Shown here: in pieces, positions 1 to 30,282 of the stretch | How positions within the stretch are numbered: the first letter of the stretch is position 1 | Layout: the number at the start of each line of letters is the position of its first letter | Source of the DNA: a virus | DNA length: 30,282 bases | IMG/VR virus record: IMGVR_UViG_3300023174_003828 | Span: 1 to 30,282 of that record | Direction: 5' to 3' (one strand) | Notes under the pieces: generated by a model | The model's database searches: none | The model's input: the letters and a program-made list of their open reading frames with translations, nothing else | Told to the model about the DNA's origin: nothing | Translations under genes and position numbers: made by a program

Positions 1-2
1 TT

Positions 3-344
3 ACTATTCACAATGGTAACGCTAAAGTTCGTTTCACAGATGACATGGTCCGTCGTATTAAGCAATTCACTAAAGGTGGTGCTAGTCGTGTAGACTTTGT
101 TGAGTTGCCGTCAGAAATGACAAAAGTGGAAGCATTGAAATATCTTGCTACACTACCTGAGTTTGCTAGTGCAAGTGATCAGGCAACTATTGCTGATACT
201 CTTGAGGACAAAACTAAAGAAGCAAGTAAAGGTGAAGTTAAAGTTAAAACTTCTAAAACAAAGCCAAGCATTGATGCAATTAAAGCACGTGCAAAAAAAG
301 TACAAGTGTCCGCAGAAGATATTTTGTCTGCTGTATCTAATTAA
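3..344 (+). CDS. 3' end of an unrecognised phage protein (partial)
   Basis: The reading frame is open from base 3, so the gene starts upstream of the window; the ATG at 45 is internal and has no ribosome site. The visible 113 residues have an ordered first half and a Lys/Thr/Ala-rich, charged C-terminal half rich in KVK and KTK patterns, as in phage structural or DNA-associated proteins with flexible tails. I do not recognise a family. A strong GC hairpin follows the stop codon directly and a small gene in the same direction lies downstream. The function cannot be assigned from this fragment. Confidence 0.7.
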   Translation, partial: TIHNGNAKVRFTDDMVRRIKQFTKGGASRVDFVELPSEMTKVEALKYLATLPEFASASDQATIADTLEDKTKEASKGEVKVKTSKTKPSIDAIKARAKKVQVSAEDILSAVSN

Positions 345-350
345 ACTAAT

Positions 351-364
351 GGGGCTTCGGCCCC
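351..364 (+). terminator. GGGGC-TTCG-GCCCC hairpin
   Basis: A perfect 5-bp GC stem with a UUCG tetraloop lies 6 bases after the preceding stop codon. No T-run follows, so it may be a weak terminator or an mRNA 3'-end stabilising hairpin. It also ends only 6 bases before the next ATG, where a ribosome site would be expected. Confidence 0.5.
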
Positions 365-370
365 TCAACT

Positions 371-583
371 ATGAATATGAATCTATCTACCTTTCGCCGA
401 ACCTTTAATCCACGTAGAGAATTTAATCCATCAAGTAATATTGACTTGAAAGAATTAAAGTTCTTTAAGAAAAATGGTAAATGGAAGAATGGTTGTCCAT
501 TCTATCTAGAGGATCCATTCGTTGAGATTCCGGCAATGTGTGAAAATAAATACACTGCTTATATGTTAGACAAGATGAAATAA
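371..583 (+). CDS. Small conserved-looking phage protein
   Basis: A 70-residue basic, aromatic-rich protein with no signal peptide or membrane segment. The middle reads GKWKNGCPFYLEDPF, a pattern I associate with short hypothetical proteins of T4-like phages, but the function is unknown. There are two in-frame ATGs (371 and 377) and neither has a clear Shine-Dalgarno sequence, because the upstream space is filled by the UUCG hairpin. The gene ends directly at a strong bidirectional terminator. The start is uncertain; the reading frame is likely real. Confidence 0.55.
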   Translation: MNMNLSTFRRTFNPRREFNPSSNIDLKELKFFKKNGKWKNGCPFYLEDPFVEIPAMCENKYTAYMLDKMK

Positions 584-608
584 AAAAAGCCCCTTAGGGG
601 CTTTTTTT
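584..608. terminator. Bidirectional intrinsic terminator
   Basis: A-run, GCCCC, TTA loop, GGGGC, T-run: a symmetric hairpin with a GC core and seven A/T pairs extending the stem. It gives a U-tract on both strands and sits exactly between two convergent genes (stops at 583 and 607), so it can stop transcription from either side. Confidence 0.92.
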
Positions 609-1446
609 ACGGATTGTTAACTGATTTGATAATCCAATAATCACTACTCATACTAGTATTTGTAACTACATTGAATGGCATATAGAAGTAACCCTTATGA
701 CCCCAATTTGCACCCCAACTGTTTCGTGCAATAAAAACTTTCTTACGCTTATCGTAACCTACAAGCAATACAGCATGACCTCCTAATAGTCGTTCACGTC
801 TAGTATTAGGATATGGCATATTACCGGTCCTTGCTACATGAGCAGACATAAAACTAGTATATACATTAAAACCCATTATAATTGGATAACCATTTGTTAA
901 TGCATCTATACAGCCATTAAAGTCTGATATTCTTTCATAGCGGTTTACTTTACGATTTAATGCATCATTCTTTGCTTCAGTAATAGGTTCTATTTTAAAT
1001 TTACTTATATCATATGGCCATAATGATTCTAAACTTGCACCATAATGATTTGTTACCTTAATACCATCACGTATATAAGCACCACTATCGTAGTTAACTG
1101 TTCCTAATATTAATCGTTCATAATAATATATGAATAGCCTGCTGATATCTTTATAATTACCACTACGTTTGTTTAGTAGTTCTATTGCACCTGCAATTGC
1201 TTGTCCGGTACAGCTACCTAGACTACCTTGATTTTCAATTGGGCTACAATAATTTCTTAAGTCTATTATATTAGGACTTGTTTTAGCTGTTACTTGATAT
1301 TTGTAATCTCTGGGGTCAAGTTTATCTGCTTTCCATATTAACGAAAATTTATCAAGTGTCCTAGGTATAACTTTTTTGTCGGTCGGAGGGTTAAAGGTAT
1401 GATCCTGACTAGTATCAATAATTGTACACGGGTCTTGTTTTGTCAT
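607..1446 (-). CDS. Papain-like cysteine peptidase (C1A family)
   Basis: 279 residues with the complete papain active site: oxyanion Gln73 in ENQGSLGSC, nucleophile Cys79, His224 in GGHAVLLVGY and Asn242 in NSWG. About 60 residues precede the catalytic domain (roughly 60-275); they look too short for a normal cathepsin propeptide. There is no signal peptide, so the enzyme would act in the host cytoplasm or inside the virion. It starts one base after the stop of the giant fibre-like gene and is surely co-transcribed with it, which suggests a role in late gene expression, fibre processing or virion-associated proteolysis. The fold and active site are clear; the target is inferred. No inhibitor gene is visible nearby. 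Confidence 0.9.
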   Translation of the reverse strand: MTKQDPCTIIDTSQDHTFNPPTDKKVIPRTLDKFSLIWKADKLDPRDYKYQVTAKTSPNIIDLRNYCSPIENQGSLGSCTGQAIAGAIELLNKRSGNYKDISRLFIYYYERLILGTVNYDSGAYIRDGIKVTNHYGASLESLWPYDISKFKIEPITEAKNDALNRKVNRYERISDFNGCIDALTNGYPIIMGFNVYTSFMSAHVARTGNMPYPNTRRERLLGGHAVLLVGYDKRKKVFIARNSWGANWGHKGYFYMPFNVVTNTSMSSDYWIIKSVNNP

Positions 1447-1447
1447 A

Positions 1448-4400
1448 TTATGCTAATCGTTCAATACTTACACTATACAAGTTAGCACTTGTATTAGCAA
1501 TCATACCAGTTACACGCCATGTGCCTGAACCAGCGCCTTGGTCAGTGATATTTAGTACTACTGTATCACCTGCACCACTAATAGCTCCGCTCATAGCAAA
1601 TCCATTACCTACACCAGTAACTATAGGTACATTAATCCAACTACTTACAGCCATACTACCTGAAATCATTGTTTGTGACTGTCCCGCCATCGTCATATTA
1701 CTTGACGCGGCACCAATGAATAATCTAGTAGGAGTTCCACCAACAAGTGCAGTTAGATTATCTAGTGTGACAACTGTATTAGAACCACTAATAGTATTAG
1801 CGCGGCGCACCATATTAGTACCAACGCCCTGGGCTGTCACGTTACCAGTAGCACTAATATTATTACCTGCAATGTTACCATTACCACTGATACCCACAGA
1901 GTTAATGATGCTAAACCCATTGATTGTTGGCGCAGGACTTGCACCGCTAGATACCAATCCACCTGATACAATAATTTGGCCGTTTGTAGGTAATGTTAAG
2001 TTACCGGTTGTGTCAAGTGTCCAGCTGGCAGTACCGTTAGTAGTTATTACAACATTACCATTAGAAGTAGGAATATCTACATTACTATTGCCATTAGCAA
2101 TTTTAGTAACACTGATATTGGTTACATTACTACCATCACCTTTTAGATATTGTGCACCGATGACATTGGCGTTAGCAAAGAAATCAACGTTAGTATTAAT
2201 TCTACCATACTGACTTAATTCTATATTATAAGTAGACCAATTAATATTACTAACTTGTTGTGGGAAATTGATAGCACCGTATATATCTATATTACCCGGA
2301 GTTCTTAAACTACCGTCTTTATTAAATATCCATTGCTTACTAGTACCGTTATTGGTAGTGATATAAACGTTATCACTAGAAGTAGGGACAGATACATTAC
2401 TATTGCCATTAGCAATAGTTGTTACACTTCCAGTCCAAGCTGTATTTTGTTCAGTAGCATCAGGGAATGTGATTGTTGCACCAGTACGTGATAATTCTAA
2501 TGAATTATTTGAGTGAGATATTCTACCAAATATATTACTAGTTAAGAATCCACCTGTACCAAATATAATATCTTTTGTTGTACCTTGATTACCAGTAGCT
2601 AATACTAAATTACCACCGCCATCTAATAGTGTTTGTCCAGGACCATATGATTGTGCAAATACGTATCCGTCACCTCCACCTGTAATTGTATAGTTAGCAT
2701 CTCCGAATCCTGAACTAGTAAAGCCCATATCTGCCCAACCACCGGTGTCATCACCGTGATGTCCTTGAGCCACCCAATCAGCACTACCGTTATCAGATAC
2801 ATTATTAATAACACCTTGAATATATGCAAAGTGGTTACTACTTGCTATTAACACTGCATGTTCAGTACCAGCTAAGGTGTTAGCACCTGGGCCAATGTAA
2901 ATACTGTTACCACCTAATACAACATTGTCCGGTGCATAAAATGTACCATCATCGGCAAATATAAATTCATGTACACCTGCATTAGCAAAAATAGTTAAAT
3001 TAGCATTTGCTGGACCTACAATATTACCTGGTGTTTGTAAGTTGCCACTATTATCAAATGTCCAAGCACTTGCTCCTGCTTCAACAAGAACATTACCGTA
3101 ACCTGATAAGCCTAAGGCTGATTGTCCACCTCTAACTGTAACTGCACCACCGTTAGCTGATTGACTATAACCACCTTGTAGCAATACATTGGCTCCATTT
3201 ATTCCTGTACCACTAGATTGACCACCTTGAATTTGAATATTACCACCGATACTATTGCCACCTGAGCCACCTGTGATATTGATATAGCCACCGGAACCGT
3301 TTGATCCATATCCACCTTCAAGATTGATATAACCACCAGTGTCGGCACCATCTCCGCCGGATAAATTGATATAGCCACCGCTACCGGTCGCCCCGTCACT
3401 ATCGCCTGCGTAAATCTTAATGTCACCACCGTTGTAATCACTATCACCACCCCAGACATAAACATCACCGCCCTCAGCGTATGTGCCGTTAGCACGTTGA
3501 CCTTGAATGATTAATCGTTGTGCTGAATCACCGGCTGCAGGAGTAGGCCCTGTAATGACTGCTTGTTTAGTTGAGTCACCAAACTGTAATGTTTGTGCTT
3601 GTTGATTACCACCATTATGTAAATCAACTGTTAGTGTTGGGAATATTGTCCCACCACCATTAGTAAAGGTCCAATTATAATCCTGCTCAGTAATAGGGTC
3701 ACTTACCCCAATGCCTACCAATTTATCTGCGCTACTTATTCCTACCCTAGCAATATTATTACCACCGGCATCATAACTGTTCAATCCTAAAAAGCCATTA
3801 GGACAAGTATTGAATTGAGTTGTATTGCCGTATATAGCAATATTAGCGTCATTCGGTAATGTAAGATTACCATCGCCGTCAAATGTCCAAACACCACCTT
3901 GAGTGCCAGTATTAGTATTCCAAGATTGTATACTGACGTTGCCGTTCCAACTGGTCATTACATTGGCTTGATTGTCTTTGCCTAATACAAGATTTGCGGC
4001 TGCACTAGCGACAAGGTGAAGGTCTGGACCAGATGATATAAAGATATCTAAATATGAACTAACATTAGCAGGATCTGGCTGTAAGTGTAAGTTTCCTGTA
4101 CCAATGATATTAATATTATCAAATGTAACATTTCCTGTGTTAGCACCACCACTAATTGATACTTGAGTACCGTTAGCATATTTTATATCAAAAGTGTTAC
4201 TCGGTAATGTTAGGTTACCGTCCGCGCCAAATGACCATGCCTTTACTGGTTGACTATTTCCGATATTACCTGCTAGTAAATTAACATTGCCGTAACTGTT
4301 ATATAATGATACTGCATTCCCGTCACCTTGTACAGGAATTGATAGCCCGGCTGTTTGACCACTAACTAAATCTGAATTGTTTACAATAATACCACTATTA

Positions 4401-5080
4401 GAGTAAATGATATTATTACTAAATCCAATATTACCTGTGTTAGCACCACCTCCACTTATCGGAGCAAACGCACCGTTACCATATAACACATTACTATTGC
4501 TACCGGTTAAATTAATTGTTGCTATATTCCCTAAACCAGAAACATTTGCGGCTGCTACTGCATTAGCTGTAGTAGCAAAACCAACAGCACCAGCAACATT
4601 AGCACCTGCTACTGCATTGGCTATGGTAGCAAATGTAGCTAAACTAACAGCACCGGATACATTAGAACCTGCTACAGAAAATGCTGTATTAGCAACGTTG
4701 GCATTTGGAACAAATCCAGAGACATTACTACCTCGAATGTTACTTAAGTTATTACCAGAACCGCTAAAGAAATTAGCTGTTGCTAAGTTACCTAAAGTAG
4801 CATTACCTGATGTAATATTACCTGTTACTGCTAAACTTGTTAATGTACCAACACTTGTGATATTTGGTTGAGCATTAGTTAATACCGTATTTGCTATTGT
4901 TGCTCTTGTGGCTGCTACATAGTTACCACCGGCACCAGCTAATACAACATTGGCAATATTTCCTAATACAGTTTTTTCTGTAGTAGGAGTGCCTGCCATA
5001 TTGACTACTGGTATAACTGTAGAACTAACTAAGTTTGCGCCAATATTGGTTAGTTCTGTAATTTTAATTGTTGTTGTCAT
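1448..5080 (-). CDS. Giant repetitive tail-fibre-like protein
   Basis: 1210 residues, low complexity, rich in Gly, Asn, Ser, Thr and Ala. The N-terminal third carries short repeats such as GSNVSG, ANVAG and TTANAV, with 'WTFDGDGNLTLPN'-type segments recurring through the protein. These are features of phage fibre/adhesin proteins with beta-helical shafts. Residues about 530-660 form a glycine-rich run of GGYINL-type units about 16-17 residues apart. The last 150 residues are less repetitive and may be the tip. The start is supported by AGGAAATAAAA directly before the ATG. It is followed at once by the papain-like protease and preceded by a smaller fibre-like gene, together forming a late operon. 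The exact structural role is inferred from composition and context; receptor binding is plausible. Confidence 0.8.
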   Translation of the reverse strand: MTTTIKITELTNIGANLVSSTVIPVVNMAGTPTTEKTVLGNIANVVLAGAGGNYVAATRATIANTVLTNAQPNITSVGTLTSLAVTGNITSGNATLGNLATANFFSGSGNNLSNIRGSNVSGFVPNANVANTAFSVAGSNVSGAVSLATFATIANAVAGANVAGAVGFATTANAVAAANVSGLGNIATINLTGSNSNVLYGNGAFAPISGGGANTGNIGFSNNIIYSNSGIIVNNSDLVSGQTAGLSIPVQGDGNAVSLYNSYGNVNLLAGNIGNSQPVKAWSFGADGNLTLPSNTFDIKYANGTQVSISGGANTGNVTFDNINIIGTGNLHLQPDPANVSSYLDIFISSGPDLHLVASAAANLVLGKDNQANVMTSWNGNVSIQSWNTNTGTQGGVWTFDGDGNLTLPNDANIAIYGNTTQFNTCPNGFLGLNSYDAGGNNIARVGISSADKLVGIGVSDPITEQDYNWTFTNGGGTIFPTLTVDLHNGGNQQAQTLQFGDSTKQAVITGPTPAAGDSAQRLIIQGQRANGTYAEGGDVYVWGGDSDYNGGDIKIYAGDSDGATGSGGYINLSGGDGADTGGYINLEGGYGSNGSGGYINITGGSGGNSIGGNIQIQGGQSSGTGINGANVLLQGGYSQSANGGAVTVRGGQSALGLSGYGNVLVEAGASAWTFDNSGNLQTPGNIVGPANANLTIFANAGVHEFIFADDGTFYAPDNVVLGGNSIYIGPGANTLAGTEHAVLIASSNHFAYIQGVINNVSDNGSADWVAQGHHGDDTGGWADMGFTSSGFGDANYTITGGGDGYVFAQSYGPGQTLLDGGGNLVLATGNQGTTKDIIFGTGGFLTSNIFGRISHSNNSLELSRTGATITFPDATEQNTAWTGSVTTIANGNSNVSVPTSSDNVYITTNNGTSKQWIFNKDGSLRTPGNIDIYGAINFPQQVSNINWSTYNIELSQYGRINTNVDFFANANVIGAQYLKGDGSNVTNISVTKIANGNSNVDIPTSNGNVVITTNGTASWTLDTTGNLTLPTNGQIIVSGGLVSSGASPAPTINGFSIINSVGISGNGNIAGNNISATGNVTAQGVGTNMVRRANTISGSNTVVTLDNLTALVGGTPTRLFIGAASSNMTMAGQSQTMISGSMAVSSWINVPIVTGVGNGFAMSGAISGAGDTVVLNITDQGAGSGTWRVTGMIANTSANLYSVSIERLA

Positions 5081-5098
5081 TTTTATTTCCTAATATTT

Positions 5099-5713
5099 TT
5101 AATTAAATACTGCACCATTATTACCGATACAGAACCATTTGCTCGCTATATATTGTAATGTACATGCATCGCCGGTGTTACTAAATCTTATTGTACCTGA
5201 TCCTCCCCAGGCTGGGTTAGTCACAGTAATAACCATATTACCACCTGAACTAAGCATCATAAATGTTTTTATTTGTCCTACTGCGCCAGCCGCTAATGTT
5301 GCGGTACTTGCAGTGGTCGTAGTAAAATAACTAGTGGTTACCGATACATTAACAGCGGAAGTGGTAGTTAAATTCTGACTACCACTTAGTAATAATTGTC
5401 CAGTAATAGCTACATTTGCCGGCAAATCTACCGTCAATGTTCCGGTTGTAGTTAATGGACTTCCAGTAACAGTTAAATTGTTACTAGTTAAACTTACATT
5501 GGTTACACCTGCATTATTTATATTTACAGTACCTGCTGTAGCATTTGCTGTAATAGTTACCCCATTCCCGGTAAATGTGTTGTATGGGCTGGCATTTGTA
5601 AATAACGTATTAAAGTTATCTTTTGTTTTGTTAAATGCTGTGTATAGGCTATCGCTACCGGTAGATTCGTTTTGTAATCCAATATTAATTACTTGTAGTC
5701 CTGAAATTGCCAT
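5099..5713 (-). CDS. Fibre-like or virion surface protein
   Basis: 204 residues, Thr/Asn/Val-rich. The N-terminus (LQVINIGLQNESTGSDSLY, then AFNKTKDNFNTLF) resembles N-terminal attachment segments of phage fibre proteins. A beta-rich repetitive middle follows, with NLTVTGSPLTTTGTLTVDLP, and the last 60 residues (about 145-204) read like a compact C-terminal domain. It shares composition with the downstream 1210-aa protein, and the two are separated by 18 bases, so they probably act in the same fibre. The ribosome site AAGGA before the ATG lies in the 3' arm of a hairpin with a late-promoter motif in its loop (see 5721-5747), pointing to late-only translation. The function is inferred. Confidence 0.75.
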   Translation of the reverse strand: MAISGLQVINIGLQNESTGSDSLYTAFNKTKDNFNTLFTNASPYNTFTGNGVTITANATAGTVNINNAGVTNVSLTSNNLTVTGSPLTTTGTLTVDLPANVAITGQLLLSGSQNLTTTSAVNVSVTTSYFTTTTASTATLAAGAVGQIKTFMMLSSGGNMVITVTNPAWGGSGTIRFSNTGDACTLQYIASKWFCIGNNGAVFN

Positions 5714-5720
5714 AATTTAA

Positions 5721-5747
5721 TCCTTATTATGTATTTATCAATAAGGA
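5721..5747 (-). promoter_or_regulatory. RBS-masking hairpin with late-promoter motif in the loop
   Basis: On the minus strand TCCTTATT pairs perfectly with AATAAGGA across an 11-base loop, GATAAATACAT. The 3' arm holds the AAGGA Shine-Dalgarno of the gene starting at 5713. The loop holds GATAAATA (5739-5732), a match to the T4-like late promoter NATAAATA. A transcript reading in from upstream would mask the SD; one starting just after GATAAATA would lack the 5' arm and leave it free. The inverted repeat and motif are seen directly; the switch is inferred. Confidence 0.65.
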
Positions 5748-5762
5748 CTAAATGTAATATCA

Positions 5763-6089
5763 TCAGGTTGGACTAAAACTTGACCCGCATCCGCATGTAG
5801 TTTCCGCATTAGGATTATTGATTTTGAACTGCGATCCGTTCAAATCTTCAACATAATCTATGCTTGCATTGTGTAAATATTGTGCGGAAATACTGTCTAC
5901 TAACATACTTAAAGATCCTGCAGGTATCTCAAAATCATCGTCATTTTGTTCTTCATCTATAGTAAAACCATATTGCATTCCACTACATCCTCCACCTTGA
6001 ACAAATACACGTATCTTAGCTTTTGGATTGTTTTCTTCTGCTAATATATCAGCTATCTTTATAGAAGCATTTTCTGTTATTTCTATCAT
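5763..6089 (-). CDS. erpA: A-type iron-sulfur carrier, ErpA/IscA family
   Basis: 108 residues covering the whole HesB/IscA domain. The three conserved cysteines are present: Cys35 in [12 protein letters not shown] and Cys99/Cys101 in TTCGCGSSF. The [14 protein letters not shown] ending is closest to ErpA of proteobacteria. Such proteins carry 2Fe-2S or 4Fe-4S clusters from the Isc or Suf scaffold to apo-enzymes in the cytoplasm. The start overlaps the stop of the superoxide dismutase gene by ATGA, so the two are translationally coupled. Together they form an iron-sulfur/oxidative-stress pair that would protect host metabolism or phage Fe-S enzymes during infection. Length is normal and no key residue is missing. 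Confidence 0.93.
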
Positions 6090-6640
6090 AAACTCTTACC
6101 CCACCTGGTATTAATCACATTCCAATTGATGATTTTCCATTGCTCTTTTAGATACTTTTTCTTGTCACTTCCGTAATCTAATAAAAACGCATGTTCCCAC
6201 CAATCTATCAATAGTAATATATCATTTCTTACTTCATGATTTTTGATTGTTTTAATACTACCGTCATATGCTAAATAAATCCAACCAGATCCTTGGATCT
6301 TCATTGCTTCTTCTTCAAACTTTGATTTCATATCATCAAATGTTTTATAATGTTTATTGATAAATCCGTACATAGGGCCGTTTGGCTTGTTGTTATTTCT
6401 AACTTCACGGAATTGTGGGAATAATGTGTTGTGCAAGAAAGCACCTGCATAATTAAAATCTTTGTCACCCTCACCTTTGTTATAGCGTTCGGCATAGCCT
6501 TTAGCTAGTTTATCATAATGTAGGTCAAGGGTATCCTGGCTTAATACAGGTTTAACCTCACTAGCGGTGAAGTTTAGTGGTATTATTTCTATGTCTTGAG
6601 GCTTACCCTTATCCTCAAGTAATTGAATTATATCTCTCAT
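6086..6640 (-). CDS. Fe/Mn superoxide dismutase
   Basis: 184 residues aligning by eye with SodA/SodB. All four metal ligands are present: His41 (LDLHYDKL), His70 ([10 protein letters not shown]), Asp146 and His150 ([11 protein letters not shown]). Other landmarks are GSGWIYL and the DWWEH block. The gateway-His position is Leu45, and the residue that hydrogen-bonds the metal-bound solvent (Gln146 in E. coli MnSOD) appears to be His135 in KNHE, so metal preference is not clear. It converts superoxide to peroxide and oxygen in the cytoplasm. It overlaps the erpA-like gene by ATGA. The start codon lies inside a small hairpin that also holds a late-promoter motif, and no normal Shine-Dalgarno is visible. 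Catalytic activity is likely but unproven. Confidence 0.88.
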
Positions 6641-6659
6641 ACATATATTTATCGTATGA
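6637..6659 (-). promoter_or_regulatory. Start-codon hairpin with late-promoter motif in the loop
   Basis: On the minus strand TCATAC and GTATGA form a 6-bp stem around the 11-base loop GATAAATATAT. The ATG of the superoxide dismutase is in the 3' arm. GATAAATA (6653-6646) fits the late motif NATAAATA. The loop has the same length and nearly the same sequence as the one at 5721-5747. A start just after the motif would give a nearly leaderless mRNA, a weak point of this reading. Confidence 0.45.
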
Positions 6660-6673
6660 AAGACTATTGGGGA

Positions 6674-6883
6674 TTAACGTCGGCGCACGATACGGCCTTT
6701 AGTTAAGTCATATGGACTAAATTCTAATTCTACTGTATCCCCAAGTAGAACTTTAATATCATGCTGGCGCATCTTGCCAGAGATATAACCCATTACATTT
6801 GTGCCATTTACGGTGACACGGAACATGGCGTTAGGCAACACATCAGTTACCGTACCGTCCATTCGTAAACCTTCTTCTTTCAA
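6674..6883 (-). CDS. infA: Translation initiation factor IF-1
   Basis: 69 residues matching bacterial IF-1 (usually 71-73) along its full length: the S1-like OB fold with [39 protein letters not shown]-1 binds the 30S A site and helps IF-2 and IF-3 choose the initiator tRNA. The start is TTG at 6883, supported by AAGGAAAC at proper spacing; the first ATG (6862) would cut off conserved N-terminal residues. The TTG overlaps the stop of GIY-YIG gene I (TTGA), whose last codons contain the infA ribosome site. An IF-1 in a phage is uncommon, though translation factors are known from very large phages. It may steer initiation towards phage mRNAs. Confidence 0.95.
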
Positions 6884-7746
6884 TTTTGTTTCCTTTTTTT
6901 ACCTTCTTTAGAATTGTGAAAGACCCAGTCTTTCTGTTCATCTGAACCCAGTTGTGAATAAAAAATTTCTTTTTCTATTTTTTTAATTTCACCTATTTTA
7001 TTAATACATACAATTTTACCTTTTAGTTTTTCTTTAGTTTCAGCAGTAAACACTTGAAGTTTTCTTTTATCTTTTATTTTTTGTTTAGTTTCATCTTTCA
7101 TTGGTCCTTTATTTTGTTGGGCCAATTTCATTTTTTCAATGGTTTCGGGTGTTTTTTTCTTACCTAAAAGTTTTTCACTTATTTCAGGTCTTTTTCTACC
7201 TCTTAGTTTTTCAGCAGTTTTTTTGACTGATTCTGGGTTTCTTTTTTTCCCGATGTTGGCTTCTGATAGTAGTTTCTTTGTGGCATCGCTTCTTGGCAAT
7301 TTATTTCCGGGATTAACACCCTTTTTTCCTGTATTCCAAGGTAGTTGACCTTGTTTAGATGAAGATATTTTTTGTTTTGTTTCTTCTGTGTGAGGTTCAT
7401 AATTATTTCTACCAGTATCACCACCGTCTAAACCATTTTCTAATACTTGATTAGCCCAAATCTTTTTACCACTTTCATTTATAGCATTTACAATATTGTT
7501 TTCTTTTGAAAAGTTTACAGCAACTTCTACGCATTTTTCTTTATTTTCAAAAAAACCTATTATTTCAGTAGATATATCCTTGCCATGAATTTTTAAGTGG
7601 TTTAACCAATATTCACCTGACCCAGTATAAGAATAAGGATTAGATTTGACAGTTTTTCCAAAATATTTTAAACCGGTAATGTTATGCGTTTTAATATAAA
7701 GATAGGTAGGCATAAATTTCTTCATTAATATATTTATGCCTACCAT
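6880..7746 (-). CDS. GIY-YIG homing endonuclease I with NUMOD3 repeats
   Basis: Residues about 13-105 form a GIY-YIG-type nuclease domain (YLYIKTHN then KYFGKT). Residues about 118-245 are a Lys-rich string of NUMOD3-type DNA-binding units with TKQKIS, GKKR, PESVKK and KTPETIEKM motifs, as in free-standing phage homing enzymes. The N-terminal domain is nearly the same as that of GIY-YIG II (23493-24161), showing recent duplication or shared descent. Starts are ambiguous: ATG 7746 has GGAAA upstream, while ATG 7725 and ATG 7713 lie inside a 13-bp hairpin. The 3' end overlaps infA by TTGA, as expected of a mobile gene inserted between upstream genes and infA. It probably cleaves a related phage genome at the insertion site. 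Confidence 0.88.
7705..7744 (-). promoter_or_regulatory. 13-bp hairpin and late-promoter motif at GIY-YIG I start
   Basis: On the minus strand GGTAGGCATAAAT and ATTTATGCCTACC are perfect 13-bp inverted arms around a 14-base loop. CATAAATA (7738-7731) fits NATAAATA and straddles the 5' arm and loop. ATG 7713 lies in the 3' arm and ATG 7725 in the loop. A late transcript starting about 7 bases after the motif would lack the 5' arm. This is the arrangement known for the T4 I-TevI gene; here it is inferred from sequence. Confidence 0.65.
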
Positions 7747-7761
7747 CTTATTTCCAGTATA

Positions 7762-8154
7762 TTATCTACGCATAGAAGCCGCATCAATTGCTTCCTGCTG
7801 ATTGAATACAGGTTGAAGGCAACTTTTATGAACAATAGTCACGCCCAAAACTTCAGTTCCTGTATATTGTGGAATATCTTTTGTGCGTACAGCACCTTTG
7901 TGCCCGGTATCTAAACTGTTAATACGTACAGTTTCACGTCCAACAGGTGCGGATAACTTATATGATAATGGTTCAGCCATTAATGCACGTTTGCGCTTTT
8001 TGTCATCGGCATCAACTTCCCATTTTTTCTGTAATTCTCTCCAGTCGGCTTCAAGCTGACGAGCCTTTTGTGCCTCTGCGCTATTGCGAAACTTAACTTT
8101 ACCTTTGCGTTTACCACCGGTACTAAGCCAGGGTCCTTCTAAGTGCATGGTCAT
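7762..8154 (-). CDS. Conserved phage hypothetical protein
   Basis: 130 residues, cytoplasmic. The N-terminus (MHLEGPWLSTGGKRKGK) is a pattern I associate with hypothetical proteins near structural genes of large myoviruses. Residues 20-60 are very basic and helical (SAEAQKARQLEADWRELQKKW). A compact second half contains VTIVHKSCLQPVFNQQEAIDAASMRR. There is no catalytic motif. Two ATGs are close together (8154 and 8148). It has its own near-perfect promoter 33 bases upstream (8187-8215), so it is expressed separately from the genes before it. The function is unknown; a DNA- or RNA-binding role is only a guess from charge. Confidence 0.7.
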   Translation of the reverse strand: MTMHLEGPWLSTGGKRKGKVKFRNSAEAQKARQLEADWRELQKKWEVDADDKKRKRALMAEPLSYKLSAPVGRETVRINSLDTGHKGAVRTKDIPQYTGTEVLGVTIVHKSCLQPVFNQQEAIDAASMRR

Positions 8155-8186
8155 GATGTATGGGTCATAGTTATTAAACAGTTTCT

Positions 8187-8215
8187 ATTATAGCAAAATA
8201 TGTATTATTTGTCAA
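8187..8215 (-). promoter_or_regulatory. Consensus sigma70-type promoter
   Basis: The minus strand reads TTGACA (8215-8210), a 17-base spacer, then TATAAT (8192-8187). This is a perfect match at both boxes, with a start expected near 8180, some 26 bases before the ATG of the gene at 8154. The -10 flank TATAATAGAA also occurs in three of the four promoter repeats near 28 kb. Confidence 0.9.
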
Positions 8216-8220
8216 GTTTT

Positions 8221-8691
8221 TTACTTCTTTAAAATTGACCAAACCTTCTCTTTTTCTATGATTTCAGCTTCAAGTTCTTTATAGCGTTTGCCCAATTCTT
8301 TCAACTCAGCCCATTTATCTTCTAACTCAGGATTTGGGTAAAGGATAGCCAATCGTTCTTCAATCTTGTTAAACATATCAGTTAGGCTTTTTCCCTTGAT
8401 AGTAACCTCACCTTCAAAATCAGCATCACCTTTGACTTGAAGTGAAGCTCCGGAAAGTGAGGGTTCTGCCAATGATATACCTGATGTACCGTTCAAACCC
8501 CAATATAATCCACTACCTGATGTATTATTTGTAGTGTATACTTGCCCAGCGGCACCGCCTATTACATTTCCTGTAACACTAAATACCTGAGCAGAATTTC
8601 CTGTTCCAACTGACGATATGGAAAATGTATCACCGATAGCAGTAGTGAATGTGTCTCCTATCATATCGGTATTGTAATTTGGATAACTCAT
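8221..8691 (-). CDS. Virion-type protein with coiled-coil C-terminus
   Basis: 156 residues. The first 90 are Gly/Thr/Ser/Asn-rich and beta-like (GNVIGGAAGQVYTTNNTSGSGLYWG), resembling fibre proteins. A linker LQVKGDADFEGEVTIKGKSL follows, then a helical tail (about 105-156) with LTDMFNKIEERLAIL and many Lys/Glu heptad-like residues ending at the C-terminus. I recognise this layout from structural or accessory proteins of large marine and freshwater myoviruses, but not a function. The start overlaps the stop of the AbrB-like gene by ATGA. The stop lies 5 bases before the -35 box of the next gene's promoter. Confidence 0.72.
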   Translation of the reverse strand: MSYPNYNTDMIGDTFTTAIGDTFSISSVGTGNSAQVFSVTGNVIGGAAGQVYTTNNTSGSGLYWGLNGTSGISLAEPSLSGASLQVKGDADFEGEVTIKGKSLTDMFNKIEERLAILYPNPELEDKWAELKELGKRYKELEAEIIEKEKVWSILKK

Positions 8692-8867
8692 TTGTTTGAT
8701 TTTTTTAAAACATATCGGCCCTGATCATTTACTGCAAATTCTATCTCATCACCCTCACGCCATCCTAATTCATCTAATAATTTTTGTGGTATGGGCAACA
8801 TTAAATCACCAGTAACTTCATCTTCTTGGGTAATTACTTCGTAACGAACTAGATTTTTGTTGGACAT
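8688..8867 (-). CDS. Small AbrB/MazE-like protein
   Basis: A 59-residue reading frame with PIPQKLLDELGWREGDEIEF at residues 25-44, the typical swapped-hairpin AbrB/MazE/SpoVT signature ('LGW.EGD..' after a short helix). Proteins of this fold bind DNA as dimers, and the MazE type act as antitoxins. Here no toxin gene is adjacent, so a small transcription regulator is more likely. The stop overlaps the next start by ATGA. A second small protein with a similar LGWEEGDYF core is at 10259-10477, so these may be a phage-specific small-protein family. The fold is fairly secure; the job is not. Confidence 0.75.
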   Translation of the reverse strand: MSNKNLVRYEVITQEDEVTGDLMLPIPQKLLDELGWREGDEIEFAVNDQGRYVLKKSNK

Positions 8868-8874
8868 CTCATAC

Positions 8875-9432
8875 TTATCTATTTAAATAAGGGCCATAAA
8901 TATTTTCTAATTCTTTAATAGTATGATTAGTATTGTTATCTTCATGTTTAACAGCAATTCCACCTGCATCACTCCAAGCATTTAAATACTTACCAAAATC
9001 ATCTACTAAAACATTCTGTTCATTGCCATTCTTTGCATATTTGTATTTTGCACTTGTAAAAATAGCATCACTACTTGTACCTGGATTGTATTTTTCTAAC
9101 CAGTCTTTTTTAGCCCTGATACTATCTTTAGCATATGGGCCACGTAATGGTGCACTTAATACAGTGAATGGAATCTTATGTTGAACTAGCCACTGTATGA
9201 TTCTCATACCACCTAATAATGGTTTCAGGTCATGGAAAAAATCGTACACTTTTTCTGGACTGCTATTTGCTAATTCTTCAATAGCTTGTTCAGGATGAGA
9301 AATTTCTTTGTAATTATTAAGACCATGCATCTTTGCCCAAGCTCCAAAAAAATCAGCTTGTACTCCGTCCATATCTAAGTATAGATGAGGCATTTTTTTG
9401 TTTGTGTCTTCCATTAATTCCCTAAGTTTCAT
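8875..9432 (-). CDS. HAD-like 5'(3')-deoxyribonucleotidase
   Basis: 185 residues with HAD motif I DMDGV (nucleophile Asp20, acid Asp22), motif II Ser93 in VLSAPLRG, and motif IV Asp144/Asp145 in LVDDFGKYL, followed by WSDAGGIAVKHED. This set fits the 5'-nucleotidase C-type branch of phage HAD enzymes, which remove phosphate from (deoxy)nucleoside monophosphates. The start at 9432 has GGAGAAGG at good spacing and shares one base with the upstream stop (TAATG). It probably works with the dCMP deaminase and MazG-like protein elsewhere in the window to adjust nucleotide pools. Substrate specificity is inferred. Confidence 0.82.
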   Translation of the reverse strand: MKLRELMEDTNKKMPHLYLDMDGVQADFFGAWAKMHGLNNYKEISHPEQAIEELANSSPEKVYDFFHDLKPLLGGMRIIQWLVQHKIPFTVLSAPLRGPYAKDSIRAKKDWLEKYNPGTSSDAIFTSAKYKYAKNGNEQNVLVDDFGKYLNAWSDAGGIAVKHEDNNTNHTIKELENIYGPYLNR

Positions 9433-9752
9433 TAACCTTCTCCGCTACTAGCAGACTTATCATCTTCTGATTTCTTAACATTGTTAATCTGCTTTTCTGC
9501 CTCTACACGTTCAAACTCAATTGTTTTACCACGTAAATGTAATACAGTATTAACCTTTTGATTCAATCGTATCAAGTCATTATCTAACATCCTGATACGG
9601 TCAATCAATGCTATCAAAACTGTATTAGCATCACTAATGACTGGCTTAACTTCTTTTGTGGCCCATTCCCAAACGTATTTGATAATGAATCCCATCCCAA
9701 CTGCCATAACAATTGGGAAGCCATATTTATTAATTAGTTCTACTATATCCAT
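9432..9752 (-). CDS. Small single-pass membrane protein
   Basis: 106 residues: a transmembrane helix at about 10-30 (YGFPIVMAVGMGFIIKYVW), then a helical segment (IALIDRIRMLDNDLIRLNQKVNTVL) and a charged, disordered tail. The layout 'GFPI + hydrophobic helix + IDRIRMLDNDLIRL' is repeated in the 93-aa protein at 10478-10759 (ALDNRVKTMNHDVIRID), so the two are diverged paralogues flanking two other genes. Small proteins of this kind sometimes act as holins or spanin-like factors, but no lysis enzyme is adjacent. The start follows the upstream stop by one base with no strong ribosome site, suggesting coupling. Confidence 0.72.
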   Translation of the reverse strand: MDIVELINKYGFPIVMAVGMGFIIKYVWEWATKEVKPVISDANTVLIALIDRIRMLDNDLIRLNQKVNTVLHLRGKTIEFERVEAEKQINNVKKSEDDKSASSGEG

Positions 9753-9753
9753 A

Positions 9754-10290
9754 TTATATCACTAATGGCACAATAAGCCAAATGCCTTGGGCTAATAGAA
9801 GTGCACCGAATGCACTAACACCAATACTACCCCAGAACATGCGCTTATCCACAGCTAAGATACTAGCGGAAAGTAACACAATAGCTAACTGAAATGCCAT
9901 TGCGGCAAATGTCAACCATGGTGTATGCTTCTTAGCTTCATCACGTTCTGCTTCAATCTTTAGTGCTTTAGCCATTAACTCTTTCTTACCCTCACCTTTA
10001 TCAGGTTCACTTTCATATCTTTCAATCTTAGCTTGTAGTTGTTCTTTACGCTTTGGATCGGTTGTAGCTTCTAGTTGTCCTTCAGCAATACTTTGTTTGA
10101 TAGATTTTGCTTGGTAAAAGTTCCAAGTATCATTTGCTTTAATAGTGTTACTTAATATTTTGCTACTAAATCCACTAGACATGTATGTTGTAATTGCCAA
10201 TAGTAATGCAATGACGGTGATGACCCATCCTGCTCTATCTTTAATTTGTGCTTCACGTTCACTGCGTGATAATGGTTTTACTTCTGTCAT
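9754..10290 (-). CDS. DUF4337-like membrane protein
   Basis: 178 residues from the preferred start. There is a first membrane helix at about 22-40 (WVITVIALLLAITTYMS), a long charged helical loop with WNFYQAKSIKQSIAE (the signature block of DUF4337), then two membrane helices at about 122-170. The function of this family is unknown. ATG 10290 is chosen because AAAGGAAA lies at proper spacing; the ATG 6 bases earlier would be too close. The start overlaps the end of the upstream 72-aa gene by about 30 bases. It lies between two paralogous small membrane proteins, which suggests a membrane complex, perhaps for envelope protection or lysis control; this is inference. Confidence 0.78.
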   Translation of the reverse strand: MTEVKPLSRSEREAQIKDRAGWVITVIALLLAITTYMSSGFSSKILSNTIKANDTWNFYQAKSIKQSIAEGQLEATTDPKRKEQLQAKIERYESEPDKGEGKKELMAKALKIEAERDEAKKHTPWLTFAAMAFQLAIVLLSASILAVDKRMFWGSIGVSAFGALLLAQGIWLIVPLVI

Positions 10291-10477
10291 TTTCATTTCC
10301 TTTTAAAATAAATTTTTCTAATCTATCAAGTTTAACTAATTTTTTAACTCCAGTTTCACTATCTTCAACTAATTTGAAATAGTCACCTTCTTCCCAACCT
10401 AATTTATGTATTGGTAATTCTTTGTCAAATACTAAACTATCTGGGGTTAAATCCCATGAATAATCATAATGATACAT
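10259..10477 (-). CDS. Small protein with AbrB-like LGWEEGD core
   Basis: 72 residues, cytoplasmic. The core HKLGWEEGDYFKLVED followed by LVKLDRLEKFI resembles the small AbrB-like protein at 8688-8867, though the DNA-binding part is not clear. Start 10477 is well supported by AGGAGAGACTAA before the ATG, which directly follows the upstream stop. The 3' end overlaps the next gene by about 30 bases. I have seen this pattern in hypothetical proteins of large phages; no function can be given. Confidence 0.68.
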   Translation of the reverse strand: MYHYDYSWDLTPDSLVFDKELPIHKLGWEEGDYFKLVEDSETGVKKLVKLDRLEKFILKGNENDRSKTIITQ

Positions 10478-10759
10478 TTAGTCTCTCCTAGCATCATTTT
10501 TACCGTCAGCACGTGCAATACGATCCGCATCTGGTCTTAATCCTAATGCATTACTAACAATTGTATCAATACGTATAACATCATGGTTCATGGTTTTTAC
10601 ACGATTATCAAGTGCCGTAATGATACCGGCCATGCCTTTTATAGACCCTAAAACACCCTGCAATAGTAGTTTAATAGTCAAATAAACAAAGTATCCACCG
10701 GCTAAAGCGACAGCGATTGGGAACCCCAAATCACCTATAATCTTAAAAATGTCTCCCAT
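10478..10759 (-). CDS. Small single-pass membrane protein, paralogue of 9432-9752
   Basis: 93 residues: a transmembrane helix at about 12-34 (GFPIAVALAGGYFVYLTIKLLL), then an amphipathic helical part (ITALDNRVKTMNHDVIRIDTIV) and a charged C-terminus. It shares the GFPI membrane helix and the 'LDNRV...DVIRI' helix with the 106-aa protein two genes downstream. It is the first gene of the minus-strand membrane group and faces the divergent curli block across an 83-base AT-rich gap. A GATAAATA late motif lies on its strand at 10831-10824. A holin-like or inner-membrane accessory role is possible but not shown. Confidence 0.72.
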   Translation of the reverse strand: MGDIFKIIGDLGFPIAVALAGGYFVYLTIKLLLQGVLGSIKGMAGIITALDNRVKTMNHDVIRIDTIVSNALGLRPDADRIARADGKNDARRD

Positions 10760-10842
10760 ATATGCTCTTTCTATGTATTACACTATATTATTTGATATAA
10801 AATGACTAAATATATGTATAATTATATTTATCGGAGCACATA
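10760..10842. promoter_or_regulatory. Divergent promoter region before the curli block
   Basis: A very AT-rich 83-base gap. On the plus strand TTGATA (10792-10797) and TATAAT (10817-10822) could drive csgF, but the 19-base spacer is long. The csgF ribosome site GGAG (10833-10836) is well placed. On the minus strand GATAAATA (10831-10824) fits the late motif and could drive the membrane-protein group. Boxes are seen; use is inferred. Confidence 0.5.
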
Positions 10843-11325
10843 ATGAAAAGAGGTATAGCAATAAGTACCCTGACGATGCTCACTATATCAGCCTTTGCGG
10901 CTGAATTACAGCATCAGTTTAATAGCCCTAGCTTCAGTGGTTCAGGATATAGTAGCCATGTCCTAACACTAAAACAGTTAGAAGATTTACAAAAAGACAA
11001 AAATAAAGCACTTGCAGACACATTAAAAGCAAAAGCTGAAAGTGAAGCACTAAACACCCCTCAAGCTAAGTTTTTAGCTAACTTAGAATCAAGAATTTAT
11101 AGTCAATTGGCAAAGCAATTGACTGATAGTATGTTTGGTGAAGGATCAACATGCACTACAAAGGGCGTTATTTGTGGATCTATACCTGATTTAGGTGGCA
11201 ATAGTATCACTTGGAAATTAGGTGATGGTAGTGATAATGGATTAATTATTATCACAATTACAAACAATGGCAATCCTTCACAAGTAACTATAATGAAAGT
11301 ACCAGCTGGAACATTTTATTTCTAA
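10843..11325 (+). CDS. csgF: Curli assembly factor CsgF
   Basis: 160 residues with a Sec signal peptide (cleavage near Ala19-Ala20, SAFAA|E). The mature start ELQHQFNSPSFSGSG matches the conserved 'FQFRNPNFGG' N-terminus of CsgF, the part that inserts into the CsgG pore in E. coli. The middle 'LESRIYSQLAKQL' helix and the C-terminal strand region (LIIITITNNGNPSQVTIMKVP) also fit; the protein is slightly longer than E. coli CsgF (138). In bacteria CsgF forms the outer ring of the secretion channel and couples nucleator to polymer growth. Its stop and the csgG start overlap as TAATG. GGAG before the ATG fixes the start. It is the first gene of the plus-strand block. Confidence 0.92.
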   Translation: MKRGIAISTLTMLTISAFAAELQHQFNSPSFSGSGYSSHVLTLKQLEDLQKDKNKALADTLKAKAESEALNTPQAKFLANLESRIYSQLAKQLTDSMFGEGSTCTTKGVICGSIPDLGGNSITWKLGDGSDNGLIIITITNNGNPSQVTIMKVPAGTFYF

Positions 11326-12326
11326 TGAATAAACTACTAATATTATCATTTGTTGTTATGTTATCAGGTTGTGCTTTAAGTAGCAAAACTAACAGTCTAG
11401 TTACAGGTGAACAATTTGATGAACCTATAGTTGAACAGAATGTTTATATGAAAAAGGACGATAATAAATTACGTCCTCCGGCTGATGGTCCAATTGCAAT
11501 TGCAGTATATGGATTTGCTGATAAGACCGGGCAACGTAAAAGCATTCAAAATATTGCTAGTTTAAGTTCAGCAGTAACTCAAGGTGCTGAAAGTTATCTA
11601 ATCAAAGCATTACAGGACGTAGGTGATGCTAAATGGTTTATTGTATTAGAACGTGTTGGATTAGAAAATATAATTAAAGAACGACAGATGATACGTCAAG
11701 CACGTGAGCTATATCAAGGTCGTGATGCCAAACCTTTACCACCAATGGTATTCGCCGGAGTATTAGTTGAAGGTGGTATTATTGGATATGATAGTAATAC
11801 ATTGACGGGCGGATCCGGAGTAAGATTATTAGGTATAGGAACAAGTACACAATATCAAAGTGATACAGTAACCGTCAATTTACGAACAGTAAGTGTTAGT
11901 ACCGGTGAAGTATTAACCAGTGTAACCGTTACAAAAACCGTATTAAGTTATATGGACAAAGTAGGTGTATTGCGTTTTAAGGCAGAAGGCACAAGTAGCG
12001 TTGAAGCTGAAACTGGTGCTAGTATTAATGAGAGTATTAATAAAGCCACAAGTATAGCTATACAAGCGGCAGTTATAGATACAATACGTGAAGGCGCTAG
12101 AAAAGGACATTGGAATTTTAAACAAGAGGAGAAAAAAAATGAGTTGGTTCAAGAGAAAACCCCACCTAAAGACACCCCCAAAATTACAACCGCACCATCT
12201 AAGCCCAATATCGGAAAAACTATTGAAGGAAACGAAAAAAGAAGTTTCTGGAGTAAAATCAAAGATGAAATTACAAGATTCACAATTGAGCATAGTGACG
12301 GAAAAGAAGAAGAATTAACAGATTAA
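11325..12326 (+). CDS. csgG: Curli secretion channel lipoprotein CsgG
   Basis: 333 residues. A lipoprotein signal with lipobox LSGC (Cys16) indicates acylation and outer-membrane insertion. The CsgG domain spans about 55-265 with IAIAVYGFADKTGQRK, FIVLERVGLENIIKERQ, GVLVEGGIIGYDSN and TVTVNLRTVSVSTGEVL, all family landmarks. CsgG forms a nonameric beta-barrel pore that exports curli subunits. The last about 65 residues are a Lys/Pro/Glu-rich extension not present in E. coli CsgG, probably periplasmic and disordered. It is coupled to csgF by a one-base overlap. Finding the export pore and CsgF together with two curlin-repeat proteins makes a functional amyloid export system likely. Confidence 0.95.
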   Translation: MNKLLILSFVVMLSGCALSSKTNSLVTGEQFDEPIVEQNVYMKKDDNKLRPPADGPIAIAVYGFADKTGQRKSIQNIASLSSAVTQGAESYLIKALQDVGDAKWFIVLERVGLENIIKERQMIRQARELYQGRDAKPLPPMVFAGVLVEGGIIGYDSNTLTGGSGVRLLGIGTSTQYQSDTVTVNLRTVSVSTGEVLTSVTVTKTVLSYMDKVGVLRFKAEGTSSVEAETGASINESINKATSIAIQAAVIDTIREGARKGHWNFKQEEKKNELVQEKTPPKDTPKITTAPSKPNIGKTIEGNEKRSFWSKIKDEITRFTIEHSDGKEEELTD

Positions 12327-12438
12327 CATATGTTTGTTAGATTATTCCTACAGTCTAACAAATATCTAAAAAAGAAGTAGGAAATAATAAGGGATAAATC
12401 CCAAGGAGCGTAATCAGGATAACTGATTACTGTAAAAA
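12327..12438 (+). promoter_or_regulatory. Structured leader before the first curlin gene
   Basis: This 112-base gap has three hairpins: TTTGTTAGA/TCTAACAAA (12333-12341 with 12354-12362); GGGA-TAAA-TCCC (12391-12402); and GTAATCAG/CTGATTAC (12410-12430, loop GATAA). The only good Shine-Dalgarno, AAGGAG (12403-12408), is between hairpins two and three, 30 bases from the ATG. Folding the third hairpin brings it to about 9 bases. This looks like a structured ribosome-binding site and possible control point. Confidence 0.65.
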
Positions 12439-13206
12439 ATGAAGCATTATAAAAATTATAAGACGGTGCTTTCAATATTAGCATTATCATTGCTAAGTGT
12501 AACTAGTATGGCACAGGTATTAAATACCGCAACAGGGCCAAATAAAGTTTATATTGAACAAATTGGTAACACTAATACTATTACACTTGAACAAACAGGT
12601 GGTACTAATAATATTGGAGGTGTAGCCAACGTTACCCCCAGCAATACAAACTATGCCACAATAACCGGCAATAGTAACGTTGTTGCTATGGTTCAAAAAG
12701 GTGATAACAACTTAGGTCAATATAATATTAGAGGTAACAATAACGAATATACAAGTACTGTTACTGGAAATAATAACAAAACTAAGTTAACTGTCGGTGA
12801 TGCCCAAAACACAAATAACCTACGTAACATTATTACTGAAACCATTACTGGTAATGACAATACTGTTATTCAAAATATTATTGGCAACGATATATTAAGT
12901 ACATTAACTATTACAGGTGACACCAATGAAGTTACTAAGGATCTAAAAAGCACTAACGGTAGAAGTGACATTAGTATCACCGGTGATAATAACAAACTTG
13001 ACATTGAACAAAATGATGCTAGTGGTGCGAACGGTCATAATTTGAAAAAAGTTATTCAAGGTAACACTAATAGCATTGTAACTCAACAGCAAGGTACTAA
13101 TGATACTACTATTGATATTAAAGCCAATGGTGACAATAATACCATTACAGTTCGTACAACAAGCGCGGCTACCATTGCAAACCCAAGAACAGCAGTAGCA
13201 AGATAA
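12439..13206 (+). CDS. Curlin-repeat amyloid subunit 1 (CsgA/CsgB-like)
   Basis: 255 residues: Sec signal peptide to about residue 25 (SVTSMAQ), then a serial beta-solenoid-like sequence with repeats of about 22-25 residues rich in Asn, Thr, Gly, Ile and Gln (YIEQIGNTNTITLEQTG, GDNNLGQYNI, GNNNKTKLTV, GDNNTITV). The Q-x-G-x-x-N pattern is the curlin signature. The mature N-terminus VYIEQIGN is shared with subunit 2 (14463-14930). It is preceded by the export genes csgF and csgG, so it is the likely major exported fibre subunit. Translation starts after an unusual hairpin-separated ribosome site. It is about 100 residues longer than E. coli CsgA. Confidence 0.85.
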   Translation: MKHYKNYKTVLSILALSLLSVTSMAQVLNTATGPNKVYIEQIGNTNTITLEQTGGTNNIGGVANVTPSNTNYATITGNSNVVAMVQKGDNNLGQYNIRGNNNEYTSTVTGNNNKTKLTVGDAQNTNNLRNIITETITGNDNTVIQNIIGNDILSTLTITGDTNEVTKDLKSTNGRSDISITGDNNKLDIEQNDASGANGHNLKKVIQGNTNSIVTQQQGTNDTTIDIKANGDNNTITVRTTSAATIANPRTAVAR

Positions 13207-13207
13207 A

Positions 13208-14296
13208 ATGCGTAAGTTTGTGTTGTTCTTATGCTTGTTTACAAGTATTAGTACTTGGGCAAGTATAGGAAATGTATCAGAATTAACCGGGGCAGCCGGC
13301 GAAATATCCCGCGGTAAACAAAAAGTTGTGGGTAATAAAGGCGCCGGCATTGAAAGCAACGATATATACACTACTAGAAACGGCACAGTACAATTAGCCT
13401 TTAAGGATGATACAAAAGTAAAAATTACAGAAAACAGTCGTCTACTAATAGATGATTTTGTTTTTGACCCTAACAAAAGTGATGCAGGTAGATTAGCACT
13501 TAAAGTTGGTATGGGAACAGTACGTTATGCTAGTGGACAAATAGCAAAAACAAACACACAACAAGTAGCAATTAAAACACCAACTGCAACTATTGCAGTT
13601 CGTGGTACAGATTTTACAATGACAGTTGATGAAGCAGGACAGTCATTAATAGTTTTAGTTCCAAGTTGTAAAGACAATGAAAAAGTAAAAGATTACGAAT
13701 TAGAAGAAAACAAATGTAGAGTAGGACGCATTGAAGTAGAGACCTTAGTTGGTAAAGTTATATTGGACCAAGCATTTCATGGTACATTTGTAGCAAGTAA
13801 TAACATTTCACCTACCACACCGGTCGTTATGAATACAATTGAAGCAAAACTAACAAACAACTTGATTATTGTAAAGCCAATGGAGATTGTTAAAGCAGTT
13901 AATAATCAAAATGGTAAAAGTAAAAAAGAACAACAAGAACTAGAAGAAGAACAAAACAATAGATTAACCAACATAGTTAAAAAACAAAGTGTTGAAGAAC
14001 AAGCAAAGATTATTGCCGCTAATAGTTTTAAACCCGATCCAAACTGTAATGCAACAACTACTGTTTGTATCTTATGGGAAAAAAGTGACGGTGAATTATT
14101 AGCTAGAGGTAGAGCTATAGCGTATCGTAATAGTGAAAACGAACATTATGCTGAAGTTAAAACACAGGGTTATATGTCAAACACACTAGTTACCATTGTA
14201 CACAATGACACCATAGCATCAGAACTTTTAGGTGATGGTCAGCCCGGTGGAAATATAGTGTATATCAAACAAACTGCGGGATTAAAAAGAAGATGA
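13208..14296 (+). CDS. Secreted FecR-domain protein
   Basis: 362 residues with a Sec signal peptide (cleavage near residue 18, STWAS). Residues about 20-160 form a FecR domain (TGAAGEISRGKQ, GTVQLAFKDDTKVKITENS, IAVRGTDFTMTVD). A Lys/Glu/Gln-rich coiled region (about 235-270) and a C-terminal beta domain follow. Stand-alone secreted FecR proteins are often found beside CHASE2-cyclase genes in bacteria, and one is present in this operon. It starts one codon after the curlin gene and ends in an ATGA overlap with a 57-aa gene. Its job is unknown; periplasmic or surface binding linked to curli or to the cyclase sensor is inferred. Confidence 0.85.
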   Translation: MRKFVLFLCLFTSISTWASIGNVSELTGAAGEISRGKQKVVGNKGAGIESNDIYTTRNGTVQLAFKDDTKVKITENSRLLIDDFVFDPNKSDAGRLALKVGMGTVRYASGQIAKTNTQQVAIKTPTATIAVRGTDFTMTVDEAGQSLIVLVPSCKDNEKVKDYELEENKCRVGRIEVETLVGKVILDQAFHGTFVASNNISPTTPVVMNTIEAKLTNNLIIVKPMEIVKAVNNQNGKSKKEQQELEEEQNNRLTNIVKKQSVEEQAKIIAANSFKPDPNCNATTTVCILWEKSDGELLARGRAIAYRNSENEHYAEVKTQGYMSNTLVTIVHNDTIASELLGDGQPGGNIVYIKQTAGLKRR

Positions 14297-14466
14297 CTAG
14301 TAAAGAGTTACAAATAATGTACCAACAATGGTGCCAGGGAAATGAGGATCACGGATTTCGTTGGTTAGACTTTGTTGAAATGGCAGCAAGACAATTCAAA
14401 CATCCAGAAAGTGAAGTACTTAGAGAGTTACAGAAACATTATTGGTTCGTTAAAAATAACAAATGA
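14293..14466 (+). CDS. 57-aa unrecognised cytoplasmic protein in the amyloid operon
   Basis: A short reading frame joined to both neighbours by ATGA overlaps (start over the FecR stop at 14293, stop over the next ATG at 14463), strong evidence that it is translated. The protein is helical with FRWLDFVEMAARQF and EVLRELQKHYWFVK, and has no signal peptide or membrane helix, unlike all its neighbours up to this point. I do not recognise the family. It may be a cytoplasmic chaperone or regulator for curlin export, or only a passenger. Confidence 0.75.
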   Translation: MTSKELQIMYQQWCQGNEDHGFRWLDFVEMAARQFKHPESEVLRELQKHYWFVKNNK

Positions 14467-14930
14467 AAAAGATACTACTATCATTATTATTTTCTAGTTC
14501 AGCATTTTCTCAAGTGTATATTGAGCAAATAGGTAACTTCAATGTTGTTAATGTAGAACAGATTGGTAACGGAATCAACTATATTAACTACTATAGTGCT
14601 GGCTCTAATAATAATGTAACCATGGAACAGCGTAGCACCGGTGGCAATAAATCAATACAAGCTACTGTAAACAATAGTAACAACACAGTTCTGTTACAAC
14701 AAAAAGACAACGGAAATCATTCTATCATATTAAACTTAGTTGGTGGACATAAAGATGTAGACATATTACAGCAGGGAAGTGCTGGACATCAAGCAAATGT
14801 AACATTGACCGGATTACCATCTGGTATAAGTTTAAGTCAAAGTGGATCTACCCAGCAATTATACTCATTAACCTTTAACTGTGCTATACAGGGTGGATGT
14901 GCCAAATTGTCAGTACAACAGGGCCAATAG
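14463..14930 (+). CDS. Curlin-repeat amyloid subunit 2 (CsgB/CsgA-like)
   Basis: 155 residues: signal peptide to about residue 16 (SSSAFSQ), then VYIEQIGNFNVVNVEQIGNG and further Gln/Asn/Gly repeats of about 22 residues (NNNVTMEQ, NNTVLLQQKDNG, KDVDILQQGSAG). The size and repeat number are close to E. coli CsgA and CsgB (151). The C-terminus has a cysteine pair (FNCAIQGGCAKL) that could form a disulfide. With the larger curlin protein upstream this gives a two-subunit set; which one nucleates and which polymerises cannot be told. Start ATG overlaps the 57-aa gene stop. Confidence 0.85.
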   Translation: MKKILLSLLFSSSAFSQVYIEQIGNFNVVNVEQIGNGINYINYYSAGSNNNVTMEQRSTGGNKSIQATVNNSNNTVLLQQKDNGNHSIILNLVGGHKDVDILQQGSAGHQANVTLTGLPSGISLSQSGSTQQLYSLTFNCAIQGGCAKLSVQQGQ

Positions 14931-14937
14931 ATAAATA
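14930..14937 (+). promoter_or_regulatory. Late-promoter motif GATAAATA
   Basis: GATAAATA overlaps the curlin-2 stop codon region and lies 42 bases before the Fn3 gene start. It fits NATAAATA of T4-like phages. A TGGTG-GTTT-CACCA hairpin (14950-14963) and the ribosome site AAGGAAA follow. This would allow separate late expression of the downstream gene. Confidence 0.5.
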
Positions 14938-14979
14938 TATGAATATTAATGGTGGTTTCACCAATAAGGAAAGAATAAA

Positions 14980-16026
14980 ATGCAAATAGGAAGCGGAATA
15001 ACATTTACTAGTGGCCTTACTTTAACTGCACCCCCAACAGCACCATCGGCACCTACAATAGGTACAGCAACAGCTACCGGTGCAACAACAGCAACAGTGA
15101 CCTTCACTGCTCCTGTTAATAATGGCGGTGCAACAATTACAAGCTATACAGCAACAAGTAGTCCTGGTAGTATTACTGGTACACTAAGTCAAGCCGGATC
15201 CGGAACAATCACTGTTTCTGGATTAACTGCGAGTACAAGTTATACATTTACAGTAACTGCTACTAATAGTGTGGGTACAAGTAGTGCAAGTAGCGCAAGT
15301 AATAGCATTACAACAGAAAGTGCGGCAGTAGGACAACAAGAATTTACTACAACAGGAACATTTTCATTTACAGTCCCTGCAGGGGTGTCGTCTATATGCG
15401 CTGTACTAGTTGGTGGAAGAGGTACTAGTCAAAACGGCGGAGCCAAGGGAGGCAGAGGTGGAGCAGGACTACGATATATCAATAACTTAGCAGTTATACC
15501 CGGTGATGTATATACAGTGGTAGTGGCAGGCGCGGGTGGCAATTCGTCTTTAAGTAAAGGGGGCAATACTTACGTGCAAGCAAACTCCGGCGGCAGTAGT
15601 GGGGCAGGTGGTACCGGAACTGCTTTTGGAGCTGGTCCTTTTGGTGGTACAATAGGTGGTGGTAATGGCGGAGCTGGAGGGCCAGCGCCAGGAACTGGTT
15701 TTGCTGCCACTGGAGGAGCCGGAGGGTATTCAGGTGACGGAGGGTATGGTGGTGGCGGTGGACAAGATGGCGGAGCCGGATCCGGAGGAGCCGGAGGTGG
15801 TGGCGGTGGTTCAAGTCTTAACACTGTTGGACCGGGCAATGGAGGATTAGTGGGCATTTATGGACAAGGTGCTAGTGGTGCCGGTGGTACTGGTGGTGGT
15901 GCGCCTACATCAGGTGGTGCTGGATCTGGTGGTGGCTTTGGTGGATTCCCGGGTGGTGACGGAGCAGTTCGTATTATTTGGGGATCAGGTCGTGCCTTCC
16001 CATCAACTAACACCGGTAATTTATAA
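14980..16026 (+). CDS. Fibronectin-III plus glycine-rich fibre/adhesin-like protein
   Basis: 348 residues without a signal peptide. Residues about 20-112 form one fibronectin type III domain (PTAPSAPTIGTATATG, ASTSYTFTVTATNSVG). A short beta segment (GTFSFTVPAGVSSICAVLVGG) leads into a glycine-rich region (about 145-340) with GGAGG, GGGGG and GAGG runs, as in phage fibre and adhesin proteins that may pack as polyglycine-II helices. Because it lacks an export signal while the curli proteins have one, it is more likely a virion component than a curli part. A late-promoter motif just upstream supports separate late expression. The ribosome site is AAGGAAAGAATAAA. Confidence 0.75.
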   Translation: MQIGSGITFTSGLTLTAPPTAPSAPTIGTATATGATTATVTFTAPVNNGGATITSYTATSSPGSITGTLSQAGSGTITVSGLTASTSYTFTVTATNSVGTSSASSASNSITTESAAVGQQEFTTTGTFSFTVPAGVSSICAVLVGGRGTSQNGGAKGGRGGAGLRYINNLAVIPGDVYTVVVAGAGGNSSLSKGGNTYVQANSGGSSGAGGTGTAFGAGPFGGTIGGGNGGAGGPAPGTGFAATGGAGGYSGDGGYGGGGGQDGGAGSGGAGGGGGGSSLNTVGPGNGGLVGIYGQGASGAGGTGGGAPTSGGAGSGGGFGGFPGGDGAVRIIWGSGRAFPSTNTGNL

Positions 16027-16035
16027 ACTATTTGT

Positions 16036-18087
16036 ATGATTAAAAAAATAATTCTCAGTCCTTGGACAGCACTACTAACACTAGTGCTGATTCTTTCTGT
16101 GCGTATCGCAGATCCTCAATTCGTAGAATCAGTTCGTTTACGTTATTTTGATACTCTTATCACTAATAAAACCCCAACAGAAAACAACATCTATACAGTA
16201 AATATAGATGAAGCAACACTAGACAAGTATGGTCAATGGCCACTACCTCGTAATGAATACGCAAAAATAATAGAAGATTTATATAAGCGCAACGCTGGTC
16301 TTGTTGTGTTCAATGTACTAATGCCTGATACTGATAGAAACGGTCAAGACAGTAAGTTAGCAAATACAATGAAACAGTATCCTGTTATTCTTCCCAATGT
16401 ACCTAGCGATAAAACAAAAAACACTCCACGTAATCCAGGTGCGGCTGTACTAGCCCCTGAGTGGCTAGATCAAATAGTTCAATATCCCGGTATCATTGCT
16501 AACGTGCCTTTATTAGAAAACAGTGCGTATGGTGTAGGTACTGTTAATACATTACCAGAGATTGATGGTGTCAATAGACGTATACCATTGATTGTCAGTG
16601 TTGATGGTAAACTCTATCCAAGTTTAAGTATGGAAGTATTAAGAGTAGCCGCAGATGATACAACATTCCAAGTTAAACTAAGCGAGAATGGTGTAGAGAA
16701 AATGCGTATACCAAAGTTCGGTCCTATTACTACTGACAACTTAGGACGTATTTGGATTGATTACAGTCAACAAAGTAAATCAGTAAGTTTGATGGATCTA
16801 CCAAAAGACTTCGGTGGTGCTATTGTTATTGTAGGTTTAACAGCAAGTGGATTAAACAACCCAGTACCAACAAGTAAAGGTAGTGTATGGCCGCATGATG
16901 TTCAAGCAAGTGTAATAGGTACAATGTTTAACAAAGTTGTTATTGTAAGACCTGATTATGCAGATGGTGTAGAACTTATCGCTATACTAGTGTTAGGTTT
17001 ATTAGTTATATTTTTATCAAGGTGGACATATGCTTTTATCCCAGTTATTCTTGTTCTTACTTCTGGTCATTTTATTGCGTCATATCTATTCACATCCAAT
17101 CTATGGCTCTATGATATTACCGCCCCTATTATTGGCGTTGGTTTGGTTTATCTTCACGCTTATACTGTTAAGTTTGTAAGTGAATTCTTACAAAAGCAAC
17201 AGATTAAAAAACAGTTTGGTAGTTACGTTAATCCAACAATCGTTGAACGACTACAGAAAGATCCTAGTCTAATTAAACTTGGTGGTGAGAAACGTGAATT
17301 ATCTATCGTTATGACTGACTTGCGTGGCTTCACTAGCTTGGGCGAATCATTTGGCGATGATGTTGAAGGACTAACACAGATTATGAATGACTACATGACT
17401 GCACTAAGTGTTCCTGTATTGAAGAACGATGGTACATTAATTAAGTTTATTGGTGATGCAAGTTTGCATGTCCATGGCGCCCCATTAGATGATGTTAAAC
17501 ATGCGGTAACTGCTGTTAATACCGCTATGCAAATGATTGATGCTATTGAAGAATTCAATAAAGAGTTGACAGCTAATGGTCGTCCACCAGTTGGTATGGG
17601 CGCAGGTGTTAATACTGGTGAAACGTTGATTGGTAACATTGGTGCTAAGACTAAGTTTGGTTATGATGTATTAGGCGACAGTGTTTCTACTGCGGCTAGA
17701 TTAGAAGGACAAACTAAAGGATATGGTGTATTATGTATCATTGGCCCTAATACTAATGAACAGGTTAAAGATGAAATATTTACACTAGAACTAGATTGTA
17801 TTGCTGTAAAGGGTAAAACAATAGGATTAAATATCTTTACCCCATTAAAGACTGATCCAAATAGTATGGCGGAATATCTATCAGCACGTGAGATACATGA
17901 TTTGATGATAGATTACTACCGTGAGCAGAAATGGGACCAAGCATTACATATGATAGACCAACTTAAGGGTGAATTTGATTCGCATATGGACCACTATTAT
18001 GATATAATGATAGAACGAATAGGAGAACTACGTGAAAGCAATTTACCTAACGATTGGGATGGTGTGTATAGGGCTACTAGTAAGTAA
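16036..18087 (+). CDS. CHASE2-domain membrane adenylate cyclase (class III)
   Basis: 683 residues. One N-terminal membrane helix (about 8-22), an extracytoplasmic CHASE2 sensor (about 28-300; IDEATLDKYGQWPLPRNEY and IVGLTASGL are typical), two or three membrane helices (about 312-378), a linker, then a class III cyclase domain (about 420-605). Metal residues Asp428 and Asp474 and ATP-selecting Lys470 and Asp544 are present. Arg555 of the transition-state pair is kept, but its usual Asn partner is Ser551 (GDSVSTAARLE), which may lower activity. It would make cAMP in the cytoplasm in response to a periplasmic signal, perhaps with the FecR-type protein upstream. A membrane cyclase in a phage-like context is very unusual. 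Confidence 0.92.
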   Translation: MIKKIILSPWTALLTLVLILSVRIADPQFVESVRLRYFDTLITNKTPTENNIYTVNIDEATLDKYGQWPLPRNEYAKIIEDLYKRNAGLVVFNVLMPDTDRNGQDSKLANTMKQYPVILPNVPSDKTKNTPRNPGAAVLAPEWLDQIVQYPGIIANVPLLENSAYGVGTVNTLPEIDGVNRRIPLIVSVDGKLYPSLSMEVLRVAADDTTFQVKLSENGVEKMRIPKFGPITTDNLGRIWIDYSQQSKSVSLMDLPKDFGGAIVIVGLTASGLNNPVPTSKGSVWPHDVQASVIGTMFNKVVIVRPDYADGVELIAILVLGLLVIFLSRWTYAFIPVILVLTSGHFIASYLFTSNLWLYDITAPIIGVGLVYLHAYTVKFVSEFLQKQQIKKQFGSYVNPTIVERLQKDPSLIKLGGEKRELSIVMTDLRGFTSLGESFGDDVEGLTQIMNDYMTALSVPVLKNDGTLIKFIGDASLHVHGAPLDDVKHAVTAVNTAMQMIDAIEEFNKELTANGRPPVGMGAGVNTGETLIGNIGAKTKFGYDVLGDSVSTAARLEGQTKGYGVLCIIGPNTNEQVKDEIFTLELDCIAVKGKTIGLNIFTPLKTDPNSMAEYLSAREIHDLMIDYYREQKWDQALHMIDQLKGEFDSHMDHYYDIMIERIGELRESNLPNDWDGVYRATSK

Positions 18088-18358
18088 CTCCTACTCACAG
18101 GAAATGAAGGACAAGGTTGAAATAGAGTTACCTTGTTATGATTCAACTGCGTTATTCAAAACATTAAGAGAAAATCACAAAGAGATGCCCATAATGATGG
18201 GTAAAGCTAGTGATGATGTTAAGTCTATAGTCAGTATTTGGATAAATCCAATTGATAACAATTGGACTATAATAGCAACTAAAAATGATCTATCATGTGT
18301 TGTAGGATTGGGGAACGACATGAAACTCGTACCCTATAAGAAAGGACCTAATATATGA
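18032..18358 (+). CDS. Small secreted protein, unrecognised
   Basis: 108 residues starting at GTG 18032, supported by AGGAG six bases upstream, so the gene overlaps the cyclase end by 56 bases in another frame. The N-terminus is a signal peptide (AIYLTIGMVCIGLLVSNSYS|Q). The mature part is about 85 residues with two cysteines (Cys in ELPCYDS and DLSCVVG) that could pair, and the segment IVSIWINPIDNNWTIIATKN. This looks like a small periplasmic protein; no family is recognised. It is joined to the downstream peptidase by ATGA. A role as ligand or modulator of the CHASE2 cyclase or of the peptidase is speculation from position. Confidence 0.72.
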   Translation: MKAIYLTIGMVCIGLLVSNSYSQEMKDKVEIELPCYDSTALFKTLRENHKEMPIMMGKASDDVKSIVSIWINPIDNNWTIIATKNDLSCVVGLGNDMKLVPYKKGPNI

Positions 18359-19089
18359 TTAAAAAACTAATAGCAATATTATCATTGTCTATCTGTTCAG
18401 CATATGCAGATACACCATTAACTGCACAAGCCTGGTTAGTAGCTGATAATAATGGGAAGATTCTTGAAGGGTCTAATACTACTGAGATTCGTAGCATAGC
18501 AAGTATTACTAAATTAATGACAGCAATGGTTGTATTAGATAGTGGTCAATCATTAACTGAAATACTTCCTAAAAAGCTATACAATAAACAATTAAGTAGA
18601 GAAACATTAATTGATTTGGCGATTGTAAAAAGTGATAATAATGCCGCAAAATTGTTATGTGATTATTATCCCGGTGGATATAAAAATTGCATAGAAGCGA
18701 TGAATGCCAAAGCAATATCATTGCAGATGGGTAACAGTAATTTTACTGATCCTACTGGTAGATATCATACTAATGTAAGTACTGCACAAGATTTAATCAA
18801 ATTAGTATTGGCAGCCAGCACCTACCCATTAATTGTTCACGCAAGTAATATGGATGCTGTACGTTGGAGTATTAATAAGAAGAAAAATATAGAATTTAGA
18901 AACACAAACAGTTTAGTTGGTAATGGTTATAAATTCTTAGTAAGTAAAACAGGTTTTATCAATAAAGCAGGTGGATGTATTGTAATGATGATTGATACTG
19001 CAAATGGAATCAGGACCGTAGTCCTGTTGGGTTCAAAGAATACTAAAACACGTATCCCAGAAGCAAAGATGTTATCTATGCTTTATTAA
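18355..19089 (+). CDS. pbpG: PBP7-like D-alanyl-D-alanine endopeptidase (S11 family)
   Basis: 244 residues: signal peptide (to about residue 18, SAYAD), then a serine DD-peptidase domain with all three motifs: Ser50-Ile-Thr-Lys53 (SxxK), Ser93-Asp-Asn95 (SxN) and Lys198-Thr-Gly200 (KTG). The segment YYPGGYKNCIEAMNAKA matches E. coli PBP7 (PbpG) more than PBP5/6, and it lacks the long C-terminal anchor region of those. PBP7 cuts D-Ala-mDAP cross-links in the periplasm. Here it could open the wall for the curli channel, aid lysis or remodel the envelope after infection. It is the last gene of the plus block; its stop overlaps the convergent minus gene. Confidence 0.9.
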   Translation: MIKKLIAILSLSICSAYADTPLTAQAWLVADNNGKILEGSNTTEIRSIASITKLMTAMVVLDSGQSLTEILPKKLYNKQLSRETLIDLAIVKSDNNAAKLLCDYYPGGYKNCIEAMNAKAISLQMGNSNFTDPTGRYHTNVSTAQDLIKLVLAASTYPLIVHASNMDAVRWSINKKKNIEFRNTNSLVGNGYKFLVSKTGFINKAGGCIVMMIDTANGIRTVVLLGSKNTKTRIPEAKMLSMLY

Positions 19090-19355
19090 TCTTTAGGCCC
19101 ATATTTAGAGACATCTTTCTTGGGAGTATAGTCAACTCCCGGTACTGGACTATAATCTTTAGTTAGACTAGGGATCATTTCATCACCATATTTTAATGTA
19201 ATATAGCTGAATGTTCCGCTATTTGTAGATTCTTCCATCCCAATCATTAAATGTCCGTGCCATGATATTTTCATATCAATAACTTTTTTAATGTTAATGT
19301 CAGCTAAGATATCAGTGAAATTGTTGTTTTCACGGTAAAAGGTATAGTATTTCAT
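19086..19355 (-). CDS. Conserved phage hypothetical protein
   Basis: 89 residues starting MKYYTFYRENNNFTDIL, a beginning I associate with small proteins of T4-like phages. Start 19355 is chosen over the ATG three codons earlier because it makes an ATGA overlap with the upstream stop and leaves GGA at workable spacing. The middle has WHGHLMIGMEE and FSYITLKYGDEMIPSL; the C-terminus is Pro/Lys-rich and probably disordered. It is the last gene of a long minus-strand operon and converges on the PBP7-like gene with overlapping stops and no terminator between them. Confidence 0.68.
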   Translation of the reverse strand: MKYYTFYRENNNFTDILADINIKKVIDMKISWHGHLMIGMEESTNSGTFSYITLKYGDEMIPSLTKDYSPVPGVDYTPKKDVSKYGPKD

Positions 19356-19555
19356 TTTTTCCAAAGTATAAAGTTTATGTAGTCGGATTCAGTTTCAAAA
19401 TAGAAATTGTATAATCCACCTTCATGACCGCCTGCAAATTCCAGGCAATTATATCCCCAGTCATTAGCACAATTTCTTGTACACCATTCAATGACTGGTT
19501 TCAATTCTCCGTAGCCAATAGTTATTTCAGTTTTGTATTGGGTATCGGGTGACAC
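19352..19555 (-). CDS. Small EWC-type phage protein
   Basis: 67 residues with the pattern 'PVIEWCTRNCANDW...YNFYFETESDYINFILWKK'. The same plan (EWC, then a late acidic/aromatic strand such as DYxxFxLxW) occurs in the 59-aa protein at 25791-25970, so they seem to be one small-protein family common in large phages. The start is GTG at 19555, inside the end of the dCMP deaminase (29-base overlap), with a GGAG slightly too close; the start is uncertain. Function unknown. Confidence 0.65.
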   Translation of the reverse strand: MSPDTQYKTEITIGYGELKPVIEWCTRNCANDWGYNCLEFAGGHEGGLYNFYFETESDYINFILWKK

Positions 19556-20027
19556 TTACTCCGCCTTGTTCTAAAAATTCTAATCCTCTTGTATCTCTAT
19601 ATGCATCCCGATAATAAACCTGTTTTATACCAGATTGATATATAGCCTTTGCACAATGGATACATGGTGCATGTGTAACAAATAATGTAGCATCTTCACT
19701 AGATTCCGTACTTGCGGATACCTTTGAAATTACGTTCATTTCTGCATGTAACACCTCGTCCTTAGTAACTAAACGATATCTACGATTACTTTCAACTGTA
19801 CTATCATATTCTTCTAATGGATATAACTGTACATCCCAAACATCACCGGGCATATATTCTTTATATTCACATTCATTAGTCCATCCAGTCGGCATACCAT
19901 TGTATCCTGTACCTAGAATCTTATTACCTTTAACGATAACAGCACCAACATTTAACCTGATTGCACTACTTAGCTTGCTTGTAAGGTCGGCAATATCCAT
20001 GTAATAATCTAAAAATTTTTGCTTCAT
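19527..20027 (-). CDS. Deoxycytidylate (dCMP) deaminase
   Basis: 166 residues with the cytidine/deoxycytidylate deaminase zinc site: His94-Ala-Glu96 and Pro121-Cys122-Ile-His-Cys125. N-terminal NVGAVIVKGNKILGTGYNGMPTGW and the insertion before the HAE motif are typical of T4-type dCMP deaminase. It turns dCMP into dUMP, feeding dTMP synthesis; T4-like enzymes are controlled by dCTP and dTTP. It overlaps the oxygenase stop upstream by ATGA. It is part of the nucleotide-pool set together with the MazG-like protein and the HAD nucleotidase. No thymidylate synthase is in the window. Confidence 0.92.
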   Translation of the reverse strand: MKQKFLDYYMDIADLTSKLSSAIRLNVGAVIVKGNKILGTGYNGMPTGWTNECEYKEYMPGDVWDVQLYPLEEYDSTVESNRRYRLVTKDEVLHAEMNVISKVSASTESSEDATLFVTHAPCIHCAKAIYQSGIKQVYYRDAYRDTRGLEFLEQGGVSVTRYPIQN

Positions 20028-20683
20028 TTGTTGTTTTCTTCAAATCTTTCTTTTACACTTTTTGCTGTTAGATTTAAATAAGTTGGTGATTCACTGTTCC
20101 CACTAACTCCTGAAAAAAATGTATTAAATGCTATTGTATATCTTACCCCAGTTTCAGTTAACGGTAGCACCTTATGATTAATATGGCTAGGAAATAATAT
20201 TAATTTGCCTTTAACTGGTTTATTTTTACCAATTATCCGCGGAGATACCTGATTGTATGAAGAACTGTTATTAGTCGTTACTAAGATAGTAGGATTATTT
20301 ATTCTGTCATACCACGGATCAGGTATTGTGAAAACCGTGTCACCGCTTTCGTGTGTAGTTAGATAAAAAATTCCACTAATAATAGAGTTGCTATGATTAT
20401 GATAATGATGATATTGAAACTTAGAATTTTTATTAACCCAACAAGAAATTATAGGTAATTCTATTATTGGATGAATTTGTAACTTATCTTTTAGTTCGGA
20501 CAGACATTTATCAAAGAATTCAAATAACTTAGGATGATAATAAAAATTATTAGATGATGTGTTATTTCCTAAATTAGATTTTTTAAAATCTAGATTTTTA
20601 ACATCTGATAATACGGCATCTGTTAATTGTTCATCAGCCACAAATTCATATAACGGTACAGATATAATGTTTAATGTATTCAT
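20024..20683 (-). CDS. 2OG-Fe(II) oxygenase-like protein
   Basis: 219 residues with the fold landmarks of phage 2-oxoglutarate/iron oxygenases of the TIGR02466 kind: QYHHYHNHSNSIISGIFYL (iron-binding His region, about 90-108), GDTVFTIPDP, then LILFPSHINHKVLP with distal His170 and Arg181 in RYTIAFNTF to hold 2-oxoglutarate. Enzymes of this kind hydroxylate proteins, nucleic acids or small molecules; the substrate is not known for phage members. It lies between an 80-aa gene and dCMP deaminase, with ATGA overlaps to both. The exact second iron ligand is not certain by eye. Confidence 0.8.
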   Translation of the reverse strand: MNTLNIISVPLYEFVADEQLTDAVLSDVKNLDFKKSNLGNNTSSNNFYYHPKLFEFFDKCLSELKDKLQIHPIIELPIISCWVNKNSKFQYHHYHNHSNSIISGIFYLTTHESGDTVFTIPDPWYDRINNPTILVTTNNSSSYNQVSPRIIGKNKPVKGKLILFPSHINHKVLPLTETGVRYTIAFNTFFSGVSGNSESPTYLNLTAKSVKERFEENNK

Positions 20684-20922
20684 TTAACGTAGAATTTCTT
20701 AATATGTGCTTTTGCACTATGATCGGGTAATATACTTAGTACATAATTTGGCTCGTTATACTTTTTGCAAAAAGCTTCACCTAAATTAAGTTCACCTTTA
20801 ATTTGTTCAAATAGAAAACCTTTTAAAAATTCTTCAAACTCTTGTTTACTAATCTTAAAATCTTTTTTACCTTTACCTAGAGTTTGTAAGTCTAGTTGTT
20901 TTGCCATTGTATCAAACATCAA
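20680..20922 (-). CDS. Small hypothetical protein
   Basis: 80 residues, helical and Lys-rich (FKISKQEFEEFLKGFLFEQIKGELNLGEAFCKKY), then a short strand NYVLSILPD. No signal or membrane segment. Start may be ATG 20922 or one of the two following ATGs (20919, 20907). It directly follows the 178-aa gene stop and overlaps the oxygenase start by ATGA, so it belongs to the same operon. Not recognised. Confidence 0.62.
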   Translation of the reverse strand: MMFDTMAKQLDLQTLGKGKKDFKISKQEFEEFLKGFLFEQIKGELNLGEAFCKKYNEPNYVLSILPDHSAKAHIKKFYVK

Positions 20923-21459
20923 TTAATCCCACAAATTTCTAAAATATTTACCAAATAAATCTAAACCTTCTTGGACACGTTCTTCATGTAGTTGATGACC
21001 TTCAGCATCATACCAATGTGCATTTGGATCTTTATCAACCATTTGAAAAGTTTCTTCTACTTTACCTGTAATGGGGTTAGTATATGATTTATCACTTTTA
21101 ACCCAATCATAATCACTTTTACCATGATGATACTTGTCACCATAATCTTCAAATGCAATTTGTTGAAAACTCCAAATCATTTTATCCAATGTCTCATCCC
21201 AACGTTTAGCACCCTCGTTCCATGCCTCATCATGTGATTCAATATAGAAATCAAAGCTTTGTTGTGTACTATATTCTTCTCCACCAACATCTACAAATTC
21301 CTGAGGGATACCCTGTTTGGTTTGTTTTAGTTGGATCAATGCTGGATATATAATAGTAGCTAAAGTGTGGTCTAAACTCCAGGTATCAAATCTATCAATT
21401 TGTACATTGATTTTTCTGCGAGATCCCTTTTTAGGATACTTGCCAATATTTATTTTCAT
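20923..21459 (-). CDS. Conserved large-phage hypothetical protein
   Basis: 178 residues. The start MKINIGKYPKKGSRRKINVQIDRFDTWSLDHTLATII and the later block RWDETLDKMIWSFQQIA followed by an acidic/aromatic region (DPNAHWYDAEGHQLHEERVQEGLDLFGKYF) form a pattern I know from many T4-like and larger phages, always without function. It is cytoplasmic and has no visible catalytic motif. ATGA overlap with the 108-aa membrane gene upstream. Confidence 0.75.
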   Translation of the reverse strand: MKINIGKYPKKGSRRKINVQIDRFDTWSLDHTLATIIYPALIQLKQTKQGIPQEFVDVGGEEYSTQQSFDFYIESHDEAWNEGAKRWDETLDKMIWSFQQIAFEDYGDKYHHGKSDYDWVKSDKSYTNPITGKVEETFQMVDKDPNAHWYDAEGHQLHEERVQEGLDLFGKYFRNLWD

Positions 21460-21782
21460 ACTTTTTCAGTTACCTTGCCTTCAATAAATGCAACAAAGTA
21501 ATCTCCGTGCTTTACTGTAGCATATTCAATTTTCTTGTATTCTCTACTTAGCTGTGCTAGTTGTTCTAATGAATTACCTTGACAAATAAAATCGTTTGTA
21601 TCACGGTCAAATAATAAAATTGTGTTATCTACTAGTTCTGTTTCTAATTTAAAAACAGTGGGTCTAGTTTCTTCTTGTATGATAAGATATGAGCGAATGT
21701 TTTTACGTAATTTATACATTGCATAAAACTCGCCCATAACCCAACCTAAGGCTAAAATAAGGATGATATCAAGTAATGTCAT
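21456..21782 (-). CDS. N-terminally membrane-anchored phage protein
   Basis: 108 residues: a membrane helix at about 3-22 (LLDIILILALGWVMGEFYAMY), then a cytoplasmic beta-rich domain (KLETELVDNTILLFDRDTNDFICQGNSLEQLAQLS, KHGDYFVAFIEG). The layout is common among small proteins of large phages; function unknown. Start 21782 lies 4 bases after the MazG-like gene stop with little ribosome site, suggesting coupling. It overlaps the next gene by ATGA. Confidence 0.7.
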   Translation of the reverse strand: MTLLDIILILALGWVMGEFYAMYKLRKNIRSYLIIQEETRPTVFKLETELVDNTILLFDRDTNDFICQGNSLEQLAQLSREYKKIEYATVKHGDYFVAFIEGKVTEKV

Positions 21783-21786
21783 AATA

Positions 21787-22068
21787 TTATTTATTAATAG
21801 TTAAGTTAGACCACTTCTTTAATTTCTTAAATTTATTCTTTTTAGCTGTTTCTAAACCTTCAACAGTAATACCCACATTGTTATCTGTAATCAATTCTAC
21901 CATAGCTAATAGATCACCCAATTCTTCTTCAAGCATTTGGATATTAGTCATTGGCTTATTTGGTTTCATTTGATCTGGACCAAATCTAAAACACTTACTT
22001 ACAGCTTGTGTAACTTCGGCACATTCTTCTTGTAAGATTAAAAGAATTTCTCTTGTATCTTCGTTCAT
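21787..22068 (-). CDS. MazG-like nucleotide pyrophosphohydrolase
   Basis: 93 residues with the all-alpha NTP pyrophosphatase motifs: Glu14-Glu15-x-x-Glu18 (EECAEVTQAVSK) and Glu47-Glu48-Glu49-Leu-Gly-Asp52 (EEELGDLLAMVELI), which bind Mg2+. It is a short, single-domain member, as in many phages. Such enzymes remove pyrophosphate from (d)NTPs or from alarmones; here it probably trims nucleotide pools with the dCMP deaminase. ATGA overlap with the upstream 76-aa gene. The precise substrate cannot be read from sequence. Confidence 0.82.
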   Translation of the reverse strand: MNEDTREILLILQEECAEVTQAVSKCFRFGPDQMKPNKPMTNIQMLEEELGDLLAMVELITDNNVGITVEGLETAKKNKFKKLKKWSNLTINK

Positions 22069-22295
22069 TTGTTATTCCATCTGTAGTTATTTAATTCTGC
22101 CACCACTTCGTCTAATGATTCCTGTACTTCCCAAGTTCCATGAGGAGGACAAAAAACATATGTAATATTTTCAATTATTCCATCTTCTTTTTTAGCAAGA
22201 TTAGGTGTATTGTATACCGTCGCAATTAAGTCAATATTGATTGCAATTTTATTGCCTTTGTGTGCGTCACTGGCATTTGTAAGAGAGATAAACAT
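22065..22295 (-). CDS. Small hypothetical protein
   Basis: 76 residues: FISLTNASDAHKGNKIAINIDLIATVYNTP, then ITYVFCPPHGTWEVQESLDEVVAELNNY. The alternation of strands with a last helix resembles small phage proteins that begin with 'I.l.....g..i.in...i..v' (a bacterial DUF-like beta fold used in flagellar and phage proteins), but I cannot name it. Start 22295 is two bases after the stop of the 53-aa membrane gene; end overlaps the MazG-like gene. Confidence 0.65.
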   Translation of the reverse strand: MFISLTNASDAHKGNKIAINIDLIATVYNTPNLAKKEDGIIENITYVFCPPHGTWEVQESLDEVVAELNNYRWNNK

Positions 22296-22297
22296 TG

Positions 22298-22459
22298 TTA
22301 AAATCCAATCATATTAGTTATATATATAAAAACAATTGCAAAATTAAATGCAAAAACTAACCCATCCATATAATACATCCATTTAGGGTTTTGTGTATAA
22401 TCTTTGGTAACTAATAAATAACCAAAGAATAATGTAACAAGAACATTAATTAGTATCAT
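22298..22459 (-). CDS. 53-aa two-helix membrane protein
   Basis: A short frame with two hydrophobic helices (about 2-17, ILINVLVTLFFGYLLV; about 33-50, GLVFAFNFAIVFIYITNM) joined by a short polar turn (TKDYTQNPKWMYY). Start ATG 22459 has AGGAAACAACA upstream and makes an ATGA overlap with the cupin-like gene stop, so it is very likely translated. Two-helix hairpins of this size can be holins, antiholins or small regulators; no lysis gene is adjacent. Confidence 0.72.
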   Translation of the reverse strand: MILINVLVTLFFGYLLVTKDYTQNPKWMYYMDGLVFAFNFAIVFIYITNMIGF

Positions 22460-22971
22460 TGTTGTTTCCTATTCATTTTAGACACAACATATTTTTCGTG
22501 ATAGGGTTTCCAATCAGTCAAGTAATGTTCATGTTTAATCCAACGATGTATGCCTTTCTTTGCTTCCACTAGAAAGCCCCAGTCACGTTGTTGACGGCCC
22601 ATAAAAAATAGTGTTGTTGCAGGGGTATCACCATCAAGTTCAAGCCAATGATATTCACCTGCACCACGTTTGATGATAGATCCAGGACCACGCCATGTTT
22701 GAAATTCTGTAATCATTTTACCTTTATCATCAAATACTGGTGTATGCTCCCAATAACCACCTTTCAATACAATTGTCATATAGGGCCAAGGATGGTCATG
22801 AAAGATAGGATCATCACTACGAACAATCTTATGTAATGTAACATTCAATGGGAACCAACTACGGTCTTTTAGAAATAAGTAGTAGCGGTGCATATAGTCC
22901 TCACCTGTCCTACGATCAGGTATCAAACGATAACGATCTAACTTATTCATAATTTTGTGAAATAAACTCAT
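22456..22971 (-). CDS. Cupin-fold protein
   Basis: 171 residues. The core FHDHPWPYMTIVLKGGYWEHTP has His58 and His60, with Glu75 and a later His108 (GAGEYHWLEL) as probable metal ligands; the GPGSIIKRGAGEYH strand is the second cupin motif. Proteins like this are common in large phages and have no proven substrate. First 25 residues are basic and may belong to the fold or be an alternative start region (second ATG at 22950). A sigma70-like promoter lies just upstream (22995-23023), so this is the first gene of the long minus operon running to 19086. Confidence 0.75.
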   Translation of the reverse strand: MSLFHKIMNKLDRYRLIPDRRTGEDYMHRYYLFLKDRSWFPLNVTLHKIVRSDDPIFHDHPWPYMTIVLKGGYWEHTPVFDDKGKMITEFQTWRGPGSIIKRGAGEYHWLELDGDTPATTLFFMGRQQRDWGFLVEAKKGIHRWIKHEHYLTDWKPYHEKYVVSKMNRKQQ

Positions 22972-22994
22972 TACTATCTCCTATCTGATAGACT

Positions 22995-23023
22995 ATTATA
23001 TCATACAATTGAATTAAACACAA
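22995..23023 (-). promoter_or_regulatory. Sigma70-like promoter for the cupin-led operon
   Basis: The minus strand reads TTGTGT (23023-23018), 17 bases, TATAAT (23000-22995). The -10 box is perfect and the -35 partial. The expected start is about 17 bases before the cupin ATG; GGAG lies between. Confidence 0.65.
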
Positions 23024-23035
23024 GTTAATAGGTAG

Positions 23036-23060
23036 AAAAAGGGTGACGAATCACCCTTTA
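23036..23060 (-). terminator. Intrinsic terminator after the HTH gene
   Basis: AAAGGGTGA and TCACCCTTT form a 9-bp stem with a 4-base loop (TTCG on the minus strand), followed on the minus strand by a T-run. It ends the HTH transcript just before the next promoter (22995-23023). Confidence 0.85.
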
Positions 23061-23080
23061 TTCACATCTCAAATTTGAGA

Positions 23081-23341
23081 TTAAACAAGGCCCAAAGACA
23101 TTGCACGATAGCCAGCGGCTACGATTTCACGACTAGGAGTACCCAAACGATACTTAGTGTAAGTACCACCAAGTTTGTTTGTACGCTTGTTAGCGTAGAT
23201 TGCCAATCCACCACGCAAGCGCAAATCGCTTACGGTAGCAGTTGGGTTAGCAAACCCAAAACGTTGGGTAATTTGTTTTGCAGTCAATTCTGCACCTTGC
23301 TCAAATGCCTGGATAAGGCGTGCTTGTTTAGTTAATGTCAT
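23081..23341 (-). CDS. Small helix-turn-helix DNA-binding protein
   Basis: 86 residues from ATG 23341, which has AGGAAAATAAA upstream; a longer frame to 23413 runs through the promoter and is not used. LTKQARLIQAFEQGAELTAKQITQRFGFANPTATVSDLRLRGGLAIYAN is a winged-helix-type motif (helix 2 'AKQITQRFG', recognition helix 'TATVSDLRLRG'), followed by basic residues and a wing-like TYTKYRLGTP. It is a likely phage transcription regulator. It forms a one-gene unit with its own promoter and terminator. A 16-base palindrome covers its stop region. Confidence 0.82.
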   Translation of the reverse strand: MTLTKQARLIQAFEQGAELTAKQITQRFGFANPTATVSDLRLRGGLAIYANKRTNKLGGTYTKYRLGTPSREIVAAGYRAMSLGLV

Positions 23342-23384
23342 TTTATTTTCCTTTAAAAAATCGCTGTTCTCACAACGTGTTACT

Positions 23385-23413
23385 ATTGTATAACAACTAG
23401 TAGCTGTATACAA
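23385..23413 (-). promoter_or_regulatory. Sigma70-like promoter for the HTH gene
   Basis: The minus strand reads TTGTAT (23413-23408), 17 bases, TACAAT (23390-23385). The expected start lies about 37 bases before ATG 23341. Good spacing, two non-consensus positions. Confidence 0.55.
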
Positions 23414-23492
23414 TATCTTTTGGTCACCTAGTTTAATTTAGATATCCAAAAACTTCGTATATATTGTGCATGTGTCCGTGTTAAATATTAAC

Positions 23493-24161
23493 ATGTTTAA
23501 ACCTACCTACTTATATATTAAAACACATAATATCACTGGACTAAAATACTTTGGTAAGACAACAAAGGACCCGCAGAAATATGATGGTTCAGGAATTAAG
23601 TGGCTTAATCACTTAAACGTACACGGAAAAGATGTAAAAACAGATATCCTAGGATATTATACGGATAAGGAAGAATGTTTAAGAATTGCATTAGAGTTCA
23701 GCCACAAAAATAATATAGTAGAATCATCAAATTGGGCAAATTTGCGAGTTGAATCATTGGATGGCGGAGACACAAGTAATACTGAAAATTTTAAAAATTG
23801 GATACCTAGACTAATACAAGAAAACAAAAAAAGACGATGGTGGAATAATGGAGTTTCTCAGGTCTTTGTTGACGTACCACCCGATGATAACTTTTTAAAA
23901 GGTAGATTACCTTTTAATAACTTAGGTGCAAAAAAAGGTTCTGCTATGCAAAAAGGAAAAATTTGGGTAAATAATGGTATTACTGAGTATATGACAGATA
24001 CCGAAGTATCTACAGGATTTTTAAAAGGTAGGTTAAAAGAAAAGGCGTTTAATAGACAGCAAGGCCTACACACTGTAGGAACCAAATGGTGGAATAATGG
24101 AATGAAATCAACTATGGCAAAAGAGTGTCCTGGTCCTGAGTGGACTCTGGGTAGACTTTAA
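23493..24161 (+). CDS. GIY-YIG homing endonuclease II with WWNNG repeats
   Basis: 222 residues from ATG 23493; the frame can be extended to GTG 23466 but without support. Residues 4-92 are a GIY-YIG-type domain ([30 protein letters not shown]) almost identical in key blocks to GIY-YIG I at 6880. The C-terminal half differs completely: three units beginning W(W/V)NNG and ending in (F/W)LKGRL or WTLGRL at about 116-140, 158-181 and 199-222, in place of NUMOD3. They probably bind DNA. The gene is oriented against its neighbours and its stop overlaps the metallophosphatase stop, as expected for a recent insertion. A short TGTTAA/TTAACA hairpin covers the start. Confidence 0.85.
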   Translation: MFKPTYLYIKTHNITGLKYFGKTTKDPQKYDGSGIKWLNHLNVHGKDVKTDILGYYTDKEECLRIALEFSHKNNIVESSNWANLRVESLDGGDTSNTENFKNWIPRLIQENKKRRWWNNGVSQVFVDVPPDDNFLKGRLPFNNLGAKKGSAMQKGKIWVNNGITEYMTDTEVSTGFLKGRLKEKAFNRQQGLHTVGTKWWNNGMKSTMAKECPGPEWTLGRL

Positions 24162-25060
24162 TCTCTTGTCCAATTCACACCATCAAACTTGTTTGGCAAG
24201 TTATCTAAATCAATGTATCGTAGTTTAAATGTGGCAGCATTTGGATCAGCTCCCAAATAACCTCGCGGATTACATACTACATATGTATCACCTATGTAAT
24301 AACTATGTGGGTCATGCATATGGCCTAATGTCCATAATTTTATTTGTGGATGATCTAAAATGAATTCACTTAATTCACTATGATAACCACCGTTCATTAC
24401 ATAATGAACATTATGTTTATATCTGTCATGTGTACTCATTGCACTAGGTGCATGATGTCCTACAAATACAACTTTTTTATCCTTCATATCAGCTAACACT
24501 TGTTTCAAATAACTTAATGTTTGTTGATGACGGTGTACAGTATGTGCTGGACGTAACTTGGTATATCCATGCTCATCATTACGAATTACCCGATAATCAT
24601 TCATCATATCAGCTAATGCATGTAATGTTAGTGGATCGCCTTTATTACAATCGGTCCACAATGTAGCACCGATAAAGGACACTTCATTGATTACCTTGAT
24701 ATCGTTTTCTAGGAAGTAAACATTACTGAATTTGGCACATTCTTCACGCAAGTAGTCAAGACTAGCCTTCCACTTACCATGATAGAATTCATGGTTGCCT
24801 GCAACATAAACAACATGTGGAAACTGAAAACTTACACGTTTTAAGAAGTCACGGAAACGTAGTGCCACTTGTTGCCTACGACCCAAGTCAGCAAGATTCA
24901 CACTGGAATACATTCCATAATTCATTTCTGGATGATTATGTAAATCTTCGGCAATCATAATGTCGCCGGACAGGATAAGAACCTCAGCACCTTCGGTGTT
25001 CTTAAGGTTGATATCTTCAAACTCTAAATGTAAATCCGAGCAAATTGCAATCTTAGGCAT
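24158..25060 (-). CDS. Calcineurin-like metallophosphoesterase
   Basis: 300 residues with all motifs of the two-metal phosphoesterase fold: Asp9-x-His11 (SDLHLE), Gly32-Asp33 (SGDI), Gly-Asn89-His90-Glu91, His202-His203 (VGHHAPS) and Gly-His247-Met-His249. It hydrolyses phosphate mono- or diesters with Mn2+/Fe; the size and motifs fit small phage and bacterial phosphatases rather than Mre11/SbcD, as no nuclease partner is present. It has its own strong promoter (25082-25110) that overlaps the start of GIY-YIG III. Substrate unknown. Confidence 0.88.
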   Translation of the reverse strand: MPKIAICSDLHLEFEDINLKNTEGAEVLILSGDIMIAEDLHNHPEMNYGMYSSVNLADLGRRQQVALRFRDFLKRVSFQFPHVVYVAGNHEFYHGKWKASLDYLREECAKFSNVYFLENDIKVINEVSFIGATLWTDCNKGDPLTLHALADMMNDYRVIRNDEHGYTKLRPAHTVHRHQQTLSYLKQVLADMKDKKVVFVGHHAPSAMSTHDRYKHNVHYVMNGGYHSELSEFILDHPQIKLWTLGHMHDPHSYYIGDTYVVCNPRGYLGADPNAATFKLRYIDLDNLPNKFDGVNWTRD

Positions 25061-25065
25061 AAATA
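25058..25065 (+). promoter_or_regulatory. Late-promoter motif CATAAATA before GIY-YIG III
   Basis: CATAAATA on the plus strand fits NATAAATA and is 38 bases before ATG 25104, leaving room for a leader of about 32 bases with AGGA. It shares three bases with the start codon of the divergent phosphatase gene. Confidence 0.4.
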
Positions 25066-25081
25066 CTTTCAGTAAAATAAC

Positions 25082-25110
25082 ATTTTAACACAGGAATAAA
25101 TTTATGTCAA
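25082..25110 (-). promoter_or_regulatory. Strong sigma70-type promoter of the metallophosphatase
   Basis: The minus strand reads TTGACA (25110-25105), 17 bases, TAAAAT (25087-25082). Expected start near 25075, some 15 bases before ATG 25060. The -35 box overlaps the first codons of the divergent GIY-YIG III gene. Confidence 0.75.
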
Positions 25111-25796
25111 TCTATTGTGTATATCTAACTATATATATGGGTAAAAAGTTACCCATGTTTTATATTGGATCTTCTACCTTAACCAAAATTAAGAATGGAT
25201 ATAGGGGGTCTGTATCTAGTAAAAATTATGGTAAAATTTGGAAAGAAGAATTGAAAAATAACCCTGAATTATTTAAAACAAAAATAATATCATTACATGA
25301 TTCTAGGGAACAAGCATTTGATAAAGAAGAAAAACTACAAAAAATATTAAATGTAGTTAAAAACTCATTATACATAAACAAATCATTTGCCAATTCTAAA
25401 TTTAGTTTGAAACAGCATTCGGCTTGGACAAGGGATAAGTTTAAAACTAGGGTGCCATGGAACAAAGGAAAAACTGATATTTACTCTGATACCACATTAG
25501 AGAAAATGAGTTTTTCTAAAAAAGGTAAATCAAGGCCATGCAGTGATGAAACTAAAATAAAATTAAGTGGACCAAACCCAGCAAAAGCAAATGTTGGTGA
25601 AAAAAATGGTATGTTCAACAAAACTCACACTGATGTAGTTAAAAATAAATTAGGGGCAGAAGCCTCTAAGAGGTTCAAAGGTAAATCATATGAAGAATTA
25701 TATGGTCCTGAAAAGGCGGCTGAACTAAAAAAAATAAGGTCTGAGAGAATGAAAGAGATTAGGAAAAATAAAAAGGATATTTTATTACTTTCATAA
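25104..25796 (+). CDS. GIY-YIG homing endonuclease III with NUMOD3 repeats
   Basis: 230 residues. The nuclease domain (about 3-95) has YCVYL and FYIGSST as the GIY and YIG blocks and the acidic helix FDKEEKLQ. It is followed by NUMOD3-type units (VPWNKGKTD, SDETKIKLSG, NGMFNKTHTDVVKNKL) and a terminal SYEELYGPEKAAELKKIRSER helix common in phage homing enzymes. It is only distantly related to GIY-YIG I and II. Start ATG 25104 has AGGA at 8 bases. Plus orientation between minus genes, with overlapping stops at its 3' end, indicates an inserted mobile gene. An 8-bp hairpin occurs early in the coding region (25137-25156). Confidence 0.88.
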   Translation: MSIYCVYLTIYMGKKLPMFYIGSSTLTKIKNGYRGSVSSKNYGKIWKEELKNNPELFKTKIISLHDSREQAFDKEEKLQKILNVVKNSLYINKSFANSKFSLKQHSAWTRDKFKTRVPWNKGKTDIYSDTTLEKMSFSKKGKSRPCSDETKIKLSGPNPAKANVGEKNGMFNKTHTDVVKNKLGAEASKRFKGKSYEELYGPEKAAELKKIRSERMKEIRKNKKDILLLS

Positions 25797-25970
25797 CCAT
25801 CTCAAACTAAACATGATACAATCTTCTTCGGTCTTAAGACAAATAACATTTCTATTCACATAATATCGGCTGGTAAGTTTTGTATCACACCATTCAAGTA
25901 CTTGATTCCAATCTTCAGAATCGGGTACACGTACTTGGTACGGCCAGATAACTTTGTTCATAACTCTCAT
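25791..25970 (-). CDS. 59-aa EWC-type phage protein
   Basis: A short frame encoding VIWPYQVRVPDSEDWNQVLEW, then CDTKL, with the late strand VICLKTEEDCIMFSLRWL. The plan is that of the 67-aa protein at 19352-19555 (EWC plus an aromatic C-terminal strand). Start 25970 is preferred since it overlaps the upstream stop by ATGA; ATG 25961 is an alternative. The stop overlaps the convergent GIY-YIG III stop. Function unknown. Confidence 0.62.
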   Translation of the reverse strand: MRVMNKVIWPYQVRVPDSEDWNQVLEWCDTKLTSRYYVNRNVICLKTEEDCIMFSLRWL

Positions 25971-26224
25971 TGTACTGCCAACAACATTGCGGTTAATATC
26001 TTTTCATCACGCATTGTAATAAAGTATGGACGACTGTTGGTTGTAGTTGGTCGAGTACCATAATAACCATGCCAACTGACATTATTCCAATCCATTCCGT
26101 ATATTTTTTTCAAATACGCTTCGTATGCATCAGCCTCTTTATACCAACCATCAAACTTCAAGCCAACAATATGCCCACGTTCTTTGAACATTTTGTATCT
26201 ACGATTTAGCTTGATAATTTTCAT
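25967..26224 (-). CDS. Small phage protein with IxRPYFITMRDEK end
   Basis: 85 residues, basic at the N-terminus (IIKLNRRYKMFKERG), with FDGWYKEADAYEAYLKKIYGMDW and a C-terminal SRPYFITMRDEKILTAMLL strand-helix. Start 26224 makes an ATGA overlap with the upstream gene and has AGG upstream, so it is preferred to the ATG four codons earlier. Resembles hypothetical proteins of large phages; no function. Confidence 0.65.
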   Translation of the reverse strand: MKIIKLNRRYKMFKERGHIVGLKFDGWYKEADAYEAYLKKIYGMDWNNVSWHGYYGTRPTTTNSRPYFITMRDEKILTAMLLAVQ

Positions 26225-26418
26225 GATACCTGCCACTTCTTTTGGTCGAATGCATTACAATGAACACAGAATCTATTTTGGCGCGCCCATATTGAACTGT
26301 TGCTACTTTCTACAGGACCCCACTTAGTCCAGTTGTGCCAATTAAATCGGCACCAAAAACTAGTAACAGCAGGCGGCAATTCTTGTAATGCTCTAAATGT
26401 ATTCAATTTTTCGTTCAT
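26221..26418 (-). CDS. Small Trp-rich protein with CxxC (DUF1660-like)
   Basis: 65 residues from ATG 26418 (ATGA overlap with the upstream stop; an ATG two codons earlier is less likely). WCRFNWHNWTKW followed by RFCVHCN gives a C-x-x-x-x-H and C-x-x-C set that may bind zinc, similar to the short DUF1660/prophage zinc-ribbon plan 'C...H.W..W...R.C..C'. Possibly a small nucleic-acid or protein binder. Similarity judged by eye only. Confidence 0.62.
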   Translation of the reverse strand: MNEKLNTFRALQELPPAVTSFWCRFNWHNWTKWGPVESSNSSIWARQNRFCVHCNAFDQKKWQVS

Positions 26419-26732
26419 AACCACTTATATGCTGTATTGTTTTCTTGGTAACGCTTACTAGCCTTACCTTTTGTTGCAAAGTATTTTTCTTCAAATCTAT
26501 TATACACTATAAACCATTTCTTTTGAATTGGTCCGGGTGAATGACAACCTAAATAATGTAAACGACTAAAGATCCTACCTAATGTTTGACGATTGACTCT
26601 CCATCCTGCAGGATACCATCTTACACGGCTACGCCAATGAAAGGATTCGCTACGTCCTGTCTCTAGCCTATATCGGATACGGTATTTTTTACTAACCTCG
26701 ATAGGTCTATACTTTTGATGTAGTTTAATCAT
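26415..26732 (-). CDS. Basic hypothetical protein
   Basis: 105 residues, unusually rich in Arg, Lys, Trp and Tyr (RYRLETGRSESFHWRSRVRWYPAGWRVNRQTLGRIFSRLHYLG). No catalytic motif, signal or membrane helix. The charge suggests nucleic-acid binding, which is inference. TAATG joint with the 48-aa gene upstream and ATGA with the next gene. Confidence 0.6.
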   Translation of the reverse strand: MIKLHQKYRPIEVSKKYRIRYRLETGRSESFHWRSRVRWYPAGWRVNRQTLGRIFSRLHYLGCHSPGPIQKKWFIVYNRFEEKYFATKGKASKRYQENNTAYKWL

Positions 26733-26878
26733 TACATTACCTTATTCAAAAAGTTTGCAAAGTTCAGCGAACTCATAAAAAGATTAGTCCAACCCCAAAG
26801 GTCATTATCATCTCTGAAACAACTATAGGCACAATATCCGCAAAATGCGGATACTGATAATAGAATAATTTCCATCAT
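26732..26878 (-). CDS. 48-aa membrane protein
   Basis: A short frame with one hydrophobic helix (about 4-19, IILLSVSAFCGYCAYS) followed by an acidic, aromatic segment (RDDNDLWGWTNLFMSSLNFANFL). Joined to both neighbours by overlaps: ATGA at 26878 with the SWIM gene stop and TAATG at 26732. The start could be either of two adjacent ATGs. A 7-bp hairpin (TATCCGC / GCGGATA, about 26836-26854) lies in the coding part. Function unknown. Confidence 0.6.
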   Translation of the reverse strand: MMEIILLSVSAFCGYCAYSCFRDDNDLWGWTNLFMSSLNFANFLNKVM

Positions 26879-27207
26879 GTCATTAACTCAGTTATATGTT
26901 TACAAGTACCACGATACATAAAGCCGGGACAAGTGCATGTGGTAGCCTCCGTATCAATAGAATAGATATTACCTTTACTACCGGACACTTTAATGATTGT
27001 ACTCTTTTCTTTTACTGCCTTGAAAGGATTTGGCTTTACTGGAGTAAACTTACGACCACGCTTGTCTATTGTGATCGGGTTTTTGAAGTACTGAGGAGTA
27101 GTAGAACCAACCTTGATATATGCAACCATTTTGGATCCGTCAAGTAAGTATGTATGATTGGCATTGTTGCTATCATTCCAAACTGTTGTTTCTACTACTG
27201 CTTCCAT
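26875..27207 (-). CDS. SWIM-type zinc-binding protein
   Basis: 110 residues. The C-terminus has Cys91-Thr-Cys93, then Cys102-Lys-His104 (CTCPGFMYRGTCKHI), the CxC...CxH signature of SWIM zinc domains, preceded by the strand GSKGNIYSID. SWIM domains bind DNA or proteins. Residues 1-60 are beta-like and may form a separate domain (TYLLDGSKMVAYIKV). Stand-alone SWIM proteins of this size occur in many large phages, without a known role. One base separates it from the upstream gene stop. Confidence 0.8.
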   Translation of the reverse strand: MEAVVETTVWNDSNNANHTYLLDGSKMVAYIKVGSTTPQYFKNPITIDKRGRKFTPVKPNPFKAVKEKSTIIKVSGSKGNIYSIDTEATTCTCPGFMYRGTCKHITELMT

Positions 27208-27208
27208 A

Positions 27209-27703
27209 TTAATATGCTACCTCGTCTGTTTCTTCTTGTGCAATACGATCTTCTTCATCCTTAATTGCAGACTCTAATGTAACAAAGGCCCCGTCGTGGT
27301 CACAAACAAACCAAACAGCCTTGCCATCAATGTTGCGCAGGATATAGTCATATTCCTGATGTTCGCACTTATTAAAATAATCATTGATATCATTGTAATA
27401 GCGAGCCTCGCAACCTACTTCACCGCGATCACGACCATAGAATGTAGTCATGTCCCGATACAATGCATAAAATTCTTCAGTTGACATTCCATTGTCAAAT
27501 TGACTGAATGGATGTTTTGTACCAATTGTTGGACGCAAGCTAGACAAGTCACCGAGGTCAATCAAGTCACGCATGATAAAAGGATTAGAATAATACTCCA
27601 TCAACATTTTACCGTTGTGAGCCAAGTAACCATCCCAGTGACAGTACACCTGACCGATAGTGCCATCAGCGAATTCTAATGCAATTGTAGAACGAGTAGC
27701 CAT
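27209..27703 (-). CDS. Conserved large-phage protein (MATRSTIALEF type)
   Basis: 164 residues. The N-terminus MATRSTIALEFADGTIGQVYCHWDGYLAHNG and the later LIDLGDLSSLRP and IGTKHPF form a pattern widely seen in large phages and some bacteria, still without known function. The C-terminal tail is acidic. No signal or membrane segment. It is driven by the first of four repeated promoters (27711-27770), whose leader supplies AAAGGACT before the ATG. Confidence 0.78.
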   Translation of the reverse strand: MATRSTIALEFADGTIGQVYCHWDGYLAHNGKMLMEYYSNPFIMRDLIDLGDLSSLRPTIGTKHPFSQFDNGMSTEEFYALYRDMTTFYGRDRGEVGCEARYYNDINDYFNKCEHQEYDYILRNIDGKAVWFVCDHDGAFVTLESAIKDEEDRIAQEETDEVAY

Positions 27704-27710
27704 TTTGTAA

Positions 27711-27770
27711 GTCCTTTATTTAACTGTTTAAGATTCTATTATATACCCAAAACCATTTATTGTCAAATTT
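27711..27770 (-). promoter_or_regulatory. Repeated promoter/leader, copy 1
   Basis: The minus strand has TTGACA (27766-27761), a 17-base spacer with GGTTTTGGG, TATAAT (27743-27738), then a leader ending in AAAGGAC. Boxes are perfect. About 60 bases are nearly the same as copies 2 and 4. Confidence 0.92.
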
Positions 27771-28042
27771 TACACCAAGTCAATTTGGACTTGTTTTCCA
27801 CGAATAGTAACACCTAGACCTACAGGCATTAGGGCATTGTCTTTTTTAGCATTGTAACGCATATAAGACAATTTCATCAATGCTTCCCAGCAAACTGTGC
27901 GGGCCGTAACTGTAGCAAATTGCTCGGTCATTTGCTTGATAGTCATATACATACCAATATCGTTTTCGGATCCGTCACCCTTGAAAATCACACGGAATTT
28001 CTGTGAATTATTGAAGCCGTCAATGATAGTTTTTGTACGCAT
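27770..28042 (-). CDS. Small phage protein after promoter copy 2
   Basis: 90 residues: KFRVIFKGDGSENDIGMYMTIKQMTEQFATVTARTVCWEALMKLSYMR reads as a small mixed alpha/beta or winged-helix-like protein, ending in VGLGVTIRGKQVQIDLV. There is no catalytic motif. Its stop codon overlaps the upstream edge of the next promoter repeat. Function unknown; the promoter sharing with three neighbours suggests a common expression class, probably early. Confidence 0.7.
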   Translation of the reverse strand: MRTKTIIDGFNNSQKFRVIFKGDGSENDIGMYMTIKQMTEQFATVTARTVCWEALMKLSYMRYNAKKDNALMPVGLGVTIRGKQVQIDLV

Positions 28043-28048
28043 TTTCTA

Positions 28049-28108
28049 GTCCTTTATTTAACTGTCTAAGATTCTATTATATACCCAAACCCATTTATTG
28101 TCAAATTT
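28049..28108 (-). promoter_or_regulatory. Repeated promoter/leader, copy 2
   Basis: The minus strand has TTGACA (28104-28099), 17 bases, TATAAT (28081-28076) and the same leader as copy 1 with only two or three changes. Drives the 90-aa gene. Confidence 0.92.
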
Positions 28109-28376
28109 AGGCTACTTTTTTATCCATCATTTCAGAGAGGATAAATTTGGCAACATTCATTTGTTGACGAACGTACTCAACCGAACGAGGACCTGTACCC
28201 ATTGCCATCATTTCTTGGCAATCTGACATAATACCCATTACGACCATTTCTAGACCAGAAAACTTAGCGGTAGTACTTTCCATGTACTGTTTACGGATAT
28301 CCTGTTCGGTCATACCGTAAATATTGATTTGACGGGTTCTTTGCATGTCCCTAGATACGGCTTCTGATAAGTTCAT
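28107..28376 (-). CDS. Small helical phage protein
   Basis: 89 residues from ATG 28376, which has AAAAGGAGTTAACA upstream; the frame extends further 5' but only through the promoter and its leader, so the longer form is rejected. Mostly helical (LSEAVSRDMQRTRQINIYGMTEQDIRKQYMES, SVEYVRQQMNVAKFILSEMMDKK). No signal or membrane helix. Not recognised. Confidence 0.72.
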   Translation of the reverse strand: MNLSEAVSRDMQRTRQINIYGMTEQDIRKQYMESTTAKFSGLEMVVMGIMSDCQEMMAMGTGPRSVEYVRQQMNVAKFILSEMMDKKVA

Positions 28377-28402
28377 TGTTAACTCCTTTTGACTGAATAA
28401 GA

Positions 28403-28439
28403 CTCTATTATATACCCAAAACCATTTATTGTCAAATTT
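28403..28439 (-). promoter_or_regulatory. Repeated promoter, copy 3 (core only)
   Basis: The minus strand has TTGACA (28435-28430), 17 bases identical to copy 1, TATAAT (28412-28407). The leader differs from the other copies. The TGA stop of the upstream gene (28434-28432) is inside the TTGACA box. Confidence 0.9.
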
Positions 28440-28698
28440 TGTAGGTATTGTAACTACGGATTTTGCTTTGACGGTTAGTGTGGCTTTCGTTGAATTTGAT
28501 TTCGTACCCACGATCCCTGAGGGCTACTAATAAAGTACTCAAATCGCAGTCCTCTTCCAAGAATGCATTGGAACCATTCATGTAACTATAAGTACTAATT
28601 TTGTCGGCGATACCAAGCTTGACTAGTCCAGCTTTAGGAAAGCGGGCCCAAGCATGACCTGGATCCGCAAACACTTTGATAGAAATTTTCTTAGTCAT
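28432..28698 (-). CDS. Conserved small phage protein
   Basis: 88 residues. HAWARFPKAGLVKLGIADKISTYSYMNGSNAFLEEDCDLSTLL is a pattern I know from small proteins of many large phages and some plasmids; function unknown. N-terminal strand KISIKVFADPG, C-terminal part basic. Its stop codon forms part of the -35 box of the next gene. Promoter copy 4 lies just upstream. Confidence 0.75.
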   Translation of the reverse strand: MTKKISIKVFADPGHAWARFPKAGLVKLGIADKISTYSYMNGSNAFLEEDCDLSTLLVALRDRGYEIKFNESHTNRQSKIRSYNTYKI

Positions 28699-28703
28699 TT
28701 TGA

Positions 28704-28763
28704 GTCCTTTATTTAACTGTCTAAGATTGTATTATAGACCCAAAATGATTTATTGTCAAATTT
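28704..28763 (-). promoter_or_regulatory. Repeated promoter/leader, copy 4
   Basis: The minus strand has TTGACA (28759-28754), 17 bases, TATAAT (28736-28731), and the same leader with AAAGGACTC. Slightly more diverged in the spacer than copies 1-3. The clpP stop lies at its upstream edge. Confidence 0.9.
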
Positions 28764-29358
28764 AGGACATGTTGCGTTTTTGCAACACACTATCAGCTAG
28801 GCCATACGCCACTGCCTCATTTGCACTCATAAAAAAGTCACGTTCCATGTCTTTTGCAAGTTCCTCAAACGTCTTTCCGGCACTATTGTGGTCAACATAG
28901 ATTTGTGTTAGAGATTTTTTCATAGCCAAAATCTCTTTAACTTGAATTTCCATATCAGTAGCTTGACCACGTGCTCCACCACTTGGTTGATGAATCATAT
29001 GTCGTGCATTGGGAAGGATCATTCGTTTGCCTTTTGCACCTGCTTGACCTAACAAACTACCCATTGAACAAGCTTGACCCATTACAATAGTTTGTACATC
29101 TGGTTTAATAAATTGCATACAATCATAGATTGCCATACCAGCTGTTACTGAGCCACCTGGACTATTGATATAGATACTGATGTCCTTATCTGAATCTTCA
29201 CTTTCCAAATATAGTAGTTGAGCAACGATTAGATTTGCCATTTGGTCATGTACCTCACCTTCAAGCAAAATAACACGGTCACGTAGTAAACGACTGTAAA
29301 TGTCATAACTACGTTCGCCTTTACTTGTTTGTTCTAATACCATTGGGACTAAGCTCAT
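28762..29358 (-). CDS. clpP: ClpP-type ATP-dependent protease subunit
   Basis: 198 residues, full bacterial ClpP length. Catalytic triad: Ser98 (GQACSMGS), His123 (MIHQPSGG) and Asp170 (KDMERDFF). [16 protein letters not shown] and GLADSVL are family blocks. N-terminal residues lack an obvious propeptide. ClpP rings degrade proteins fed by ClpX or ClpA, so the phage subunit would work with host unfoldases or form mixed rings; no unfoldase gene is in the window. Start 29358 has AAGGAAACAAT upstream. Its likely promoter lies in the first codons of the divergent gene. Confidence 0.94.
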
Positions 29359-29382
29359 ATTGTTTCCTTCTTTAAAAATGTT

Positions 29383-29411
29383 TTGCGATAAATACTTAAT
29401 GGTGCTATAAT
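29383..29411 (+). promoter_or_regulatory. Promoter for the divergent plus-strand gene
   Basis: TTGCGA (29383-29388), 17 bases, TATAAT (29406-29411) on the plus strand. GATAAATA (29387-29394), the late motif, overlaps it, so early and late starts may both occur here. The start codon is at 29444. Confidence 0.65.
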
Positions 29412-29436
29412 TAGCACTTCATTAACTCTTTGAGAT

Positions 29437-29465
29437 ATTATACATGAGATATACTGAATTTACAA
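29437..29465 (-). promoter_or_regulatory. Probable clpP promoter
   Basis: The minus strand reads TTGTAA (29465-29460), 17 bases, TATAAT (29442-29437). It overlaps the start codon of the divergent gene and would give clpP a leader of about 70 bases. Confidence 0.5.
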
Positions 29466-30282
29466 GAACTTTGGTGGAAGCTGTTGACCAAATTAAAGCT
29501 GTTACCAAACATGATGTGGAGCAGACTCTGCGTAAAGCTGGGTATGAAGATTTCAAAATTAACGGTAACAAACTCAATGTTTTAGTACAGATTCCAGATG
29601 GTGCAAAGAAAGCTGAATTCCGTAATGATATCTTGCAAGAAATATTAGCCGTACTTAAAAAAGCATACAAGCATGATGGAGTAGAGTATTCTAGTGATCC
29701 TGGCATTAGCAGTTTAGGCGGTGTAGTATTTGCCAATAGTCCAGTACAAGTTGTTGTAAAAGATAGTGGTAAACAAGGTGAAAAAAGTGCTGGTGTAGCT
29801 AATGAACTTGAATTAGCTAGTATTATACAATCCGTAGTTGAAACATATGGTTCAGCTAATGTAACGTTTGTTGATCCACGTGGCAAAAAGATGACCATTA
29901 AGAACTGTATCAATGTTGATGTTGCAGGACGTGATACAGGTGGACGTAAAAAAGCTGATGTTGTGTTACAAAGTCCAAAAGGGTTCTTACCAATTAGTAT
30001 TAAGAAATTAGATGCTGATATGTGGGAAAGTGCTGATAATTTGTTTGGTCAACGTGCTCGTGCTGTATTAGATAGTTTAGTAAAGAACGGTGATGTTAAA
30101 CTTAACAAGATCGGTGAACGTAAATTAAAAACAGGTACAGTTCCTGTATATGAACTAAGTAAAGAGATTGTTATGGAGCCTACTGAAGAAGAAGCATTAA
30201 ATGCTATTTTTGGTAGTGATTTGAACCCTAAAGGTGGAATTGTTATTCAGACATTCAAGCCAGAACATTTTGTACAAGATGG
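29444..30282 (+). CDS. Possible PD-(D/E)XK-like nuclease (partial at 3' end)
   Basis: 279 complete codons are visible from ATG 29444 to the window edge without a stop. Residues 1-110 form an N-terminal helical and strand region. Residues 115-190 hold GVANELELASIIQ (Glu121, Glu123), then GRKKADVVLQSPKGFLPISIKKL with Asp172 and Lys187. The layout 'E in a helix, D at a strand start, then x-I-x-K' resembles restriction-type PD-(D/E)XK nucleases, but the usual Glu/Asp two before Lys is Ser185. A DNA-handling enzyme is possible; the fold call is tentative. It is divergent from clpP with its own promoter. Confidence 0.65.
   Translation, partial: MRYTEFTRTLVEAVDQIKAVTKHDVEQTLRKAGYEDFKINGNKLNVLVQIPDGAKKAEFRNDILQEILAVLKKAYKHDGVEYSSDPGISSLGGVVFANSPVQVVVKDSGKQGEKSAGVANELELASIIQSVVETYGSANVTFVDPRGKKMTIKNCINVDVAGRDTGGRKKADVVLQSPKGFLPISIKKLDADMWESADNLFGQRARAVLDSLVKNGDVKLNKIGERKLKTGTVPVYELSKEIVMEPTEEEALNAIFGSDLNPKGGIVIQTFKPEHFVQD

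Follow-up and report, generated by a model that had tools for sequence, protein, structure and literature searches.

A late-promoter box in the loop of a predicted ribosome-binding-site hairpin before a probable fibre gene of uncultured T4-like phages

The probable tail-fibre gene that starts at position 5713 on the minus strand of a 30,282-nt phage genome fragment (IMG/VR record IMGVR_UViG_3300023174_003828; hereafter the window) is preceded by a predicted hairpin that pairs its Shine–Dalgarno (SD) sequence and holds a late-promoter box in its loop. Comparative tests of sequence and predicted folding place the hairpin far beyond chance, and we consider it highly probable that it serves as a translational gate on the fibre gene, set by the site at which the transcript starts. 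The mechanism of this switch is already known from T4; the gene families in which we find it are new.

Between iscA (6089-5763) and the 5713 gene, the minus strand reads ATTTAGTCCTTATT-GATAAATACAT-AATAAGGATTAAAT-T-ATG, in which ATG (5713-5711) is the start codon of the controlled gene. The 5' arm (5740..5753, with the anti-SD core TCCTT at 5747-5743) and the 3' arm (5715..5728) form a single 14-bp stem, 5753-5740 with 5728-5715, with one G–U pair and an 11-nt loop (5729..5739); an extra closing pair, G5739–U5729, is possible atop the stem. The preliminary description of this DNA had given the minus-strand letters and coordinates of the hairpin exactly, and the 8-bp core that it named (TCCTTATT, 5747-5740, with AATAAGGA, 5728-5721) is present, although the true stem is 14 bp long. 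Its statement that the stem hides the AAGGA of the 5713 gene also holds, as AAGGA (5725-5721) lies wholly within the 3' arm. The loop does contain the late promoter motif that had been proposed for it, in the form GATAAATA (5739-5732), the late-box form that precedes many structural genes of relatives. Words matching TATAAATA with at most one mismatch occur in the window at the frequency expected by chance. The box is assigned a promoter role from its position and from the relatives; all promoter calls made here combine consensus and position. Of two other copies of GATAAATA considered as late promoters, the one at 29387(+) is probably not one, lying inside a sigma-70 promoter (TTGCGA-17-TATAAT, 29383-29411, plus strand), and the one at 10825(-) faces no nearby start. 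The hairpin RNA is predicted to fold at -12.7 kcal/mol (z -2.56), and 4 of 200 whole-region shuffles were as good. When only the 30-nt 5' flank was shuffled, 83 of 5000 sequences (1.7%) folded as well as the window hairpin, which taken alone is therefore suggestive and unproven.

The box of a T4 late promoter occupies positions -13 to -6. With this geometry, a late RNA would begin about 6 nt downstream of the box, inside the 3' arm (predicted start 5725..5726, minus strand), and its leader would be approximately (U)AAGGAUUAAAUU-AUG. Folding predictions give the SD an unpaired probability of 0.00 in five long RNAs and of 0.92-0.97 in late RNAs starting at 5727-5725. Host-type sigma-70 RNA polymerase would start at about 8187 early in infection and continue through IF-1, SOD and iscA to the fibre gene, and in this long RNA the 14-bp hairpin is predicted to pair the SD AAGGA with upstream UCCUU, which would block the ribosome from starting on the fibre gene. 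Later, a gp55-type sigma would recognise GATAAATA, whose DNA sits in the hairpin loop, and the RNA made from there, lacking the 5' arm, would leave the SD free for synthesis of the fibre protein.

By its consensus, a perfect TG-extended sigma-70 promoter, TTGACA-17-TATAAT, at 8187..8215 on the minus strand, 2.5 kb before the fibre gene, would probably give rise to the long early transcript. Among the other listed loci and genomes whose upstream sequence spans 2.7 kb or more, several of the loci sharing contigs, all have a perfect sigma-70 promoter at a distance of 1.6-2.9 kb, apart from relative G005, in which a match with one mismatch lies at 1.6 kb. No terminator-like site occurs between the sigma-70 promoter and the fibre gene in the window or in relatives G001, G002 and G004, or in the 3 kb upstream of the G005 fibre gene. 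A homologue of the gp55-type late sigma is encoded by G001 (phrog_12791, 1.6e-70; phrog_234, 5.5e-22); the 30,282-nt window, a genome fragment, has no gp55 gene. The relatives encode T4-type gp23, gp20, gp17, gp43, gp18, gp41 and gp44, and megablast returned no close sequenced phage for the window.

Relatives of the junction, all on metagenomic contigs, were gathered through the downstream protein, through the promoter and ribosome-binding site with the 5' arm ignored, and through the upstream iscA protein; the N-terminal pattern of the family is M(A/S)I..xxIxIGxxNE...SDSLYTAF or its cousin IDIGxxGNDGTGDSIRESF. A TAAATA box is present in 73 of the 86 distinct junctions, and dereplication at 80% identity yielded 39 promoter-bearing junctions. 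Among these 39, SD masking has a mean of 0.78 and exceeds 0.5 in 82%, compared with a mean of 0.44 and 48% when their 5' arms are dinucleotide-shuffled; five have masking below 0.15 despite the box (L020, L089, L279, L308 and L355). None of the eight promoter-less junctions is masked (scores 0.00-0.20; Fisher p 2e-5). Swapping 5' arms between junctions weakened the predicted fold from an MFE of -14.7 kcal/mol with the own arm to -10.8 kcal/mol (z -8.3), and 0 of 50,000 permutations were as good (p<2e-5); such permutation p-values depend on dereplication, which was varied from 70 to 90% for the fibre family with the result unchanged. The swap test scored on SD masking alone was weak (p 0.03-0.04 at strict dereplication) because TCC and GGA are common to the junctions, and the swap of stem energies is thus the informative test.

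Alignment of 27 fibre-family junctions in one register shows the 14 pairs kept in 89% of cells, while slid registers pair at 35-52%. Cells in which both partners have changed number 19, against 3.6 in shuffles (0/500), and the covariation score reaches 0.196, with slid registers at 0.069 or below. Examples of covarying arm pairs are TTTAGTCC/GGATTAAA, TTTGATCC/GGATCAAA, TTTCGTCC/GGACGAAA and TTCAGTCC/GGACTGAA, and two distant junctions remake the hairpin in other letters, L259 as GTTTTAAACCCG-CTAAATAAGTAAAA-CGGGTTTAAAAC and L286 as CTCTGTTCAG-TGATAAATA-CTGAATAGAG. Covariation of the arms in related phages, which the preliminary description had suggested looking for, is thus found by both the swap test and the aligned junctions, and the hairpin withstood a comparison for the contrary pattern, arms that are not conserved where the flanking sequence is. 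Arm covariation, the predicted SD accessibility, the upstream sigma-70 promoter and the late sigma of the relatives together support the earlier proposal that the junction follows the plan of T4 gene e.

G–U pairs are common in these stems and alternate with A–U and G–C at single stem positions across relatives, which points to a role in RNA over one at the level of DNA. An inverted repeat that works as DNA, either as an operator or as a cruciform aiding promoter opening, would produce similar complementarity and would agree with a promoter box in the loop, but it is very unlikely given the G–U alternation and the lack of such a repeat around the boxes of most other late genes.

The position of iscA bears on a further reading, in which the hairpin mainly couples translation of the fibre gene to that of iscA, the terminating ribosome opening the 5' arm for the next one. 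In the compact junctions, 24 of the 36 classified, iscA runs through the 5' arm, which codes for its C-terminus (SFSPY), and its TGA stop shares bases with the box, so a ribosome ending iscA could indeed open the hairpin. We nevertheless regard coupling as the main function as improbable, for three reasons: (i) The non-compact junctions have 12-20 nt between the iscA stop and the box, and the stop in the window (5765-5763) lies 9 nt before the stem, a distance at which the ribosome footprint leaves at most the stem base within reach. (ii) Promoter-less iscA–fibre junctions, which would depend most on coupling, are without the hairpin. (iii) The adaptor gene described below carries the device too, with a gene other than iscA before it. 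A stable stem right after iscA could also be a 3'-end feature of the SOD–iscA transcript, such as a terminator, processing site or stabiliser, that overlaps the ribosome-binding site incidentally. This has only a slight probability, since the hairpin lacks a U tract, is not called as a terminator-like site, is absent from the junctions that lack the late promoter, and pairs the SD in both gene families.

A second, unrelated gene family of the relatives has the device as well. A 13-bp version of the hairpin precedes a late gene at 152284(+) in G002, the product of which matches the head-tail adaptor family phrog_211 (9e-22); the corresponding gene in G005, at 121590(+), likewise has its promoter within a hairpin. 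Across 80 relatives (upstreams L427-L506), the box is present in 48 of 48 distinct upstreams, a count that leans towards finding it because the choice of start favoured nearby in-frame ATGs with box and SD. The arm-swap test is independent of that choice, and in this family it separates an own MFE of -16.3 from a swapped MFE of -11.9, a gap of 4.4 kcal/mol (p<2e-5). Masking ranges from 0.71 to 1.00 (mean 0.97) among 29 dereplicated upstreams, in stems that are unrelated in sequence (GTTTCCTGAT/ATCAGGAAAC, GTGTTACCTGAT/ATTAGGTAACAC and AAACTCCAGAT/ATCTGGAGTTT). A chance match between the arms, in DNA rich in A+T with TCC ahead of the box and AAGGA following it, might have been suspected from the shuffled window flanks that fold as well (1.7%) and from shuffled arms, which mask the SD nearly half the time. 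It is contradicted by the covariation and arm-swap results from both gene families and by the absence of the hairpin at promoter-less junctions, and we judge it exceedingly unlikely. Compensatory evolution before two unrelated virion families, combined with absence where the late promoter is missing, shows that selection acts on the switch itself.

At the G001 junction equivalent to that of G002 152284(+) (331618-331625, minus strand), the downstream gene is a different one (MSITITGGISFSGG...), and the box is again within a hairpin, with arms AATTGTTGCCC/GGGTAACAATT. The device seems to outlast replacement of the gene that it precedes.

The hairpin is confined to some genes. In 31 other late-gene families with promoter and ribosome-binding site (one representative each), there is no excess of masking (own 0.38 vs swapped 0.38); the combination of a late box and an SD therefore does not by itself produce the device. 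Genome-wide enrichment of masking is weak in scans of G001, G002, G004, G005 and T4, part of the T4 signal stemming from back-to-back promoters that share complements of the ribosome-binding site, and a general excess at late genes was accordingly rejected as weak or absent. As a control, the method recovers T4 e and I-TevI and, in part, 49; for soc it finds the AUG masked rather than the SD. The idea that unmasked genes have an upstream terminator and masked genes do not was unsupported (9 of 56 unmasked, 1 of 9 masked and 9 of 77 leaderless genes).

SOD, probably also a late gene, is predicted to be gated differently from the fibre gene, as a leaderless message. Its box, GATAAATA at 6646..6653 (minus strand), lies 5 nt before the SOD ATG, and about 45 distinct homologous SOD starts mostly keep a box-to-ATG spacing of 4-7 nt. 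An inverted repeat around the SOD box, TCATAC/GTATGA, is unconserved; the short spacing is what persists. For open reading frames of at least 90 codons, the distance from TAAATA to ATG has a sharp peak at 4-5 nt, with 30 genes in G001, 30 in G002, 23 in G004 and 28 in G005, whereas every other distance under 12 nt has 0-5 genes; in T4, two genes fall at 4-5 nt. With the stricter box [GT]ATAAATA, Poisson p-values range from 2e-6 to 9e-21 across the four relatives, whereas PA5oct and T4 have no significant spacing peak. The Pelagibacter phage HTVC008M (KC465899) has seven genes at exactly 5 nt (p 3e-6). Twenty box-adjacent families recur in at least two genomes, the large terminase being at 6 nt in all four, and an SD-like 4-mer occurs in only 4 of 124 box-adjacent candidates. 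By T4 geometry, the RNAs of these genes would start at or beside the AUG, and we predict that SOD and 23-30 late genes per relative have leaderless late mRNAs.

A leaderless mRNA would be a second way of keeping read-through RNA silent. In this group of large T4-like phages, start-site-dependent translation may form a genome-wide second layer of late control, with dozens of late genes readable only from RNA of their own promoters, being either leaderless or SD-masked otherwise, and with read-through early RNA silent for virion genes; we see the case for this broader proposal as evenly balanced. The literature searched on leaderless late genes in T4-like phages gave T4 work only and no description of such genes, which does not show that there is no such paper. 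In Deinococcus-Thermus, leaderless genes have a -10 element adjoining the start codon (PMC12340547). The likeness to SOD and to dozens of late genes of the relatives is in a box a few nucleotides before the ATG and no SD; the element here is a phage late box with its own sigma, and the leaderless status is predicted.

Masking of the ribosome-binding site as an early/late switch is used by e (lysozyme), soc, 49 and I-TevI of T4 (PMC3014915) and by I-TevII, I-TevIII, segB and Aeh1 mobE (PMC2988022), all of them late genes on long early or middle transcripts (PMC2988022). The same situation is predicted here, and the hairpins described here can therefore be read as further members of this kind. 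As in T4 gene e, the SD of the long RNA lies in a stem, and a late box in or beside the stem would give a late RNA without the 5' arm. The further feature of the T4 switch, a long early or middle transcript that covers the late gene, is predicted here. The differences are that the genes are a probable fibre anchor and a head-tail adaptor, that the phages belong to another group (relatives of ~350 kb), that the box is GATAAATA rather than TATAAATA, and that the switch is predicted from sequence, with covariation over dozens of natural variants. In the PeSL (promoter-early stem-loop) cassettes of T4-type phages, an early promoter is flanked by a stem-loop. The junctions described here similarly join promoter and stem-loop in a short intergenic element, but their promoter is of the late type and lies inside the loop, and their stem masks the SD, which sets them apart from PeSL elements. 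For cyanophages, the literature searched on a promoter-in-hairpin arrangement gave T4 work only. Earlier accounts of the T4 switch concern a handful of genes, all in T4 or phages closely related to it, and a large uncultured T4-like group now supplies ready natural variants of it. Its occurrence suggests that excluding virion proteins from the early phase merits a dedicated device, and together with the predicted leaderless genes it makes a testable claim on how early and late translation are separated in these phages.

The hairpin-controlled gene (5099..5713, minus strand) encodes a protein of 204 aa that has no Pfam or PHROG match and no relative among sequenced phage records. Its AlphaFold model has a pLDDT of 77.8 and a pTM of 0.46, and among its best PDB matches are the phage CBA120 tailspike TSP4, in its N-terminal part, and T4 gp9, the long-tail-fibre connector, at weak E values of 0.01-0.04. 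The next gene in the same direction (1448..5080, minus strand) encodes a glycine/asparagine-rich repetitive protein of 1210 aa, a probable fibre without a family match. A formal family assignment of the 204-aa gene thus failed; the weak fold matches and the repetitive gene behind it make a fibre or adhesin anchor or connector likely. The probable virion genes that the preliminary description had placed after the hairpin are to this extent weakly supported, by fold and neighbourhood and not by a Pfam or PHROG match. Directly behind the 1210-aa gene lies a papain-type C1 peptidase (607-1446, minus strand; PF00112).

Upstream on the same strand are the IscA/ErpA-type Fe-S carrier (5763..6089; PF01521, 3.4e-20), the Fe/Mn superoxide dismutase SOD (6086..6640; PF02777, 5.2e-23), translation initiation factor IF-1 (6674-6883; PF01176, 7.7e-21) and, between IF-1 and the early promoter, a NUMOD3/homing-endonuclease-type gene (6880-7746; PF07460, phrog_314). 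The phage-encoded IF-1 adjoins the predicted leaderless SOD and is near the masked fibre gene; that it might help translation to start on unusual mRNAs is no more than speculation. Elsewhere in the window are a curli set on the plus strand (10843-14296) comprising CsgF (PF10614), CsgG (PF03783, 2.9e-51), a curlin-repeat protein (PF07012) and a FecR-domain protein, a plus-strand protein with CHASE2 and adenylate/guanylate cyclase catalytic domains (16036-18087; PF05226, 9e-40; PF00211, 3.4e-17), and a ClpP-type protease on the minus strand (28762-29358; PF00574, 2.5e-81).

Follow-up and report, generated by a model that had tools for sequence, protein, structure and literature searches.

The stretch of DNA analysed here (the window) is the 30,282 nt of IMG/VR record IMGVR_UViG_3300023174_003828. 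Its + strand carries a co-directional run of genes encoding, in order, CsgF (10843..11325), CsgG (11325..12326), a first curlin (curlin-1, 12439..13206), a FecR-domain protein (13208..14296), a 57-aa ORF (14293..14466), a second curlin (curlin-2, 14463..14930), an Fn3/Gly-rich protein (14980..16026), a CHASE2-adenylate cyclase (16036..18087), a small secreted protein (18032..18358) and an S11 D,D-carboxypeptidase (18355..19089). The initial annotation reported CsgF, CsgG and two curlin-repeat proteins, and all four are confirmed by Pfam and PHROG matches and, for curlin-2, by a family profile; the run extends beyond 14930, to 19089. The four genes had also been described as adjacent and tightly coupled. 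They are co-directional, but the curlins are split by the FecR protein, which had been overlooked, and by the 57-aa ORF. The csgF and csgG genes overlap as TAATG, and ATGA couples the 57-aa ORF to both FecR and curlin-2, but a gap of 112 nt between CsgG and curlin-1 means that these two are not tightly coupled. The sequence-based gene assignments are far beyond chance.

CsgF has a Sec signal and matches PF10614 (1.1e-7, a score above the curated cut-off) and phrog_35372 (1e-32). It is 45% identical to the CsgF of Pelagibacter phage HTVC008M (KC465899), and its family profile found no match in the PDB. CsgG (PF03783, 2.9e-51) has the lipobox LSGC and a C-terminal extension of about 60 aa, and its family profile matches the solved E. 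coli CsgG (3e-64). By sequence, CsgG is a pore-type outer-membrane lipoprotein with CsgF as its partner, and the two Sec-exported curlins are the predicted fibre subunits. A profile search of 27 phage records, nearest relatives included, detected CsgE in none (0/27) with a positive E. coli control, bearing out its reported absence; no CsgC- or CsgD-like gene was recognised among the window annotations. The CsgE periplasmic gate is not universal in type VIII (curli) secretion. It is also missing from known phage modules (PMC9599517).

Curlin-1 is CsgA/B-like, with a Sec signal and beta-solenoid repeats (PF07012, 4e-7). Its family profile matches 8c50 (1.4e-16) and E. coli CsgA 8enq (3.7e-5), and its AlphaFold model is a beta-solenoid (pLDDT 82). 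Curlin-2 (155 aa, Sec signal) has no Pfam match alone; its family profile matches the same solved curlins (8c50, 1.3e-44; 8enq, 1.9e-6), the AlphaFold model is all-beta (pLDDT 82), and a C-terminal YSLxxNC...GC tail is kept in HTVC008M and in Methylophilales phage Melnitz (MZ577097). Foldseek gave no significant PDB match for either model, so the assignment of a curlin fold rests on sequence profiles and the secondary structure of the models themselves. The invariant columns of the curlin repeat are the Q, G and N positions. Other phages have large signal-bearing proteins in the curlin-2 slot, and at least one (L032) has a secreted autotransporter there (PF03797, 7e-13).

The FecR-domain protein (PF04773, 7.4e-11; phrog_37870, 2e-72) consists of the domain behind a Sec signal only. 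The FecR iron-citrate regulator is an inner-membrane anti-sigma protein paired with the FecI sigma factor and the FecA receptor; no FecI or FecA gene is present in the annotated window, and the protein does not fit this role. Relatives of the 57-aa ORF, which is known from its translation, occur at 18 loci (38–91% identity). The Fn3/Gly-rich protein (PF00041, 4e-9; phrog_4474, 7e-40) has no evident signal peptide and also weakly matches tail families; its place varies among phages, and it does not belong to the fixed core of the module. The cyclase joins a CHASE2 sensor (PF05226, 9e-40) to a class III adenylate cyclase domain (PF00211, 3e-17; phrog_35576, 7e-226). The metal-binding Asp pair, substrate Lys and transition-state Arg are kept in all 108 phage homologues, and the catalytic set of the window protein, including the substrate Asp/Thr, is complete except that the transition-state Asn is Ser, as in 59 of the 108; activity may therefore be reduced. 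The small secreted protein, with its signal-like N-terminus, has homologues at up to 27 loci (15 by BLAST). The S11 carboxypeptidase (PF00768, 2.7e-36) has a Sec signal and the SxxK/SxN/KTG motifs, and is found in 35 of 164 sequences, mostly after the cyclase.

Upstream of csgF, on the − strand, are two paralogous small membrane proteins of 93 aa (10478..10759, phrog_18771) and 106 aa (9432..9752). In the isolate collection the 93-aa protein and CsgG are confined to one shared set of 6 records; of 23 viral records picked by the 93-aa gene, 22 carry CsgG; and the 106-aa protein accompanies the 93-aa protein in 40/40 fully flanked loci. The 93-aa homologues were collected by BLAST without filters, as HMMER found almost nothing, probably through its composition filter. 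Eighteen loci near the 93-aa gene seemed to lack CsgG because the flanks were limited; for 17 of these, the whole record has it. The 93-aa protein was found in none of 385 alphaproteobacteria, and its YvrJ-like start is sub-threshold; neither protein has a kinase domain. By co-occurrence, the pair are previously unrecognised, phage-specific partner genes of the module, and represent a concrete new target.

A late-promoter-like element, TAAATA within CTAAATAT (10807..10812, + strand), lies 36 nt 5′ of csgF, and was found only before this gene. In HTVC008M an exact TATAAATA is located 13 nt 5′ of csgF, and likewise before many virion genes of that phage. The exact TATAAATA occurs once in the window, away from csgF, and the broader TAAATA was therefore used for comparison: it lies 10–50 nt 5′ of csgF in 75 of 112 distinct loci, against 159 of 1871 other ORFs (8.5% background). 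From this enrichment across related loci we infer that TAAATA before csgF is a late promoter.

The flanks are phage rather than bacterial. Across both cassette borders the window is syntenic with a 101-kb viral contig that was assembled independently and carries a T4-type polymerase. The record also has about 20 genes in common with a contig of 343 kb, whose genes include T4-type TerL, portal, protease, MCP, sheath and polymerase. Further homologues are located in phage contigs of 200–364 kb that encode T4-type terminase and capsid. The 30-kb fragment itself has none of the T4-type virion or replication genes; the record is a phage and, by the genes of its relatives, probably a T4-like large phage. 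No near-identical phage was present in the isolate collection. No tRNA was found within the window, nor any Rfam element, including the type of glutamine riboswitch that Melnitz carries. The GC content of the cassette is close to that of the remaining window, as first noted, with the exception of the Gly-rich gene at 15–16 kb (51% GC).

The gene set is common, with 457 viral contigs in one scan. Among loci with room for the gene in question, a curlin directly follows CsgG in 137/137, CsgF is present in 139/139, FecR in 123/123, a second curlin in 76/116 and the cyclase in 90/98; five cases listed as missing in these counts are overlaps with CsgG of 67–76 nt. Estimates of dN/dS were about 0.12 for curlin-1, 0.13 for CsgG, 0.10 for CsgF and 0.11 for FecR. 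Curlin-1 is thus constrained, by these estimates, as strongly as the pore, which speaks against the published idea of a pore without fibres. In a CsgG tree of 122 rows (quick method), phage sequences are split from 41 cellular rows with SH-aLRT support of 100, and the window CsgG falls within a phage-only clade of 16 (support 97), apart from the HTVC008M/Melnitz branch; six rows labelled as cellular sit on the phage side, one of them (L209) as a long branch. The phage-specific clade, the roughly 137 loci of the same order and the purifying selection uphold the initial view of the cassette as an old resident and not a recent bacterial scrap; genes for the pore and for the fibre are present, both sets are conserved, and the pore and curlin hallmarks are intact. 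These comparisons show the curli set to be conserved across a far wider group of large phages than the published marine ones, as a module that is apparently expressed late.

A curli module in a phage is not new in kind, contrary to what the initial annotation implied. Such modules are discussed in PMC7029224, PMC9004378 and PMC9599517, and the order csgF-csgG-curlin-fecR-curlin-cyclase, which the window shares, was already annotated in HTVC008M and Melnitz, published 2020–2022. HTVC008M also has two small membrane proteins before csgF, its proteins being 24–55% identical to those of the window. The window differs from it in carrying the membrane pair inverted upstream, in its short curlin-2 and in its additional genes (57-aa ORF, Fn3/Gly-rich protein, small secreted protein, S11 carboxypeptidase). 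Melnitz matches the window in this order, with FecR, the cyclase and two curlins all in place, but differs in CsgG branch and neighbouring genes. The HTVC023P-type pelagiphages are podoviruses, unlike the probably T4-like window phage, and have a T8SS of the form csgF-csgG-csgA/B-fecR(-csgA/B-AC), with one or occasionally two genes described as histidine kinases in front of it (PMC9599517); metatranscriptome expression of the pelagiphage T8SS has been reported (PMC9599517). Going by description, the 93/106-aa proteins and these short ‘histidine kinases’ may be one and the same gene pair. Enterobacterial csgBAC/csgDEFG shares CsgG, CsgF and curlin-repeat subunits with the window, which differs in its single operon, with FecR and CHASE2-cyclase included, and in having no CsgE found and no CsgD- or CsgC-like gene recognised. 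New here are the retention of curlin and FecR, the constraint on curlin-1, the late-promoter-like element, the membrane pair, the autotransporter slot and an operon in Hyphomonas (below).

The genes probably form a phage type VIII (curli) module that exports surface amyloid from the infected cell late in infection. The late-type promoter before csgF would lead the infected cell to make the pore late; the curlins, exported by the host Sec system, would pass through the CsgG-CsgF channel with no CsgE involved and form polymers on the cell surface. The CHASE2-cyclase may monitor the periplasm or envelope, with the FecR protein as a possible intermediary, its cAMP tuning host or phage expression, and the 93/106-aa pair is probably an inner-membrane accessory of curli export. 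The likeliest benefit would be that progeny, debris and neighbouring hosts are held together around lysis (‘sibling capture’), with exclusion of competitor phages the next most likely. The initial annotation had suggested that such fibres could affect biofilm, clumping, superinfection or release. If true, phage-induced amyloid on infected cells would recast lysis, clumping and particle formation in water. On the other side, curlin-2 is short (155 aa), neither curlin model has a Foldseek match, CsgE is missing and Melnitz showed no clumping (PMC9004378).

Somewhat less likely than not is a broader proposal, that the phages of this clade share a system of their own, separate from bacterial curli. 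Its phage-specific inner-membrane pair and FecR-CHASE2-cyclase sensor would run late, CsgE-free export, the terminal surface product (second curlin, autotransporter or Fn3/Gly-rich protein) would be swapped between phages, and the phage would thereby build a surface matrix on the infected cell around lysis.

The published debate is between a pore only and a full fibre system. As proposed for Melnitz (PMC9004378), CsgG and CsgF could be a repurposed pore that times lysis in the manner of a pinholin or secretin, the curlins being irrelevant. Without CsgE the pore may be ungated, the promoter element at csgF is late-type, the adjacent 93/106-aa and S11 carboxypeptidase proteins are envelope proteins, and neither cytograms nor TEM of Melnitz showed clumping in the conditions that its authors used (PMC9004378). 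Pinholins, however, depolarise the inner membrane, whereas CsgG with its lipobox is an outer-membrane pore, and the curlins are kept at every locus and constrained like the pore. The Melnitz authors stated that csgA/B are absent (PMC9004378), but their own GenBank record lists two curlin-repeat proteins. We regard this explanation as unlikely. Superinfection exclusion, with fibres or swapped adhesins coating the cell mainly against competing phages, is improbable to a similar degree: products at the surface, and an adhesin slot that varies and can hold an autotransporter, are expected of surface-modifying genes, but the csgF promoter is late-type and exclusion is usually most useful early. Universal curlin retention, purifying selection, the late-type element and the adhesin slot make the debate over pore or fibres a testable question, with fibres favoured. 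Uptake of nutrients or cofactors through an open CsgG pore (PMC7029224, PMC9599517) accords with the absence of CsgE but is very unlikely, as it does not account for CsgF, the surface-protein slot or curlins that are universal and under constraint. Although CsgG, FecR and the CHASE2-cyclase all belong to families of cellular origin, an assembly chimera or bacterial contamination is ruled out for practical purposes by synteny with the 101-kb contig, and by the homologues in 200–364 kb T4-type phage contigs and two cultured phages.

A cellular counterpart was found in Hyphomonas sp. TMED17 (L209), where a 705-kb contig carries a csgF-csgG-curlin-fecR-cyclase core in the same order amid bacterial genes. 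It has one long curlin and 30–47% identity to the window proteins, and the 93/106-aa pair is absent anywhere in the genome. In a sample of about 680 alphaproteobacteria, TMED17 was the only one to stand out as a cellular source of this FecR type, and it was itself in the query alignment. The csg-fecR-cyclase arrangement thus exists on a bacterial chromosome too, contrary to the statement in PMC9599517.

On the plus strand, ending at 19089, the window carries in order csgF (from 10843), csgG (11325-12326), curlin-1, a FecR-domain gene, a 57-aa ORF, curlin-2 and an Fn3/Gly-rich gene, followed by genes for a CHASE2-adenylate cyclase, a small secreted protein and an S11 D,D-carboxypeptidase. The initial annotation, a curli export set in a phage-like genome, stands as an observation with small corrections, and its interpretation holds in part. 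The csg genes had been described as all tightly coupled, and most junctions in the run are tight (TAATG at csgF/csgG; a 1 nt gap at curlin-1/fecR; ATGA on each side of the 57-aa ORF and between the last two genes), but csgG and curlin-1 are 112 nt apart, and fecR and the 57-aa ORF separate the two curlins. Most products carry a Sec-type or lipoprotein signal; none was evident on the Fn3/Gly-rich protein or the 57-aa ORF. Past its GxW motif, CsgG has a C-terminal tail of anywhere between 2 and 169 aa, depending on the phage. The cyclase has its catalytic residues, except for Ser in place of the transition-state Asn.

By sequence comparison, the window (an entire virus record of 30,282 bases) is phage DNA, as first proposed. 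A 101 kb viral contig encoding a T4-type polymerase (G001) is collinear with nearly all of it (CsgG 87% and cyclase 94% in the locus search), and a 343 kb contig (G020) has about 20 further genes in common with it and encodes T4-type TerL, portal, prohead protease, major capsid, sheath and DNA polymerase. The cassette recurs in further viral contigs (200-364 kb), several with a terminase. The first 25 kb showed no near-identical stretch in the isolate collection.

The phage curli module is already known in kind, and the window adds another member. CsgG relatives in the isolate collection belong to Pelagibacter phage HTVC008M, four strains of Methylophilales phage Melnitz and an unannotated 1.5-kb Salmonella phage record. 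HTVC008M and Melnitz share the gene order of the window, and curlin proteins are annotated for both in GenBank; the Melnitz record lists two curlin-repeat proteins (12857-15651 of the fetched locus), whereas csgA/B were described as 'lacking' in the Melnitz paper. CsgF/CsgG have been reported with a proposal of sibling capture (PMC7029224), a pinholin or secretin role was proposed on the premise that csgA/B were missing (PMC9004378), and CsgA/B, FecR and AC were explicitly identified in myo- and podoviral pelagiphages (PMC9599517). Other marine phage surveys mention CsgG (PMC7003362, PMC7198788). What is new here concerns the distribution, constraint, promoter and partner genes of the module.

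CsgG relatives are encoded by 457 of the viral contigs scanned. Among fetched loci with room to see each gene, which are non-independent (the set contains repeat fetches of some contigs and was picked for closeness to the window), CsgF was present in 139/139, a curlin immediately 3′ of csgG in 137/137, FecR in 123/123, the cyclase in 90/98 and a second curlin in 76/116. Five loci scored by script as curlin-less have a curlin overlapping csgG by 67-76 nt. In a quick-method CsgG tree of 122 rows, the phage group and 41 cellular rows were separate at full support; within the phage group, HTVC008M and Melnitz form a small branch, and the window falls in another, phage-only clade.

In the curlin alignments, the columns without any variation correspond to Q, G and N of the curlin repeat, and the family profiles match solved curlins (8c50, E. 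coli CsgA). AlphaFold gave all-beta repeat models for both curlins (mean pLDDT 82), with which a Foldseek search found no significant neighbour. A TAAATA motif lies 10-50 nt 5′ of csgF in 75/112 distinct upstream regions (10807-10812 in the window) versus 8.5% of other ORFs, an enrichment whose P value is inflated by shared ancestry of the loci; before csgG, the curlins, fecR and the cyclase it was not above background. In HTVC008M, the exact T4 late-promoter sequence TATAAATA is 13 nt upstream of csgF, and TAAATA precedes 14/25 virion genes versus 5/16 others. These motif positions suggest that the operon may be expressed late.

Fibre export is probably the function of the module. Products would leave by the Sec pathway late in infection, pass through CsgG-CsgF without CsgE and polymerise at the cell surface, while an envelope sensor would signal through cAMP. 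The phage might benefit by capturing progeny and hosts, by excluding competing phages or by controlling lysis. Were the pore retained for lysis alone, its substrates would not be expected to stay this constrained: by Nei-Gojobori, dN/dS in close pairs is 0.12 for curlin-1 versus 0.13 for the pore, and for curlin-2 it is 0.08-0.13 in usable pairs of the window clade (0.21 overall).

A pair of paralogous membrane proteins (93 aa, 10478-10759, and 106 aa, 9432-9752; minus strand) is a previously unrecognised partner of the module, strictly linked to phage CsgG. The isolate records with the 93-aa protein are exactly those with the phage module (two species), CsgG is found in 22/23 viral records that have it, and it was absent from 385 alphaproteobacteria. 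In the window clade the pair lies upstream of the module and is divergent from it; many other phages have it downstream in convergent orientation, and in HTVC008M and Melnitz it is co-directional just 5′ of the module. By description, what PMC9599517 calls a 'histidine kinase, sometimes two' may be this pair; a kinase domain was looked for in both proteins and not found. Between them lies a DUF4337 two-TM protein (9754-10296, minus strand), an insertion seen in the window and in contig G002 only. About one fifth of loci have an S11 carboxypeptidase after the cyclase. In other phages the second-curlin slot holds large signal-bearing proteins instead, one of which, in a 364-kb phage contig with the cassette (L032, 12921-14972), is a clear autotransporter (PF03797); similar large secreted proteins occur in loci L021, L034, L057 and L078.

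In the scan, FecR and the cyclase are missing from most bacterial csg operons, which have csgF, csgG and curlins. The FecR-cyclase pairing is nevertheless not purely viral, because Hyphomonas sp. TMED17 (9354-15377 of the fetched locus) has csgF-csgG-curlin-fecR-cyclase among ordinary bacterial genes on a 705-kb contig, contradicting PMC9599517, which states that bacterial curli operons do not include FecR and AC. It lacks the 93/106-aa pair, and in the quick CsgG tree its long branch joins close to the base of the phage group. In three 'bacterial' matches (L199, L202, L277) the pair adjoins csgF, and these are probably misbinned phage contigs.

Elsewhere in the window, three homing-endonuclease-like genes (6880-7746, minus strand, matching the phrog_314 homing endonuclease; 23466-24161 and 25104-25796, plus strand) are missing from G001 and G004, both syntenic relatives; they are probably recent insertions. 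A papain-family C1 cysteine peptidase (607-1446, minus strand) adjoins a repetitive protein of 1210 aa, possibly a tail fibre, that matches no family. A complete ClpP protease (28762-29358, minus strand; PF00574, 2.5e-81), kept at 71-82% in relatives, looks like the canonical ClpP type rather than a prohead protease, and an A-type iron-sulphur carrier protein (5763-6089, minus strand; PF01521) is also kept in related phages.

Follow-up and report, generated by a model that had tools for sequence, protein, structure and literature searches.

Curli genes in phages have called for an explanation since 2020, and they do so again in a 30,282-base virus fragment from IMG/VR (IMGVR_UViG_3300023174_003828, positions 1–30,282 of the record; all of it hereafter called the window), in which ten plus-strand genes at 10843–19089 stand between minus-strand phage genes on either side. 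The first-pass annotation had proposed that these genes form an apparently undescribed unit joining amyloid export, FecR, a cyclase and a wall endopeptidase. ORF calls agreed with its strand layout, and the sign of the GC skew reverses across the block, whose genes run in the order csgF, csgG, curlin 1, FecR, a 57-aa ORF, curlin 2, an fn3/Gly-rich gene, a CHASE2 cyclase, orf108 and an S11 peptidase (Table 1). Pfam families bore out the identities given for the amyloid-export, FecR and cyclase genes. By eye, 8 of the 10 proteins (all except the 57-aa and the fn3/Gly-rich proteins) have membrane helices, a lipobox or a signal peptide, the same count as before, which supports the earlier idea that the phage carries a set of exported proteins directed at the envelope. 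Neither CsgC nor CsgD was seen within the block, a tRNA scan of the window found none, and no closely similar DNA turned up when the phage collection was searched with the window.

The core of the block turned out to be known. CsgF and CsgG have been reported in pelagimyophages and as absent from freshwater fonsimyophages (Zaragoza-Solas et al., 2020; PMC7029224), and Wittmers et al. (2022; PMC9599517) describe pelagiphages with CsgF, CsgG, CsgA/B, FecR, a second CsgA/B and an adenylate cyclase in that order. HTVC008M and the four Melnitz strains gave tblastn matches to both the cyclase and CsgG, and both phages have the window's order, csgF-csgG-curlin-FecR-curlin-cyclase, so the core unit was already described and the claim of novelty does not stand. 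The pelagiphage cluster also resembles the window's module in having no CsgE, and small genes precede it; it differs in that the window's kin are large T4-like phages and the window's membrane-protein pair lies on the opposite strand. Two Acinetobacter records matched the cyclase domain only (tblastn), and OR851715.1, a 1.5-kb "Salmonella phage" record encoding CsgG, is likely host DNA. Viral contigs were scanned with three queries, yielding 80 loci for the cyclase, 14 for csgG and 24 for the peptidase, some of which share a contig, and the core order recurs in about 75 viral loci. With bacterial curli operons (Escherichia coli csgBAC/DEFG; Caulobacteraceae csgF-csgG-curlin) the phage module has CsgG, CsgF and curlin repeats in common, whereas it adds FecR and the CHASE2 cyclase, and CsgE was found in 0 of 16 phage records, several of which are fragments (the E. 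coli control was positive).

The block does not appear or vanish as a unit at the same borders among relatives. Close relatives without csg genes (e.g., L105 and L109) have a nucleotidase, DUF4337, a 51-aa MSWFK gene, the 57-aa gene, orf108 and the peptidase, with variable fibre genes interspersed along this order. Moreover, 22 of the 24 loci found with the peptidase query are without csg genes, and among 78 csg- and cyclase-bearing loci the peptidase was present in 19 and none was seen in 59. This gene order and these counts indicate that the ten-gene block is a curli module plus resident genes; the borders first drawn, and the endopeptidase as a fixed part of the block, had therefore to be given up, since endopeptidase, orf108 and the 57-aa gene stay put in the close csg-minus relatives. 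The 57-aa ORF, joined by ATGA overlaps to FecR and curlin 2, is not part of the curli module, orf108 is not specific to it, and the fn3/Gly-rich gene is a variable fibre-like insert, genes like it occupying the same site in csg-minus relatives. The MSWFK ORF, an eleventh small ORF of the block, sits in another frame within the 3′ end of csgG, whose tail is variable. In distant csg-plus relatives (L012, L013 and L029) csgG-curlin 1-FecR-curlin 2 are contiguous, suggesting that the MSWFK and 57-aa resident genes probably became interspersed among the module genes in the window's lineage. As for the peptidase itself, the SxxK, SxN and KTG motifs are all present, and the name endopeptidase was well chosen, as its nearest solved structures and its NCBIfam model are D-Ala-D-Ala endopeptidases (the score is below the NCBIfam curated cut-off). 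Several loci (L021, L026, L030, L046, L049, L078 and L089) have inserts between curlin 2 and the cyclase that by eye resemble an LpxH-type phosphoesterase, a glycosyltransferase and an ATP-grasp protein.

Table 1. Features of the curli locus and its surroundings in the window.
Feature	Position	Strand	Evidence
106-aa paralogous membrane protein, second partner	9432..9752	-	same family as the 93-aa protein
72-aa protein, often between the membrane pair	10259..10477	-	homologues in about half of loci
93-aa bitopic membrane protein, partner of curli block	10478..10759	-	weak YvrJ-like N-terminus
CTAAATA, T4-late-like promoter element before csgF	10806..10812	+	motif match
csgF	10843..11325	+	Pfam PF10614, E = 1e-7
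csgG, outer-membrane lipoprotein pore	11325..12326	+	PF03783, E = 3e-51; lipobox Cys; alignment
59-aa ORF (MSWFK...), resident phage gene	12139..12318	+	own gene in csg-minus relatives
curlin 1, secreted fibre subunit	12439..13206	+	curlin repeat, E = 4e-7; AlphaFold beta-solenoid
secreted FecR-domain protein	13208..14296	+	Pfam PF04773, E = 7e-11
57-aa resident phage ORF	14293..14466	+	same locus in csg-minus relatives
curlin 2, minimal headless form	14463..14930	+	aligns with 48 second curlins
fn3/Gly-rich tail-fibre-like protein	14980..16026	+	Pfam fn3, PHROG tail families; no signal peptide
CHASE2 adenylate cyclase	16036..18087	+	Pfam CHASE2, E = 9e-40; Guanylate_cyc, E = 3e-17
orf108, small secreted protein paired with peptidase	18032..18358	+	kept in csg-minus relatives
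S11 D-Ala-D-Ala endopeptidase (PBP7 type), resident gene	18355..19089	+	Pfam Peptidase_S11, E = 3e-36; PDB 6azi, 6muq

The module also extends beyond the block. Two small paralogous membrane proteins, both outside the original borders, accompany all csg- and cyclase-bearing loci with enough flank and are missing only where contigs end early, a constant association that is new here. Scanning with the 93-aa protein gave 80 viral loci; csg, FecR or cyclase genes were present in all 39 of those with both 10-kb flanks complete, and the 11 loci without such genes all lie on contigs ending early. The pair occurs in four arrangements relative to the module, upstream or downstream and on either strand. 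With mean identities of 0.77 and 0.73 to the window's copies, the pair is better conserved than every module protein (cyclase 0.60; CsgG 0.53; CsgF and FecR 0.47; curlin 1 0.35), and we conclude that it is part of the curli module. Among annotated phages the 93-aa protein was found only in HTVC008M and Melnitz, where it is labelled hypothetical. Wittmers et al. (2022; PMC9599517) place a "histidine kinase" before the pelagiphage curli set; in HTVC008M and Melnitz that place is taken by a 92–115 aa protein of the pair family (divergent in the window), which is probably the protein so named, matched by position only. No kinase domain was found in the window's pair (Pfam) or in the HTVC008M and Melnitz counterparts (NCBIfam), and Pfam YvrJ scored 16.8 and 10.2 bits for the pair, below its cut-off of 29.5.

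Upstream of csgF the motif [TCG]TAAATA was found in 50 of 62 loci, compared with 3.8% of random windows, often with CTA directly after it. CTA after TAAATA is a feature of T4 late promoters. Before the internal genes the motif is rare (csgG: 0/61; curlin: 6/119; FecR: 5/64; cyclase: 21/85; other ORFs: 14%), and this distribution of a putative T4-late-like promoter, also new here, supports one transcript starting at csgF. An exact TATAAATA occurred once in the window against 6.9 expected, indicating that the window does without the canonical T4 late octamer, and no TAAATA was found immediately upstream of gp23 in the large phages, so it is only the resemblance to the T4 motif that points to late expression of the operon. 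An FNR-like dyad (TTGAT-N4-ATCAA) lies directly before CTAAATA in the window (10780–10812) and upstream of csgF in L004, L007, L012, L013 and L029; it is perfect in L004, L007 and L012 of the window's lineage and degraded in the window, and over all loci it was not clearly above background, so we rejected it. A sigma-70 scan gave 60 promoters against 45 by chance, and no conclusion was drawn from the sigma-70 and terminator scans.

The AlphaFold model of curlin 1 is a beta-solenoid (pLDDT 82), for which Foldseek gave no significant match and VIA-align returned general beta-solenoids. When aligned with 48 others, the window's curlin 2 shared with them the invariant Gln/Gly of the repeats and a C-terminal pair of Cys; the Pfam curlin repeat hit 28 of these 49 second curlins, the window's copy giving no hit on its own. 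Second curlins are modular proteins whose length ranges from 155 to 716 aa; their C-terminal part is curlin and their N-terminal part varies, and the 49 non-redundant copies include heads of the PA14 (8), F5/8-type C (6–7) and GLEYA (2) families, while the window's copy is headless. In the model of the L026 second curlin (mean pLDDT 68; head mostly 65–87), the head fold matches the sugar-binding PA14 domain of an RTX adhesin, Flo1/Flo5 flocculins and Epa adhesins. Second curlins with such lectin-like heads are new here, and among the papers searched we found none treating PA14, curlin and phage together. The yeast proteins would be comparable in having a lectin-like PA14-type head on aggregating repeats, but the phage repeats are curlin repeats and the window's copy is headless, so the likeness is one of architecture only. 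The gp018 protein of HTVC008M combines PA14 with curlin repeats, making surface display and aggregation directly testable in a cultured phage.

The window's cyclase keeps both metal-binding Asp residues, the adenine-selecting Lys and the Asp/Thr of class III adenylate cyclases; the transition-state Asn is Ser here and in many relatives. No phage cNMP-binding protein was found in 16 records, suggesting that cAMP would act through the host. In 12 loci (L008, L014, L016, L017, L019, L020, L025, L027, L028, L047, L051 and L067) the C-terminal part of the cyclase (model 560–680) also occurs as a free-standing copy of 99–132 aa, upstream of csgF in most of them, and this copy is perhaps a cyclase regulator. 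The nearest bacterial cyclases are alphaproteobacterial, and one Caulobacteraceae genome has csgF-csgG-curlin-curlin-FecR-CHASE2 cyclase among ordinary chromosomal genes (L122), with the same linkage in a second (G068; L205 and L213), that is, in 2 of the 299 genomes searched. In the light of these new loci, the published view that bacterial curli operons lack FecR and cyclase needs qualification. The loci agree with the phage module in gene set and order, and in the cyclase tree, which gives no direction of transfer between the two, phages and Caulobacteraceae fall into a single group separate from 61 other cyclases; the loci differ in lying on the chromosome, flanked by genes for a TonB receptor, a peptidase and a glycosyltransferase, and in that the membrane pair was not seen directly upstream of csgF. 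The first-pass annotation had named a core chromosomal locus, with a bacterial contig breakpoint in the window, as one counter-case: the chromosomal locus does exist in these two genomes, but we found no breakpoint, and bacterial contamination was ruled out, the flanks being phage genes in common with large phages.

We think it fairly likely, judging from the sequences, that the locus is a late phage operon that places curli-type fibres on the infected cell, together with FecR/CHASE2 sensing and the membrane pair. In its favour we set the protein families, the order shared by HTVC008M, Melnitz and about 75 viral loci, the solenoid model of curlin 1, the heads of second curlins and the fold match of the L026 head, the late-like element ahead of csgF, the linkage and conservation of the membrane pair, the retained cyclase residues and the absence of CsgE from the 16 records. 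In this view phages would have their own form of type VIII (curli) secretion, expressed late in infection, in which the curlins would enter the periplasm by Sec and leave through the CsgG pore with CsgF to form an amyloid fibre on the cell, the second curlin acting as the display subunit, with a sugar-binding head in many relatives. Periplasmic FecR and the inner-membrane CHASE2 cyclase may form a sensing pair that raises cAMP, probably inherited from an alphaproteobacterial operon, and the membrane pair may work with the system, perhaps as an inner-membrane gate or a regulator replacing the missing CsgE. The likely benefit would be an altered surface of the infected cell, for aggregation with future hosts or for blocking other phages. 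We counted against such fibres the unclumped Melnitz cultures (Buchholz et al., 2022; PMC9004378), the headless curlin 2 of the window, the missing CsgE, the lack of cNMP-binding proteins in the 16 phage records and the lack of a significant Foldseek match for curlin 1.

Lysis control, in which the CsgG/F pore, a holin-like membrane pair and the endopeptidase would time lysis and the curlins be secondary, was proposed in the form of a pinholin idea by the same authors (PMC9004378) and would suit the late-like promoter element, a small bitopic pair with weak YvrJ similarity and the adjoining PBP7-type endopeptidase. We regard it as unlikely: the block retains its curlins and FecR, head domains are exchanged, most csg loci are without the endopeptidase, CsgG forms its pore in the outer membrane, and the similarity to YvrJ falls far short of the Pfam cut-off. 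It is improbable, too, that during infection an ungated CsgG pore serves to admit large nutrients or siderophores, which FecR and cAMP would help to sense, as put forward by Zaragoza-Solas et al. (PMC7029224) and Wittmers et al. (PMC9599517); the absence of the CsgE gate from the 16 records and the FecR domain are consistent with uptake, but it leaves two conserved curlins, CsgF and the lectin heads unexplained, and no TonB-dependent receptor or sigma factor stands beside FecR in the block. That unrelated morons merely came together in a hypervariable site, without joint function, is very improbable even though the site does contain variable fibre genes and small resident genes, given the csgF-csgG-curlin-FecR-cyclase order kept among phages at only 35–60% protein identity and across viral loci, the same order in two bacterial genomes, the single promoter-like element at the operon head and the 39/39 linkage of the membrane protein.

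The curli module appears to belong to large phages as well. Four csg-bearing records of 328–372 kb (behind L047, L050, L090 and L096) have a T4-type major capsid gene, a setting for the curli module that is new here. The window's flank gene order is common to records of 352 and 525 kb that also have this capsid gene (L100 and L103), which makes a large T4-like phage the probable source of the window. Presence of the module in large phages beyond the known marine isolates means that it is not a marine SAR11 oddity; we infer that the large-phage carriers are freshwater phages from their low identity to marine isolates, with no habitat record seen. More tentatively, and with more doubt than confidence on our part, large T4-like freshwater phages might have the infected cell form amyloid fibres with interchangeable lectin heads as a phage-made flocculation organelle, driven by a two-protein membrane device that would be the true core of the module. 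For the question of why phages carry curli genes, the membrane pair and the swapped heads are two new handles. Elsewhere in the window, HesB/IscA-like (5763–6089) and IF-1-like (6674–6883) genes recognized by eye, together with cysteine-dioxygenase-like (22456–22971) and ClpP-like (28762–29358) genes, fit a large phage. GIY-YIG-like genes were also seen by eye at 6880–7746, 23466–24161 and 25104–25796, and homologues of the first of these adjoin the cyclase in some large-phage loci (L089–L097).

Follow-up and report, generated by a model that had tools for sequence, protein, structure and literature searches.

The cyclase gene and its neighbours

The aquatic bacterial virus of record IMGVR_UViG_3300023174_003828, whose 30,282 bases constitute the window studied here, carries on its plus strand an open reading frame of 683 aa with an ATG start (16036..18087), which the first-pass annotation had described as a CHASE2 class III phage cyclase; the reading frame and the Pfam domains bear this out. 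The CHASE2 sensor domain (residues 15-323, 16078..17004; Pfam PF05226, E 9e-40), predicted to be extracytoplasmic, lies N-terminal to the cyclase domain and is accompanied by hydrophobic stretches at residues 1-19 and 307-340, the arrangement that defines a CHASE2 sensor cyclase. Pfam recognizes Guanylate_cyc at residues 420-594 (E 3.4e-17). The catalytic core (residues 400-604, 17233..17847) is of the D544/S551/HxH type discussed below and is the part that is swapped among phages; it is followed by a helical C-terminal tail (residues 605-683, 17848..18084) with a conserved DWDG at its end in the alignment consensus. Over its full length the protein matches phrog_35576, a family of unknown function (E 6.9e-226), and a search of NCBIfam gave no name for it. 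The AlphaFold2 model has a mean pLDDT of 87 and a pTM of 0.62, and its predicted catalytic domain is matched by Foldseek to CyaB (3r5g) with a TM score of 0.89 by target length.

Upstream of the cyclase there are, all on the plus strand and in this order, a CsgF-like protein (10843..11325; Pfam CsgF, E 1.1e-7; 40% identity with the CsgF of HTVC008M), the CsgG curli pore (11325..12326; Pfam CsgG, E 2.9e-51), a curlin-repeat protein (12439..13206; Pfam Curlin_rpt, E 3.9e-7), a FecR-domain protein (13208..14296; Pfam FecR, E 7.4e-11) with an N-terminal signal sequence apparent by eye, which is the candidate input partner of the cyclase, a second curlin-like protein (14463..14930) recognized by its repeat pattern and its position in the cassette, for which Pfam gave no match, and a Gly-rich protein with a fibronectin III domain (14980..16026; Pfam fn3, E 4.2e-9; phrog_4474, E 6.7e-40), which resembles tail-associated phage families and, less strongly, families of minor tail proteins. 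On the 3' side of the cyclase lies a D-alanyl-D-alanine endopeptidase-like protein (18355..19089, plus strand; Pfam Peptidase_S11, E 2.7e-36). With csgF, csgG, curlin and FecR genes in order beside the cyclase, the region is a phage curli (T8SS) cassette; the annotation of Methylophilales phage Melnitz gives the same order, ending with the cyclase, and Pelagibacter phage HTVC008M has it too. It had been proposed at first pass that the cyclase could act on host curli control; because the cyclase gene closes a phage curli-FecR cassette, the curli concerned are probably the phage's own.

A phage cluster that includes FecR and adenylate cyclase is named in the available text of PMC9599517. The main text of PMC9004378, as far as it is accessible, proposes that the pore acts in lysis and reports no visible clumping for Melnitz, while cyclase and FecR never occur in it; both are also unmentioned in the accessible part of PMC7029224, where the phage curli cluster was described earlier. 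On the curlin subunits of phages like HTVC008M (L083) and Melnitz (L082) these partial texts disagree: absent according to PMC9004378, not identified according to PMC7029224, and present according to PMC9599517, contrary to PMC9004378. The GenBank record of Melnitz-3 has two curlin-repeat proteins.

Elsewhere in the window, the openings of three reading frames (6880-7746, 23466-24161 and 25104-25796) resemble by eye those of GIY-YIG homing endonucleases, the first with a NUMOD3 motif, and a papain-family cysteine protease (607-1446; Peptidase_C1, E 1.5e-15) adjoins a repeat-rich protein of 1210 aa. A full-length ClpP-like protease (28762-29358, E 2.4e-81) is 70% identical to the ClpP of Sinorhizobium phage Phosso, and the ClpP comparison gave no kin informative for host assignment. 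Among phage isolates the only DNA kin was a match of 107 bases, to Pseudomonas phages.

Residues of the active site

Most of the residues by which a class III cyclase is recognized are in place, at the positions given in the first-pass annotation: metal-binding Asp428 (17317..17319; D in 342 of 345 aligned rows, with a gap, G or K in the remaining three), base-selecting Lys470 and metal-binding Asp474 at the two ends of codons 470-474 (17443..17457), base-selecting Asp544 (17665..17667) and transition-state Arg555 (17698..17700), all on the plus strand, so that the two metal Asp, the Lys/Asp pair of ATP type and the Arg are confirmed. The transition-state Asn is replaced by Ser551 (codon TCT, 17686..17688, plus strand). 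This replacement, the central claim at first pass, holds in alignments with class III cyclases of solved structure (2w01, 6fht, 3r5g, 1wc0 and 1wc1), whose Asn is in each case aligned with S551; the segment from D544 to R555 is free of gaps in all five, which rules out that the site has its Asn at another position. In the AlphaFold2 model S551 is close to the start of helix 548-563. The strand bearing Asp474 also bears His478 and His480 (codons 478-480, 17467..17475, plus strand), where the other types described below have Ala and Trp or Phe.

Cyclases of subclass IIIb have Thr or Ser at the base-selecting site. The window protein has D544 there, although its nearest bacterial relatives have T or S together with N at the site of Ser551.

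A linked signature in the D/S core

In the alignment of 345 sequences (window included, some contigs present twice) the residues at sites 470/544/551/555 are KDSR in 188 rows, KSNR in 88, plus one with X at 470, and KTNR in 60; eight rows, which are fragments, non-cyclases or too divergent, fit none of these three types, hereafter D/S, S/N and T/N. The association between sites 544 and 551 is complete: Ser551 occurs in 188 of 188 sequences with Asp544, among them that of the isolated phage Melnitz-3 (L082), and Thr or Ser at 544 in 149 of 149 with Asn551. No D/S row lacks Lys470 or Arg555, and the D/S rows without Asp428 or Asp474 are fragments. After 331 of the 345 rows were kept and clustered at 93% identity, 214 representatives remained (114 D/S, 60 S/N and 40 T/N, the last two groups including bacterial rows), and Ser551 was still found in 114 of 114 D/S representatives.

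Eight sites have a residue that is common to the 114 D/S representatives and nearly or wholly missing from the 100 others. Besides Ser551 these are Gly436 (114/114; in the others Ser 99, Thr 1), Pro460 (114/114), Ile469 (113/114; Asp in 100/100 others), Ser476 (111/114), His478 (114/114; Ala in 98/100 others), His480 (114/114; Trp in 95 and Phe in 5 of the others) and Asp544 (114/114); the two His occur together in 114/114 D/S and 0/100 other representatives. A check from a different angle used a DNA pattern that described only the HxH strand and was blind to sites 544 and 551; it found at least 120 stretches in viral contigs; 114 cyclase domains could be read at new loci, and among the matches listed the type was D/S in 111 of the 111 readable at both sites. 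Ser551 is thus, on comparative grounds, a member of a lineage-wide signature and appears coupled to Asp544, HxH478/480, I469, G436 and P460. Since the link between D544 and S551 is a single event on the core tree, its recurrence across rows reflects inheritance and is not independent proof of coupling.

The presence of two His, Ile469 and Gly436, all fixed near catalytic residues in the sequence, speaks for an alternative in which the remodelled site would alter the product or the rate, yielding another cyclic nucleotide or a low-rate, tightly controlled enzyme. We regard this alternative as unlikely, and return to it with the evidence from core exchange and from possible receivers of the signal.

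Distribution in phages and bacteria

The first-pass annotation had called a sensor cyclase very rare in phages. This stands for isolates, with 8 matching records in 50,697 (four Melnitz, two HTVC008M and two partial Acinetobacter records), but not for viral contigs, where a single scan gave 365 relatives, of which the best 80 were kept; further scans, whose sets overlap, contributed the best 80 of 484, the best 80 of 585 and the best 80 of 135. The phage curli clusters with adenylate cyclase in the available text of PMC9599517 also speak against rarity.

In bacteria, a scan of genome contigs gave 22 loci, and the 66 bacterial domains surveyed (64 loci) comprised 33 T/N, 27 S/N and 6 others or unreadable, mostly with A at 478 and W, F or Y at 480; neither S551 nor H478 was found in any of the 66. 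A DNA pattern spanning D to Arg matched with an Asn codon in 14 of 96 alphaproteobacterial genomes and with a Ser codon in none of 289. Neither this Ser-codon pattern nor the survey of 66 domains, therefore, found a bacterial source of the D/S core. As the bacterial relatives are of N type, the D/S type would most simply be derived, once, in phages. Three contigs of bacterial assemblies titled Rhodobacteraceae and Pirellulales do carry a D/S core (L084, 9.7 kb; L096, 36.5 kb; L092, 11.5 kb); they have curli cassettes of phage type and are probably phage contigs binned into bacterial MAGs.

Purifying selection on the core

Comparison of the window with four close relatives (L002-L005, of which L003 and L004 gave identical values) yielded dN/dS of 0.019-0.034 for the catalytic part and 0.061-0.083 for CHASE2, which makes the catalytic core the most constrained part of the cyclase. 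The Ser551 codons of the 188 rows are AGT (85), AGC (32), TCA (40), TCT (19), TCG (6) and TCC (6), that is AGY in 117 and TCN in 71. On the core tree of the 114 representatives parsimony requires the Ser codon to switch family 25 times, a count that may be inflated by recombination within the core; because such a switch needs a double change or an intermediate with another residue, these switches indicate that Ser itself is being kept. A sequencing error or decay behind Ser551 is ruled out by the Ser in all 188 D544 rows together with the strong purifying selection on the core.

These observations bear on the possibility of a pseudo-cyclase without catalytic activity, retained for its sensor or for scaffolding. 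The residue lost is reportedly essential in mammalian adenylyl cyclase (Yan et al. 1997, a title cited in PMC4215837). Against a pseudo-cyclase, the catalytic Lys and Arg are retained in all D/S rows and the tightest constraint in the protein falls on the core. A further argument against it is the activity of Ma1120, a cyclase that works without the Asn (PMC4215837, as far as its text is available). On balance we consider a dead enzyme improbable, the least probable of the explanations weighed here.

Exchange of catalytic cores behind one sensor

In a tree of the core built without sites 544 and 551 the D/S rows form one clade (support 1.0) and the catalytic type changes once, whereas the CHASE2 tree needs 21 changes. 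For a smaller set, consisting of 34 of the 72 qualifying D/S and 26 of the 35 qualifying T/N rows, the number of changes is 17 with the CHASE2 data and one with the core data; a single D/S clade is rejected by the CHASE2 data (log-likelihood difference 681, AU p 0.000119). The same result can be recognized in pairwise identities: where CHASE2 is 70-80% identical, median core identity is 84% within D/S (307 pairs) and 46% between D/S and T/N (151 pairs, maximum 59%). As an example, two loci (L023, of T/N type, and L051, of D/S type) are 84% identical in CHASE2 and 42% in the core; between the window and L010, CHASE2 is alike, the identity of the tail is 70-100% and that of most of the core 43-57%. 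These comparisons show that phages swap catalytic cores behind one sensor, and that the C-terminal tail evolves separately from the core.

The swapping of T/N and D/S cores behind the same sensor is what would be expected if the output of the enzyme mattered, and in this respect it agrees with an altered product or rate. It is possible, and we put it forward only tentatively, that the D544/S551/HxH core is one of the curli phages' own, exchanged with the Thr/Asn core so that a single FecR-reading sensor would be connected to differing products or kinetics. Whatever the output, these natural chimeras, with a sensor 84% identical and a core 42% identical, separate sensor from output.

Probable input to the sensor

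The association of FecR with CHASE2 extends beyond the window. In loci with at least 3.5 kb of upstream DNA a FecR gene is found in 132 of 151 D/S, 45 of 49 T/N and 36 of 39 S/N cases; it was not found in 19 of the 151 D/S loci. The FecR query from HTVC008M was a gene annotated as hypothetical before the last curli-like gene, chosen by position, and it recovered the Pfam-confirmed FecR of the bacterial locus L085. In 58 alphaproteobacterial genomes a FecR lies no more than 3 kb from 13 of 57 CHASE2 hits, against an expectation of 0.15 from density, with 11 of the 13 pairs on the same strand; the count used 57 of 59 CHASE2 places, two below the family cut-off having been dropped, and all 73 FecR places, and the CHASE2 proteins are not necessarily cyclases. 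FecR is directly upstream of the cyclase in four of five bacterial regions around high-ranking catalytic matches, and also of a CHASE2 cyclase on S. meliloti pSymB; the three bacterial FecR proteins that were scanned are large and contain TPR or cadherin parts. Finally, on a 705-kb contig of a Hyphomonas-titled MAG (L085:1942-8037), csgF, csgG, curlin, FecR and a CHASE2 cyclase stand in a row, flanked by FAA hydrolase and TonB receptor genes, so that the phage cassette has a bacterial counterpart.

Published work on bacteria, in the portions available, points in the same direction. In Campylobacterota CHASE2 cyclases cluster with FecR-domain outer-membrane proteins (PMC9239204); the S. meliloti CHASE2 cyclases CyaK, CyaD1 and CyaD2 depend on the outer-membrane receptor NsrA (PMC7529298), and CyaD1 without its CHASE2 is constitutive (PMC5498481); a Burkholderia biofilm operon combines FecR with a CHASE2 histidine kinase (PMC5192318). 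We infer that CHASE2 takes its input from the phage FecR and that what the module monitors is the secretion of the phage's curli. The D/S loci in which FecR was not found, and the lack of visible clumping reported for Melnitz, weigh against this. Tying the phage curli cassettes to the bacterial FecR-CHASE2 pair provides a likely input for the cassettes' otherwise unexplained cyclase.

Another explanation separates the cyclase from the curli cassette: it would raise host cAMP for metabolic takeover or counter a cyclic-nucleotide defence. The available texts of PMC9004378 and PMC9599517 describe hosts of related phages without curli genes, and in 6 of 32 T/N representatives with FecR (L023, L018, L026, L065, L130 and L131) the cyclase is opposite to FecR, still nearby. 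This is difficult to reconcile with the tendency of the cyclase to stay near FecR and csgG in all three catalytic types (csgG in 94 of 100, 11 of 12 and 19 of 20 loci whose upstream DNA was long enough), and with its presence in the bacterial curli operon of L085. We judge a role apart from curli quite unlikely, if less so than a dead enzyme.

Product, receiver and overall interpretation

The pair K470 and D544 favours ATP as the likely substrate: Lys with Asp is the ATP-selecting pair by the established rule, as given in the accessible text of PMC4215837, and this counts against an altered product. The same partial source describes Ma1120 of Mycobacterium avium, which keeps Lys, Asp and Arg, has Ala at the Asn site and is an active adenylyl cyclase; its A164N mutation lowered adenylyl cyclase activity and abolished guanylyl cyclase activity. 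The example of Ma1120 shows that Asp can work together with a residue other than Asn, and since Ma1120 loses activity with the Asn, a Ser-to-Asn change in the phage cyclase could well lower activity instead of raising it. The odd residue thereby becomes a testable case of a natural, strongly conserved re-tuning of a class III cyclase site.

Less expected is the scarcity of receivers for the signal. Each of 23 phage records has one Guanylate_cyc match and none has a cNMP-binding domain, which was found in one of eight host-type genomes, all from the genus of a Pelagibacter-titled MAG (genome completeness is not given). No cAMP receptor is therefore evident in the phages or in most of these genomes, which weighs against a cAMP signal. 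It agrees with an altered product or rate, and so does a similarity to Pycsar cyclases, although the PycC models of PADLOC gave weak matches only, the best of which (E 1.4e-11) seems no better than the general class III similarity seen with Guanylate_cyc; the cassette neighbours listed are of curli, FecR and peptidase families. A calcineurin-like phosphoesterase is also encoded in the window (24158-25060), whose similarity to the cAMP phosphodiesterase model NF008359 is weak and falls below the cut-off (E 3e-4); it could act on the product of the cyclase.

Taken with the directly observed gene, residues, linked signature, purifying selection, core exchange and cassette, these considerations lead us to infer that the phage cyclase is an active enzyme producing cAMP under the control of FecR. 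A secreted phage FecR-domain protein, from a cassette with a CsgF/CsgG pore and curlin-like fibres, would convey the state of the outer envelope; CHASE2 would read that state through the FecR-domain protein and relay the reading across the inner membrane to a class III catalytic dimer, which would convert ATP to cAMP with a core of a phage subtype in which the Asp at the base site, the Ser at the former Asn site and the HxH on the metal-Asp strand were presumably fixed together. We hold with moderate confidence, somewhat above even, that the protein is such an active inner-membrane adenylyl cyclase, FecR-gated and coupled to curli, and, as part of the same judgment, that Ser551 belongs to a re-tuned D/S/HxH site and is not damage.

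Comparison with known systems

Publications already cover cyclase-bearing phage curli cassettes, the pairing of FecR with CHASE2, and a class III cyclase that lacks the Asn; in the mainly open-access literature searched, neither the D/S/HxH core nor an exchange of cores was reported. The closest known system is the phage T8SS module of pelagiphages, HTVC008M and Melnitz in PMC9599517, with which the window shares the order csgF-csgG-curlin-FecR-curlin-cyclase; the window has in addition the Gly-rich fn3 protein and the D,D-endopeptidase beside the cyclase, and its catalytic type is that of Melnitz, unlike that of HTVC008M. Catalytic residues, core types and core exchange are not treated in the available part of that paper. 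The bacterial FecR-CHASE2 pairs (PMC9239204, PMC7529298, both in part) likewise combine a class III cyclase of CHASE2 type with a FecR gene that lies nearby or upstream, but the FecR proteins scanned are large and contain TPR or cadherin parts, and the cores are T/N or S/N.

With regard to the catalytic site, CyaB of Pseudomonas aeruginosa (3r5g), Cya2 (2w01) and CyaC (1wc0) share the fold (TM up to 0.89 by target length) and the site positions with the phage cyclase, but have Asn at the site of Ser551. Ma1120, in what is accessible of its description, is similar in keeping the Lys-Asp base pair and the Arg while naturally lacking the transition-state Asn; it differs in having Ala, not Ser, and its activity is measured, whereas the phage cyclase is known from its sequence.
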